64,000 nucleotides of DNA, from NCBI RefSeq assembly GCF_963924675.1, contig NC_089220.1, positions 116,204,697-116,268,696 on the forward strand, written 5' to 3'. Below the pieces are notes generated by a model. It made no database searches. It worked only from the letters and a program-made list of their open reading frames with translations, and was not told the DNA's origin. Origin of the DNA: Phocoena phocoena. Its lineage: Eukaryota; Chordata; Mammalia; Artiodactyla; Phocoenidae. Shown piece by piece: positions 1 through 64,000 of the stretch. Position 1 is the first letter of the stretch, and every line of letters begins with the position of its first letter. The translations under genes and the position numbers were made by a program.

Positions 1-581
1 CCTTCTGTCCGGAAAGCAAACATCCTTCAATAAACATGCAAGGCAGCTGCCTAGTGAGACCCAGGGCTGGTGAGGGGGCCACAGAGGGCTGCCCTGGGCC
101 TGCGGGAACACTAGCCACCCCCAGCCATGGCAGGAGGGAGGATGAGGGGGGCAATTTGGGTATAGAGGGTCCAGAAGGACTCAGGCCTCAGCCCAAACGT
201 CCAGAGATGGGGTCCCAACTCCCCTTTTTAAACCCCTCTCTCTGGGCCACAGGCTCTTAGGCCAAGAGCATCATTGCATTTAGTCAGTTTGAGGAGCAGT
301 TTTTGAAAAATGGTCTCCAAAAGATAAAGTCTTGGGTCAGCAAGGCGCCAGCTTCACAGTCGGAGCCTCCATTCTCTGGCCCACACCCACCCCTGCCCCA
401 CCGGGGCCCAACAGCCGCCTGCGGCTGGCCATCTCCAGGCCTGGCGTTCCCCGTCGGGTTATGTAGTTCCCCTGGAAGAAGTGGTGGGCAAGGAGCTCCG
501 GGCCCAGCCGGTTCTGGGTGTGAGACTTTTCTAGTGCCTTGGGGCTGCAGAAGCCCACAGCATGCCCAGCCCCAGGAGGCC
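1..581 (-). other. SEMA7A: SEMA7A 3' untranslated region (partial)
   Basis: Sequence downstream of the stop codon. I find no AATAAA or ATTAAA hexamer in the minus-strand sense here, so the transcript probably ends beyond the left edge. The AATAAA readable near position 29-34 is on the opposite strand. Confidence 0.6.
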
Positions 582-943
582 CTAATGGACCAGCAGGCCA
601 AGAGTAAGCGTGGGCAGGACACCCAGCCAGAGGGAGGCAGCCAGGGCGCGGGCGCGGCCCAGCAGGTGTGAGGTCATGGCGCCATCCTCGCGCAGCAGCT
701 GCCAGTGCTGAGCCTCGTGGAGGTAGGAGCCCTCCTGGGCCTCGCAGTAGTAGTGGCCGTACTGGAGGTCCGTGAGGTTCTCGATGAACAGGATGCAGTT
801 GGGGCTCTGGTGGCCGGGCTCACAGCTCTGCTCCACGCTGTTCTCGTGGCGCCACGAGTAGGTGGCGTGGCGGGACTCCATGGGGCAGCTCAGGTAGTAG
901 CGAGAGTTCTGGGCCAGGGAAACCTTCTGCAGTGGGGCTTGTT
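582..943 (-). CDS. SEMA7A: SEMA7A coding exon 14: Ig domain, GPI signal and stop
   Basis: 362 coding bases ending in TAG. It holds the Ig-like domain with the cysteine pair C565 and C612 and the YYC signature, further cysteines at 586 and 595, sequon NLT at 601, and the C-terminal hydrophobic stretch with [13 protein letters not shown]. No cytoplasmic tail follows, as expected for GPI attachment. Confidence 0.97.
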
Positions 944-3900
944 CTGGGGAGGGATGGGGAGATAGCCATGAGGAGGGGCTGACGGCTCCCAGGGCAGGCT
1001 GTGTCCTCCCCCACTGATAGGCCTCCAAGGCCAAGGCTTCTGAATGAACGCGGGGAAACCAGCGCCCAGTCTCCTCTTGACTCTCCCCTGCTGCCCTCAC
1101 CCCACTCCTCTCACAACCACCCCACACCAACGGGGCTCCCTCCACAGGACTGTCCTGCCCATCTGTCTGGAGCCCCCAGGACCAGACCAGGCCTCCCTCA
1201 GACAGGGCAATCAGGGCACGGCGGTACCACCCTAATGGGATGGGGGCAGGGCCAGGTCATGTACCTGGCTTTGGGTTGGGGCACCCCTTGTGTGGCTCGG
1301 CTGGATTGATGGACTGCAGCACTGGCCTGGAGTTGGAAGGAAGAGAGAGGCTAAGCAGACAGGAGGCCACAGGCCTGGCCCCTTCCCTGTCCTCCTCCCC
1401 ACCCAGCACCAGCAGCGGTGCCCACCCAGAGGAGGGTCTGGCCAGAAGGGCCGCCTCCTGTAGACCATCAACCCCCACTGCTGTGTTCGCTGTCTCCTAG
1501 CGACAAGGGATCCCAGCCAACATACTCTGACTTTGGGGAGCTGTAGATGGAGACGCAGCGGTCCTGGTTCCAGCCGCAGTAGGGGTCTCGAGCCATGAGG
1601 CAGCCATGGCAGCCCCCACTGTAGACCTCACACAGGTCCAGGGGCACCTGGCTCACCTCCCACTGGGAGTTCACATACAGTTTCCGCTGGAAAGAGAAAA
1701 GGACTGAGTCAGGTCAGGGCCCCCATCCCAACTGAGTTCTAAGCCCCTAAGCTTTGGTCCAGCTGCCTGGCAGACCCTGGGGCCCAGAGACCCAGCAAAG
1801 GACATGCAAATCACATGCAGAGGAGCTCTGTCCTCACCTGGCCATCCCTGGGCAGCCCCATAGGGCAAGGGTTGGTTGGGGAGGCTCACCCGGTCAGAGT
1901 CCAGTGACATGGCCTGGATAGTGGCTGGACGGCGAAAGGGCTGGATCTCCAAGATGCTGAAGACAAGGCTGTGTTCCCGTTCCCCCGACTCCACCACCTT
2001 GTGGATGGTGCCCTTGTCTGTAGGTGAGAGGCAGAGGGTCAGCAGGCGGGAGTCCCACCACAGAGCCAGGCAGCCTCCCTCTGGGCTGAGCTGACCAGGA
2101 AAGATGCCGGTGGGGAGGGCTGGGAAGTCATGGCTCAGGCAAGGGTCATAGGACTGGGGTGGGATGGGGAGAGGACAGCATGACTGGGGAGGGTCTTAAG
2201 AGCCCAAAGGCATCGCAGGAAGCTTCCAAGCCTGGGCCAGGGAGGCTATCGCAGGAGGCCCTGGGCTCCCCAAGGCCGCAGGGGAAGCTGGAGCATGGAG
2301 AATAGAACCAGCAGTCTCACGTGCCCAAGCACTGCTAAGCCTCCAGCTACATGCATAGCACCACTTCGTTTAATCCTCCACACCCCTGGGAGGTGGGTAT
2401 TATCATCCCCACTTCGAAGATAAGGACACGAGGCTCAGAAAGGCTAAGCAACTTGCTCAAGGTCACACAGCTGGTGACTGGAACCCAGAGGGGTCAGAAC
2501 TCTACCCCTCAACTTCTTCGATAAACCCCTCTGCTTCCTGGACTCTTTGTTGTCTTTAAAATAAACTTTTTATTCTGAAATAATTTCAGATTTACAGAAA
2601 AGTTACAAAGATAGTACAAAGAGTTCCCGTATACCCTTCGTCTAGTTTCCCCTAATGTTTCTTCTTAGATAACTGTGATCTTTGTCACAGCTGAGCAGTT
2701 GTCACTGGTACATAATTATTAAATCGACTACAGACTTTACTGGGATTTCACGGGTTTTTCCACTAATGTCCTTCATCTGTTCCAGGATCCAATCCAAGAT
2801 TCCACATTGCATGTAGTCTTAGGGGATTTTAAAATTTTTTATAAAATCTTAGATCTGAAAAGGACCTCAGGTCCAGCATAGGGGAACCCAAGGTCACACA
2901 ATAGGCTGCCTGCCTCAGAGGCCAGTGCTCTCTCCATTCACACTTATCGGGGACTAATGGGCATCCTGACCCCTGGGTCCTCCCAATCCGACCTCACGGG
3001 CTGTCCCAGTTTCTAGAATAGCCTACCTCCCTTTTGCTCCCTCCCAATTTCCCAGGGTATCACTTGCCCCAAAAAAGCAGTCAGATGATCAGATGATTGC
3101 CTGCCTAGGACCTTTCCTCTGTGTGTCTGTGGCCCGCCTCTGCAGGCTCTGGGATGTGGCCCCTTGCCCCTCCGGCCCGACAAGCTCCCAGCCCAGTCAC
3201 TACCTTCATACACACACTGCCCTTCACCTCCTCCACACAGCGTGGTGACAGCCTCCCATCGCTTCTCCCAGCCGCGAGAGCCTCCCATTCTCTGCAGAGG
3301 GCTCAGAAAGGTCTATTTCATATCTAGCCCCAATCCTTCCTGCTGCAGACTCCAGAATAGTATCTCTCTGCAAAGGCCCTGCCATCTGGAAGTCCTTCGT
3401 CACATCTCACTAAATTCTTTGCATCCCACATCAAAAGTTTCCTCTCATCTGCATAATCCCAAAGACAGGGAGAGGGTCCAGTTTCCTCGCTCTGCGAGGC
3501 GGAGGCCCACAGGACACCCTGGACCAGGTCCTTCCTCCTGACTTCCACATCTTTTCCTACCATCTTCAGGAGTCAGACAGCTGGACCAAAGCTATACCCA
3601 GCTTTGCTCAGACTTACAACATTTCTGCCTCTGAATCCTGGCACCTTCTAGCCTATGATGCCTTTCCCTCTCCCTTCTGCCCCACCTCCTCCGGGAAGTT
3701 CTCACTGCCTGACTCTTCCACAGCCACACACATTAACTCCTGACAGCTCTTAGTCACTCAACTCTCCCAACCAGATGTTAACTACATTATTCTTTATACC
3801 CATTTTTACAAAGCAGACCAGGGGCGGAGTGGGGGGCGGGCAGGAGGAGTTGGTCCCGGGTAGCCCCTCACCTGTGGTTAGGTAAAGCACATGGAAGGTC

Positions 3901-6900
3901 TCCCCGTTGCTGGCGTGCATGCGGTGGACAACCACTTTCTGGTAGTGGTACTTAGAGTGGAACAGTGGTGTCTTCAGAGGCCCCATGGGCTCCACCCTCT
4001 GCACCACCTCAGGGTGACTGTCGGCCACCTGGAAGGTCTCTGTGGGTATCGGCTGCCGGTCTGGGAGGCACTGGGAAAGGAGAACAGGTCCAGATCAATG
4101 GGGTGGCTGGGCGATGGGATTGGGGCCTGCACCATGGTGGGTGTCACCACTCACCTTGCCAGGCCGTGGGTTGGGAAGGTCTGAGTGATAGCCCTTGAGT
4201 GAGGAAGTGCGGAAGACCTTGTCAATGTCACCGAGGGAGTACACGCAGACAGCAGAGTAGTTCCTGGGGGACACACAGGCCACCTCAGTGGGAGGCCCAG
4301 GACCCACCCACCTCCACTCACCCAGGCGAGCCCAGCACCAGATGGGGTACAACTGCAGCCTTCCGACCAAGCTCCCTGGCCTTTGAGCTCCATGAGGGCA
4401 GGGATTATCCTGGGGGCCAAGGCCAGTGCCTGAGCATTACCAAAAACCATTGAAGGAAGGAGGGAGGGAGGATGGGAAGAGGGAGGGAGGGAAGTTCAAC
4501 CTAATTTCTTTCTGTTGCAATGTAAAACCACATCTTGTCTTCTGTCACAGAATCACTGAGTTCAGAGGCCAACCCCAGGGCAGGAGAAATCCCAACACGT
4601 GCATCCTTGGAATGCTGATGCCCAAGGAGGCCAGACCTCCATCCCCCTCCCAGACTGCTGGGTCCATGCACACAGGAGCCCCAGAGCAGGGTCTTGGCTT
4701 CCCTACCCTGCCACCCGCCTCTCCCCACACACACCTGACACTTTTTGCCTGCCTCGTTTTCAATCAATGAGTGATTAAGAGGTGTGAATTGTCAGGCGCA
4801 GGCAGTGCCTGAGCGGGTGTGATAGCACCCGGCACCCAGCACCCCAGAGGCCGCAGCAGCCTTTTCCCAGGCACCGCTCTGCGTCCACAGCTGGCGGGCA
4901 CACAGGCACAGGTGCAGCCACGAGCATGCATATGGCGCGTGCGCACACACCCATGTGTACAGACTCACAAGCACACCGGCACACACGTGTCCCTGAGCAC
5001 TGTGTGTCCACCCACCCCAGGCCCAGCAACAGCCTTGTCCCTTGAGCCAGGGTCCCTGCTCTTACCACACCAGCCCTCCCTTGGGCAGGGCCCAAACCCT
5101 CTGATCCCCACTGGACACTTAACTAATGCCAGCCCCAGCACCAGGACAAGGGCCACTCACCAGGGGTTGGAGAAAACGCCATAGACCCTAGTGTCCCTCC
5201 ACTGGCCATTAGGGTCAGGGAGCAGGAAGACGTCCTGCAGCCTGTTGAAGTTCTTGTTGCTGGTGGCGTCACTGCACACCAGCATGGCTTTCAGGAAGGT
5301 GTTCCACTTGGAGACCGACAGTGAGCTCTCTCCACCCTGGTCCCCCTGGAACGGGGGAGGGGAGAGGAGGTCCCTCAGCACCTGCCTGGGCTGCCCCACA
5401 CACCCGGGGCACCTGCTGCCGGGAATGCCAGCACCCAGGCTTCTGAGGAGGAAGGGAGGCCCTGAAAGGGGTCGGGACCTGCGAGGGGACGAGGCTGAGG
5501 TACCCCACCACTCAGGCCAGGTTCTTGGGCCAGGCTCCAGGAGGCAGGCCTGGCTGACCCAGGGCACAGGGCTCACAGCAGGGACCTGCAGGGTGCGGGT
5601 ACCAGGTCCCCACAGAGCACACCGGCTCAGACACACGTCTGCCCACTCTCACACGTGCACGCTCACACACACGACACAGACCCGCACGACCCAGCACCTC
5701 CACACGGGGGAAACACACACACGTCAGTGCACTCCCATTCGCACGCACACGCTCACGCACACTCTCCACGAATACACACATTTGCACACTATCACACGTG
5801 CAGGGGAGCCCAAGCATCTTTACCCGCTCACAGGCGCGCACACCTCCCCCCACAGTCCCACACAGACTCGCACACAGGCAGACACACGCTCACTCGCTCC
5901 TGTTCAGGCACAGACACACACTCTGCCCGCTCAGCACTTGCTCACCCTGCACAGCTGGGCCACTCGGGAGACGTTGAGAGGGGCCTCGGGATTCTTGTCA
6001 GGGTTGTCCTCTCGGAAGAAGTAGTAGATCTTGTCATCGTAGGCCTGGTCTTGGTGCACAATGGTGGCCTTGATGAACTGCGGGTCTACCGGGGACAGAA
6101 GTGAAAGGGTGTGAGGCGGGGAGCCTCTCAAAGGACCCACCCACACCCTGCCCACCCCCTGAGTCTGCACAAACAAACAAACCCGGGTCAAATCACACCT
6201 GGAATAAACTTCAGAAAAACAGATCTAACACCCCAAAGGGCCTGAGACTCTGCACTCCCACCCCACACCTGTTTTGCCCTCTCTTACAAAGATGTCATTG
6301 GCCCAGGAGCAATGACTTCAGGCCTAGGGACTGGGGGGAGAGCCCTAAGGGCCCCTATGTCACTTCTGACTAACTGGCAGAGCCCTAATGAGGAGGGAGT
6401 GGGTGTTGCCCCATGTGAGCTCAGCAGAGGGATACGCTATGGCACCCAGGGACTCCACGCTGAGTCTGGGCTTTCCTCTGATTTGTTCCCAGAGGGTGTT
6501 GGGCCCATCCTGCCTCCACATCTTTCTCTCGGCTGTTCCCCTGCTCCCTGCCAGGCCAACCTCCTCAGCTCCATCTTCCCAGGGCTGTACCAAGCTCCCG
6601 CTCTCCCGACTGGCCTGTGGCCCTAGCGGCCCTAGGGGAGCCTCCCCATACACATGAGGATCCCATCTGCCGCCCTGAGCAGTCACAACGCCTCATTCAG
6701 CCCAGCCCAGCCCAGCCCAGCCCAGCCCAGCTGGAGCCTGACTCACTTTGCATGACAGTATCACTGGTGTACAGCTCAATCTCACCCTTGATACGGCGGA
6801 ACCGAGGGATCTTCCCATTGTACTCCTGCTTCCGGATAGTGGAGTACACCTCAGAGCCTGGGTACAGTGAGAGGAGCATGGGTAAGGGCACACAGGCCCT

Positions 6901-9900
6901 GGAAGTCCCTCCCCCGGACCTGGGTCGCCAGGCACAGAGCTGACCACCCTCCCCCTGCCCAGGGCAGCAGCCCTCTGGGAACCCTCCAGCGCCAGCCACA
7001 GCCCTACCATCAAACAGAACCAGGGAGTTCTCATCCGGGCTGAAGGGGGCATAGCCTCTCCTCTCACCAAGCAACTCTGCAGTGTCATTCACCTGGGGGA
7101 GACCAAGGGGGTCAGACTGCCACGTGATCCCACGGTCACTGCCTCCCATGGGTGCCAGCTGCCCAGCCAGGGTCCCCATCCTCCCAGGAACTCTGTACAA
7201 GGTGAGGCCAGCCTCAGAGTCCCCCCACCTCCTTCCCACCATGGGGAGCAGAAGCCCATCGGACAAGGGTGAGCTGACCAGGCACAGGGAGAGGGGCCTT
7301 CTCACCAGGGTCCAGCAGCTGGGGCGCCGGGCATTGGTGCCGCAGACCAGCAAGCCCTCACCCTGCTTCTCCAGGAGCGTGATGTAGTTCTTGCAGTCCT
7401 GCTCGGGAGAAGGGGAAGGAGAGAGGTTGGTTGGTGGGAGGCCCTGGCAGGCCTAGCACTGGGACCCTCGGTCTTGGGGAAGAAAGCATCAGAAGTCTGA
7501 ACACAGGAGGCAGCCTCTAAGGAGGGCCCAGAGCAGGTGCAGCTGATGCCAGAGGAAGGGCCTCGGGGAAGGAGTGTCTCCTCCTCAGACTGGGAACCCT
7601 GGGGCAGGGCTACTTCTCTCCTCCTGGACTGGGGCTCCCAAGACAGGGCCAGGCCTCCTTCCTCAGACTCTCAGGAACCTTTCCAAGGGGCCCAGCCTCC
7701 CCTCTGCACTCCCTCTCCCCCACTCACCTGCTTGTCCCGGCAGGACCCCTTCGTGGAGACAATGTTCACCTGAGGGGAACAGGGGGAGCGTCAGTCCACT
7801 CTGCCAGGGGCAAGACGCCCCCGTAAGTGCTTTCCGTGCACCCTCAGGATAGGCTCATTTGACAGATGAGCAGCTAGGGCTCTGAGAGGAGGAGTGATTT
7901 ACCCAACATCACACAGGCTGCTCAGCCTGATACCTGGAGCCAAAGCCCAGAGCTCATGAGCCAGCCCAGAGATCTCAGAAGACAGGGGCCATGGGGTTCT
8001 GGAGCCCAGCTTCCTGCTAGGCCTCCGCAGTCGGCGCTACCCGCCCAGCCAGGCGTGTTAGCTCTGCGCTTCTCTCCACACTGCCCCAACACCCACGCCA
8101 GTTGGGACCACCCTCAGGGAGCCTCCCCCAGGGACCATTTATGGGATATAATAGGGGGTTGACCAGCTCTGGAAGAAATGCCAGTTCCCCCGGATTCCCT
8201 GAGGCTCCTCTCCAAGGCCAGAGGGGAGATAAGAAGATGGGGAAGGGGGAAGAGAAAAGGGGGCAGGGAGAGGGGTCCAGGCTCACTGTGCGCATGGAGG
8301 CGTTCCTGCCCTTGGAGAAGTCGAAGACATAGACCTTGCTGCGTCCACCCACCCACACGGAGGAGCTGCCCGGCTCGTGGAAAAGCACCGTGTGTGGCTC
8401 GGCCAGGCCAAAGTCCACATGGTCCTGCCCTGCGTGGCCTAAGGAAGAAACAATTGGCAGAAATGTTGAGGCTGGACCCTGGGCTGGAAGATCCTGGCCC
8501 CACCCCCATGCATACCGGCATCCCCCGAACAACTAGTGCTTGGATTTGGCTAGGGCGGCGCCTGAACTCAAGAGCCGTGAGCGAGAGAAGACAGGGGTCC
8601 TCTGGCGGGGTCCAGCAACCAGATGTCCTCACCCCAAAGCCATGACCCCTACCCTACAATATGTGTGACCTCAGAGTGGGGGCAGAATTTAGGGACCCCT
8701 GGGGAGAACAGACCGCCCCCCCCACCCCCGCCACACACACACACTGCTGTTCCTAAGGGGCTGGGCTTGGGCAGGAGGGACCAGGGCTCCCAACTCTGCT
8801 CTGAGGCTCTCCGCTATCTAGGACAGAGCAAGCAGCCACTTCCACCCCCTGCCTCTAAGAACCCCACGTACAGTTCAGGTTCCCAGGGATCACTTTGCTC
8901 AGAACCCTATCCCCTCCTTCAGGAAGCCCTCTCTGACCCTTCCCAGCCCACTCCATCCCCTTAGTGAGCAGGTCAGTACAGATCAGAGCTGGAAAGGAAT
9001 CTTAAGTCCACTCTCTCCCATTTTAAAGATGGAAAAACAAAGGTCCAGAGAGGGGCAGCCCAAGCTCACATGGTCAGTAGCAGGCCAGGAACCAGAGCTC
9101 CTGCCCCCAAGCTGGACTCTGCACCCTGGCCTGCCCTGGCCTGGTTTCACAGAGATCCCAGCTCACCCCGGGGGAAAAGATCAGCCCTCCCTCCCCAACA
9201 ACTCTGGGACAGGGGGCCCTTCACAGAGCACAGCCTGGGCCTTTAGGCAGAAGGGCTGACCGGGACAATTTTTCCCAAAATAGAAACTGCCTGTAGCCAC
9301 TGCCTCCGGAGAGATGTCTCATCTCCGGTGACACTGCTGAGGTTGTCCTGGTTGCAGGGCTAAATTACAGGAATGGGACAGCCTGTGGCTGTGCCCCCAG
9401 CAATCAGCCATCTTCCCACCTCGGACCAGCCTGGGTCCTCAGCCTGACCACTGTTTACTCAGCTGCAGCAAACTCAGGGGCAGCCAACTGAGCAGGGACA
9501 TCCCAGCAGGACACCCTCCAAGCCCAGAGAGAATAGAACTGCCATGTCCTTGAGTTTGCCCCCAATTCCCCTTGGTGCCACTTGAACCATTCCTACTGAT
9601 GCTCCATTCAGCAGGGATGAAGAGCACGACCTACCACGCGACCCCCACCTTCATTCCCTTTCCTTTCCTTAAGATACATCCCCGCATGGCCAAGTCATCC
9701 CCAGAAGTGGGCTATTCTTACCCTCCACTTCAGCTGTGGCCCAGCTCACTGTACAGACGCAGAAACGGAGGGCCTTCAGGGATACTCTAGCCCAAGGTCG
9801 CACTAGGAGGCAGGAGAGACTGGCTCATCCAGACTGAGTAATTGTTCTCAGGTGCGTTCAGGGAGATGCCAGCACCACAGGCCACAGAGAAGTGCTGAGC

Positions 9901-12900
9901 TCACTGCCCTCGGGTTCACCTGGGTCTCCTCCGGTGCTCCGCAAATAGCCTGACAGCTTAGGACGTCAGGCCTCCCAGGACCCCAGGGGCTGCGCAAGGT
10001 GGGAGCTGACAGCCCACTTCCTGCTGGGCGGTAGGGGTGTGGTGCTGGCCAAGGCTCGGGCAGGGCTGATATGTCTCAGGCCCCAGGCTCCCCCTCCCCA
10101 CCAGCTGGGATAAAACAGTGCTGGGGACAGACACGAGGCCTTCCTGACTCAGCTCCATGGCTCCAGCTCCCCTTTCACCCGCAGCCTGAGCAGCGGTCAC
10201 TGTTCCCACAGCCTAGCCTGGAATCTAGACAGTCTGTAGCCCCAGCTCCCCACCTACTCCCCCAGACAGCCAGGCGGCTGGGAAAAGCTATATGTCTGTG
10301 TCTGAAGATGTTGGGCTGGGTGGGGCTTGAGATCTGAAGCCCTCCAGAGGCCACAGGGGAGGAGCCCCACGGCTCAGGTCATGCTGGCCACCTCCAAACA
10401 GTCACCTCGGCTCACATCAAGGCCCCACCCCAGGCCTCAGAAGAGGGGCCTGCACAGCCAATGCACAGCTCTAGTGGTGGAGAAAAGGGTACGTGAAGGG
10501 GCCCTGAGGGAGCCCTTGTCTGGGGTCACAGGGCCGTCAAAGTGAGGAGGAGATGCAGTCCTGCCCTGGGAAGTCTAGTCTGATGGGAGAGACCCAGCCT
10601 GGCCCCAGAGAGCAAGGCCCGAGGGGGAGGCCCGGCCCTACCCTGGAATCCAGTTGGAGAGGTGAAACTGTCAAACCAAAGCAAGCCTCCATACCACTCA
10701 AGCAAAACTGTGCTGGTACAGTCCCCAGAGCTGCTCACCAAGCATTGCTGAGAACACAAAGGGAGGGGGAGGGCTGCCTGCTGCTGCGTGCAGCGTCGGG
10801 GGCTTCCCAGCCAGGACAGTCCTGTACAGATCTGCAAGTATGAGCCCTGTTCCCCTCAAATCCTGGCTGTGGCTGCCAGGGTCAGGATATGGAGGGAGGA
10901 AGCGACTGCTCACCTCATTTTGCAGAAGAACAAACAGGAGCCCAGGAGCATTGCCTCCCTCAACCCCGAAGAACCCGCCCCTCCCGGCTCTGTGCCTGGT
11001 GATGTGCATGGGGGAGATGGCACCAGCTCGGCCCCAGGACGAGGCCTTGGCCCATTCTCTACCCCAGCCCCAGCCCGGCTCCCGTACTGCCCGAGGCCCT
11101 CAAAGGGCCTGATTGTGCCCGGGAAGTGTCTGAGCGGCAGCAGCTCAATGAATACATGAAAGGAAGCTTTGTTCAGGTCACAGGAGCCGGGGGCTGGGGG
11201 CTCAGGGGCAGGAGGGCTGCCTGGAAGTGAAGGCAGAACCAAGCCTTCACAGCCAGGATCTGTGGCCCCTTGGCACCAAGAGGGGAGGTGGTGGCATTCA
11301 AGGCTTCACCCACGCAGAGGCTGAGCAAGGCTGGGGGCTGCTCCTAAAGAGGCCCAGCCAAGGGAGCAAGGGCCGCATCCCTAAATGCGTCTTTTTGCTT
11401 CCTTAGGAATCCAAAAGGATGGGGAAGGCGCACCAAAGCTAGATGGGTCAGAGACAGGCAGGAAGAGAATTCCGGGCAGTGGAAACAGCCTGAGCAACGG
11501 TGGGGAAGTACGGTGGGTACAGAAACCTAATGAGAGAAGAATCAGGAAGGCGGGCTGAAGCCCCGAGTGTGATGGGGGAAGGGAGCTGCAGCGGCCCAAG
11601 GATACACCAACCCACTGCCTATCAGTCTGCGGAGCTGCCCTCTCCTATCTATGAGCAGGGCCAGGATCCAGAAAGCCTTCTCTCTTCCAGCATCACCCCC
11701 CAGGTCCCCCTGCCTGACCAGCCCCCTCTGCTTTCCATCCTGGATGTCTAAAAGGAGCACCGTCTGGCACCGTGTCTCCCCCCTCACTCCCCGGCCTGAC
11801 GCATTAGTGGCTGACTAAGTGGGAGCTAAAAGCTCCCAGAATAACCAGGGGTTCAGGCAGGGGAGGGGGCTAGGGACACATGGGGTGGGCATGGCCCCAG
11901 GGGCGGGCCAAGCACAAGCCTCCACCCCACCCCCATGTGATTCTGAGCCAATCCTGGCTCCTTCTGGACCAAGAAAGGGCCCAATCAGGCTGCCCCATAC
12001 CCAGCCAGATTCCATGGCCCCCGAAGCCCCCACCTTCCTCACAGTGGCAGGACCAACAAGACCCAGCCCCAGCCCCGCCAGAAATGAGGGTCGAGAAGAT
12101 GGCTGGGTGTGAGGGGCTGTCCTCCCCTATCACAGGCCCCCAGCCAGGCCATCCATGGGGCTCTGATCCTGTTGGAACGAATCAGACCTTCCTCTCATGC
12201 CCCCCACCCTCCCAGCACAATCCCAGCAACCGACTGGCTGGGACAAGTGTGAACTTCTGTGGAGCGGGTTTTCCTAAAGCAGGTCTGCCTGGTGGAGCAT
12301 CATTTCTCCTCATTCACTCTGGGTGCTGTCCCCGTCTGGTCCTCACCAGCCCCATATCCTCATTACTTGTGAAAGAGGGCTGCTCAGGGGGAGGGTGGAG
12401 TGGTGGCTAGGATCAGGGGCAGTGTCGTTACCTGTGAAGGGAGCAACAAGGGATGGACCCCACAGTCTGGCCTGGGCAGGGACAGCCTTCCAAGCTGACC
12501 CAGCGACCTGACGGGCCTTGAATCCTAACCTCAAGGAGCCCTTTGAGAGCAGGCAGTGAGGCGGGCTCTGAGAAGGGCAGGAATGCTGCGCCCAGCAGGG
12601 AGTGCCTGAGTCAGGCAGCCAGGGAGGCCCGAGCGTGGGGCAGGAGCCAGGCCTGCCTCGGACTGGAGGCCCAACCACATCAGGCAGGAGTCTCCTCCCA
12701 CAGTCGTGCCCCACCTGAATCACCAGTCCCCCCTCACACCCTCACCAGAGGAAGAGGGAAGGCCCGTGAGGGGCCCAGGAATTAGCCTGCAGCCTCGCCA
12801 CCCTCTGGAACCCCACAGGTCAAGGTGGAAGGGAAGGGAATAGTCACTAAGCTGAGGGGGGCACAGAGGCCAGAGAGCCCGTACCACTGGCCCAAGGCAC

Positions 12901-15900
12901 AGAACAAGGGAGACAGAAGCAGAGCGAGGCAGCAGCTCAGGGTTTCTGGTGCCCATCACCCGGCTCCAGACCAGGACCACAGCCGGAACTTCCTTGAGAG
13001 CCTCTTGATCTTCAAAAAGCTGTACATCACCTTCTCTCTGCTTCCCTGTGTCATCTCCTGCTCTCCACCCTATGCTCTCTTGCAGGCCAGGGGATAAGTC
13101 ACTGACCTGATAACTGAAGGGAATCAACCAGCCACCAATCTTCCAGGTAAGACTCTGATCTCCAGGGGCCTTTAGCAATCAAAGCCTTAAACTCAAAGGA
13201 ATGACTAACTGTGGAACTCTGCGTGTGTCAGATTGGTGGACGGAAACCTTTCACTGGAGGGGGAGGCGGGGGGCAAAGGAACAAATGTTTCATTGACGTT
13301 GCCTCTCGCAGTATGGCCAGGCATGAGGGCACGAGCGGCCGCTCCTCATATCCAGAAGCCCAGTTTCCGGGGTGGCACGGGCCCGTGCTAAGGAAGGGCT
13401 GTGCTTGCTGTTGGGGTGCTGGCGACACTCAGCAGGGCAAGCCTCCAGACACAGCTGCCTGACGGGCAGAGCCGGTGTGCTGGGGCAGGCGGTGGGTCCT
13501 TGAGGCGGTACTTAGCTCATGCGGGTGTGGGAGGTGTGTCTCTCTTTATCAGCCATGGGACCAGTGAGCTGTGTGCTGGGCTGAGGGGGAGCGTCTTCCC
13601 GCCCACCAAGGTCAGCCGTGGGTGGGAGGGGAGCGCATCTCAGGTGTGGGCTCAGCCCTGGTTCTAAAAAGCTTTGTGCTCCCTCTCTCAGCCAAGTGGC
13701 TGGTTGGCTGTGACTGTGACCAAGAGCTGGGCCTTCCTGAGTTTAGCTTCCTCCTCTGTGGACTGGAGGGGCTAAGGTCTAGGTTTTACGACCCACCATG
13801 ACTCTTGGAACAAAACAATCAGCGTTAAGTTCGGGGGCATTTGGGGAAAGTGTGGGGTAGTGAGTACTGATAAGCCAGAGATGGCTTCCTAGAGATGGAG
13901 GCAGCAGAAGAAACCATATCCCCATCTGCTTCCAGCAACTAGCTCACCAAATCCCCCAACCACCCTGTAAAGAAGGCAGGACAGCATCTGCATGCCCATT
14001 TTATAGACAGGAAAACTAAGGGCCTTCCACGCCAGCAAGGGCTGTGTGCTCTCTGCACTGTGCCACTGTACTCAAAGGACCAGAAGGCTTGGCTGGTGGG
14101 GAGATCAGCTGGGGCAAAGGCTTGTGGGTAAGAAGCAGTGTGGAGAGAAAGCTGAGTGTGTCCTGGGGGCGGGGCCGAGCCGAAACAGACTCCGGGGGCT
14201 CAGGGAGGGAAGGCTGGCACAGAGGCCTAGCCAGAGCGGGGAGGAGGCTCCAAGCCCAGGGAAGGCAGGAAGCCACGTCAGGATTCTGCCCATTCTTTAG
14301 CTCAGCAGGTTCCAAAAGCCCTAGAGTGAGGCTGAAGTCAGCTGGTGGATCCTTCAAAGGAAAGGATGGGCAGAGGTGCAGGGCCTGCCCTTGGGCCCAG
14401 AGCCAGGGCAGGGGTCAGGGACAGGGCAGAGGAGGACTAAACCACCCCAAATAGAAGGACGCAGGCAGGACAGGAAGACTGCTGAGAAACAGAAGGTTCC
14501 TCACCTCAGCCTTAGCCTGGGCCGGTGGGGAAGGAGGGAAGGGTCAGAGAGCAAGGGCAGTCAGCCAACATAGGCAGTTAGGGAGAGCTAGCAGGGGCTG
14601 GGCTGCCAGGGCTGCATTTCATCAGAAATCAGAGATGCCAAAGGAGGAGGATGATACTGACAATGATGATATCCCCACCCCCACCCCGACCTAACCGTTC
14701 CATAGCATATACTATGTGCCGGGCACTTCTCTGAGTGTCAGGTGTATTAACTCATTCAATCATCACTGAACTCTTATAATGCCCATTGTGGCTTCTCTTA
14801 TTATGCCCATTTTACAGATGAGGGCAGCTAGACACAGAGAAGTTGAGTAACTTGCCCAAGATCACACAGCTAAGTGGTGGTGTGGAGGCTGACACTCAGG
14901 CAGACTGACTCTGGAATCTGTGTTTATAACACTGTGTTCCATAGATGAGCCCTTGGAAGCTTCTAGGCCAGCTTCTCCCATACAAATGAGGAGACTGAGG
15001 CCCAGAGAGGGTGGAGCCTGGTCAGAGGCTGCTTGGCTGATGAATGCCCGAGCTTCATCCACGATGCCCTAAAGACAGTGTGTGTAAGTAAGCGTGGATG
15101 TGCAGGCCTGAGGTGGGGAGGGGACTAGGGATCTGGGGGTGTACTGCGGCACTGAGTACTGACCAGCGTACAAGTATCCCATGGTCTCTGCCCAGAATAG
15201 AAGTGCTGTGCAGTCTGGGACAGGCTATAGAGAAGGGAGGATGTGCTGAGACCCTTCCTTACTATCCGACCAGCCAGGTTCCCACCCAACCTGCACAGGC
15301 AAAAAACACTCGCTTCTACCCACCCTGGCTCCTCAGCTCAAGAACCCACCATGGGGTCTTCCCTGGTGGCGCAGTGGTTGGGAGTCCACCTGCCGATGCA
15401 GGGGACGCAGGTTCATATCCCGGTCCAGGAAGATCACACATGCCGCGGAGCGGCTGGGCCCGTGAGCCATGGCCGCTGAGCCTGCGTATCCAGAGCCTGT
15501 GTTTCGCAACGGGAGAGGAACCACCATGGGTCCCAACTGCCTGTCCCAGCAGGGCCCAACTCCTCTACCTGGCAGTCAAGGCCCACCCGTCTCTGCTCAT
15601 CTCTGCCATGGCTGAGTCCCGCTTCCACCCTTTGGCTTGTGCTTTCCCTTCCCCTGACTGCCCTTTCCCCTTCTCTCTAGGCACGTGGTCTTACCTGTCC
15701 TTTAAGACCTAGCCTCAATTCCCCTGGCTTCACAAAGTGTTCCAGACTGCTCCAGCCCTCACAGCTCCGTCCTCCCTCTGACCTTGTGCTATACACCATC
15801 TGGCACACACTATCTTCTCTCAGATCACACTGTTTTGGTGGAATTTCACCTGGATTGTGGGATCCTGAAGGTGAAGGCCAGCCCTCCTCCTACTCCATGG

Positions 15901-18900
15901 TCCCTGGGCCAAGCCACGGCCAGGACTGGGCAAGAGGGGGCAGCTCAGAGCGCAAGGAGAAGCAGGACTGGGGTAGGTCAAACCCCAGTGTCAGACGCGG
16001 AGACACCTTAGAACAGGTTCCTGGGCCGCTGTTAGGGTGCCGAGCTTACCACAGTGACCTTCCTCCCTCGCTAGGCTGGCCCAGAGCCCTGGGCCCAGAA
16101 GACAAAGAACACGAGCAGCAATCTGTGCCCCGTTCTGCACCACCCCACGTCCCTGCCTCTCTCTCTCTAGCCTGGCTCTTCCCCATCCCCAGGAAGTCTT
16201 CCCCGGTGGCACCACCCCACAATGACCCTTCCTGCTCTCACTTCCTGTCACAGTCCTTGGCTGCGCAAAGTTCCTGACCTCCCCACGTGCCCTCTCTCGT
16301 CACAGGCCGCAGGCCCACCTCTCCAGGCACCGGCATGCCCCCCAAGGGCAAACCCAGGGCTTCTCCTCTTCCCTCCCCCAGAGGAGCGGAACACAGACCT
16401 AGGCACGGGGCAGGAACTGGCTGCCCTCCATCGTGAGGGCTGCCCCCAGGGGTGTGCTGGCTCAGAGCCCCAGCCCCTGACTGGAAGAAGGGGGTGCAGG
16501 AGGCTCGACAGCATCCACCTAATCCCAGACTGCTGTGACGGTTAAACCCAGATTAGCCCAGGCCGTGACACAGATCAACCTGCCCCCGAGACCTGAGGCC
16601 CAGCTGCCCTGAGGAAAAGACCAGAAGAGTGCATGGAGCTGGCCCAAATCTAAGGTCTTGAAGGGAGGACGGTCATGGCTGCTGGGGCTCCTGGGAGCAG
16701 ACAGCACTGGGGCAGGGAGAGTCTGGGCTCAGCTGAACTGGCTGAGGAGGAAATGGGCACAGGGAGCCATAAGCCTGGGGACAGAGCATGAAGACAGACA
16801 GACAAGTGGAGGGAGGCCAAAAGCTAAGGCCAGGGCAGGCTCGGGCAGAAGACGTAGGCTGGTCCCAGCTCTGCCTGTCTCACTGGGTGATGCTGGGCCA
16901 GTCCCCATCATCTCAGAGCTCAGTTTCCCCATCTGTAGAATGTTGACCCAGCTGATCTCTGACATTTGTTTTCTGACATCAGGCTGTGTTAGCGTCATCC
17001 AACAAGGTTCCTTAGAGGAAGTGAGATAGAACTGGCAGAAAGGAGGAGGAGGGTGAGTTGGGTACATGGAGGGATGACCGGCAGGGCAATGGCCTTGAGG
17101 CAGGAAAGCATGGGAAGCTGGGGAATGGTGAGGGAAGAACTGTAGGAGATCAGGTGGGCTGTGTGCTCCAGCTGGAATGCCAGCACAGTGACCCAGAGGG
17201 ATGCAAGGGCCTGGAGAAGGCCAGGGCACAGTCCTGAAGACACAGCAGGGCCCAGGCCAAGGTGGGGGGTAGGGGTGGAACAAGAGGCTTGGAGGCTGAC
17301 TAGACCATAGCGGGAAAGAAAGAGATGGACCAAACGGTCCCGCACTGCCTGGGCTGGCTAGGGAAGGGAGAAGTCCATGTTCTCTGATGGGGGTACCAAA
17401 CAAGGGGCCACAGTCCCTGCTCTAGGAGGACCCCTTCCTCCCCCCTACCTCTCACCCCCGCCCCCACAAAAGAGGAAGCTTCCAGGGCAGCCAGGCCTTG
17501 CCAAAAAAGGAAACCAAGAAAAGGGGAAGTTTTCTGGCCCGAGAGCTGTCAACCAGAGCACGGGAAGTGTGGTCAGTCTCTTGTGACATAGCTAGACAGC
17601 GCTGCAGTGGCCGCAATGGGACTAGGGGTAGAGGGTAGGACATCAGGTGAGGGCTGAGCTGTCAACTCCAGGGCCACCCACTCCTACCACTGCCCCCTGT
17701 AGGCTGTTGCGCCCCACCCCCTAGGCTGATCCTCAGCTTCCCACCTGCACATTAGGGGCCCTGGCCTGGCCCTCCTCCAAGAAGAGTGTCCAGCTCTCCC
17801 TGCTTCTCCCAAGTGCCCAGCCTGGGTAGTGATCCACCCCTGCTGAGGTGAAGGTTCCTGGAAGGGGAAGCTAGGCAGAGGAAGGTCATCTGCCCCTCCC
17901 ACACCTGCAGGGCCCGGCTGATGCTGGGGGAGCTCCTCACCCCATGGAGAGTCTCTGCTGAGGACTGGGCCTCCTCACCTGGAGAACTCCTGTGGTCAGG
18001 AGTCAGGCGGAAAGCCCTGGTGTCCCTGGACCCAGCCCCAGATTTCCATCAGGGAGCTGTGACACTGGGGAAGTCTTCCCTGCCTGCCATGGTCCTTCCT
18101 TCCTACTGCTGGGCTGGCTGTGGAAGGTCAGGTGGCATAGCTCAGATATCCCTTCCTGCATGAAACCCTCCTGGAGCCCCCAGGCCCAGGCTGACTCAAT
18201 GTCTCCCTCTTGGGGACCCCCACACAGCTCCTTTCCTCTCCTTGGTCCTAGTTGCAAGTTCTGGGGTCTGAAATCCTGTCACACCAGGGTACTTCCTCCT
18301 GTCCCACCCCTCCCCAAGCTGGCTCCTATTCCTCTTGCCATCCTGACTTATCACCTCTTCCAGGAAGCCTTCTCTGACTGTGCAGACTGGGTTAGGTACC
18401 TCCTCGACCCCCACAGCTGCCTCTGTTACAGGCCCTGACACATTTCATTGTAACTGTAGGTTGACCTGCCTGTCTGTCTCCCCATCCACATGGAGAAGCC
18501 TATAGACACATCTAGTTTCTCATCCCTGGTCCCCAAGCCCAGGACCAGCACAAGGTTGGCCCCAGTAAATGATAAATGTCAAAAATGCTGAATTACTATG
18601 CCCACCCTTGAGGTCACAATCCAAATGAGCCACTTCCTCCAGCTGATCATCAGCCTTCGCTTACGAGAGAAAAAGAAAGGAAAGAACACGAAACTAAAGG
18701 ATTTCCCTGACTTCCCAGATTTCAATTTCTCCTCACTGCTAGGGTTTGAACAGACCACTGCAGCCTCCATCTACCCCAGAGAGGCAAGGGATTAGTGCTC
18801 TGATAAGTGTAAGCTCCTCCCTATACCTGCTTTGGAAATTTGAGGAAACTGAGGCTCAGGAAAAGGCAAGCACTCGCCCAGAGTCGCAAGGAAAATCAGC

Positions 18901-21900
18901 AGAGCTGGGTCCAGAACGAGGCTTCCAACTTCCCATCTCTTTCCTCCACACCGTGGTCATCTTGGGCCTGTGCCAGCATCTACCTCACCCCAGCCTGCTT
19001 GTAGAATCTTCACTATTCAGGACAGAGGGGTCACAGAGTTTGGCAGGAAACTCCTGGTGACATCACCAAGCACCCCTCCCATTTCTCCCAGCTTAGAAAA
19101 CCCCCCCTCCTCCTGGGAATTGCTCCCCCACCCCGCCACCCTGTTCAGCAGGGGGAGTTCACCTTGAAGGTGATGAATACATCTAAGCTCTCAAGGGAGC
19201 AAGGATTTCCACTGGAAATGGTGATGCTTGGAGAGCCCCAGCTGTGACCTCATCCCCTAGAGGAGGTAACAACAACGCCCTGCCCTGCGGAGTGGCCCCA
19301 TAATGGCTCCCCCAGCAGCCACCAAGTCAACAATAACATCCTGTTGTTTAACTGGACAAGGGTGAGGCCAGAACCAGCTGGATACGTGGAGACTGGGCTC
19401 TGTTTCTTGCTGTGGACAAGCTGGCTCACCTCTGACCTTGGAGGTCAGGGCCTTCCTGGGCTTCTCCATCTCCTCCAACCAGGGATGGAATGGGAGAGGG
19501 GTATACAGCTTACACAAGCGTGCCAACCTCCTGCCCTTACCTTCAAACCACCCCCTCCAGTCCCTGCTGCAGGGAGGTCAGGCCCACAAAGTCACATCCT
19601 TGACTGACCCATGTGACAGCGACAGCCCTTGGGGGACAACCTCCAGAGCCCTGGCAAGCTCTGAGGGTCAGAAACAGGTACAGAGCTCAAGGGTACCTGG
19701 CAGGTCAGTACTAGCACATCCCTCTCTCTGTCCAGAGCTGTTCTGGGCCAGGCCTTCATCAGGCTAGAGAGGCATCAACCGCCCTGAGAAGGGCAGGCTG
19801 GGACCCTCCCAGAGCTCCCTTATCTAATCTTTCCCTAGAACTTATAGGTCCAAGCAGCAGAAAATAAATTATGGAGAAGATCCCTCCATACCCATTCCAG
19901 TCCCCACACCTGTCCTGTCTTATAACTAAAAGCCCACCATTACCCTTGATCTAGTCATTCCTGGAGGCCACCGTCCGCATCCCCTCAACCCACTGGTATA
20001 TAGGGAACTAGGCCTACAGCAAGGGTCCTCCTCTCACCCTACTCCTTCGTTTGCCCCGCCCAAGCCCATTCCCGTCCGACTACCATGTGTCACTCCACAG
20101 GAACTAGGAGGCAGCTGTCAGCTAGGCATACCATTACCAGCTGGTGGTCCTGGGGGACAGGTGGATGGCAGGGTCTGTCTGGGCAGTGGGGTGCCTGGCA
20201 CTGGTGAAGAAGACCACAGACGGCCCTTGGACAAGATAGGTGAGGGGCTGGCAGACCCCAGTGGGGGTCAATAGTGTATTACCAAGCAGAAGGCATGGCC
20301 AGTGTGGCTACAATAGTGAACTGTGTGCAGGGGAGAGAGCACTTTGGAAAGTGGGTAAGAGGACAGAAAGCAGTTTTAAATAGCCTCAGGGTGGGGACTA
20401 AGTGCCCGAGATGGGGAGGCAGTATTAGGTGCTAAGAGGTGGGTGTGCATTAAGTATGTGTGTGAAAGGGTGCCTTGGGAAGATGGGGGATGTGGACAAG
20501 CAGAGCCAAATGCAAAGTTTTGGCGCAGAGGGAGATTCCAGAACACTCAGATGTGGCCATTCATCTGCTTCAGCATGTACAAATGCCGTGCTGTCCAAGA
20601 CAGCTAAGAGGACTGAAGCAAGGCAAAGATGCTGGGAAGGCAGAGGAAGCTCAGACTGGAGCTAATATGACTGAGGGGTGTGTAAGTGTCCACCATGAGT
20701 AGATAGATGGCCAGAGGTCCAGATGTCCTGCTCCACTTCCACCAGGAATGCCTCTCTGGCTGGGTAGCAGAGCCGGCCCCCAGAGTACCCTCTTTATGGC
20801 CAAAAAATTGCCTAAATCTTTCTCCACTTCCTAACCCAGAACAAGCACTGGTCCTGTGCCAGATCAGAGCCCCCTGACTGCACTGTGAGCTCACACAATA
20901 CAGAGTGACCTTGGGCAAGTCCCATCCCCTCCACTGCAGCCGCAGTTCAGGCCACTCGCTTTTTGAGCGGTTTTTTTTTTTTTCTTCTTCTTCTCTCTCT
21001 GCTAAGAATACCTGCCCCAGATAATGCTCAGGCTCTGGCAATCCCTGCAAACCGCCTCAGGCATCAAAGGGCTCCCGGAGGGGCCAGATCCCCCCACCCC
21101 CCACTGCAAGGCCACCACCACCACAGGGGGGCCCAGCGCCGCCAAATTTGGGGACAGAGCCCAGTCAGCCTGGAGGTGGGGAAGCATATGTGTGCATTGC
21201 AGGGGAGGCGAGCTCAGCCCCTCGCGGCAGAAAAACCTCAAAACCCATCCAGCCAGCTTTCTGACCCATCGTACAGTGTGGTCTAAACTGAGGCGCCCCT
21301 GGGGGAGACTCCGGTCCCCCAAGTTCACATAACCACCGGGGCCTAAAAGCTGCAGCCCTTCCCCAGATCCTCTGCCTGGGGGTCCCAATGGCCGCGCCCC
21401 ACCCAACGGGCACTGCCCCCCAGGCTGGCGCCGATTCCTGGTGACAACTGCCACGTGCGGACAAGGAGGGAGCGGCCGGTCCCGGCACTGCAGAGGCAGC
21501 GCCCCGGTGCCTGAAGCCTCCGCACCGCACCACGTCCCGGCTCACCACTGGGTGCCCACCCCCTTTACCCGGCCTGCGCTCGGGGCCGGGGCGGGGGCGG
21601 GGGGCAGGCAGCGGGGTCTTTGTTCCCGCAGCCGGAGCGCGGCGGCGGCGGCGGCAAAGGGTCCGCGCCCCCCTTGCCGGCCCAGCCTGCGCCCCGCGCG
21701 ACAGCGGGGACCGCAGCTCAGGAAGAGAGGAGCTGGGTGGGGGTCCCTGCGGGAGAAAGGATCCCGCACAGAGGCCCCACCGCTGGAGGACCAGGAGCGC
21801 CTCGGGGCCGAGAGAGGGGCCCTCTCCCTCCCCCCTGCGCCCGGGCGCTGCGGCTCCCGGCTGCGGGCGGACTTGGAGTGACTTAGCCGGGTCTCCAGCC

Positions 21901-22276
21901 CCCGCGGATCTCTCGCCGCAGCGTTACTGCCCGCTCCAGTGTAGCAGCGCGCACATTCACACACTCACCCAGACCCACACGCTATCCGCGGGGACAGCCC
22001 AGGACCCGCAGAGCCGCGCGCACGCACTCCCTCCGGTGCCGCACACTCCGCACCCGCGCCGCGCGGCATCGGATCCCGCGCCTCGCCGCTCACGCGGCGC
22101 CACCTACCTTTCCAGACAGCGGAGATGCGGGGTCCGTTCCTCGGGTGGCCTTGGGAGGCGGCGACCGTCCAGAGCAGCAGCAGCAGCCGCAGCGGGAACC
22201 CGGACCGAGCCAGCGGACTGGGAACGCGGGCGCGCGGGGCGCCGAGGGAGGCGCATCCGGGCGGAGGCGGTGTCAT
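582..22276 (-). CDS. SEMA7A: SEMA7A, GPI-anchored semaphorin 7A (14 coding exons)
   Basis: Fourteen exons join on the minus strand into 1998 bp, or 665 residues plus stop: 22276-22108, 8438-8287, 7769-7728, 7398-7306, 7092-7008, 6857-6747, 6085-5946, 5345-5161, 4263-4155, 4070-3872, 2017-1890, 1686-1526, 1326-1265, 943-582. Every junction has AG/GT and the phases agree. In order, the protein shows a leucine-rich signal peptide (about 1-43), a Sema propeller (about 50-470) with RGD at 264-266, a cysteine-rich PSI domain (about 488-525), an Ig domain (C565 to C612) and a hydrophobic C-terminal tail ending LLVH, which fits a GPI-anchor signal. Known family role: SEMA7A binds integrin alpha1beta1 through the RGD and plexin C1, and acts in axon growth and T-cell/macrophage signalling. 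It also carries the John Milton Hagen blood group. No lesion is visible and the length is within a residue or so of the human protein as I recall it. Confidence 0.97.
1265..1326 (-). CDS. SEMA7A: SEMA7A coding exon 13: PSI-Ig linker
   Basis: 62 bp encoding [19 protein letters not shown], the linker between PSI and Ig. Acceptor TCCAG, donor GTACAT. One base on the left and one on the right complete codons of the neighbouring exons. Confidence 0.94.
1526..1686 (-). CDS. SEMA7A: SEMA7A coding exon 12: PSI domain
   Basis: 161 bp starting [11 protein letters not shown] and carrying the cysteine-rich PSI core ([20 protein letters not shown]). The donor is GTATGT. The PSI domain links the propeller to the Ig domain. 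Confidence 0.97.
1890..2017 (-). CDS. SEMA7A: SEMA7A coding exon 11
   Basis: 128 bp encoding KGTIHKVVE and [19 protein letters not shown], the last propeller blade. Acceptor TACAG. The donor GGGTGAGC uses the GT that keeps the arginine codon whole. Confidence 0.96.
2320..2520 (-). repeat. MIR SINE fragment
   Basis: In inverse orientation the stretch shows the MIR hallmarks: a gagtcct-type tail region, CACACAGCTGGT and AACTTGCTCAAGGTCA. Confidence 0.8.
2550..2870 (-). repeat. Ancient L1M 3'-end fragment
   Basis: It resembles the 3' region of old mammalian L1 elements, with phrases such as CAGATTTACAGAAAAGTTAC, GTACAAAGAGTTCCC and GTACATAATTATTAA. It is non-coding and strongly diverged. The orientation is inferred. 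Confidence 0.6.
3872..4070 (-). CDS. SEMA7A: SEMA7A coding exon 10
   Basis: 199 bp encoding [17 protein letters not shown] and [11 protein letters not shown], ending HVLYLTT. This is the late part of the Sema propeller. Acceptor CCCAG, donor GTGAGG. Confidence 0.97.
4155..4263 (-). CDS. SEMA7A: SEMA7A coding exon 9
   Basis: 109 bp encoding [17 protein letters not shown] and [13 protein letters not shown]. It contains the sequon NYS. Acceptor CCCAG, donor GTGAGT. Confidence 0.97.
5161..5345 (-). CDS. SEMA7A: SEMA7A coding exon 8, begins with GD of RGD
   Basis: 185 bp opening with [14 protein letters not shown], followed by [10 protein letters not shown] and the highly conserved [15 protein letters not shown] segment, ending in VFSNP plus two bases of a tryptophan codon. 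Donor GTGAGT. Confidence 0.97.
5620..5935. repeat. Imperfect CA-rich tract in SEMA7A intron 7
   Basis: About 300 bp dominated by CACA and CACACG/CTCACA variants on the plus strand. It is a degenerate dinucleotide-type repeat rather than a clean microsatellite. It lies directly downstream of exon 7 in the transcript sense. Confidence 0.7.
5946..6085 (-). CDS. SEMA7A: SEMA7A coding exon 7, ends in the R of RGD
   Basis: 140 bp with [20 protein letters not shown] and [10 protein letters not shown]. The last codon is the arginine of the integrin-binding RGD; glycine and aspartate open exon 8. The sequon NVS is present. Acceptor GTAG, donor GTGAGC. Confidence 0.96.
6698..6731. repeat. CCCAG pentamer repeat at SEMA7A exon 6 donor
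   Basis: Six clean CCCAG units on the plus strand, which the transcript reads as GGGCT repeats. The array begins about 16 bases past the exon 6 donor. Confidence 0.95.
6747..6857 (-). CDS. SEMA7A: SEMA7A coding exon 6
   Basis: 111 bp encoding [20 protein letters not shown] and the following [10 protein letters not shown]. The donor GTGAGT is followed within about 20 bases by a GGGCT pentamer array in the transcribed strand. Confidence 0.96.
7008..7092 (-). CDS. SEMA7A: SEMA7A coding exon 5
   Basis: 85 bp encoding the conserved propeller strand [16 protein letters not shown], ending in phase 1. It contains the potential glycosylation sequon NDT. Acceptor CCCAG, donor GTAGGG. Confidence 0.95.
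7306..7398 (-). CDS. SEMA7A: SEMA7A coding exon 4
   Basis: 31 codons, phase 0 on both sides, with the Sema-family CGTNA core and conserved cysteines ([21 protein letters not shown]). Acceptor GCAG, donor GTGAGA. Confidence 0.96.
7728..7769 (-). CDS. SEMA7A: SEMA7A coding exon 3 (42-bp small exon)
   Basis: This short in-frame exon of 14 codons reads [14 protein letters not shown]. It is phase 0 on both sides, so skipping it would leave the frame intact. Acceptor CTCAG, donor GTGAGT. Confidence 0.94.
7845..7965 (-). repeat. MIR-like fragment
   Basis: It contains GACAGATGAGCAGC and ACATCACACAGGCTG, weakly conserved MIR core motifs, in inverse orientation between SEMA7A exons 2 and 3. Confidence 0.6.
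8287..8438 (-). CDS. SEMA7A: SEMA7A coding exon 2: start of the Sema propeller
   Basis: It encodes residues 57-107, including the conserved stretch [19 protein letters not shown]. It contains an N-glycosylation sequon, NAS, near the end. The acceptor is TTAG and the donor GTGAGC. A 13.7-kb first intron separates it from exon 1. Confidence 0.96.
14690..15065 (-). repeat. MIR SINE, plus a second MIR-like fragment
   Basis: A fairly long MIR copy runs from about 14690 to 14940, with CATTTTACAGATGAGG and CTTGCCCAAGATCACACAGC. It is followed by a second diverged stretch (14960-15065) with GAGGAGACTGAGGCCCAGAG. Both are inverse. Confidence 0.75.
15354..15518 (+). repeat. CHR-type SINE, 3'-truncated
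   Basis: Starts with the CHR head (CTTCCCTGGTGGCGCAGTGG), carries the tRNA-like A and B boxes, and ends at the CAACGGGAGAGG stretch without the usual A-tail. Short direct repeats related to ACCCACCATGGGG flank it. This is the only young SINE in the left 38 kb. Confidence 0.85.
15680..15880 (+). repeat. L2 LINE 3'-end fragment
   Basis: Contains typical L2 tail phrases: a CCTTTAAGACCTAGCCTCA-type start, tandem pyrimidine-rich words and TGTGGGATCCTGAAGG. Diverged and non-coding. Confidence 0.55.
18150..18600 (+). repeat. L2 LINE 3'-end fragment
   Basis: Contains CTTCCAGGAAGCCTTCTCTG, a long pyrimidine-rich stretch and a final CCAGTAAATGATAAATG, the usual order of an L2 tail in plus orientation. 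Confidence 0.6.
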
Positions 22277-22440
22277 CCCGAGGCCCGGGAGCGACAGCGG
22301 AGAGCAGCAGAGACTGAGCCAGCGCCCGACAGCAGAGGCGGAATGTAGCGCGAGGCGGAGTCAAACGCCTGACCCCACCCCGCCCCTCCCCCCCCCTCCC
22401 CGCAGCCTTTCTCGCCTCCCGGCTGGCCAAGGGGGGCGCA
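21440..22440 (-). promoter_or_regulatory. CpG island over SEMA7A promoter and exon 1
   Basis: This roughly 1-kb block is dense in CG dinucleotides, unlike its flanks. It covers the first coding exon, the start of intron 1 and the putative upstream promoter beyond 22276. GC-box-like C/G runs occur at 21580-21605 and 22370-22400. No TATA box is apparent upstream of the ATG, so a dispersed CpG-type start is likely. The exact transcription start cannot be fixed from sequence alone. Confidence 0.75.
22108..22276 (-). CDS. SEMA7A: SEMA7A coding exon 1: start codon and signal peptide
   Basis: This exon encodes residues 1-56 plus one base. It starts with MTPPPPG, followed by an arginine-rich stretch and a leucine run that forms the signal-peptide core, then the first mature residues ending in AVWK. 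The donor is GTAGGT. The leucines are written by a CTG repeat. This ATG matches the family's conserved N-terminus, and no other in-frame start fits. Confidence 0.95.
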
Positions 22441-24179
22441 GTGACCACCGCCCGAGGAAGCTTCACCACCTCTTCCTGGGCAACTCCACAGGGAGAACCC
22501 GGGTGGGCGGGAAGCAAGGCAGACTTGTGGTGTTCTGTGATCGGCTCCAGGTCCTGTCCCCTCTCAGGGCCTTAGATTCACTCCCCCCACCCCATAAAGG
22601 GATTGGCCTAGAAGTCAGGGAGGACCTCTCCTGAGGGCACAACCTTGCTAATGGTCAGTTAAGTGTTTGGGCCCTGAATGCTGTAGTGCTCAGAGGATGG
22701 ACTGGCCTGAGTGGATAACAGCTCCTCTGAGCCTATAAGCAGGAGCAAGATGCTTTTCCCTAAGGAGGGGGGGTGGGTTTCAGGCAAAGGGTCAGTAACC
22801 TGTGGGGAGCACTCAGAGCCCCATCCTTGCTCTGCTGTGAGAACACGGGATTTTCATCTTGGCCTGGCTCCCTCCCCTCCTTTCTCCTCCCTTCCCCAGC
22901 CAGCAGCAGCCTTCTGGGCTGCCTCCCCCCCAGCCAGCTGGTGTATGCTCAGAAAATCCAAACTCATTTCCATGTGAGTGGAGGGGGATATAATTAAGAA
23001 GTCCCCTTCCCCAAGTAGAAAGAGAGGGGAGCATCCTGCATGCCCAGGACTCACTGTTGGGGAGGCAGAATCAGACCAGCTTTAAGCGATCTCTGCCCAC
23101 AAGATGCATAGGGCTCAGCTGTGCAGGCAACCTGATGACCTGGTGGTGACCCCCGGCAGGGTCCGGCCCAGTCCCTCTGCAGTTATCTGAACAGCCCCAG
23201 GAAGCTCTGCCATCAGCTCATCTTTTCAGAGCCACGTGTTTGCCCTTTGTAAAGAAGTCTCCTCTCCCTCAAACCAGAGAGGGTCCAGACCCTCCATCTC
23301 TGTTTCGGCCCAAGGTAACCATGGATGGGAAATCCACTTATCCAGTGCTTACTGGATGTCTATCCCCAGGTGGACTGCACGGAGAGAAGACAGGTTGAGG
23401 AGGAAGGAGCAGAGGGGCATTGGGGCCTCCAAGACACACACACCTAGCTGGACTCGATTCACATAGTGCAGACACCACCAAAGACAGGGAACAGGCTGCC
23501 CTGGCCCCAGCCCCAGCTCCAGCCCTCTGTCCAGCTCCACAGCCAAGAAAAGGTTATCACCGGGAAGTTCTGCCTTACCATTCCATATTTTGTTTCCAGC
23601 TATCCCTTCTTTCTTCCCTAAGTGCTCCTAAGATACCCCAACAAGCCAAAAGGTGAAATCAGGATGCCTCCAGAGATAGTGCAGGACCAGGTTCCTGGCC
23701 TGCTGGGTAAGGCCAACAGCGCCATGATGCCCAGAGGTACACTGCCACAAAGAGAGGGAGGCTGTGGACAGTCGAACGGCCCCTCCCCAGTCCTATACCC
23801 AAGCCTGTGGCCCTGAAGCCAGCAGCACGTCCTGGCCCAGGCTGGCCTCCAAGACTGACACTCTGTTTCCAGCCTCATCTGCTGAACTTTATGACCCCCA
23901 GTGCCTGCCCTCTCTGCAAGGTAAGCAAATTAAGAAATTGCCTGCCCTGCCTTTAAGAACTGAGAATTCAGAATTGATAACACTGCCCACGTGCACAGCA
24001 ACTCACAACACAACCCACTTCCGCCTACGTTCTCCCTGCCAGTCCTACATTCTCTCCCTTAGTGAGCGAGGGAGCACATCCCTATATGAGAGGAGGAAAC
24101 TGAGGCACAGGGAGGGAGAGAGATCTCCCCAAGCTCAGCTGATGGAGCCATGATGGGAACCTGGGTTTTCTGACTCCAG

Positions 24180-24420
24180 TAGCAATAGCTGATGCTGAGG
24201 TTACTATGTGCCGTGAACGTTTCATAGCCTCATTTTAATTCATTTCATCTTCGCAAGCTTAAGAGGTAGGTGCTATTATTTGGCTCCTTTTGCAAACATG
24301 GAAACCAAGGAACAGAGAGGGGATGAGATGTGGCCAAGGTCACACAGCTCATTAGTGAAGGGCTGGGACTGAAGCCCAGGCAGTCTCTCTGGGGCCCACA
24401 CCCTTATCTTCTATATCATA
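24180..24420 (-). repeat. MIR SINE
   Basis: Shows the inverse MIR motif order: ACTATGTGCCGTGAACG, then GAAACCAAGGAACAGAGAGG, then CAAGGTCACACAGCTCATTA. It covers most of a MIR consensus. Confidence 0.8.
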
Positions 24421-26582
24421 ATGCTCTCAATGCATTGCACCCTTCTGCTACTGCCTCCTGTGTGTGGCTGGATCCAAACGATCCTCAGAAAGACCCAGGG
24501 CCCAGGTTACCAGGTGCTGAACAGGAGGGCAGGTCAGGGGCTGGGCTCAGCCTCCCAAGAAACAGGGCAGCAGATGGAAACTGGGGCAGGTTCCAGGGAA
24601 TTTTTTTCCAGGCTGGGGTGAGGGTGAGGGGGTAGTGCTGAAGACTGTCCCACCTCATGTTACAGGGAGGGCCTCTGGCTGGGCTCCTCCATGCTCATCT
24701 CAGCACCTGCTTCACCCCAATGGACACCCCGAGCCAGCCAATCTAAGGGCAAAGGGCCAGCACCAGATGGCAGCCCACTCCTGGTTGGCTACAGGCAGCC
24801 AGGGGAGGTGAGAAGCGAGCCCGTGAAAGTGATTTGGGACAGTAACTCTATAGCAGAAGAGTGCAACTAGAGTAAGGGCATGAAGGAGAACGGGTACCCA
24901 GGGTGGGGAGAGCACAGGACCAGTGTTTGGCGTGGACTTGCCTGCCTCAGGTAGCACAGGGAAATCAAACCAGAATGGTGTAGGTGGTGACAGGAGCCTG
25001 CCTTCTTCAGTGGGGCCCAAGGCTGGCTTTTGGGCCTGAACCAAGGACAGGGGCACAATCCACACTCAGAGTCAATGATGGGAAATGGATCAGCAGAGGA
25101 AGCAACAGATGTGGACGCTGACAGGTCTGAGGGGGAGGCACATTCCTGCCTTCCCCTTCCCTGCCGCTCCACATGGGGGGAATAGGGGGAGGAGGCTGTG
25201 AGAAAGAAATGATGCGGGGGCTTCTATCTAGGAGAAACCTACCTTGTAGAGGTCTTCCCTGTGGGCAGTGGAGGCACAGCCAAATCCAAGAAGCCCCTTG
25301 GGGAGTCAGAGAAATGGACACACATAGACCTGAGGTCCCAAAGCCGCAAGAGGCCCTGGAAGCCTTCCCCAGCCTTCCAAGTAAGGCCTTTTAGGGCCAT
25401 ACTCAGAGCATTCCTCACACTCCAGGCTTCCTCTGACCCCCTCCTCAGCCCTGATCCCATGGCTACACCTGGTCTTCAAAGGAGTGACCCACCCCTAACA
25501 AGAGGCCTGTGGGAGGTATAAGGAGCCCAAGCCCACAACAGCCCCTTCATGAAGCCTCAGAGCTTGGTGCCCACCTAGGACCTGCAGCTTCTAATAATAG
25601 CCAACTCTTCCTGTCCCCCCATCACCACCACCACCCATTGCAGGGGCAGAGAGACCAGGGTGATCTGTCTACAGGGCGGCTGTAGACAGCTCCAGCCCTG
25701 GGGGCCATGGGAAAGTACACTCAGTATGACAGACAGCTGATTTTTCAAGAGAAGCTAAAAATGAGTTTTTGTTGAAACTCCCAATTTTAAAATATTTGCA
25801 AATAATTCAAAATTAAGATATTGATGGTCATGTAGGCCACATCTGGGAATTCCAACTTCCTGTGTGCTCATGGTGTGTAGGCCCCTGTCTCACAGGCACA
25901 GGCATGGTCATAATAGCCTCAGCTACCACTGGACTTGGCCCAACTCATGAAAGACCATGTAAGGGCTCAGGGCTGGACCAAGCGAGGCACGCAGAGGAAA
26001 CCACCTTGGCTCATACAGACGCTAATACCACAACTCACCCTTCTCTCAGTGGTCTGCCCACCCCTAAACCTCTGACAGGATGTCCCCTCTAGTGCCTGCC
26101 CCTCCCCTCCTACCCCAGGCTGCCTCTTCCTTCTAGGCCAGCTCAGAGCCACCCTAAATGAAGAACTTCTCAGAATTGCCACCACCTTTCTTAGCTCTGA
26201 GGGTCAATACTTCCCAGCAGCATCCCATTCCTGGATCTCTGTTCTCTGTCCTAGTCATTCTAGATGCATTTTTATTTGACTGGCCCTACCCTAAACTGCT
26301 AAGATCGGAGTCTGGCCGGCCAAGTTGAGAGACAAAAAGTAAAAATCCACAGGGGGATATTCAGTGATGAACAGGAGACTGGCAGAAGAGAGACCTTTTC
26401 TCCTTCTGTCAGGGCACTCAGCTCACTCCAAAACATGGTAAGTCCTCCCATGGCTTCCAAGGGCAGCCTGGTATCCCTAGCCCCAAAACTCTGCCCATAA
26501 TGTCACTGGACTTGTGGCGGGAGTGCCACCTGGTGGCCACTTAAGAACAGAGTCTTAGCAGAGACCAAGCGTGTAGGTAACA

Positions 26583-26805
26583 CAGTTGACCCTTGAACAA
26601 CATGGGTTTGAACTGCGTGGGTCCATTTACACGTGGATTTTTTTTTTTTTTAATAGAAGCTACAGTGCTACACAGTCCTATGCCCGGTCAGTTGAGTCCT
26701 CGTATGCAGAACAGCAGTTTCCGAGGGCAGACTGTAAGTTATACGTGGATTTTCGACTGCAGAGAGGGTCAGCACCACTAAGCCTGCTTGTTCAAGGGTC
26801 AACTA
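26583..26805. mobile_element. Tigger2/MER28-type DNA transposon relic
   Basis: Terminal inverted repeats are still readable: CAGTTGACCCTTGAACAA on the left and TTGTTCAAGGGTCAACT on the right. At 220 bp it is an internally deleted, non-autonomous copy with no transposase. The family assignment is from memory of the terminal sequence. Confidence 0.8.
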
Positions 26806-29800
26806 TATACACTCCCAAGCCTTTCTGGAGACAAACTCCTCCCTCCACTCCACCCTACTCCCTCTCCTGCCCGCCCCACTCAAAATCCATCTCTGAGCCT
26901 CCATTCTCAGTGCCCAAGCCCTGAGGTAGAGCAGGATCTTGTAGGAGTCACGCGGAACCCATCAAGACTAACGAAGTCTCCTGACCAGACATGGCTGGGA
27001 GGCCAAAGATCAAGCCCCAGCTTGATCACTGACCCAAGTTAAGCAAGACCCTACCCCAGGCCAGGCCTCCATTTCTTTGTTTACAAAATGAGAAAAAGGA
27101 GCTAAATCAGCAGTTCTTCTATCTCCTATCTGGACCAGAGTAGACAAAGCTTTCTCATTCTATCTTCTGCATTTCCTTCTTGTTTGTAGGCTGAAATAAA
27201 CATGCTTTTAAATCTCTGGAGGATGGAAGGCGTCGCAGGACCCACCCAATTCTGATGTGATCCTTGGGCCTGCTGGGGCCACCTGAGTGAGGAAAAGAAA
27301 TGCATGCAGACATGTGGTTTCCCACAAACGGTTCACTTTCTTTCATGGATACCGTGATCCAAGAATCCCAATTCTTGGGGTCAGAAGTAACTCTCAGAGG
27401 TCATTCAGTCCAACCTGGGAGCCCCTCAAACAGCCCTTTTGGACGTCATGTAGCCTCTGCTAACATACCTCCAGTGGCGAAGAGCTTAGCCACAAGGCAG
27501 CCTTGCCCCTCTTGTTTAGCTCTGACACAAAGTCTTCTTCCCCAGTGGAAGACTTCTACCCATCGGTCCTAAACCTATCCTCCAAGGCTACACAGACCAC
27601 GTCTAATCCCTCTTCCTGGAATAGAGCCCTTCAGGGATTTCAACACAGAGGTCATGTCCTTCTAAATCTACTTCTTTTTCAGGGTAAATAACCCCAGTTC
27701 CAACTAGGTCCCTCGTGGGGCTTTGCTTGGTATCTCTAATCCTGGTTGGTTCCTAGGACATCATCAGCCAGTCATTTAACAAACTTCTGCTGAGACTGTC
27801 CTAGGTGCTAGGCAGTCTGGTTTATGACCATCTCCTTCAAAGGTCGGTGTCAGATCAGAACACAGCACTTAGAAGAGAGGTGGAGGAGTAAAGGGCTGGA
27901 AAGACTTCTTCGCTCCTACTACAGCCCCTCCAAAGGCACTGCCTCCTTGGGCTGAGACACCGGGCTGTTAAATCCTGTTGATCTTAGCCTAGGGTCATCC
28001 TTGAGCCATTCCCATCTACCAGCAGTGGCTTTCTGAGATACTGGCTGAGAAAGATTGAGCGTGAATCTGGGTTCAAGAGGGGAAGAAATGAGACCCCATC
28101 CCGCAGAAGAGCAAATGGTTTTCCAGTCCCCACCACAGGACCTCGGTGTCCCTGTTCCTGTCCCTCTTGCTAGGGACGCCTAATTGTCAGGATCCTGACT
28201 CTTTCGGTCATCTAGAGCATTCACCAGTCCAGCTCTGAGTGCCTTGGCATCTCAGATATACACGTTGTCAACATCCACTTATATAAATTGAGGGAAAATA
28301 TCAAACAGGACACAACTGAGGCTCCAAGAGGTTAGGTTCTCTGGGGAAAAGAGACCTACAGCTCAGTCAGTCTGACTTAGAAGCCTGATTTCCCTCCAGG
28401 ACTCAAGCTGCCACTTCCAGGAAGGATGAGTGGTGAACAGACCCTCAGTCCCTCTGAGTAGCTTCCGACCTGCCAGCCAGGCACAAGGTCCCAGGTGGGT
28501 GCACTGATGGAATTGTGCTGATACAATCCCACCCAAGTCCTAGAAAGACCAGTTTCCCAGCACAGTCACGTCGGTTAACAGGAAGCACTCATCTGTAAAC
28601 GGGGATAATAATGTCTACTTTTCAGGGCTGTTATGAGGACCAACTGAGATGGCATATTGATGCCTAGCTCAATGACTGGCACAGAGAGGGTGCTTGATAA
28701 GTGAGCACCATTGCACTGCATTGCTGTGAGCCGCTTTTGCCAAGGTAGAATAGGGCAGTGCCTGGGTCTCTGCAAAATGCATTTCAAGCATAGAGGCCGA
28801 ATTCTGTCACCAGCAACTGCAGAGGCTACAGGAGCCAAACGCGGCTGAGCCCAGGGAAACCAGGGCCACAGCCAAGCTGACCCGACCCCAGCCCAGGGCC
28901 AGAGGGGGTTTGCAGAGCCTGGGTAAGCAGATAGAGGGAAGCCTAAATACCCCACCCCCACCCCCACCCAACATTCACTGCCAGTCTGTGGCAGAGTCAA
29001 CAAGAGGCCACCTCAGGGTAGGACTCAGAGCTTGGTCGGGGGCCCAGGCCATATGGGGCTGAGGCAAGGAGCAGAACCAGGCCCATGTGCCCAGCAAGCT
29101 GTGCCAGCCCAGCCCATGCCAGCCCAGCCAAATTTGAGTTATATCAGGAGAAGGGATCTGTTCAGAAAACTCACCCATCTCTGCATATTTGCATATTCTA
29201 TTTTGGGGTCTCTTCCTTTTTTTTCCCCTTAGCTTCCTAGAAAAGTTCTCGTGATCAATTCCAACTTCACCTCTGCTGAACTGCAAAAGCTCACTCTCAA
29301 TCCCATCTCCCCTCCAACTACCCTCTCACTGGAAAGGTACTCCGGAGTTCTCTGCCCTCCCTGCCTCCACTGCTCCCACCTATTCAAGGCCTCAACCCCT
29401 GCAACTGAGCTCTGTGATACGTCCCCAAGGTCACCATGGCTAAAGGAGTCAAGTCAAAGGTCAGCCCCTGGTTACGTTTCTCTGTGGCATTCCACACCAC
29501 TGACCATGCCCCACTGTCCAGTTCTCTGCACTCCGTCAGCTCTGATGACCTCTGCTCTCGCCTTCCCAGAGGCAGCAAATCTCCCCCTTCCACGCCCATG
29601 CCCATCAGGCACTATCTCCTAGAAAGTCTAACTCCTTAGTGGGCATCCCTTTTCCTCTACCTTTCCCCGGAAAGTTGGATTCCCTTTGCACTTGACACAG
29701 GCCCAGCCTTCAACTTGAAAATTCCTGATCATTATCTCCATCCTAGAAACTTCCACCTGTATACAAGACATCCCCACCTGGCCGTCCCATGGCACCTCAA

Positions 29801-30439
29801 GCTCAGTATCTCCAAAACTGGTCTTGCACTCCAGATCCCACCCCCACTCCCTCATTCTTGCTGCACCACCATCTACCCACTCACAACCTGCCTGCCCCCT
29901 GATCGAGTCCTTCACATCTCACCTCTCTCTCCTCCTCCCAGCTCCCCCACTGCAGCTCTAGTCGAGACCCCCACTGTGTCCCATCCGGAGGCAATGGGCC
30001 TCCTAGCTGGTCTCCCACTCCCAATCTCACTTCCCACAAATCCAGCCTCCACGCAGCTGTCAGATTCTCTCACACACGAGTCTGGTCCTCCACTGCCCTG
30101 CCTAGAGCCATCCTAGGGGTGCTCTTTGCCTTCAGGATGAAGCCCAAGTTCCTCAGCCTGATGAGACCCACACACCGCCTCCCACTTCTCCACACTCAGA
30201 AGGCAGCAGCAGGAAGGGTGCCGCCTCTGGAGTAAGACAGACATGAGTTTCCAAGGCCGATTTGCCCACTGCCCCACCATGAGACTGTGCACAGATGATC
30301 TCACCTCTCCTCCTTGGTGTCTCCATCGGATAAATGGAGCTAATCATAACACATTCACCTTTCCCAAGATGTGCTATCAACACTAACTCCTGAAGTCTCC
30401 CCGCCCCCCCCCCCACTCCTCTCCTCCCCAGCTGCCATA

Positions 30440-31010
30440 CTGCCCGTCACACACTGTCAGTTCTAAGAGGATCACAGCTTCCTCGCTGGTCTCCCCTCCT
30501 CAAGCTCGCCCCACTCCCCATCTATTCACACACAGCAGCCAGCTGCCTTTCTAAGATGCAAGCCTGACTCTCTCCCCTGATTCAAATTCTCCTGTGACTT
30601 CCCACTGTCCTTAGGATAAGTCCAAACTCCTTGCATAGCTGAAAGTGATCTAGCCTCTGCCTACCTTGAAGTCCACCCTCACACACAGGGCTCCAGGAGC
30701 TGTGTCCTCTCCTCTCCCAGCCCACCCTGCACGTATACCTCCCTGCCCAATTCCTCCTCACCTCCTGCAGGTCTCAAGTCAGACGCCACCTTCTCCAAGC
30801 AGCTCTCCCTCACACACAGCCCCACCCTAACCCAAGTGAGTGCCCCTTCCTATGAGCTCCAAGCCCACAGGACCTGCCTGGCCCACTCTCATCAGGCTTT
30901 AGTGTAAACATCTGTTGGTCTGTCTTCCCAATGGCATGGCTCTGTGAGACCAAGGACCTTGTCATGTTTACCTGGCACAAGGCAGAGACTGAAAGAATGT
31001 TTGTTGAAAG
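30440..31010 (+). repeat. L2 LINE 3'-end
   Basis: A long L2 tail in plus orientation, with GGTCTCAAGTCAGACGCCAC, AAGCAGCTCTCCCTCACA, a GAGACCAAGGACCTTGTC variant of the typical charge-summary phrase and the terminal GAATGTTTGTTGAAAGG. Confidence 0.7.
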
Positions 31011-31659
31011 GGTAAAGCAGACAATGGCAAGGAAGGAGTCCTTGGCCCATGGAAAGCCCCAGGCTCGGTGGAGGAACTTACCAGACTCAACATATATTAT
31101 TTAAAACATGGCTACAGGAAGCAAAGCCAACATGCCAAGACCCTGGAGGAAAAAGCTGACAAAGGAGGGAAAGGGAAATCGTGGGGACCGTTCAATTCTG
31201 GGAAACAGTATAACTGGTATTTGGGAGTCAGTTCCAGGGGCAGGGCAAGGTCACCCAAGAGCTTCGCAGCATAATGGGCCGGGGGAGTTAAGGAGCCCCA
31301 GCACAGTCCCTGGAGGCAGGGTGCAAGTTGCCACAGAATGGAAATCAGCCCTAGGCAGTCTGTATCACGGGGACGGGAAGGGCTGTGTCAGCCCCATTTG
31401 ACCACGGCAGGCCTGTGAGGATGGAACTGGCCTTTGTTCCCATCACAAACCAGAGACAGAGGGTTCAAAGACAGAGCTTCCTGGTCTTTGCTCCTGACCA
31501 CGAAGAGGCAGCTGGGTTCCAGGCAGACCACTGAGGCACAAAGAGACCTGGCACCAAGAAGCCTGGTGAGCTCTGAGTCTTTTCAGCCAATTCAAACACC
31601 CCTCAACGTTAACTCTAGGATGGAGAGGGAAATGTGGAGACTTCACATTTTCTGGCAGG

Positions 31660-31708
31660 CCACTATTCCAGATATGGCCTGCGGTTCAGGCCATATCTGG
31701 AATAGTGG
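31660..31708. repeat. Perfect inverted repeat, 22-bp arms, 5-nt loop
   Basis: Left arm 31660-31681 and right arm 31687-31708 are exact reverse complements around the loop CGGTT. Two short GGCC stretches just outside extend the symmetry imperfectly. It lies about 1.3 kb past the UBL7 stop codon in the transcript sense. Confidence 0.97.
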
Positions 31709-32972
31709 GGCCTCCCAAGTACCTCTCTTTAAGAATATCACTGATGGATTGGCGGTCATCCAGAGAGAGAAACAGGACGTGCTGGGGACCAAAACCAGGA
31801 GGACAGGTCAAAGGGCAAATGAATTGCTACCACTCTCCTGAACTCACGGAGCCCAGCTCACAGAGCAGAGGGAGCAGGCCTGTTCTGTGTGGTCCCTCAA
31901 GACAGAAAGGGGGCCAAGGGGTAAACGCTCTGGGGAACAAACGACAGAGTAGGCAGTCCTTATCAGTGGTAAAACTTTTGTCCCAGGGAGTGACAAGCAG
32001 AAGACGAATGACCGTGATTGTGGATGCTGTGGATGAAACCTCTGGCAAAGGGACACAGCAGGAGCAGACCTCTGAGCAACTTCCCACCGAGACACCAGCT
32101 GAAGGATTTTTTTTCCTGACGAAGTAGTCAAAGCACATGAAACCCACTCGCTCAACTTGGACATGTCTGCGACGTGCCAGGGAACACTGTGCCAGGGGAA
32201 TGAGCGCTCGGGCAGATGGAGCAGCAGCTTGGGGGTTCGTGCCCTCTCTTCAGTATGAAAGCTGGGCCCTGTTTGTGTTGTTGTTTAGTATTGTTATTTA
32301 ACGGCTCTTGTATTTACATCTTCAGGAGAGAGAAGAGGGCCCTGCCTCCTGGCATGGCTCTGAGGCCTGGATTCTGGCATCATTACAGAACAGGCCATCA
32401 AAGAGTGCCTGGTGAGACTAGGCCGGGGGAGGGACAAGAAATCTTTTGAAAGCCTTTGGGAGAGGGAGTGATGTGGAGGGTGAGCTTCCCCGACCTGCTG
32501 CCCCGGAAGTCCACCTGGCCCCTCCTGAGACCGGTCACCTCAGAAGCACAGCCTCTTCTGGCCACAGCTGTAACACAGCAGCCACATGGAGACTGGGCAG
32601 CAGTCCTTGGGCACATCCTGAGGATGCCACACCCAAAGCACCAAAGGCTCTGGGGGCTACCACTGGAAACTTCTGCCAAAAAACCAGCGTGGGCATCACG
32701 CAGCATATCAGGATGTGGATCTAAAGTTCTCCACCCAGGGCCCAGAAGCAGGGACCAGCTGTGCTCCCTGATGCCACGGCACCAAAACCTGCACGCCGTG
32801 CTTGCCCCACTGCCTCTACCAGCTCAGATCAGCCAGAAAGGCCAAGCACTGGGCAAAGCAGAAGGTCGACCATCAGGTGTATTGGGGAGAGGAGGGATGG
32901 GGCACCTTCAAGAGTGCTTCCCATGGGCAGCGGCCTTGGCAGTTTGCTGGGGGCTCAGGAGGAGCAGGGAGT

Positions 32973-33110
32973 TCATGGGGCTCCTCCGGCAAAGATGAGC
33001 TCCAGGGCCGCTTGGATGTCCCCCCCAGTGGCTTGCAGGGCCCGCAGGCTCAGCTCATCATCCTGGATGCCCATGTCACGCAGCTGCTGCAGCTGGGGCT
33101 GCCACTGGCT
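32973..33110 (-). CDS. UBL7: UBL7 exon 11: UBA domain and stop
   Basis: 138 bp encoding SQWQPQLQQLRDMGIQDDEL, SLRALQATGGDIQAALELIF and AGGAP, then TGA. This is a three-helix UBA domain. This exon is missing from the inverted copy. Confidence 0.98.
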   Translation of the reverse strand, partial: SQWQPQLQQLRDMGIQDDELSLRALQATGGDIQAALELIFAGGAP

Positions 33111-36100
33111 CTGCAGAAAGACAGGACAGGCAGAAGCTGTTAGTTAGGCTCCTACAGTGACTTGCTTATGTCTGTCCTTTCAGGGGGAGAGAGAAAGGCG
33201 GGTTCCCTCAGTAAAGTTGCTGATGTGAAGTTCCATACAACACAGCGCTTCTAGGAGAACTACAAGAGAGGCTGAGGGTTTAGAGAACAAGTTACAGTAA
33301 AAGTCTTTCCAATAAAAAAGGGGAAAATGTAACATAAGGATCAAAAGAGAAATCACAAAGTACTCAATGTCTAAATTTCAAAAGATTAAGTTTCTTTCTC
33401 CTGCTGTATGTATAGACACACACACAAACGGGTGGGTGGGTACATTTTTAAATTAACTTCGCTTTTCACTATGATACACAGTGAAAAGTCTCGCTCTCAT
33501 CTACTCCCCTCCCCACCCCGATAACGTATTTTATTTTCTTTGAAGAAATACGAATATATATTCCTATATTTACCCTTTCCTTACACCCCTCCTTTTATTC
33601 CCCCAACATATTAATGTATCCTAGAGAGCTCCCTATGCCAATACATAAAGAACTTTTTAATAACTGTATAACATTCCAACTTGTGGATGTCCTGAAATGT
33701 ACAACTGGGCTGTTCCCAGTCTCTGCCATTACAAACAACACTGCAGTGACTGGTTGTGTACAAATCTCATCCTCTACATGCACAAACATCTTCAGGATAA
33801 ATTTTGAGAAATGGGACTGCAAGGAATTACACAGCTTTAAGGGCCATCTGTACTTCCTTCTTCATGAATAGTCTGTTCATGTCTTTTGCCCATTTTTCTA
33901 TGGCGTTCTTGGTCCTAAACCACAAGAACTTCTATAGTTCAGGGAGGTTTTGCCCTTTGTCTGATACGTGCAGATTTCTTGCCCAGTTTGTTATTAGCTT
34001 TCAGACGTCTCTTTTTTTTGGTTGGTTGGTTGGTTGGGTTTGATTTGCTATGCAGCAACGTTCACATTTATTAACTCAAAATATCTTTTACTCTTTATAC
34101 AATGGTTCCTCGATTTTGACTTTCAGCTATGAAAGTCCTTCTCTACCCTAAGAGTTTAAAGAAATTTCATATTTTCAAAGCTTCATCAATATCTCTATCC
34201 CATGCAGAAGGAAGTACACACCTGAGGGAAAAGGCCGTGTTCACACTATGGGAAGGAGAAGGCAGTGGGGATGAAATGCAAATTCAGAGAAGTAGGCAGG
34301 CAAGGGTGAGGATGTGCTGGGCTTTTAAAAAACCGCACAAACCAACTCAAACTCATGTTACAGGCCAGGGAGACACATGAAAGCTTCTGAGCTGGAGAGC
34401 AGAGTGAACAGGCATCAGGATGGGGAAGATGAAGGAATGGAAAAGACCAGCTGTCCACGGGTCCTGCTCCCGTTCCTCTCACTGTCCACCAGGGCCATGT
34501 GGGCTGCCGAAAACCACACGGGCCTGACCCTGTCTCTATCACTTAATGGCTTGATGACCGTGGACAAGTTCCAGAAATGACTTTCATGCCCCAGGCTTAG
34601 GAGCAAAGGAAAGAGAGTGAAGCAAACAGCCTGTGCACAGAGGCATGCAGTAGAATGTGAACCCCTTGCACTTAGCTGCTAGCTAAGCTTCCACATTCCG
34701 CAAGGCAGGGGAGATGGTGTCACTCGCTGCTTAAAATCTTCCATGGCTCCCTGGTGACCACAGGACAAGACTAATCTCCTTACGCAGGCACCCAATGAGG
34801 CCCTCACACTCAGGCTCCTGCTCTCCTTTACTCTGGCTCCATCTCAGGATCCTCCCCACAAGGACACCGCCTTCTGGGCTTGCCTATTTGAGTTTTGTCA
34901 CCTGTACCTCCACATTCACTCAAACAGGTGGCTGGGTCTACCTGGACACCATGTCCCCTCAACCAAACACCCCTTCCCTGCCTGGCTAACCTCTAATTCT
35001 TTGACAGTCAGTCCAAACACCCCTTCCTCAGAAAAGGTTTCCCTGACCTAGGCCCTCACCTCAAGCCTGGGCTGGGCTTCTCACCCTGTTGCTCCCTCAC
35101 TGCAGTAACTGCCTGGCACCCCTCCATGGCAGGGATGAGCACTGGCTCGTCTCTACCCCAGGAGCTGGACCCAGGCCCGGTATATACGTGCTCAAGGCTC
35201 AGTCACCGTTCACAGAATGGATGAGTTGTCTCTTCAATTAAAACTGCCACAAGGATTCAAGCCAGGTGGTCAGCGGCGCCAGGCCGTGGTCACTGGGTGC
35301 AGGAGTGGAAGCCACAGGGACAACTGCCCGTGCTGGGAGCATCCTCTCCTGTCACACTGCCACGCCCCAGCTGTTCCTGGAGCAAAGCAGGCCAAGTGGG
35401 AAGGGCCTCCAGAGAGCAGAAGAAAGCTCAGTGTCCAAAGTAACTAAGAAGCCATGTGAACATCAGGAGTGGGGAAGACTGACCTGAAGGCTGGGCTGCC
35501 CGGAGGCCTGCAGCGCATGCTGTAGAGCTTGGCTGAAGAGATCATTGGTGATGGGCGTCCCTGACTGGACGCCGGATGACACCGGGGAGGTCCCTGACGA
35601 ATGGCCCTAGAGACAAACCAGGGTCAGCGCCACGCTCAGAGACACCTCAGTCTCCCAGCACATATCCACTGCTGTCACATCACCCAGGGTGCCCCTGGGT
35701 GCCCCACGACTGCCTCCCAGCAGGGGCCTGCATGAGACAACCACACAGAGGTACCCAAAAGCTCTCTATGTGGGCGGGAAAGGTTCTGTTCTCTTTTGCT
35801 CCAGGGAGATGGAATGGAGCCCCCGACCTAGCCTAGGACCCAGCACTGGGACAGATGGCCTTGCAAGCTGGAGTGACCGTCACCAGGAATGCTTAAGCCT
35901 GTGATGTCTGGCCACTTTCAGGGACAAGTGAGGGTGTCTTATGTGACGGAAGGTTCTTCCAAAGTGCTGGCAGGAGTTAATCAGACTTCCCGTGATGAAC
36001 CCCAGACTTCTAAGCCCTAAAGGCTGGTGACGGGAAGGTCGCCACTGGGACCTTCTCCCTTAGGGGCCTGGCCTTGATCTTCCCGCCCTCTCTCCATACC

Positions 36101-39100
36101 TGGGTGCCAGGAGTTGGCGTGTGAGAGCTGCTCTCCGGAGTGCTGGCCAGGGCCAGGGCGGTGGCCAGCTCGCTCTGGGTGATAGGTCGGGGCCCGGCAG
36201 CTCCACTGTACCCCAGGGAAGCTGGGCGGGAGCTGGGTGTGCTGCTCGAGGGCGTGGACCTGGCGCTCTGAACAAGAGAGGCACCAAGAATCAGGGAAGC
36301 AGCCCTGTGACGTTCTCAGATGAAGCCCACCCCCGTTCCAGGAACAGTTCTTGGGGAACCTCCCCAAGCTGCCAGGTTCAGACAGCAATAGTATGACATA
36401 GCTGGGTCACCAAAGGGTCTCCTGATCACCTCCCAGCTGGGGCGTGCCAGGTCCCAGGGAGGGGTGCATCCCCAGCGCCATCTCCCCCAAATGGCAGGCA
36501 GCCAGGCCACTTACTGGGTGAAAGTCATCCTCATCATCAGAGAGCCCTTCAAACAGGAAGCCACCTGGAGGAGGGAGAACAGATTTCAGGAGGAAGAACA
36601 GAGGCACAGGCGCAGCTCCAGAATCTCAGCTCTCCCCTTGGAAAATTACAGGACAGATGCACTCCTTGACTCAAATTGAGAGTTCCCAAGGAACGCCCTC
36701 TGCCAGCACTATACATAGCTGCTGAGTAAAGCAAACCCCTGGACCACTGCCCGCTCCCGAGGGGGCCTGTGTTCCACTGTCCTGGGGCTCACCTGGCATA
36801 TCCCGGTACGAGCTGGAGGGCATACCCCGGGAAGAGGAGTCGGCCCCCGGCAGTGGGGTGCTGCCTGCCACCGAGTGCAGAACCAAGACAATGGCATTGA
36901 CCAGAGCCGGGTGAGCAGGCACTAACCTGAGATGGGGCAGGAAGAAACCCAAGTGTGACTAAGAAGGAAAAAGCACCCTTGGCCATGACAGGGATTCTGG
37001 GTGCCCCTAACAACAATCAAGTCACCCACGCCTGCCCTTCAATTTCCCAGTCTTCAGCACTTCCCTCCAGTCGGCTTGTGCCCCTGCTGCTCTGTCCCCA
37101 GGAACAGCAAGGCCTTCACCCCCGGGCCCCCCTGCAGATGCTTCACCTTCCCCTCTGGCAATGCATGATGGGACATGCACAGCCCAGGAGGCTCAGGGGT
37201 CAGTTTCTGGTCTGGACTCCACCACTACTTCACTGGGCAATCTTTGACAGGTCCCTTCTCATTCCAGGCTTTGGATGTTTTCTTCACTTGCAAATAAGGG
37301 GACACAACCTCTACTATCCCTTCCAGCTCTAAAATTTTGGGATGTATGCACCTGTGTCTTTCCCAGCTTAAAATCCTTCAACGGCTCCCTAATATCTACT
37401 GAATGAGATCTAAAGTGAGCATGGCCTGCAAAGCCACCTCCCTCAGAACCTGCTTCATCCCAACATCTCTGCATGCCCCTGCCCTTGGGCTTGTTATTCC
37501 CCCCATAGCCCTTGCTCCTTCTCACCTCCTGACACATTTAGAAGACAGATTTGGGGGATGGGCTGCAACAGCAGAATCCAGGGCAACGATTAGGTTTCTG
37601 GCCCGACCATGAGGAGAGACAGGGTCCCCTTAATAAGATGGGTATACTTACGTATCAAGCATGTTGGGATCAGCAAAGACAGAGAAGAGGTCCTTGTCCT
37701 GCAGAACCCCTGAAGGAGAACAGGGCTCACCTCAGAGACTGGAAATTTAGTCAGATCCAGTGGGGAGAAGAGACTTTCAGGCCTCAGAGCAACCGGCTTA
37801 ACAGGGACGCAAGACTACAAAGCAGCCCTCACGAGAAGAGGGGGAAACAAAGCCCCAGGAGCACAACGACGTGCTCTCCATCTTGCTCCCTACTTGCCCC
37901 CCGCACTTAGGTTACATGCTGTGTACCACTACACCAGCCTCTCTTCCCCTTATCTCTGGGTTCTTCCCTTATCCATCAAGGTGTGCAGGAAGTCTTCCCT
38001 GATGGCTGTGGTTCGGGCTAACAGCTGCCCTCACATGGCTTCCTCACAGTCTCATTTCTGATGTTAGTCAGGCCATATTTTCGCTGTGGGACTGACAACT
38101 CGTGGAGGGCTGGGTGTATGGAATACATCTGGATTATTCCCCCTCCAGCCACAAGACCAGTGATTCTTCACAAGATGGTCAAAGGTTCTTTAAGGTCATT
38201 GCCTCCTCCTGGTTTCTCCTTCTCCAACAGCTCCTATTTCCTTAAGCTCAGCCTTGCACTTACCAAGAGCAATGGGGTCACTGCTGAGGCCTGGGGTGGC
38301 CACAATGATCTGATCCAGAGATTCCTTATTGCTGAGCATCTTAAAGACCTGCAAGAGAAGTGGGGAGGGCTGAGCACTCCAACTAGCTCAATGCACTCAG
38401 CAAATCCCCACACTCTGCTCCCTCTAAGTGCTTGCACATACACCACCGCAATGGGACAGTAGCCCCAGGAAACAGATGAACCTCTTTTTTCTCTGAGATC
38501 ATGGCTTACTGGAGGGGAAACAAACAGTGTAAAAGCAAGAGCACAGTAAACCTTCAATCTCTGGTCTTTTCCCCCATTTACAGCTCTAGTGCTTCTAAAA
38601 TAAAAGCTCTCATTAAAAGCCCAATAACAAAGGTTTCTCTAGATCCCAAAAGTCCTTTTCAATCTCCACACAATTACCATTTCACATTTATATATATTGG
38701 GAAGTTTGCAGCTGTATTAATCTTTTTTATTTATTTATTTTTTGCGGTACGCGGGCCTCTCACTGTTGTGGCCTCTCCCGTTGCGGAGCACAGGCTCCGG
38801 ACGCACAGGCTCAGCGGCCATGGCTCACGGGCCCAGCCGCTCCCCACCATGTGGGATCTTCCCAGACCGGGGCACGAACCCGTGTCCCCTGCATCGGCAG
38901 GCGGACTCTCAACCACTGCGCCACCAGGGAAGCCCTGCAGCTGTATTGATCTTGATTATCGACTCTCCTATAGAAAGACATCAGTGCATTTTCCCAGTGA
39001 GGAAATCCTGGTAAGGAGTGGGGGGCAGGCAGTTCAGCCAAAGTCAAAGAATGAGGCCCAGCAGAAACAGTATATGCATCCTTTGCTGTAACCATATTCA

Positions 39101-42100
39101 TTCCATGAGGCCAACGTCAGGAGAGGTTGTATCATTTTCATTAGAGGGAGTCAACAATGCCTAGCTGAGAGTCTCTCTGGGGGAAGATAGGGCTCTACTG
39201 AGAGCCACAGACATGGCAAAAACTCCCCAAGGAACTCTTGGGAGCCTTGGCAACCGGCTTCCAGCTCCCTCTCTACACCACTTCAACCCCTCTCGAGCAG
39301 GCCTGGCAAGCATCTCGCAGGGGGCTCAGCACATACTCACCGCCTCCCTGTAGGAGGAGCTGCTGTGCAGGGCAGTGTGCAGCACCCGGAACTCCCGCAG
39401 GGCAGCCACTTTGTCCACAGGTTCTGGGGACAAGACACTCAGTTACCCTACAGCCCCGCCCTGCCCCTGCTGCAGACGCACCTCACTTCAGCAAGTGCCC
39501 AGGTGCAGGTTCCCTTCCCTCAGACCCCCACTAAAAATGGGCACCCGATCAGAAAAAAGCATTTATGTCATAGATGTGAGAACTGCACTCCTTTTAAGTA
39601 TCTTCAGTAGATAAGCAAATTCAAGTTCCAGCAGAGGGGAATCTTACCACATGAAAGAGACTGTTCTGACCAATATCCCACTGCAGGAGTTCTAGGCTTT
39701 TCACATTTGAAAAGGAGGAGGGTATAAGGAACCCAGCAGACTTTTGTGCAATGATTTAAAATAAGTGCTGCAAGCCATCTGAACAATATGGAGCTATGTT
39801 GACACAATATGTTAAGAGAAAGAAATAGAACATAGTTGTATGCGCATTCTCTAGTAAAACTTTGTGATGTGTGTCAGTGTGCACGTGGGCCCAGGCTGGA
39901 AGGGAACAAGCTAGGGTGACAGGATCAGGGGTAACTCTTTTCTTTTGGATATTTTCTTTCAGGCCTCTGTAATATTATTTTGATTAAAAAAAACAAATAC
40001 AACAATGACCAAGAAAACACTGTACTTCTAGGGTTCTTAACAAACTCATCACATGTCCAAAAACAAGCATGTCACTGGGACTCAAAGCTCCTTTTTGATC
40101 TTTGGACACAATGACTCATATACATGGGAACGTTTAGCAGTTGTCTCAGTTTTACTTGGTCACTTTACTATTTAGGACATCAGCCCATCTCACAGGTAAA
40201 GAAATTTGGGTAAAAGAAGGGGGAGTAGGCAGGAAGTCCACCCTGGATCACACTTTTAAAAGTGTGGAGACCCTCACCCAAAACGGCTACTTGTGATTAT
40301 ATGGACTGTGTACTGCCCAAATCCAGACGCACCATTCCCAGAGCAAGGTGAACAGCATCCCTAGGGTTCAGTGTGGCAACCACATCCTTACCTATAGCTC
40401 TAATCATGAGGGTTGTCTCTTTTGAAACATATTCACCTCAAGTAAATCACCTAATTTATTCATTCAACAAACCTGTGCTAAGCATTTACGCCATGGTTTT
40501 GGAGTAAATCTTGTTTTGTGCAAGACACAGGAATACAAAAAGTGAGTGTCCCTGCCATCAAGGAACTTAACAGTAGGAGAAATGAGACTGAATTAAACAC
40601 ACACACACAATTACAAAATACCATGCTGAGGACTTCAACAGAGGCACGGACCACAGCGAGGGCATTAGGAACATGGAGGCAGACAGCCATTACTGAGAGG
40701 GAGGCCCACACAGAGCTGCCTCCCAGAAGAGAACGTTTGAGAGGGATTATTTAAGGTAAAGCAGATGTTTACTGGGAAGAGAAGGTATTCCAGGCCTAAG
40801 TGAGAACGAGTGCAAAGGCACGGAAGAATATAAGAGGTGCTTCGAAGGAACAGTAAGTCGTTCTTGGTGGCTGGAGCCCGGGGTACACACCCCTGCTCAA
40901 ACAGCAGGCCTAAGTGAGATCCTAAAGGAATTTGTAACCCTCTGCGGAGAACCACCAAAAGGATCCAGGTGGGAAGGAAGAAACTGACACCTTTTCCTCC
41001 TACAGGATCTAATCTGGTGGGAGATAAAAGAAATGTGCTTCCTTTTGGAAGAACACTCAAGGATAAAATACCCAAAATGCTGTCACAAAAGTTTATTTTC
41101 AAATCTAAAAGTTTATTTTCACCTCCCAACAAAAAGTCCGTTTGTTTCAAAAATAAATCTCCAGGCAGAAGGAGGGATGAAAAGGACTCAAAATCTTAAG
41201 CCCACAATCAGCTAAGAGTTATGCTTGTCTCTTTAACATCTCTGAGCTAGTTTCACCCTCTGGAAGTGAGAGGCAGCCAGCTCAGTGGAAAGAACATGGG
41301 CTCTTGAGCCAGGAAAACCTGGATTCACATCCCAGCTCTTACAGTCATTTTCTAAGCAGGTGACCTTGAATAAATACCTTTCTAACCCGCTTTTTCTTGT
41401 CTATAAAATGCTAATGCTGTTACCCTACCCTGCTGAGCCACTGTAATGATTAAATGAGATACCAAAGAGAAACAATCTGGCTGGAAGAAGCAACAAATGC
41501 TACTTTCCTTCTGTCAATCCCCTCCAGCCAAAGATCAGAGGGGTACACCTACAGTTGAGCAAGTTGCGTTTACTGCTCTTACAGAGAGAATGCCACCACG
41601 AGAACCATGGGGCATCTCAATAAGAGGGAGTCAGAAAGAACTTACAGGATTTGGGCTTTGGTTGGGTGACTTGGCAGGTGAAGTTTAAGGAAGCAGGGTT
41701 TTACTCTGGACTAGAGGCTGTCAGGAAGTATGATTATGATCACGTATCTTAATAATTCTTATCTAGAAGGAAGGAAAACTAGCGCAAGGTGAAAGCTGTA
41801 ATTGGTAAAGAAGCAGCAGTCACTCATAATTGCCAGGATAGAGGGATATTTGGTCATTTTTCTGGTTTGGACAATGTTCATGTTTTTGTCTCTGTTCAGA
41901 AATGAGAAGAATCTTGTTTTTGTCTTGATCCATTACAGTCCCAGAGTGAGTGGCCTTGTAGATGTTGGTGACCTGTGAAATTGTTCATGTTTCAAGGCCT
42001 AGCTGAAGGCCAGGCCAGCCCCCAGATGTCAGAGACTGCCTTTCTCTTTCTCACTTCCCATCAGGGTACAAAAGAAGATCTTTTGTCCTTTATGTTTAGA

Positions 42101-44665
42101 ATTGAAAAGAGGAAAAATTTCAAGCTAATAACCAGTCAAAGCAATCGTGAACATTATTAAAATATGTCAAACTGCCCGTTTTTAACAAAGCTAATCTCTT
42201 ATACAGCTTAGCTTTATCTTTGGGGAGGCTTTTAAAACACAGATGCAAAATTTAAATTCCAAGCAGCACCTTTTATTAATAAATCAAAAAAGCATTAGAG
42301 GCTTTGTATGTTTTCTCCAAGAGCTACTTTCATACCACTCAAACATTTTCAAACTTCAGGAAAATAAATTATCAGTATAGCAGGAGTGAGGTGACTGAAC
42401 AAATCACCGCCTGCAACAGTTTGTGCGAAGATTTGCTAACATGAGAGCACACTACAGCATTTAGAGGAAAGCAGGGAGTTTCCAGCTTCTTTCTAATGAG
42501 AACAACAATAACAAAAATACAAAGTTCACTCCCTAAAGGAATTTAAATAGACACATCCTCCCCACCCCATTAAAACAGTGGGTAATGAACTTAAAAGTAG
42601 AGAAACAAATCCCTTTCTGTTAGTGGCATTGGCAGCAAGATCAAAATTGTACTCTGTTAATCAATGTGGTCTAATCCAATAAGTAATAAAGATATCCTCT
42701 ATTATCATCTCAGTAAATCACCCCTTTGTTCCACCCAGGCCCTTGCTTCAAGAACACACACAGACCCTCCTTCCAGGCCCTTGCCTCAAGAACACACACA
42801 GACCCTCCTTCCCTTGTAGATATTACAGAAGCCCTGCCTGTCTTACAGACAGCACTCTCTCACCTGGTTTCTGATCAGGCTCAGGCCAGGACTTGCGCAG
42901 AACATGGACTGTGGACCCAGGCTGAATGCCATAGAAGTCAAGGGTCTGATCATCTTTTAGCTTCCGGCCACAGTAGATCAGATCTAAAAAAAAAAAAGAA
43001 CTGTTCATTTATATTTTGCTCCTCAAAACAATTTAAATGATTTTTGTCCCCTAAGAACCTTATCTTGATTGGACAGATAGCTAGAGAATGATATATGCTT
43101 TTAAAGGTACTCTTACTTAATAAATACATTTTTAAGTTTTTTTATTTGGCTGTGTTGGGTCTTCACTGCTGCTGGCGGGCTTTCTCTAGTTGAGGCGAGC
43201 AGGGGCTCCTCTTCGTTGCAGTGCGCAGGCTTCTCATTGCGGTGGCTTCTCTTGTTGCAGAGCACGGGCTCTAGGTGCATGGGCTTCAGTTGCTGTGGCA
43301 CATGGACTCAGGAGTTGTGGCACACAAGCTTAGTTGCTCCGTGGCATGTGGGATCTTCCCGGACCAGAGCTCAAACCCGTGTCCCCTGCATTGGCAGGCG
43401 GATTCTTAACCACTGAGCCACCAGGGAAACCCAATAAATACATTTTAATAACAACTGTTAGCGAGCACAAACTGATAAAACACAGAATCTATGCAGGAAA
43501 ACTCTAGAGCTTAACACCATGGAGACTGCTCGATTTAAATGAATGGGAAAATGCAACAATAAAAAAGGATGAACCCCATATTTTTATGACTGAAAACACA
43601 CTTTTTGCCAGCTTATACCATTTTGTCAGTTTATATGACATTGAGTTTATAATATAATTTAATTATATTCACTTTCACTGCCGGGGCCTGGGTTCAATCC
43701 CTGGTGGGGGAACTAAGATCCCACAAGCCACGCAGGGAGGGGAAGGAAGGGAGAGAGGGAGAGAGGGAGGGAGGGAGGGAGGGAGGAAGGAAGGAAGGAA
43801 GGAAGGAAGAAATTATATTTAAATTCCTTCTTCCTCCACTTAGAATGCCCTTGCCATCTGTCCTTTTTCACTGCCTTACCTCTAACCAACCAAAAATCCT
43901 TCTAACCACCCCTTAATACCCAGCTCAAATGCCATATACTGAGGGGCTTTCCCTAGCCAGCTCCTCCTTCCTAACCTAAATTCTTTTTTTTTTTTTTTTT
44001 TTGGCTGTGCCGGGTCTTAGTTGCAGCACGCAGGCTTCTTAGTTGGGGCATGCGAATTCTCAGTTGCAGCACGCATGCAGGATCTAGTTCCCCGACCAGG
44101 GATTGAACCCAGGCGCCCTGGATTGGGAGCACGGAGTCTTACCCATTGGACCACCAAGGAAGTCTCCCTACCCCAAACTCTTGCTCTATCAGAGAAATAA
44201 TTCAACAATGTCATAGTTAAGGAATGTTGTGATAAAGTAGCTCAGTATAACGAAGGACTAAAATGGCAACAATAGTTTCATTATGATTTGTGTTTCTATT
44301 CACCCAACAACAATCACTTCCATTATGATTTGTGTTTCTATTCACCCAACAACAATCAACTCCCTGGAGTGTTAACATTAGGAGACAAATCCCAAACTCT
44401 TAATTTACCCTTTAATTCCAGAATTATTCTCCCCCAAAAGAGATCAGAGCAGCAGCCCATCCTTAGTCCACAGAGGCTCACCGATCAGTTCGGGGTCTGG
44501 AACAGACTCCTGGAGTTTGCCAGCAATGAGCTGCTTCAGAAATGAAATACTATAGCCTCCCAGTGAGTATTCTCCAAGCTCTGTCTCTGGCAACCGAAGA
44601 ATAGATTTGGGGGCAAGTGGCTGGTCAGCCAGCTTCACCGCCAGGTGCCAATCTGAGAGAGACAT
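32973..44665 (-). CDS. UBL7: UBL7, ubiquitin-like protein 7 (10 coding exons)
   Basis: Ten exons join on the minus strand into 1143 bp, giving 380 residues: 44665-44482, 42983-42864, 39423-39341, 38348-38264, 37709-37652, 36926-36793, 36564-36515, 36267-36100, 35606-35484, 33110-32973. All borders have AG/GT and the phases fit. The protein has an N-terminal ubiquitin-like domain (about residues 18-98; CGRKLKDDQTLDFYGI is the diagnostic core), an acidic serine/proline-rich linker with SDDEDDFHP, and a C-terminal UBA domain (about 333-377; DMGIQDDELSLRALQATGGD). The UBL-plus-UBA architecture is that of ubiquitin-shuttle-like proteins. UBL7 is also described as an interferon-linked modifier of antiviral signalling, which I cite from general knowledge. 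The frame is intact and the length equals the human protein as I recall it. A near-identical inverted copy of exons 7-10 lies at 54.93-56.85 kb. Confidence 0.97.
33440..34190 (-). repeat. Ancient L1M fragment in UBL7 intron 10
   Basis: Inverse L1 3' region with GTTCATGTCTTTTGCCCATTT, TTTGCCCTTTGTCTGATA and TTCAGCTATGAAAGTCCTT-type phrases. Non-coding and diverged. Confidence 0.7.
34690..35215 (+). repeat. L2 LINE 3'-end in UBL7 intron 10
   Basis: L2 tail motifs such as AAAATCTTCCATGGCTCCCT, CCAAACACCCCTTCCTCAGA and GCAGTAACTGCCTGGCA. The source segment of the inverted duplication ends inside it, at about 34938. Confidence 0.6.
35484..35606 (-). CDS. UBL7: UBL7 exon 10
   Basis: 123 bp (41 codons) encoding GHSSGTSPVSSGVQSGTP and NDLFSQALQHALQASGQPSL. 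Acceptor CTCTAG, donor GTCAGT. Duplicated at 56176-56298. Confidence 0.97.
36100..36267 (-). CDS. UBL7: UBL7 exon 9
   Basis: 168 bp (56 codons), serine/threonine/proline-rich linker including STPSSRPASLGYSGAAGPRP and ITQSELATALALASTPE. Acceptor TTCAG, donor GTATGG. Duplicated at 55515-55682. Confidence 0.97.
36515..36564 (-). CDS. UBL7: UBL7 exon 8
   Basis: 50 bp encoding GGFLFEGLSDDEDDFHP, an acidic motif. Acceptor TCCAG, donor GTAAGT. Duplicated without change at 55218-55267. Confidence 0.97.
36793..36926 (-). CDS. UBL7: UBL7 exon 7
   Basis: 134 bp encoding LVPAHPALVNAIVLVLHSVA and SSSRGMPSSSYRDMP. The inverted copy at 54.93 kb begins inside this exon, at about 36841-36848. Donor GTGAGC. 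Confidence 0.96.
37190..37540 (+). repeat. MIR then L2 fragments in UBL7 intron 6
   Basis: 37190-37290 resembles MIR (GTCTGGACTCCACCACTAC, then CTTCACTTGCAAATAAGGGG). 37330-37540 resembles an L2 tail (CCCAGCTTAAAATCCTTCAA). Confidence 0.5.
37652..37709 (-). CDS. UBL7: UBL7 exon 6
   Basis: 58 bp encoding VLQDKDLFSVFADPNMLD, with two bases shared at each end. Acceptor TTCAG, donor GTAAGT. Confidence 0.96.
38264..38348 (-). CDS. UBL7: UBL7 exon 5
   Basis: 85 bp encoding VFKMLSNKESLDQIIVATPG and LSSDPIAL. Acceptor TGCAG, donor GTAAGT. Confidence 0.97.
38726..38935 (-). repeat. CHR-type short SINE in UBL7 intron 4
   Basis: Inverse copy ending at the head (CACCAGGGAAGCCC), with the short-subtype body. 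Target-site duplications 38708-38724 and 38937-38953 share GCAGCTGTATT-ATCTT with one mismatch. Confidence 0.95.
39341..39423 (-). CDS. UBL7: UBL7 exon 4
   Basis: 83 bp encoding EPVDKVAALREFRVLHTALH and SSSSYREA. Acceptor CCCAG, donor GTGAGT. Confidence 0.96.
40440..40600 (-). repeat. L2 3'-end fragment in UBL7 intron 3
   Basis: ATTCATTCAACAAACCTGTG and TGAGTGTCCCTGCCATCAAG are the inverse of the standard L2 tail. Confidence 0.6.
41280..41500 (+). repeat. MIR SINE in UBL7 intron 3
   Basis: Forward MIR: GAACATGGGCTCTTGAGCCA, CACATCCCAGCTCTTACAG and the GTAATGATTAAATGAGAT tail. Confidence 0.8.
42739..42813 (+). repeat. 38-bp tandem duplication beside UBL7 exon 3
   Basis: Two units, each starting GCCCTTGC and running through CAAGAACACACACAGACCCT, differ at one or two positions. 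The array lies 50 bp past the exon 3 donor in the transcript sense. Confidence 0.93.
42864..42983 (-). CDS. UBL7: UBL7 exon 3: rest of UBL domain
   Basis: 120 bp with DLIYCGRKLKDDQTLDFYGI and STVHVLRKSWPEPDQKP. The acceptor AG follows a pure run of twelve T residues with a short pyrimidine extension. Donor GTGAGA. Confidence 0.97.
43134..43432 (-). repeat. CHR-type long SINE in UBL7 intron 2
   Basis: Inverse, nearly full-length long-subtype copy. Perfect target-site duplication AATAAATACATTTT at 43119-43132 and 43433-43446. Confidence 0.95.
43680..43810. repeat. SINE fragment followed by GGGA/GGAA microsatellite
   Basis: 43680-43735 matches an internal CHR-type stretch with a B-box-like GGTTCAATCCCTGGT. 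It continues into a purine tract of GGGA, AGAG and GGAA repeats up to about 43808. Confidence 0.85.
43982..44166 (-). repeat. Older CHR-related SINE in UBL7 intron 2
   Basis: Inverse tRNA-type SINE with a long T run at 43984-44003, CGACCAGGGATTGAACCC as the inverse B box, and a CACCAAGGAAGTC head. Confidence 0.85.
44280..44359 (+). repeat. 42-bp tandem duplication near UBL7 exon 2
   Basis: The unit starting ATTATGATTTGTGTTTCTAT occurs twice back to back, differing only at the end. It lies about 120 bp past the exon 2 donor in the transcript sense. Confidence 0.93.
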
Positions 44666-44694
44666 CCTCTCTCTTTCGCGCTCTCTCTTTCTCC
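44482..44694 (-). CDS. UBL7: UBL7 exon 2: 5' UTR end, start codon and first part of UBL domain
   Basis: The acceptor TTACAG precedes a purine-rich leader of 29 bases (44694-44666). ATG at 44665-44663 opens MSLSDWHLAVKLADQPLAPK, and the coding part ends at DPELI plus one base. The ATG matches the conserved N-terminus. Donor GTGAGC. Confidence 0.96.
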
Positions 44695-44814
44695 CTGTAA
44701 GGAACAAAGCCTTAGTGGTTAAAGGACAGACCACCACCCTACACCGCCCCCACCCCACCAGGGGGCTGAATGAGAGGTAATTCAGGGTGACACTTGGAAA
44801 AGCGCAAGATGCAG

Positions 44815-45205
44815 CATCAGGAGGCCAGAACTAGAACCTGGGGTCCTCTCTTCACTCATCCTATGACAGACAGCAAGGGACTTCAGCTCTCTAAGCCTCA
44901 GTTTCTTCAGCTTTAAAGTGGACATAAAAATGTCATGCCAGGGGCTTCCCTGGTGGCGCAGTGGTTGAGAGTCCGCCTGCCGATGCAGGTGACACGGGTT
45001 CGTGCCCCAGTTCGGGAAGATCCCACATGCCGCAGAGCGGCTGGGCCCGTGAGCCATGGCCGCTGAGCCATGGCCGCTGAGCCTGCGCGTCCGGAGCCTG
45101 TGCTCCACAACGGGAGAGGCCACAACAGTGAGAGGCCCGCGTACCGCAAAAAAAAAAAAAAAAATGTCATGCCAGCTAATAGGAATGTTGTGAGGTTCAA
45201 ATGAG
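44815..45205 (+). repeat. MIR split by a SINE insertion in UBL7 intron 1
   Basis: MIR words AAGCCTCAGTTTCTTCAGC (left part) and GAATGTTGTGAGGTTCAAAT (right part) read as one element interrupted by the SINE at 44942-45162. Confidence 0.8.
44942..45162 (+). repeat. CHR-type short SINE with internal 14-bp duplication
   Basis: Complete copy with A-tail and perfect target-site duplication AATGTCATGCCAG at 44929-44941 and 45163-45175. GCCATGGCCGCTGA appears twice in tandem near 45053-45080. Confidence 0.96.
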
Positions 45206-45346
45206 ATCATCCAACACTCTCCCTTATGTACACTCCGTGTTTCTTCATCAACTCTTGCTTTAACTACCACACAGCTTTACAAGAAGGTCCCTGCCTCTGG
45301 CCTCTCCCTACCAAATATCCATGCTGCCACCCAAGCCATCATTTTA

Positions 45347-45555
45347 TTTTTTATTTATTTATTTTCGGTACGCGGGCCTCTCACTGTTGTGGCCTCTCCC
45401 GCTGCGGAGCACAGACTCCGGACGCGCAGGCTCACCGGCCATGGCTCACGGGTCCAGCCGCTCCGCGGCATGTGGGATCCTCCCCGACCAGGGCACGAAC
45501 CCGCGTCCCCTGCATCGGCAGGAGGACTCTCAACCACTGCGCCACCAGGGAAGCC
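45347..45555 (-). repeat. CHR-type short SINE in UBL7 intron 1
   Basis: Inverse copy with perfect 17-bp target-site duplication starting CCCAAGCCATCATTT at 45330-45346 and 45556-45572. Confidence 0.96.
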
Positions 45556-45572
45556 CCCAAGCCATCATTTTA

Positions 45573-46080
45573 AAACACAGATCTGATCAAGTCACTCCTC
45601 TGCTTAGAATCCCTCCAATGACTCCAGACCACCTCTATGAATAAGTCTAAACGGCACAGCCTGGCTTTAAAAAACATTCACAACTGTTCTCTCTGCCAGC
45701 CTTCCTCTTCAAGAGCTCTGGGCTGCCCCACCCTCCCCAAGCCTGGATTCAAAACAAAGCTCTCCCCCACTTTATACCTCCGCTCATCTGCTAACTCTGC
45801 ATATAACTCCTCTTCTCTCTTCCATCTCTAAGCAAACTCCCATCAAGACCAACCCAAATACAACCTCTCCTGTCCCCTCTTCCCTCTATTGTTGTCATAT
45901 TCCCTCATGGCAAAGGGTTACAAATATCTATTTACTTCTCAATCTCCCCCGCATCCCATTCTTAGAGGCTCTTGAAAGCAAAGACCAGAATTTTTGGTCG
46001 CTACTGTCCCAATGCGCAGTACTTATGGGTGCCCAGAAAATGAATCAAAAACCTGAGGGAAGAACCTTGTAAGGCAAGAT
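45573..46080 (+). repeat. L2 LINE 3'-end
   Basis: L2 tail phrases GATCAAGTCACTCCTCTGCT, ACCAACCCAAATACAACCTC and TTAGAGGCTCTTGAAAGCAA, in plus orientation. Confidence 0.65.
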
Positions 46081-46224
46081 AAGCCCTTGCTATCATCATT
46101 ATTGCTTCCAAAGTGGCTTCTTTGTAAGAGGAAAGAAAAGGCTTCAGAGGCTGCCCAGCAGACCCTAAGGCATCCTCAAACCGTCCATCTCCAGGTTTAT
46201 GGCAGGGAAGGAAATGGGGCTTTT

Positions 46225-46345
46225 AATCTACCATATCTCATTTAATCCTCACAACTGTTCCCTGAAACAGGAATTCTCATTTACATACTACAGACAAAGG
46301 AACCGAGACTCAGAAAGGTGAAGTCAGTGGCCCAAGGTCACTGAT
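46225..46345 (-). repeat. MIR fragment
   Basis: ACAAAGGAACCGAGACTCAG and GTGGCCCAAGGTCACTGATA are inverse MIR motifs. Confidence 0.75.
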
Positions 46346-46512
46346 AGTTTATATTGGAACAGGGACACTACCTTTTGGGTAACGGCCCCACCGCTCCCAC
46401 GGGACCAGCTAACTAAGTCAACACACGTCGAGCCCGCGCGACCCAGGACCCAGCGCCCTCACCCGTCCCGCGGAAGGAACCCGGCCGCAGGGCCGCCGGT
46501 GTAAACACTCAC

Positions 46513-46560
46513 TCAGGTCCTCTCGCCGGAAACAGGAAGCTCCGCGCTGCATTCTGGGAG
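46513..46560 (-). other. UBL7: UBL7 exon 1 (5' UTR, putative)
   Basis: Within the CpG island the minus strand reads an ETS-like CTTCCTGTTTCCGG, then CCTGA and a consensus donor GTGAGT. This fits the noncoding first exon spliced to the exon at 44694. The 5' limit is a guess based on the TATA-like element about 30 bp upstream. Confidence 0.55.
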
Positions 46561-46619
46561 TTGCAGTTCCTACTGTGGCCCCCGCCCCTTTATAAATAGC
46601 CAGCCTGCAAGTGGCACTA

Positions 46620-46848
46620 GTTGTAAAGCTTCCGGTTCCAGGGAGGGCGTGGCTCCTCCGCGGTTTGAAAGTTCCGGCGCGAGAGCGTCTTCGTGCTTTC
46701 GTCGGAGAGGAGTCTAGAGCTGTCAGTGTTCCAAGGCGCGGGTCACGAGAGCGGGGCTTGGCGTGAGGTTTACAGCCCTGCGATTCCCCCACTGTCCTGG
46801 GACGCATGCAGAGTCCTTCGGTTACTCCGGGTCCTTACAGCGCCGCAG
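46620..46848 (+). ncRNA. Possible first exon of a divergent noncoding transcript
   Basis: Starts about 25 bp downstream of the TATA-like element and ends at a consensus donor, CGCCGCAG then GTGGGA. A divergent noncoding RNA opposite UBL7 is annotated in human, as I recall. No conserved open reading frame is apparent, and no downstream exon was identified. Weak support. Confidence 0.3.
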
Positions 46849-47210
46849 GTGGGAACTCCCACTGCCGGGCTCTTGGGCACATCGCGGACCCCGGATCCCC
46901 TCCCGCCTCGACCCTTCGCTCCCAGAGGGCCCTTTCCTGAGCGGCCTCTTCAGACACGCCTCAACTTTGCAGCCCTTACCAGAAAACGGCCTGCCTTCGG
47001 GTGAAGTCAGCCTCTTCTGTGCTTCTCGCCTCTGGCTTCTCGTGGCGACCCTACCTTTGAGGGCATACCAGGAACCCAGCGATGACTTCCTCCAAAAGTT
47101 GGTTCGTAGAGAGAAGTTACCAAGCCGGGTTCCTCTTACGCCCCAGCATGCAATGGTGGGAATCAATTCGGGGAGGGCAATTTCCGCTGAATTCTTAGAG
47201 AAACTGCATA

Positions 47211-47374
47211 CAGTAGTCCCTTGGTATCCGCGGAGGCTTTCTCCCAGGACCCCCACCCCCCACGCCGTGGATACCAAAACCCGCGGATACTTAAATCCCT
47301 TATATAAAATGGCATAGCACAGTCGGCTCTCCGTATCCTCGGATGCGGAGCCCGCCGGTACCGAGGGCTGACTG
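47211..47374. mobile_element. MER2/Tigger-type DNA transposon relic
   Basis: Terminal inverted repeats CAGTAGTCCCTTGGTA and TACCGAGGGCTGACTG bound a 164-bp element with CG-rich ends typical of MER2-like Tigger derivatives. No transposase remains. Confidence 0.8.
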
Positions 47375-47689
47375 TTAGATGCGCGATTAGAATAGATGGT
47401 GTTTGCACAGAGGTTAGGATTATCCAACTATTCTGATTGGACTCTACTCGAGGAATTAATTCAAGGACTAAGGAAAGCAAAAAACAAAACAAAAAAAACA
47501 CAGGTGAATAAAAAAATAATGAGGTTGGTCCTAGCAACTAAAGGCTGATCCGGTGTGCACAAACGTAAAAGGATGACTCTGCAACGTCCCAATGTACAGC
47601 CTGGGGCAGCAAGGCAGCAACTGTGAGCAGGATAGCTTGACTGAGGAGAGCAGATAAACTGCAGGGTCTCGGAGGGCCTGACACTGGAG

Positions 47690-48180
47690 GCTAGTCACTC
47701 CTCTGCTCTTCTAATACGGGAGATTTTCACGAAAGTCTGTCACTGTCTTCTTGCTGAACCCTAGGTTCCTCACAGTTGTCCCCAAAGTAGCCTCTCCCCC
47801 ATCGTACCCATTTTTAGATATAACCTCTCTTTCGGAAATCCTTCCTAACTATCCAGCCCTCTTTAAGCTCCTTCTTATCTACTAAGGTACTTGCACCTGA
47901 ACCACATACTTTAGCGTTTTATTAAACTTTGTTCAATACTGTGCCTTGACTGCCTGCTGGAGAAGACAGGGACCCTGTCTTCATCTGGTTTTCCTCATAG
48001 CAGAACTGAATATACTAGGTGCTTATGCGTTTCTTGTTTTGATTCATTTCATTATAAGCTCCATAGGAGAATAAGCAATGACTATCTTACCCTCCACTTT
48101 ATCTTCAGCAGTTGACCAGGACCTGGCACATAGTAGGTGAGCAATAAATATGTGTTGAATAAAGAATTCATCTACCAAAT
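47690..48180 (+). repeat. L2 LINE 3'-end
   Basis: GGAAATCCTTCCTAACTATC, GGCACATAGTAGGTGAGCAA and ATAAATATGTGTTGAATAAA are the diagnostic L2 tail in order. Confidence 0.85.
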
Positions 48181-48579
48181 GTGGCTGTCTTGCTGTAGCT
48201 TGTTGCCCCCAGGAAAGGAGGTACGCCTCTCTGAGTTCTGAATTGTACATTGTGATGATAAATTATTAAATGAGTAAATGAATGAAGGAATAACCCAGGA
48301 CCGAACAGGTTCTTTGGGAACCAATTTACCAAATAGGTGCGGTGGCCAGATGCAAGGGTCAGGTTCTAGATAAAATTAGAAGTCTGGACACAAGACAAAT
48401 AACCAGACATGGTAAAAAAGAAAGTGTCCAGGCCCAGTCCTTCCATCAATCCATATTTGGAGACTTATACCCTCATTAGCTTTCTCTGAGAAAGTGGTGG
48501 ACAATTTCTCATTAAACCTTCAAGAGACTATTTGCCCAATCATTTGCTATTGGAAAACAAATTATGAGAGTGCACATTT

Positions 48580-48938
48580 GGGCTTCCCTGGTGGCTCAGT
48601 GGTTAAGAATCTGCCTGCCAATGCAGGGGACACGGGTTCAAGCACTGGCCTGGGAAGATCCCACATGCCGCGGAGCAACTAAGCCCATGTGCCACAACTA
48701 CTGAGCCTGCGCTCTAGAGCCCACGAGCCACAACTACTGAGCCCAAGCACCACAGGTACTGAAGCCTGCGTGCCTAGAGCCTGTGCTCCGCAACAAGAGA
48801 AGCCACGACAATAAGGAGCCCGTGCACCACAACGAAGAGTAGCCCACACTCACAACTAGAGAAAGCCCGCGCACAGCAAGGGTGACCCAACACAGCCAAA
48901 AATAAAAGCAAACAAATAAATTTATTAAAATAAAAAAA
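48580..48938 (+). repeat. CHR-type long SINE, full length
   Basis: Complete long-subtype copy with head GGCTTCCCTGGTGGCTCAGT, several degenerate CACAACTACTGAGCC units and an AT-rich tail. Flanked by related direct repeats AGAGTGCACATTTG and AGAGTACATTTG. Confidence 0.93.
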
Positions 48939-49301
48939 AGAGTACATTTGCATTTTTAAAATAACTATAAAATTAATATGGGGATTTCTGGGTCTGGCAA
49001 GACAGCAAATGAAAATCATCTGTAAGTACTCCTGCTACAAACAAAAATGTATAAAATAATACATCTTAAAAATCACGTAACTGTGGTCACAGGAGAAATA
49101 GGAAATCCTCAGATGCTAGAAATGAAGAGGTAACTGGAAAAAAGCAGTGAGCTTTGGAAGCTGATGAGCACCTTTCCAGAGAGAATAGTGGCCCTGGAAG
49201 CCTTGCTTGGAGATTTTTCTTTTAACACCAAAACATTGGGCTGGGCCCTTGAGCAATTGAAACTGATTCCACTACATAAAGTTGAAACCTTTAAAAGATT
49301 T

Positions 49302-49482
49302 GCATGGTGGTCCAGTGGGTAAGACTGCACTCCCAATGCAGGGGGCCCAGGTTCGATCCCTGGTCAGGGAATTAGATCCCACATGCCGCAACTAAAGATT
49401 CCACATGCCGCAACGAAGATCCTGCGTGCCGCGACTAAGACCCAATGCAGCCAAATAAATAAATAAATATTTTTTAAAAACT
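49302..49482 (+). repeat. Older CHR-related SINE
   Basis: Contains GGTTCGATCCCTGGTCAGGG (B box) and a CCAAATAAATAAATAAAT tail. Direct repeats AAAAGATTT at 49293-49301 and 49483-49491. Confidence 0.9.
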
Positions 49483-49994
49483 AAAAGATTTACCTCCTAA
49501 GTACAAAAAACCAAAAACCCAAACCCATACATCAGCACTAAGAGAAGATAAGAAAAGTTCTCTGCTTGCTATGAAGGCAGGTCAGTGAAAGGGGAGTTGA
49601 TGTGTGAAAGAACAGTCTTCCCTGAGAATTTGAAACCCTCGACCTGTACTTTGTGTAAGTTTGTGGCCAAACTTTCCCAGAAATGTCCAAAATTGGTCCC
49701 TGGGTCTGCATTTTAACATACAGTTAAACTAGGCATTGTATTAGATTAAAGATTCAGTGGCAGGAGGAAATGTGTAGTCAGTGACTTTTGGGTGAGTGAA
49801 GTTGACTAGCTGGCCTGCTTTTTTATTAAGGGAGAAAAAGGCAAATAACATGTCACTTGAGGTCTACAATTAAAAATTTTTAATCCAGTTCATTCTTTTA
49901 CAGAAAGCAACAAAAACCAGATCTGTATGAATAAAAAATATAAAAACTAAAGACATGAAAATAAAATAAGTTAGCATGCTCAAAGTGTTATCTT

Positions 49995-50113
49995 TGTTTT
50001 GTTTTGGCCATGGTGTGTGGCATATAGAATCTTAGTTCACCAAACAGGGATCAAACCCGTGCCCCCTACAGTGAAAGTGTGGAGTCTTAAGCACTAGACC
50101 ACAAGGGATGTCC
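49995..50113 (-). repeat. Older CHR-related SINE, partial
   Basis: Inverse, about 120 bp, with the inverse head CCACAAGGGATGTCCC. Direct repeats CTCAAAGTGTTATCTT and CTCAAAATGTTATCTT flank it. Confidence 0.88.
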
Positions 50114-50199
50114 CTCAAAATGTTATCTTAGGTATTTTCTCAAGTTTTGTTAAGTCAACTTTATTTAGAAATAATTTACATACAATAAAATGCATGCTT

Positions 50200-50559
50200 G
50201 GGACTTCCCTGGTGGTGCAGTGGTTAAGAATCCACCTACCAAAGCAGAGGACTTAGGTTCAAGCCCTGGTCTGGGAAGATCCCACATCATGTGGAGCAAC
50301 TAAGCCCATGTGCCACAACTACTGAGCCTGTGCTCTACAGCCCGTGAGCCACAACTACTGAGCCTGCAACCGCAACTACTGAAGCCCACATGCCTAGAGC
50401 CCATGCTCCACAACAAAGAGAAGCCACCGCAGTGAGAAGCCTGCACACTTGCAAGGAAGAGTAGCCCCTGTTCGCTGCAACTAGAGAAAGCCTGTGCGCA
50501 GCAACGAAGACCCAACGCAGCCTAAATAAATAAATAGAATACATTTATTTTAAAAAAAA
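50200..50559 (+). repeat. CHR-type long SINE
   Basis: Head GGGACTTCCCTGGTGGTGCA, multiple CACAACTACTGAGCC units and a tail rich in AAATAAAT. Short direct repeats GCATGCTT and GTATGCTT. Confidence 0.92.
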
Positions 50560-50579
50560 GTATGCTTAAAAGGAATTGG

Positions 50580-50940
50580 TCCTGGGGTTCTTGGTAAAGC
50601 AAATATAAATCCTTTTTGGAGCAACACTACCAAAACTCATGCCATCCAACAGGAAAGAAGAAAGCTAAACTGAAGATTTCACAAAAAGAATTAACAAATA
50701 TTCATGGAAGAGAGAGCAGAACAAACAAGTCACAACACCAAAAATGTTAGATATTAGGGAGTCAATTAAAAAAGATGTAAAATAAGCATGAAAAAATTTA
50801 TTAAAGTCACTGAAGAAGGTATCAGGACTTTAAGAAAGAATAACACATGATAAAAAAAAAAGAACAGGCAGATTTGAGAAGAACCAAAAAGAACTTTTAG
50901 AAATAAGAAGTACTGTCACTAAAATTAAGAACTTAACAGA
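50580..50940 (+). repeat. L1M 5'-region-like sequence
   Basis: AT-rich, with phrases typical of the region upstream of L1 open frames (TTGAGAAGAACCAAAAAGAA and TTTTAGAAATAAGAAGTACT). No open frame remains. Confidence 0.45.
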
Positions 50941-51700
50941 TGTAGGTCCTTGTCAAAAATGTATATTGTGAATATCTTCTCTCAGTTCGTGGCTTGTATT
51001 TTTATTCTCTTAATGGGATTTTTTTTTAATTTCTTGAAAGTCTAATTTATGAAATTTTATTTTGATGGGTAGAGCTTTTTGTGTCCTATTTTAAAAATCT
51101 CTGCCCTAGGGCTTCCCTGGTGGTGCAGTGGTTGAGAGTCCGCCTGCCGATGCAGGGGACACGGGTTCGTGCCCCGGTCCGGGAAGATCCCACATGCCAC
51201 GGAGCGGCTGGGCCCGTGAGCCATGGCCGCTGAGCCTGCGCGTCTGGAGCCTGTTGCTCCGCAACGGGAGAGGCCACAACAGTGAGAGGCCCACGTATCG
51301 CAAAAAAAAAAGAAAAAAATCTCTGCCCTAATTATGAAGATATTTTCCTATGCTTTCTTCTGTAAGTTTTATCTTTCACATTTAGGTCTATGATTAATTT
51401 CATATTAATTTTTATGTATAAAGTGAGAAAGGAATCAAGATTCTTATTTTCCATAGGGTATCAATTGATGAGAACTACTTTTTTTTTAATCCCATCCCCA
51501 CTGAATTTTACTGGCAGCTTTGTCATAAATAAGGTGACTGTTATCTATTGGTCCATTTCTGACTGTATTCTGTCCCACTAATGTATTTTTATATCCTTAT
51601 GCCACTAACTGTGCAACTTGATTTCTGTAGCTTTAGAGTAGGTCTTGGCATCTGGTAGCATAAGCCCTCCAAATTTATTTTGCTTTAACATGGCTCTATC
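50940..51700 (-). repeat. L1M ORF2/3' fragment, interrupted by a SINE
   Basis: Inverse L1 with GTGTCCTATTTTAAAAATCT before the SINE and TTTAGGTCTATGATTAATTT plus CTGTAGCTTTAGAGTAGGTC after it. Full of stops and frameshifts. Confidence 0.8.
51109..51314 (+). repeat. CHR-type short SINE inside an L1M
   Basis: Complete copy with A-rich tail and a perfect 16-bp target-site duplication ending CTCTGCCCTA at 51093-51108 and 51315-51330. Confidence 0.97.
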
Positions 51701-51884
51701 ACTAATAGAGGACAATTGTTAACTTTTTTAATGTTTCTAAAAATATAATTTTATTGAATTAAATAAATTTTGTATTCAACAAAATTTAGATTATACTGCA
51801 TACGTTAGTAAACTGCATAATTCACTTAACTTGAATATTTCCCCATGTGCTCAAATTGTCTTTGAGAATGTGATATTTTAAAAT

Positions 51885-52400
51885 ACTTTTATTTTAAAGT
51901 AGTTTCAAGTTTGCAATAAAGTTGCAAAAATAGTATGAAATAATTCCCTCTTAACCACCCAAAGTCCCCAACTGTTAACATTTTATAACATTTACCCTAT
52001 CATTTTTTCTCACCCTCTCTCTGTATATATTATTCTCCCACCCCCATCCCCAAGCTGTTTGAAAGCAAGTTGTAGATATGATGCCCCATTACCCTTAAAT
52101 ATTTCAGTGGCTATTTCCTGAAAACAAGGACACACTCTCCTACCTACCACAGTACAACCCATTAGAATCAAGAAATTAATACAATTCTACCATCTAATCC
52201 ACAGATGTAATTTAAATGTCATCAACTGTCCCAGGTAGGTGGAGACTGATCACCTCACTGCTGTTTTCATAAACTATTTGGGAGATTTTCACAAAGTTTG
52301 TCATATTAGTCATTAATCCAAACAGTTTTGGTTTCTTTTAGTGGTGAATAGTATTTAGAATCCAAGTCTGGGTGTGTTTATTGTCCCTGAGATGTCATTA
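51885..52400 (-). repeat. Ancient L1M 3'-end fragment
   Basis: AAAGTAGTTTCAAGTTTGCA, AAGTTGCAAAAATAGTATGA and CAACTGTTAACATTTTATAA match an old L1 3' region in inverse sense. A short separate L1 tail, TTTTTGTTGGAGTATAGTTT, occurs at 52535-52560. Confidence 0.65.
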
Positions 52401-52874
52401 TTTCCAGTTCCTCTCAGTGGATAGACCTATGAAATACATATTTATGCACACAAACCCATTCATCTATATTTCTGTTTCATATACATGTTACATATATGAA
52501 ATAATATGTATATGTTCTTTTTTTCATTAATTTTTGTTGGAGTATAGTTTATTATATATGTTCTAATACCAATACTTCAAATTCCAATTCAACCCTACAT
52601 AGTCTTTTCTAGTCTTCCCCTCCTCTATAATTTTACCTTTCTTCTCCAAAATGGCTCCCATTTTCCACAATATATTTACCTGCATTTGCTTCTATTGAAA
52701 TCCATGGTAACCGTCACAGTGGAGCCTCTTCAACTTGTGGCTGAGTCATTTTAACACTTAACCTAAAATTTTCTAATCATTGCCTTACTATCTGGCATGA
52801 CAAGGGTTCCAGGCTCATCTTTACATTTCCTGCCCCAAACACAACAATGAGCCATTTCTTCAAAAAAGCTCAGA

Positions 52875-53885
52875 TAGGGACTTCCCCAGTGGCGAAATGG
52901 ATAAGAATCCGCCTGCCAATGCAGGGGACACAGTTTCGATCCCTGGTCCGGGAAGATCCCATATGCCGTGGAGCAACTAAGCCCACAAGCCACAACTACT
53001 GAGCCTGCGTGCCACAACTAATGAGCCTGCGTGCCACAACTACTGAAGCCCGTGCACCTAGAGCCCATCCTCCACAACAAGAGAAGCCACCACGAGGAGA
53101 AGCCTGTGCACCACAAGGAAGAGTAGCCTCCACTCGCTACAACTAGAGAAAGACTTCACACAGCAACGAAAACCCAACACAGCCAAAAATGAATAAAATT
53201 AAATCTTTATAAAAATAAATAAGTAAAGCAACTATAGGGCTTCCCTGGTGCCACGTGGTTAAGAATCCCCTGCCAACGCTGGGGACATGGGTTCGAGCCC
53301 TGGTCCGGGAAGATCCCACATGCCGCAGAGCAACTAAGCCCATGTACGACAACTACCGAGCCTGTGCTCTAGAGCCCATGAGCCACAACTATTGAAGGCC
53401 GCGCGCCTAGAGCCCGTGCTCCACAACAATAGAAGCTACCGCAGTGAGAAGGCCACGCACTGCAAGGAAGAGTAGCCCCTGCTCACCGCAACTAGAGAAA
53501 GCCTGCGCAGCAACGAAGACCCAACACAGCCAAAAATAAATAAATAAAATAAATAAATTTATAAAGAATAAATGAAGCAACTATACACCAATTTTTTTTT
53601 ATACCCCAATTTAAAAAAGAAATTTTTTTTAAAGGGTACAGTACACTAAGAGGTCCGAACTGAATTGCATTTCCAGGTTCACATGAGAACAAACCTTCAC
53701 CCCTGAGTGAACCAGAGATTCTAGGGATCCAACAGGCTGAGGTTAACCCAGGGCCAAATTGAACATTCAGGGCAGTTCGCAAAGTATTGAGCTTCATAGC
53801 CTAAGCATACATCTCTACACGTGGATTAGAGCCTGATCAGCTCTAAAGGGGACAGGGGGTGGGGGGAATTAAAAAAAATAAATTT
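52875..53885 (+). repeat. CHR-type SINE with extended 3' segment, hosting a second SINE
   Basis: A long-subtype SINE starts at about 52876. The 12-mer AAAAGCTCAGAT occurs just before it (52864-52875) and again only after 53885, beyond an A-rich stretch. The unit between holds the SINE body, a nested second SINE (53237-53574) and about 310 bp of other DNA. Confidence 0.65.
53237..53574 (+). repeat. Nested CHR-type long SINE
   Basis: Complete copy with perfect 11-bp direct repeats AAGCAACTATA at 53226-53236 and 53575-53585. It lies in the tail of the SINE beginning near 52876. Confidence 0.95.
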
Positions 53886-54061
53886 AAAAGCTCAGATGGG
53901 TTTTAGTGGGAAATTGAATTTCAAGACCACAATCTGGGCACTAGGGATGCTTATTTCTACTGGATTGGTCATTATTTCTAAGCTGCTTCAGTGGAGAGAG
54001 CTAGGGAGAGAGCTAGATATATGTCTATATATAGATCTATGCTTATAAAGATAGAAATACA

Positions 54062-54300
54062 GGGCTTCCCTGGTGGCGCAGTGGTTGGGAGTCCGCCTGC
54101 CGATGCGGGGGTTCCCTGGTGGCGCAGTGGTTGGGAGTCCGCCTGCCGATGCGGGGGGCGCGGGTTCGTGCCGCGGTCTGAGGGGATCCCGCGTGCCGCG
54201 GAGCGGCTGGGCCAGTGAGCCAAGGCCGCTGGGCCTGCGCGTTCGGGGCCCGTGCTCCGCGGCGGGAGGGGCCGCAGCGGTGAGGGGCCCGTGTACCGCA
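54062..54300 (+). repeat. CHR-type short SINE with duplicated 46-bp head
   Basis: The stretch starting TTCCCTGGTGGCGCAGTGG is present twice in tandem (54066-54111 and 54112-54157). The body is unusually GC-rich and lacks an A-tail. No clear target-site duplication. Confidence 0.93.
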
Positions 54301-54419
54301 AATATGTAACCTTTTGTATATTACATGTTTCTTTCCTTTCGCACAATGAGAATCCTAGTTCTCAAGAAAATAGGGGATTCCCTCTAGCTATTTTACACAT
54401 GGTAGTATATTTATGTCAA

Positions 54420-54665
54420 ACCTAATCTGCCAATTCGTCCCACCCTCCCCTTCCCCACTGTGTCCACATGTCCATTCTCTACGTCTACGCCTCTATTACT
54501 GCCTTACAAAAAGTTTCATCTGTACCATATTTCTAGATTCCACATATACGTGTTAATATACGATATTTGTTTTTCTCTTTCTGGCTTACTTCACTCTGTA
54601 TGACAGTCTCTAGGTCCATCCACGTCTCTGCAAATTGATATTTTGTATACCAAATTATAAATATA
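54420..54665 (-). repeat. L1 3'-region fragment
   Basis: TCTCTAGGTCCATCCACGTC and GGCTTACTTCACTCTGTATG are the inverse of a well-known artiodactyl/cetacean L1 stretch. It ends close to the GC-rich block that precedes the UBL7 duplicate. Confidence 0.85.
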
Positions 54666-54933
54666 TTTTATACTCTGTTATCTGGAAAGGTAGGAAGCGT
54701 GGCGCAAGTGGCGGGGCGCAAGTGGCGGGGCGCAAGATTAGATGCTGTCTGGGTGAGTGAGGACTGTGCGGTGCCGCAGGAAGTGCGTGCAAATGGCTCT
54801 GCGGGTCCCAGGCTGTCCCTACGGGGAGGGGAGCGTGTGGGTCTGGGTGAGTGTGTGAGTGTGCAAGCCGCCACACCAGAGAGAGCTGTAAGGCTCAAAG
54901 TATGCCTGCAGCCAGTAGTCACAGAACAGGGCT
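54666..54933. other. Orphan GC-rich block
   Basis: This 270-bp stretch contrasts with its AT-rich L1 flank. It opens with three copies of a CGCAAGTGGCGGGG-like 14-mer (54700-54735) and continues with GTGAGTG/GTGTGAGTGTG words. It matches neither the repeats named here nor any other part of this window by eye. Origin unknown. Confidence 0.7.
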
Positions 54934-56846
54934 GACTCCTCTTCCCGGGGCATGCCCTCCAGCTCGTACCGGGATATGCCAGGTGAGCCCCAGTGGAACA
55001 CAGGCCCCCTCGGGAGCGGGCAGTGGTCCAGGGGTTTGCTTTACTCAGCAGCTATGTATAGTGCTGGCAGAGGGCGTTCCTTGGGAACTCTCAATTTGAG
55101 TCAAGGAGTGCATCTGTCCTGTAATTTTCCAAGGGGAGAGATGAAAATATGAATTTGGAGAGTAACTAGAGCTGAGATTCTGGAGCTGCGCCTGTGCCTC
55201 TGTTCTCCCTCCTCCAGGTGGCTTCCTGTTTGAAGGGCTCTCTGATGATGAGGATGACTTTCACCCAGTAAGTGGCCTGGCTGCCTGCCATTTGGGGGAG
55301 ATGGCGCTGGGGATGCACCCCTCCCTGGGACCTGGCACGCCCCGGCTGGGGGGTGATCGGGAGACCCTTTGGTGACCCAGCTATGTCATACTATTGCTGT
55401 CTGAACCTGGCAGCTTGGGGAGGTTCCCCAAGAACTGTTCCTGGAACGGGGGTGGGCTTCATCTGAGAACGTCACAGGGCTGCTTCCCTGATTCTTGGTG
55501 CCTCTCTTGTTCAGAGCGCCAGGTCCACGCCCTCGAGCAGCACACCCAGCTCCCGCCCAGCTTCCCTGGGGTACAGTGGAGCTGCCGGGCCCCGACCTAT
55601 CACCCAGAGCGAGCTGGCCACCGCCCTGGCCCTGGCCAGCACTCCGGAGAGCAGCTCTCACACGCCAACTCCTGGCACCCAGGTATGGAGAGAGGGCGGG
55701 AAGATCAAGGCCAGGCCCCTAAGGGAGAAGGTCCCAGTGGCGACCTTCCCGTCACCAGCCTTTAGGGCTTAGAAGTCTGGGGTTCATCACGGGAAGTCTG
55801 ATTAACTCCTGCCAGCACTTTGGAAGAACCTTCCGTCACATAAGACACCCTCACTTGTCCCTGAAAGTGGCCAGACATCACAGGCTTAAGCATTCCTGGT
55901 GACGGTCACTCCAGCTTGCAAGGCCATCTGTCCCAGTGCTGGGTCCTAGGCTAGGTCGGGGGCTCCATTCCATCTCCCTGGAGCAAAAGAGAACAGAACC
56001 TTTCCCGCCCACATAGAGAGCTTTTGGGTACCTCTGTGTGGTTGTCTCATGCAGGCCCCTGCTGGGAGGCAGTCGTGGGGCACCCAGGGGCACCCTGGGT
56101 GATGTGACAGCAGTGGGTATGTGCTGGGAGACTGAGGTGTCTCTGAGCGTGGCGCTGACCCTGGTTTGTCTCTAGGGCCATTCGTCAGGGACCTCCCCGG
56201 TGTCATCCGGCGTCCAGTCAGGGACGCCCATCACCAATGATCTCTTCAGCCAAGCTCTACAGCATGCGCTGCAGGCCTCCGGGCAGCCCAGCCTTCAGGT
56301 CAGTCTTCCCCACTCCTGAAGTTCACATGGCTTCTTAGTTACTTTGGACACTGAGCTTTCTTCTGCTCTCTGGAGGCCCTTCCCACTTGGCCTGCTTTGC
56401 TCCAGGAACAGCTGGGGCGTGGCAGTGTGACAGGAGAGGATGCTCCCAGCACGGGCAGTTGTCCCTGTGGCTTCCACTCCTGCACCCAGTGACCACGGCC
56501 TGGCGCCGCTGACCACCTGGCTTGAATCCTTGTGGCAGTTTTAATTGAAGAGACAACTCATCCATTCTGTGAGCAGTGACTGAGCCTTGAGCACGTATAT
56601 ACCGGGCCTGGGTCCAGCTCCTGGGGTAGAGACGAGCCAGTGCTCATCCCTGCCATGGAGGGGTGCCAGGCAGTTACTGCAGTGAGGGAGCAACAGGGTG
56701 AGAAGCCCAGCCCAGGCTTGAGGTGAGGGCCTAGGTCAGGGAAACCTTTTCTGAGGAAGGGGTGTTTGGACTGACTGTCAAAGAATTAGTTAGAGGTTAG
56801 CCAGGCAGGGAAGGGGTGTTTGGTTGAGGGGGCATGGTGTCCAGGC
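54934..56846 (+). pseudogene. Inverted partial duplicate of UBL7 (3' part of exon 7 to intron 10)
   Basis: This unprocessed copy corresponds to 36848-34938 in reverse orientation. It contains the end of exon 7, exon 8 (55218-55267), exon 9 (55515-55682), exon 10 (56176-56298), the introns between them and the start of intron 10. Splice sites are intact and the encoded residues are the same; in exon 7 I saw one synonymous change. Differences from the source include a few single bases, a 31-bp extra stretch at 55141-55171, a 5-bp absence near 54990 and a 4-bp insertion near 56790. Promoter, exons 1-6 and the UBA exon are absent, so it cannot make UBL7 alone. Introns rule out retroposition. Confidence 0.95.
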
Positions 56847-57033
56847 AGAGGCAGCCAACCTTAGAAATGGCCTATGTCAGTCCACCTGTGACATTCCACC
56901 CCTGAGACTAGTTTGAAATCATGGTGTCTGCCACACTCTGGATATTGTTGATGGGGTTAATAATGAAGCTTGGCTTAATGTCTCATCCTATACCTAAATT
57001 CTCAGCCAGATTTATCACCCTCAGAAAAGTAAT

Positions 57034-57177
57034 TTTTTTTTTTTTAATTTTGGCTGTGCTGGCACGCAAGATTTTTTGCCCCGCGGCATGTGGGATCTTA
57101 GTTCCCCAACCAGGAATGGAACCTGCGTCCGCTGAATTGGAAGGTAGATTCTTAACCACTGGACCACCAGGGAAGTC
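57034..57177 (-). repeat. Older CHR-related SINE
   Basis: Inverse copy with T run and head CCAGGGAAGTCC. Perfect 16-bp direct repeats beginning CCCTCAGAAAAG at 57018-57033 and 57178-57193. Confidence 0.95.
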
Positions 57178-57299
57178 CCCTCAGAAAAGTAATCCTTATT
57201 TTCTTCCTGGTATCATTATCAGAAAACTCTGGTGAAAGTTAATCAGGCCATGAGTCTTAGCTATATGGTCCTAATGTAGCTATGATTCATCTCACTCTC

Positions 57300-57699
57300 T
57301 TTTTTTTTTGGCTGCTTTGGGTCTTTGTTGCTGTGCCCGGGTGGGGACTACTCTGCGTTGCAGTGCATGGGCTTCTCTTGTTGCGGAGCACAGGCTCAAG
57401 GCACCTGGGCTTCAGTAGTTGCAGCTCTCGGTCTCGGTAGTTGCAGCGCAGGCTCTAGGGTGCAAGGGCTTCAGTAGTTGCAGTGCATGGGCTCAGTAGT
57501 TGTGGCTCACAGGCTCAGTAGTTGTGGCACACGGGCTTCAATAGTTGTGGCTTGTGGGCTCTAGAGCGCAGGCTCAGTGGTTGTGGCGCACGGGCTTAGT
57601 TGCTCTGCAGCATGTGGGATCTTCCCGGACCAGAGGTTGAACCTGAGTCCCCAGCATTGGCAGGTGGATTCTTAACCACTGCGCCACCAGGGAAGTCCC
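57300..57699 (-). repeat. CHR-type long SINE, full length
   Basis: Inverse full-length copy of 400 bp with many CAGTAGTTGTGGC units. Direct repeats TCATCTCACTCTC and TCATCTCACTTTC flank it. Confidence 0.95.
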
Positions 57700-57739
57700 T
57701 CATCTCACTTTCAGATTGAGTGTTGAGGTACTTTCCTCC

Positions 57740-58250
57740 CCAGAATTCCATACTTGGGTGGAATTTGCTTTGCACATTACTTCTCAATAGCTAAAAGGTA
57801 GAAGCAGCCCTAGTGTCCATCAATAGATGAATGGGTAAACAAAATGTGGTATATACATACAATGGAGTATCATTCAACCTTAAAAATGAAGGAAATTCTG
57901 CCACATGCTACAACATGGATGAACATTGAAGACATTATGCTAAGTGAAATTAGCCAGTCACAAAAAGACTATATGATTCCACTTCTATGAGGCACCTAGA
58001 GTAGTCCAGTTCATAGAGACAGAATGTAAAATGGTGGTTGCCAGGGACTGGGGAGCAGGGAGAATGGGGAGTTGTTGTTTAATGGGTACAGAATTTCAGT
58101 TTGGGAGGATAAAATAGTCCTTGAGATGGATGGTGGTTGCACAATAATGGGAATGTACTTAACGCCACTGAACTGTCCACTTAAATGGTTAAGATGGTAA
58201 ATTTCATGTTATGTATATTTAACTGCAATATTAAAAAATACATAGAAGAC
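57740..58250 (+). repeat. L1M 3'-end fragment
   Basis: CAATGGAGTATCATTCAACC, GTGAAATTAGCCAGTCACAA and GGTTGCCAGGGACTGGGGAG are classical L1M 3' region words, followed by the GTTATGTATATTTAACTGCA tail. Confidence 0.9.
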
Positions 58251-59765
58251 ACCCAACCACCACCAGAAAAAGGGAACACATCAAAATTTGAATGATTCCA
58301 CCCATCTCTCTGCTGGAACTCCTCCAACCCTTCGCTTGAGTGGAGCCTATTCTGTAATGGAGATTATGAGTTCACTAAAATGGTTGTAAAATATAAAAAT
58401 ATGTCTTGCTGCATATGTGGGTCTCTTTCTTCTCCTAGAGCCTGAAATAAAAATGGGCGAAGAAGAAATTACTACCTTTATGGCTGAACATTTATTTCAC
58501 AAATGTTCAAGTGCCTGCTTTATGCCAGGAGCTGTGGAAGGTGTGAAAATGAAGCATATACGAGAAGTTCATGGTCTAGAAGGGGAAATGTCCATGCATA
58601 AATTTTTCCGTGAATAATTTTAATATCAGATAAAATGTGCCCCTTTCTGCGCCCTTAAATCACCCTGTACTTCTCTCAATTATCATATGTTTCACTCTAT
58701 TGTCATTAACTTTATTTTTCTTTCTCCCACAAGTTGTAGATTGTGTTGATGGCCCAATTCATCATCCTTCCTAGATCCATGCCCTTTACCACATAACTTT
58801 GCAGTGCCCGTGAGCGGAGTAACCTGCCTTCCCCTTGATTCTAGCTTTCACCACATGACTTGCTTTGGCTAATGGAATGTTAGCAAGTATGATGAAAGCA
58901 GAGGCTTGAAATGGACTTGAACATTGGGAGCTGTCCTTTTGCACCACTGCCATCACCAGGAGAACAGGCCTGGGCTACCCTGCTGGAGGACATGTTGCAG
59001 AGCTGAGTCTCCTAAACTGCTCTAGAAGAGGCCAGCCTAGGTTAGCTGTCTATCAGACGACCTATAGACATGTCACTTAGCCCAGCCAAGAAAAGTGTAA
59101 AAATTATCATTTGTATAACCAGATGAATTTTTTACAGAGTGTACACATCTATATAATCACTACCCAAAACAAAAATGAGAATTTAGCAGGACTCAGAAGC
59201 AGCTCGCAGGCTCCTTCCCAGTCATTACCCACCTCCTCCTCCAGAGGTAACCATTACCTTGACATCTAACCATAGATTAGCTTCTGCCTGGTCTTGAACT
59301 TCTTCTAAATGGAACCATACTATATATAGTCTTTCGTGTCTGGCTTCTTCCATTTAACATCATATTAATGAGATTCTTCCAGTTTGCTGTGAATAGCAGT
59401 AGTAGTTCCTTCATTTTCATTGCTTTATAGTATAACATGGTTTGGATATAACACAATGTATTTATTAATTCTACTGTTGATGTCCTTTTGGATTATTTTC
59501 CAGTTAGAACTATTAGGAATAATGCTGCAATGACTATTCTTACATATGTCTTTTGGTGAGCATATGTATGCATTTCTGTTCCATACATAGCTAAGAGTAG
59601 AATTGCCAGGATATAGGATAAATGTATGTTCAGCGTAATATATATTGCCAAACAGACTTCCCAGATAGCTGTACCACTTTACACTCCCAGCAGAAATGTT
59701 GAGTCCCACTTTCTCCACATCCTTGCCAACACTGGGTATTGTCAAGGCTTTAAAAACATTTTTTG

Positions 59766-60084
59766 GAACTTCCCTGGTGGCGCAGTGGTTAAGAATCCAC
59801 CTGCCAAGGCAGGGGACAGGGGTTCGAGCCCTGGTCCGGGAAGATCCCACGTGCCGCGGAGCAACTAAGCCCTTGTGCCACAACTACTGAGCCTGCGCTC
59901 TAGAGGCCACGAACCACAACTACTGAAGTCCGCATGCCTATAGCCTGTGCTCTGCAACAAGAGAAGACACTGCAATGAGAAGCCCACGCAACACAACAAA
60001 TAGTAGCCCCCTTTTGCTGCAACTAGAGAAAGCCCGCGCACAGCAACAAAGACCCAATGCAGCCAAAAATAAATAATTAAATTT
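59766..60084 (+). repeat. CHR-type long SINE inside L1M
   Basis: Full-length copy with head GGAACTTCCCTGGTGGCGCA, CACAACTACTGAGCC units and an AAATAAATAATTAAA tail. Confidence 0.93.
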
Positions 60085-60089
60085 TTTAA

Positions 60090-60212
60090 AAAATTTTATT
60101 TTTGGCCACACCGTGTGGCTCGTGGGATCTTAGTTCCCCGACCAGGGATTGAACCCAGATCCTCAGCAATGAGAGTGCAGAGTCCTACCACTGAACTGCC
60201 ATGGAATTCCCA
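60090..60212 (-). repeat. Older CHR-related SINE, partial
   Basis: Inverse copy directly after the preceding SINE, giving a tail-to-tail pair. Contains CCGACCAGGGATTGAACCC and an eroded head. Confidence 0.85.
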
Positions 60213-60768
60213 AGTCTTTTTCATCTTAACCATTCTGATGGGTATGTAGTAATATCTCATTTTGATTTTAATTTACATATCCCTTATGACTAATGAGCAT
60301 GAGTATATTTTCATATGAACATTTGAATATCCTCTTGTGTGAATTGTCTGTTCATGTAAGATTCAAGTTTGTACTGCATAGACTCTTCTACTGTAGGATC
60401 AAAAGGGCAGCTAGGCGGGTCATGAGGCTCACAGCAAGAGATCCTGAAGATGAAAAAGAACTTTGCATCAGCTCTAACCCAGCCTTTGCATCATTCCAGC
60501 ATCAGGAATGATACAGTGGGATTCCTGCATAAGACCCTGAACTCTAGGAAACCTCAAACCAGTACGCAAGAAGTAGACAATGGGTTGGACACATGCAATG
60601 TGGGGATCTTCAAGGAAAACCCATTGGCTTATTGCTAATAGACTCACAAGTTGTCAGATGTTCTGGAAACACCAGGACTTCGGGGTCTGGTCCTCAGCCA
60701 CACAGGCTCAGAAAAGAGCTTTTGCTGACACAGTGAGTCAGCAATTAATGAAAATATCAGAATGCTGA

Positions 60769-60808
60769 GGAATTCCCTGGCAAAAAAAAAAAAAAAGCAA
60801 ATTTAAAA
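60769..60808 (+). repeat. Micro-insertion: SINE-like head fused to A-tail
   Basis: About 40 bp: GGAATTCCCTGGC followed by fifteen A and a short A-rich end. Both sides carry the 13-bp repeat ATCAGAATGCTGA (60756-60768 and 60809-60821). Confidence 0.75.
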
Positions 60809-61714
60809 ATCAGAATGCTGATGTATTAATTCCCATCATGAACCAGAATTGCCAAGCATTCCAGTCTCCGATTCAGATACTCACTCCCTGTAAGAAAACA
60901 ACTTGGGAAGTCAAATATAATCAGAAGGCTGCATGGTGAGCTGGAGCCAGAGCACCAAGAATGGGAGTGGGGGGCCGAGAAGAGCAGGAGTGTGCTTCCA
61001 AGACCCTCACAGTAAAAATGGATCTGCCACTGGAACTGGACAGGATATGACCTTGGATGAGACTTCCCTGTCCCCAGCCAATGCTCAGATGAACACTGAC
61101 AATGTCGCTTCAGAGACCCTCCTTTTTCTCAGTGTTTCCACAGTTAACTAATCCCCCTTCTGACTGACTCCTTCTTCTTTAGCTACCCTAAGGACATACG
61201 TTGGTTGTCTTCTTATTATCCATTTCCCCACCTCCTTCCCCAGAGGTCCCTGGCCCCTTTTCAACAGACCATACTTTGCATTGGGGAATCCGATCCTTGG
61301 AGTTCCTGCAATGGTTCCATCCTAGATGTAAGTTTGGAGCTCACCACCTAGACCAAGCCAATCCGTGCATTCCATCCTCTGAGCTCAGTGATGGGCTGAG
61401 CATGTCAGCTACAGATGCTGGGATGCTGATAGTCTATATTTCCCACTGGGCATGAATGAGAAAGCTTGTGGCCTTGGGAGCCATCTGAGGACCACAAGGG
61501 GAATCAACCTCAGTTCATTCTGACATGGAGGAAGGCAGAGTGGAGAGCTGAAGAGAAACCGGAGTCTTAGTGATTTTCTTAAGCCATTGGATCAAGCAAG
61601 CACAGCTTCCAGACTTTTTAGTTACTTGGGCCAAGATATTCCTTTTCTTGTGTAAAACAGTTTGCATTGGTCTGGCAGAACTAACTGATTATCCAATATC
61701 TAGTTTCTCTCTCT

Positions 61715-61716
<2 letters not shown>

Positions 61717-61751
<35 letters not shown>

Positions 61752-61956
61752 ACGCGGGCCTCTCACTGTTGTGGCCTCTCCCGCCGTGGAGCACAGGCTC
61801 CGGATGCGCAGGCTCAGCGGCCACGGCAACTCAGCAGCCACGGCTCACGGGCCCAGACGCTCCACGGCATGTGGGATCCTCCCGGACCGGGGCACAAACC
61901 CGTGTCCCCCGCATCGGCAGGCGGATTCTTAACCACTGCACCACCAGGGAAGTCCC
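61717..61956 (-). repeat. CHR-type short SINE with internal duplication
   Basis: Inverse copy with a T run of about 26 at 61721-61746. The body carries a second GCCACGGC-type stretch near 61818-61850. Short related flanks begin CTAGT. Confidence 0.92.
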
Positions 61957-63757
61957 TAGTCTCTTCTCCTTTACTTACAGAACCCCCTTTTTATTCGTAG
62001 TTTAAAAATATTTGTCTCCCCTACTTCCCTGGAGCTAAGTGTGGCAATGTAGCCAAGAAGGTACTACTGGAAGTCCCTGGTAATACTTCTGGAAAAGTGA
62101 TTTATTTCCTGATTAAAAAAGAAAGAGGGCAGATTCAACTGGCACATGCATTGTGCCTTTCCCATGCCCCTTTTTCCTGCCTTCAAAGCAGGAAGAGTAA
62201 CAGCTAAATTATGATCTTGAAGCCAAAAGACACACACTAAGGATGGCAGAAGAAGATAGAAGGAGCCTGATTCCTTGAGCAGCTGTACCAGTTCCCAGAC
62301 TGCCTATACCAGACTCCTTGCAACATGAGAATAGTAAACCCCTTATAGGTTTAGCCACTTTGTTGGGTTTCTGTTAAATGCAGCCAAATGCATACTGACT
62401 TAGAGAAGTCAGTACACTGAAGTGGGATGCTGCAAGTAATATAATCTGAAACGTGGATTTGTTGAGTGGTAGAGATGGGCTTTTGGGTTCTGAGTGTACA
62501 TGCGTTACAGACTGGAATGCCAATGACCTTGTTAGGCAGTGGTGGAACATTTGGTCAATTTGTTCTTCTATGGGAGATACCCCACATGCCAATCAAGTCT
62601 GTTGTGTTACGGAAAATAGCTGGAATGATTCAGAATGTTGGCACCTGCTGGTGACTTCGTTCTATTTTCAACAAAGTCCTGAGAGAGACCAATGAGCTAG
62701 AGTTATACAGCCTGAACAAAAAAGGTAAGGAAGTACCGCTTCACTAAGGAAGGCTCTCTGGCTAGGGCCTGCAAATTTCCTTTGAGTGAACATCTCATAA
62801 TCTGGAGACTTGCAGGGCTGAAAAAGATCTTTGCTTCTGTTCTCCAAATAGAAGATGAGACTGGTATCCTGGGCCTTTCCTACGCACCTTCCTTTAAGAA
62901 TCACCACTCCACAGAGGAATTGGACTCTGCAAAGTGTTCTCCTCCTCCTAGAGGCTTTTGTTTCCAGTTGTCTCAAGTCAGTGAGCATTAAGTTGAAGGC
63001 TAGAAGGATAAGCAGAGCACAGAGGCCAACACGTAATAGAGGAGGGTTTTCAGGTTTACAGACTATGGCTACATAGGAGCTTCCGCTGTGGTTACTCACA
63101 CATAGGATTGAAGAAGAAGCAAATAGACTGGAAGCCTACAACATTTTTGAGGGAATCATATCACCAGAAATGAAAATTTAAGGACCTGACTCGCAAAACC
63201 TTATCATTTTTCAACCCCAGGCCCCCGAACACACACAACAGAAAGGGCATCCACCCCAAAGTTACACTTCAGATATGGTTAAAGTGGATAATGCACAAGA
63301 AGTCATCTCAAAAGCAGATGGAACTTGGACCATGGAGCACAATCGAAAAAGTTCCACCCAGAGAGTAGGTTGGCTGAGTAAGGAAATTACTGTCCGGCAG
63401 GGAGTCCTGGCTTCTCCTGTCTAGCAGAATCCGGTATTTGCCCATAGCTCTAATATTTGCAGTAGCTTTGATGTGTTTCCCATTCTTCCCTTTCCCATGT
63501 GGGAGTTTAATTTTGTTCCTTCTCCAATATTATATATGGGATATGTTGGGGGAAGATAACTTGGCTTTTAGTTTGTAGGTTACTGGACTTTGTATAAGGA
63601 TTCACATCAGGGCTAAGTGGAGAAAACTGCATATGGGATAGAGACTCTGGTTTTTGAGATGGATGCAGTGTCTGGCTGAGACTTTGGAACTGTCCACATC
63701 AGGGAGGGAGCATATTCTGTATATGGAAGGATGGATACCCTAAAGGGTGGACTGTGG

Positions 63758-63815
63758 CAGTCACTGCTTTCTTTCTACCCAATAAACAGTCACTGCTTTC
63801 TTTCTACCCAGTAAG
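63758..63815 (+). repeat. 29-bp tandem duplication
   Basis: The unit starting CAGTCACTGCTTTCTTTCTA is present twice in direct succession, with minor changes at its end. Confidence 0.93.
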
Positions 63816-64000
63816 CATTCTCCATGTCTTCTTTACCATCAGAACCCTGAATTTGTTTAGGAAAGCAACGTGCCCATCTAAAAATCACATCAAAGTTTTC
63901 TGGCCATTGAGACATAAGCAAAACTCTCCCAAAGATATCTCGAAAAGCTTTGCTTTCTGGTTATAAGTATCACTACTTCTCTCCTTTTCACTTATTTCTC

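Follow-up and report, generated by a model that had tools for sequence, protein, structure and literature searches.

The window analysed here, a stretch of 64,000 nucleotides from Phocoena phocoena (contig NC_089220.1), contains an inverted, intron-bearing copy of part of the gene UBL7 and, directly beside it, a far more worn inverted fragment of the gene SEMA7A. Our best reading, to which we assign a probability of about 0.5, is that the two belong to an old composite insertion whose UBL7 part has been homogenised through gene conversion. Positions 54673-56857 would then be a single composite templated insertion of ~2.2 kb, assembled from two inverted pieces taken from 18-33 kb away by way of either a circle or tandem duplication of ~21.9-36.8 kb or two template switches during break-induced replication. 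The SEMA7A piece, being too short for efficient conversion, would record the true age of the insertion, and the 1.9-kb UBL7 piece would later have been homogenised with the intact gene by non-crossover gene conversion. Performing no coding work alone, the insertion would act on UBL7 in two ways, by exchanging sequence with exons 7-10 through conversion and by offering an inverted repeat for recombination.

The parent gene is identified as UBL7 by a Pfam ubiquitin domain above the cut-off (residues 40-92 of the protein) together with the match of its last coding exon to the known UBA structure of ubiquitin-like protein 7 (2cwb, E 3e-24); the Pfam UBA model fell just under its own cut-off (20.9 versus 22.4 bits). 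Translation begins at 44665 on the minus strand. Ten coding exons were identified and exon 1 was not located, and the exon numbers 7-10 used throughout presume a single non-coding first exon. A CpG-rich stretch at 46.3-47.2 kb is the presumed UBL7 promoter, and the UBL7 copy lies ~7.7 kb beyond it.

The inverted duplication is confirmed in the sequence. BLASTN of the window against itself aligned the copy with UBL7 on opposite strands over 1,934 columns at 97.26% identity (bit score 3246). Chance is excluded as the source of the likeness, and a more sensitive self-search found no third copy of the UBL7 segment within the window. Segmental duplications are stretches of at least 1 kb that share at least 90% identity and do not belong to a repeat family, and the copy, with 1,929 bp at the BLASTN identity given above, qualifies as one within the window. 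In an affine-gap alignment, the copy and the gene differ by 13 substitutions in 1,894 columns, or 0.69% (95% interval 0.37-1.17%), and by four indels (-5, +31, -19, and +4 bp in the copy relative to the gene). The copy retains introns 7-9 and part of intron 10, and its introns and exons are equally similar to those of the gene. Exons 8-10 (341 bp) match letter for letter, with the AG and GT splice sites retained. The portion of exon 7, which ends at 36793 in the gene and at 54982 in the copy, carries two differences (at 54933 and 54951) that are synonymous in the UBL7 frame (GCC/GCT and GGT/GGC). Missing from the copy are the UBL7 promoter, the start codon, the acceptor of exon 7, and the UBA-bearing exon 11. 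The 31-bp segment unique to the copy has a short AGAG-like repeat at its flanks, and the gene may as easily have lost this segment as the copy gained it. Among the literature matches listed for UBL7 duplication, none appears from its title and the opening lines of its abstract to describe such a copy, and a literature search on UBL7 in cetaceans returned no match.

These results uphold the description in the initial annotation of this DNA, and its interpretation in part; it had described a near-identical, intron-containing, inverted copy in UBL7 sense, with intact splice sites, unchanged exon 8-10 coding, and three in-frame exons. The alignment that it had proposed, of the UBL7 segment against the reverse complement of the copy region, confirmed the duplication. 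Its figure of about 1% difference was approximately right, and its count of three small indels was one too few (5, 31, 19, and 4 bp). The distance of 18 kb that it gave from the gene holds for the parent exons (36846 to 54929); measured to the gene itself, the copy is 10.3 kb upstream of the start codon. Finally, it had offered recent origin or gene conversion as explanations, which is the right pair of options, and had overlooked the adjacent SEMA7A fragment at 54673-54895. With that fragment taken into account, an old composite with later conversion is no less likely than a recent duplication.

Table 1. Coordinates of the copied segments and of their parent sequences within the 64,000-nucleotide window.
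Feature	Position	Strand	Basis or remark
Worn inverted copy of SEMA7A exon 1 end, splice donor, and intron 1 start	54673..54895	+	source 22124-21920 (-)
Filler between the copied pieces (33 bp)	54896..54928		without match elsewhere in the window
Inverted UBL7 copy, exon 7 (partial) to intron 10 (partial)	54929..56857	+	1,894 aligned columns, 13 substitutions, 4 indels
Copy exon 7, partial (54 bp)	54929..54982	+	alignment; donor kept, no acceptor
Copy exon 8	55218..55267	+	identical to UBL7
Copy exon 9	55515..55682	+	identical to UBL7
Copy exon 10	56176..56298	+	identical to UBL7
Parent segment in SEMA7A (exon 1 end, intron 1 start)	21920..22124	-	alignment
Parent segment in UBL7 (part of exon 7 to intron 10)	34929..36846	-	BLASTN and refined alignment
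UBL7 coding span	32973..44665	-	ten coding exons, 380 aa, spliced without internal stop

The fragment beside the copy reproduces the end of the coding part of SEMA7A exon 1 (22276-22108, minus strand), which we take to be this exon from its position and from the SEMA7A start, and the beginning of intron 1. Two exons further downstream in the parent gene resemble the solved structure of Semaphorin-7A (3nvq, E 3e-13 and 2e-47). The local alignment score between fragment and source is 196, and none of 200 Markov-resampled sequences exceeded 64. The splice donor is preserved (GT at 54690-54691). The fragment is heavily worn: it differs from its source at 23 of 145 non-CpG sites (15.9%, interval 10.3-22.8%) and at 21 of 59 CpG sites, its CpG count has dropped to 13 from 29 in the source, and the alignment contains four gaps (14, 1, 2, and 3 bp). 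A short GC-rich tandem repeat is present at 54694-54731 (units like AAGTGGCGGGGCGC) and is absent from the SEMA7A source, where it corresponds to the 14-bp gap.

Both pieces are inverted relative to their sources and stand 33 bp apart. A sensitive self-search of the window, with repeat families screened out by coverage, returned 19 low-copy pairs at E < 1, of which only the SEMA7A and UBL7 pairs are strong (the remaining 17 reach an E value of 4.5e-5 at best). Read along the copy strand, SEMA7A comes first, then the filler and UBL7; on the source strand, UBL7 precedes SEMA7A by 12.8 kb (34929 to 22124). This reversal of order rules out a collinear duplicate that carries a deletion. The permuted order of the source segments is what a circular intermediate leaves behind, and two template switches would give the identical picture; judged by its order, the arrangement would fit the joint of a circular or tandemly duplicated segment spanning ~21.9-36.8 kb as well as it would fit template switching, the two being indistinguishable here. 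More than one nearby template and inverted copies are likewise the marks of templated insertions of the MMBIR/FoSTeS type, to which the locus would belong if both pieces arrived in a single event.

The junctions add further detail. At its right end, the UBL7 copy loses homology gradually, over 12 bp, and this right-edge extension is improbable by chance (P 0.002), with a borderline value at the left edge (P 0.05); homology beyond the right end was tested and is unsupported (P 0.38). The filler at 54896-54928 has no 18-mer match with up to two mismatches elsewhere in the window, and as a worn continuation of UBL7 exon 7 or of SEMA7A intron 1 it aligned no better than shuffled sequence (P 0.52 and 0.67, respectively). 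Retroposition, which would have produced a processed pseudogene, is ruled out by the kept introns, the absence of poly-A at the ends of the insertion, and the absence of a target-site duplication (no common word of at least 8 between 54600-54700 and 56830-56960). The flank from the right end of the UBL7 copy to the next SINE (56858-57040) is without match elsewhere in the window, so the insertion may exceed the length described here.

The two pieces have diverged from their sources to very different degrees. The UBL7 piece differs at 9 of 1,792 non-CpG sites (0.5%) and at 4 of 102 CpG sites, and the contrast with the SEMA7A piece at non-CpG sites (23/145 versus 9/1,792) is extreme (Fisher P 4e-20). 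Such unequal divergence points to either conversion or two events, and if both pieces arrived together, the UBL7 piece must have undergone conversion. At non-CpG sites, the K2P distance of the SEMA7A piece is 0.18, which would mean an age of some 40-90 million years if substitutions accrue at 2.2e-9 to 1.0e-9 per site per year; this age is rough and depends on the rates assumed.

The spread of differences along the UBL7 piece is uneven, which favours conversion. Its longest identical run is 758 bp (P 0.0036 when all 17 events are counted, P 0.022 for the 13 substitutions), and this run retains a P value of 0.013 when the last three edge changes are left out; the dispersion of events gives P 0.038. 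With noncoding positions only, the longest run has P values of 0.011 for events, 0.039 for events without the last three, and 0.056 for substitutions alone. Six of the 13 substitutions fall within the outer 30 bp at either end of the piece (P 1e-6). This edge excess is weakened by its dependence on the bases furthest out: with 5 bp removed from the left and 13 bp from the right, two of nine substitutions lie 25 bp or less from an end (P 0.02), and broader margins are non-significant (P 0.08 at 50 bp, P 0.24 at 100 bp). The GC bias of the differences (8 to 2, unpolarised) is also non-significant (P 0.11). Coding selection as the cause of the similarity was rejected, as the introns match as well as the exons; the lack of any change in exons 8-10 is no significant departure from expectation, which we estimate at 2.3 changes per 341 bp at 0.69%. 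Mammalian conversion tracts mostly extend over a few hundred bp and seldom exceed 1 kb, according to PMC3961182. Homogenising 1.9 kb nearly end to end would therefore need repeated or unusually long events that started before the arms had diverged much. In its strongest form, which we consider rather unlikely, the preferred reading has the UBL7 fragment exchanging sequence over tens of millions of years with the gene, 18 kb distant, and offering a reserve template for exons 7-10, with selection leaving only non-crossover exchange.

The alternative with the best claim, which we regard as tentative but possible, holds that two independent events occurred at the same place, perhaps a break-prone site: an old insertion of the inverted SEMA7A fragment and a recent insertion of inverted UBL7 exons 7-10. 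Gene conversion is unnecessary in that case, the 0.69% divergence extends across the entire UBL7 piece, the ends are mostly sharp, and the mismatches at the right end could represent imperfect microhomology at the junction; the UBL7 piece would be roughly 1.6-3.4 million years old (our own estimate, assuming 2.2e-9 and 1.0e-9 substitutions per site per year). However, the younger piece would have had to land within 33 bp of the window's only other strong local duplication and in the same orientation, a coincidence that we estimate at ~1 in 250 to 1 in 1,000 unless the site is a hotspot, and the differences along it are unevenly spread. A single recent event might instead have brought in UBL7 exons 7-10 along with a SEMA7A fragment that was already worn at its unseen place of origin. 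That proposal accounts for adjacency and unequal wear without conversion, and the filler and flanks lacking a source in the window are in keeping with it, but it requires a third SEMA7A copy, of which there is none within the window, and we consider it improbable.

An assembly artefact, in which an alternative allele or a chimeric UBL7 read was placed reversed and 18 kb away, has to be weighed because the locus is judged from assembled sequence alone. It appears slightly less probable still, given that 13 substitutions plus 31- and 19-bp indels in 1.9 kb are above the usual difference between alleles, and that the segment ends within unrelated sequence, on one side next to the ancient SEMA7A fragment. 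Least probable of all, and in our view very doubtful, is that the copy is a working partial gene, transcribed and with exons 8-10 spliced into an RNA that has its own role. The splice sites and frame of exons 8-10 are intact, the donor at 54690 is preserved, and transcription could start as a divergent transcript from the UBL7 promoter or be joined by splicing from the SEMA7A-like donor; the plus orientation would suit transcription outward from the CpG-rich stretch at 46.3-47.2 kb. Against these features, the copy lacks the UBL7 promoter, its 130-aa ORF matches no Pfam family, and exon identity is not above intron identity.

The spliced copy has an ORF of 130 aa from an internal Met, which matched no Pfam family at E values up to 0.1, and the copy has neither the start codon and full exon set nor the UBL and UBA domains of a functional UBL7 paralogue. 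Splicing of the SEMA7A-like donor to copy exon 8 is a possibility in principle; RNA from the copy could be expected to yield at most a linker fragment. The inverted arms enclose a spacer of ~18 kb that holds the 5' part of UBL7, and in the model a crossover between the arms would invert ~18 kb (36.8-54.9 kb) and leave UBL7 without its UBA exon. The modelled product joins exons 2-7 to copy exons 8-10 and reads into intron 10, giving a protein of 341 residues that stops six residues past exon 10. Non-crossover conversion spares UBL7 this loss of the UBA exon, and selection against arm crossovers would leave mainly non-crossover exchange.

The event belongs to a known kind. Cattle colour-sidedness reportedly arose by serial translocation through circular intermediates (Durkin et al. 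2012), and it shares with this locus a segment order permuted as across a circle joint; it reportedly involves hundreds of kb moved between chromosomes, whereas the present case concerns ~2.2 kb within one locus, and a circle is one of two readings. Templated insertions arising through microhomology-mediated break-induced replication, including complex germline cases that use several templates, are described in PMC8421209. As in that account, the copies here are inverted relative to templates in the same chromosome region. The search in that study covers insertions no longer than a read, from templates no more than 100 bp away, compared with pieces of ~0.2 and 1.9 kb and templates 18-33 kb off in the window, and any microhomology at the junctions here is putative. 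Interlocus gene conversion in segmental duplications, of which RHCE/RHD (spelled RCHE/RHD in the source) is an example forming a tandem inverted pair, is treated in PMC4467073; its pairs are likewise nearby near-identical copies exchanging sequence, an exchange demonstrated there with population variants and deduced here from one sequence. Inverted repeats also mediate recurrent inversions, e.g., the FLNA-EMD inversion HsInv0389 (PMC3961182), in which near-identical inverted arms flank a gene-bearing spacer as they do here. Unlike at HsInv0389, no inversion is seen in the window, and the predicted one would truncate UBL7.

Other features of the neighbourhood were also recorded. Downstream of UBL7, at 31660-31708, two perfectly matched 22-bp arms form an inverted repeat around a 5-nt loop (fold z-score -9.3), which looks like a small inverted templated insertion in the same neighbourhood; a scan of positions 20000-60000 for arms of 20 or more separated by 120 or less found one other pair only, an overlapping palindrome at 25783-25814. 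Three tRNA-Gly- or tRNA-Glu-like calls of 29-36 bits (49300-49372, 50035-50108, and 60133-60205) are probably SINE heads and not tRNA genes, since all three overlap matches to the SINE at ~57083-57204.

If the UBL7 piece is merely a young insertion beside an old one, the locus is an ordinary local duplication. If it is a composite insertion with later conversion, the SEMA7A scrap would act as a clock that separates the age of the insertion from the rate of conversion at one locus, and conversion between short inverted repeats would be put to a natural test there. A gene-truncating inversion of 18 kb would be predicted, and apparent UBL7 variants in this lineage may be the result of conversion or of mismapped reads.
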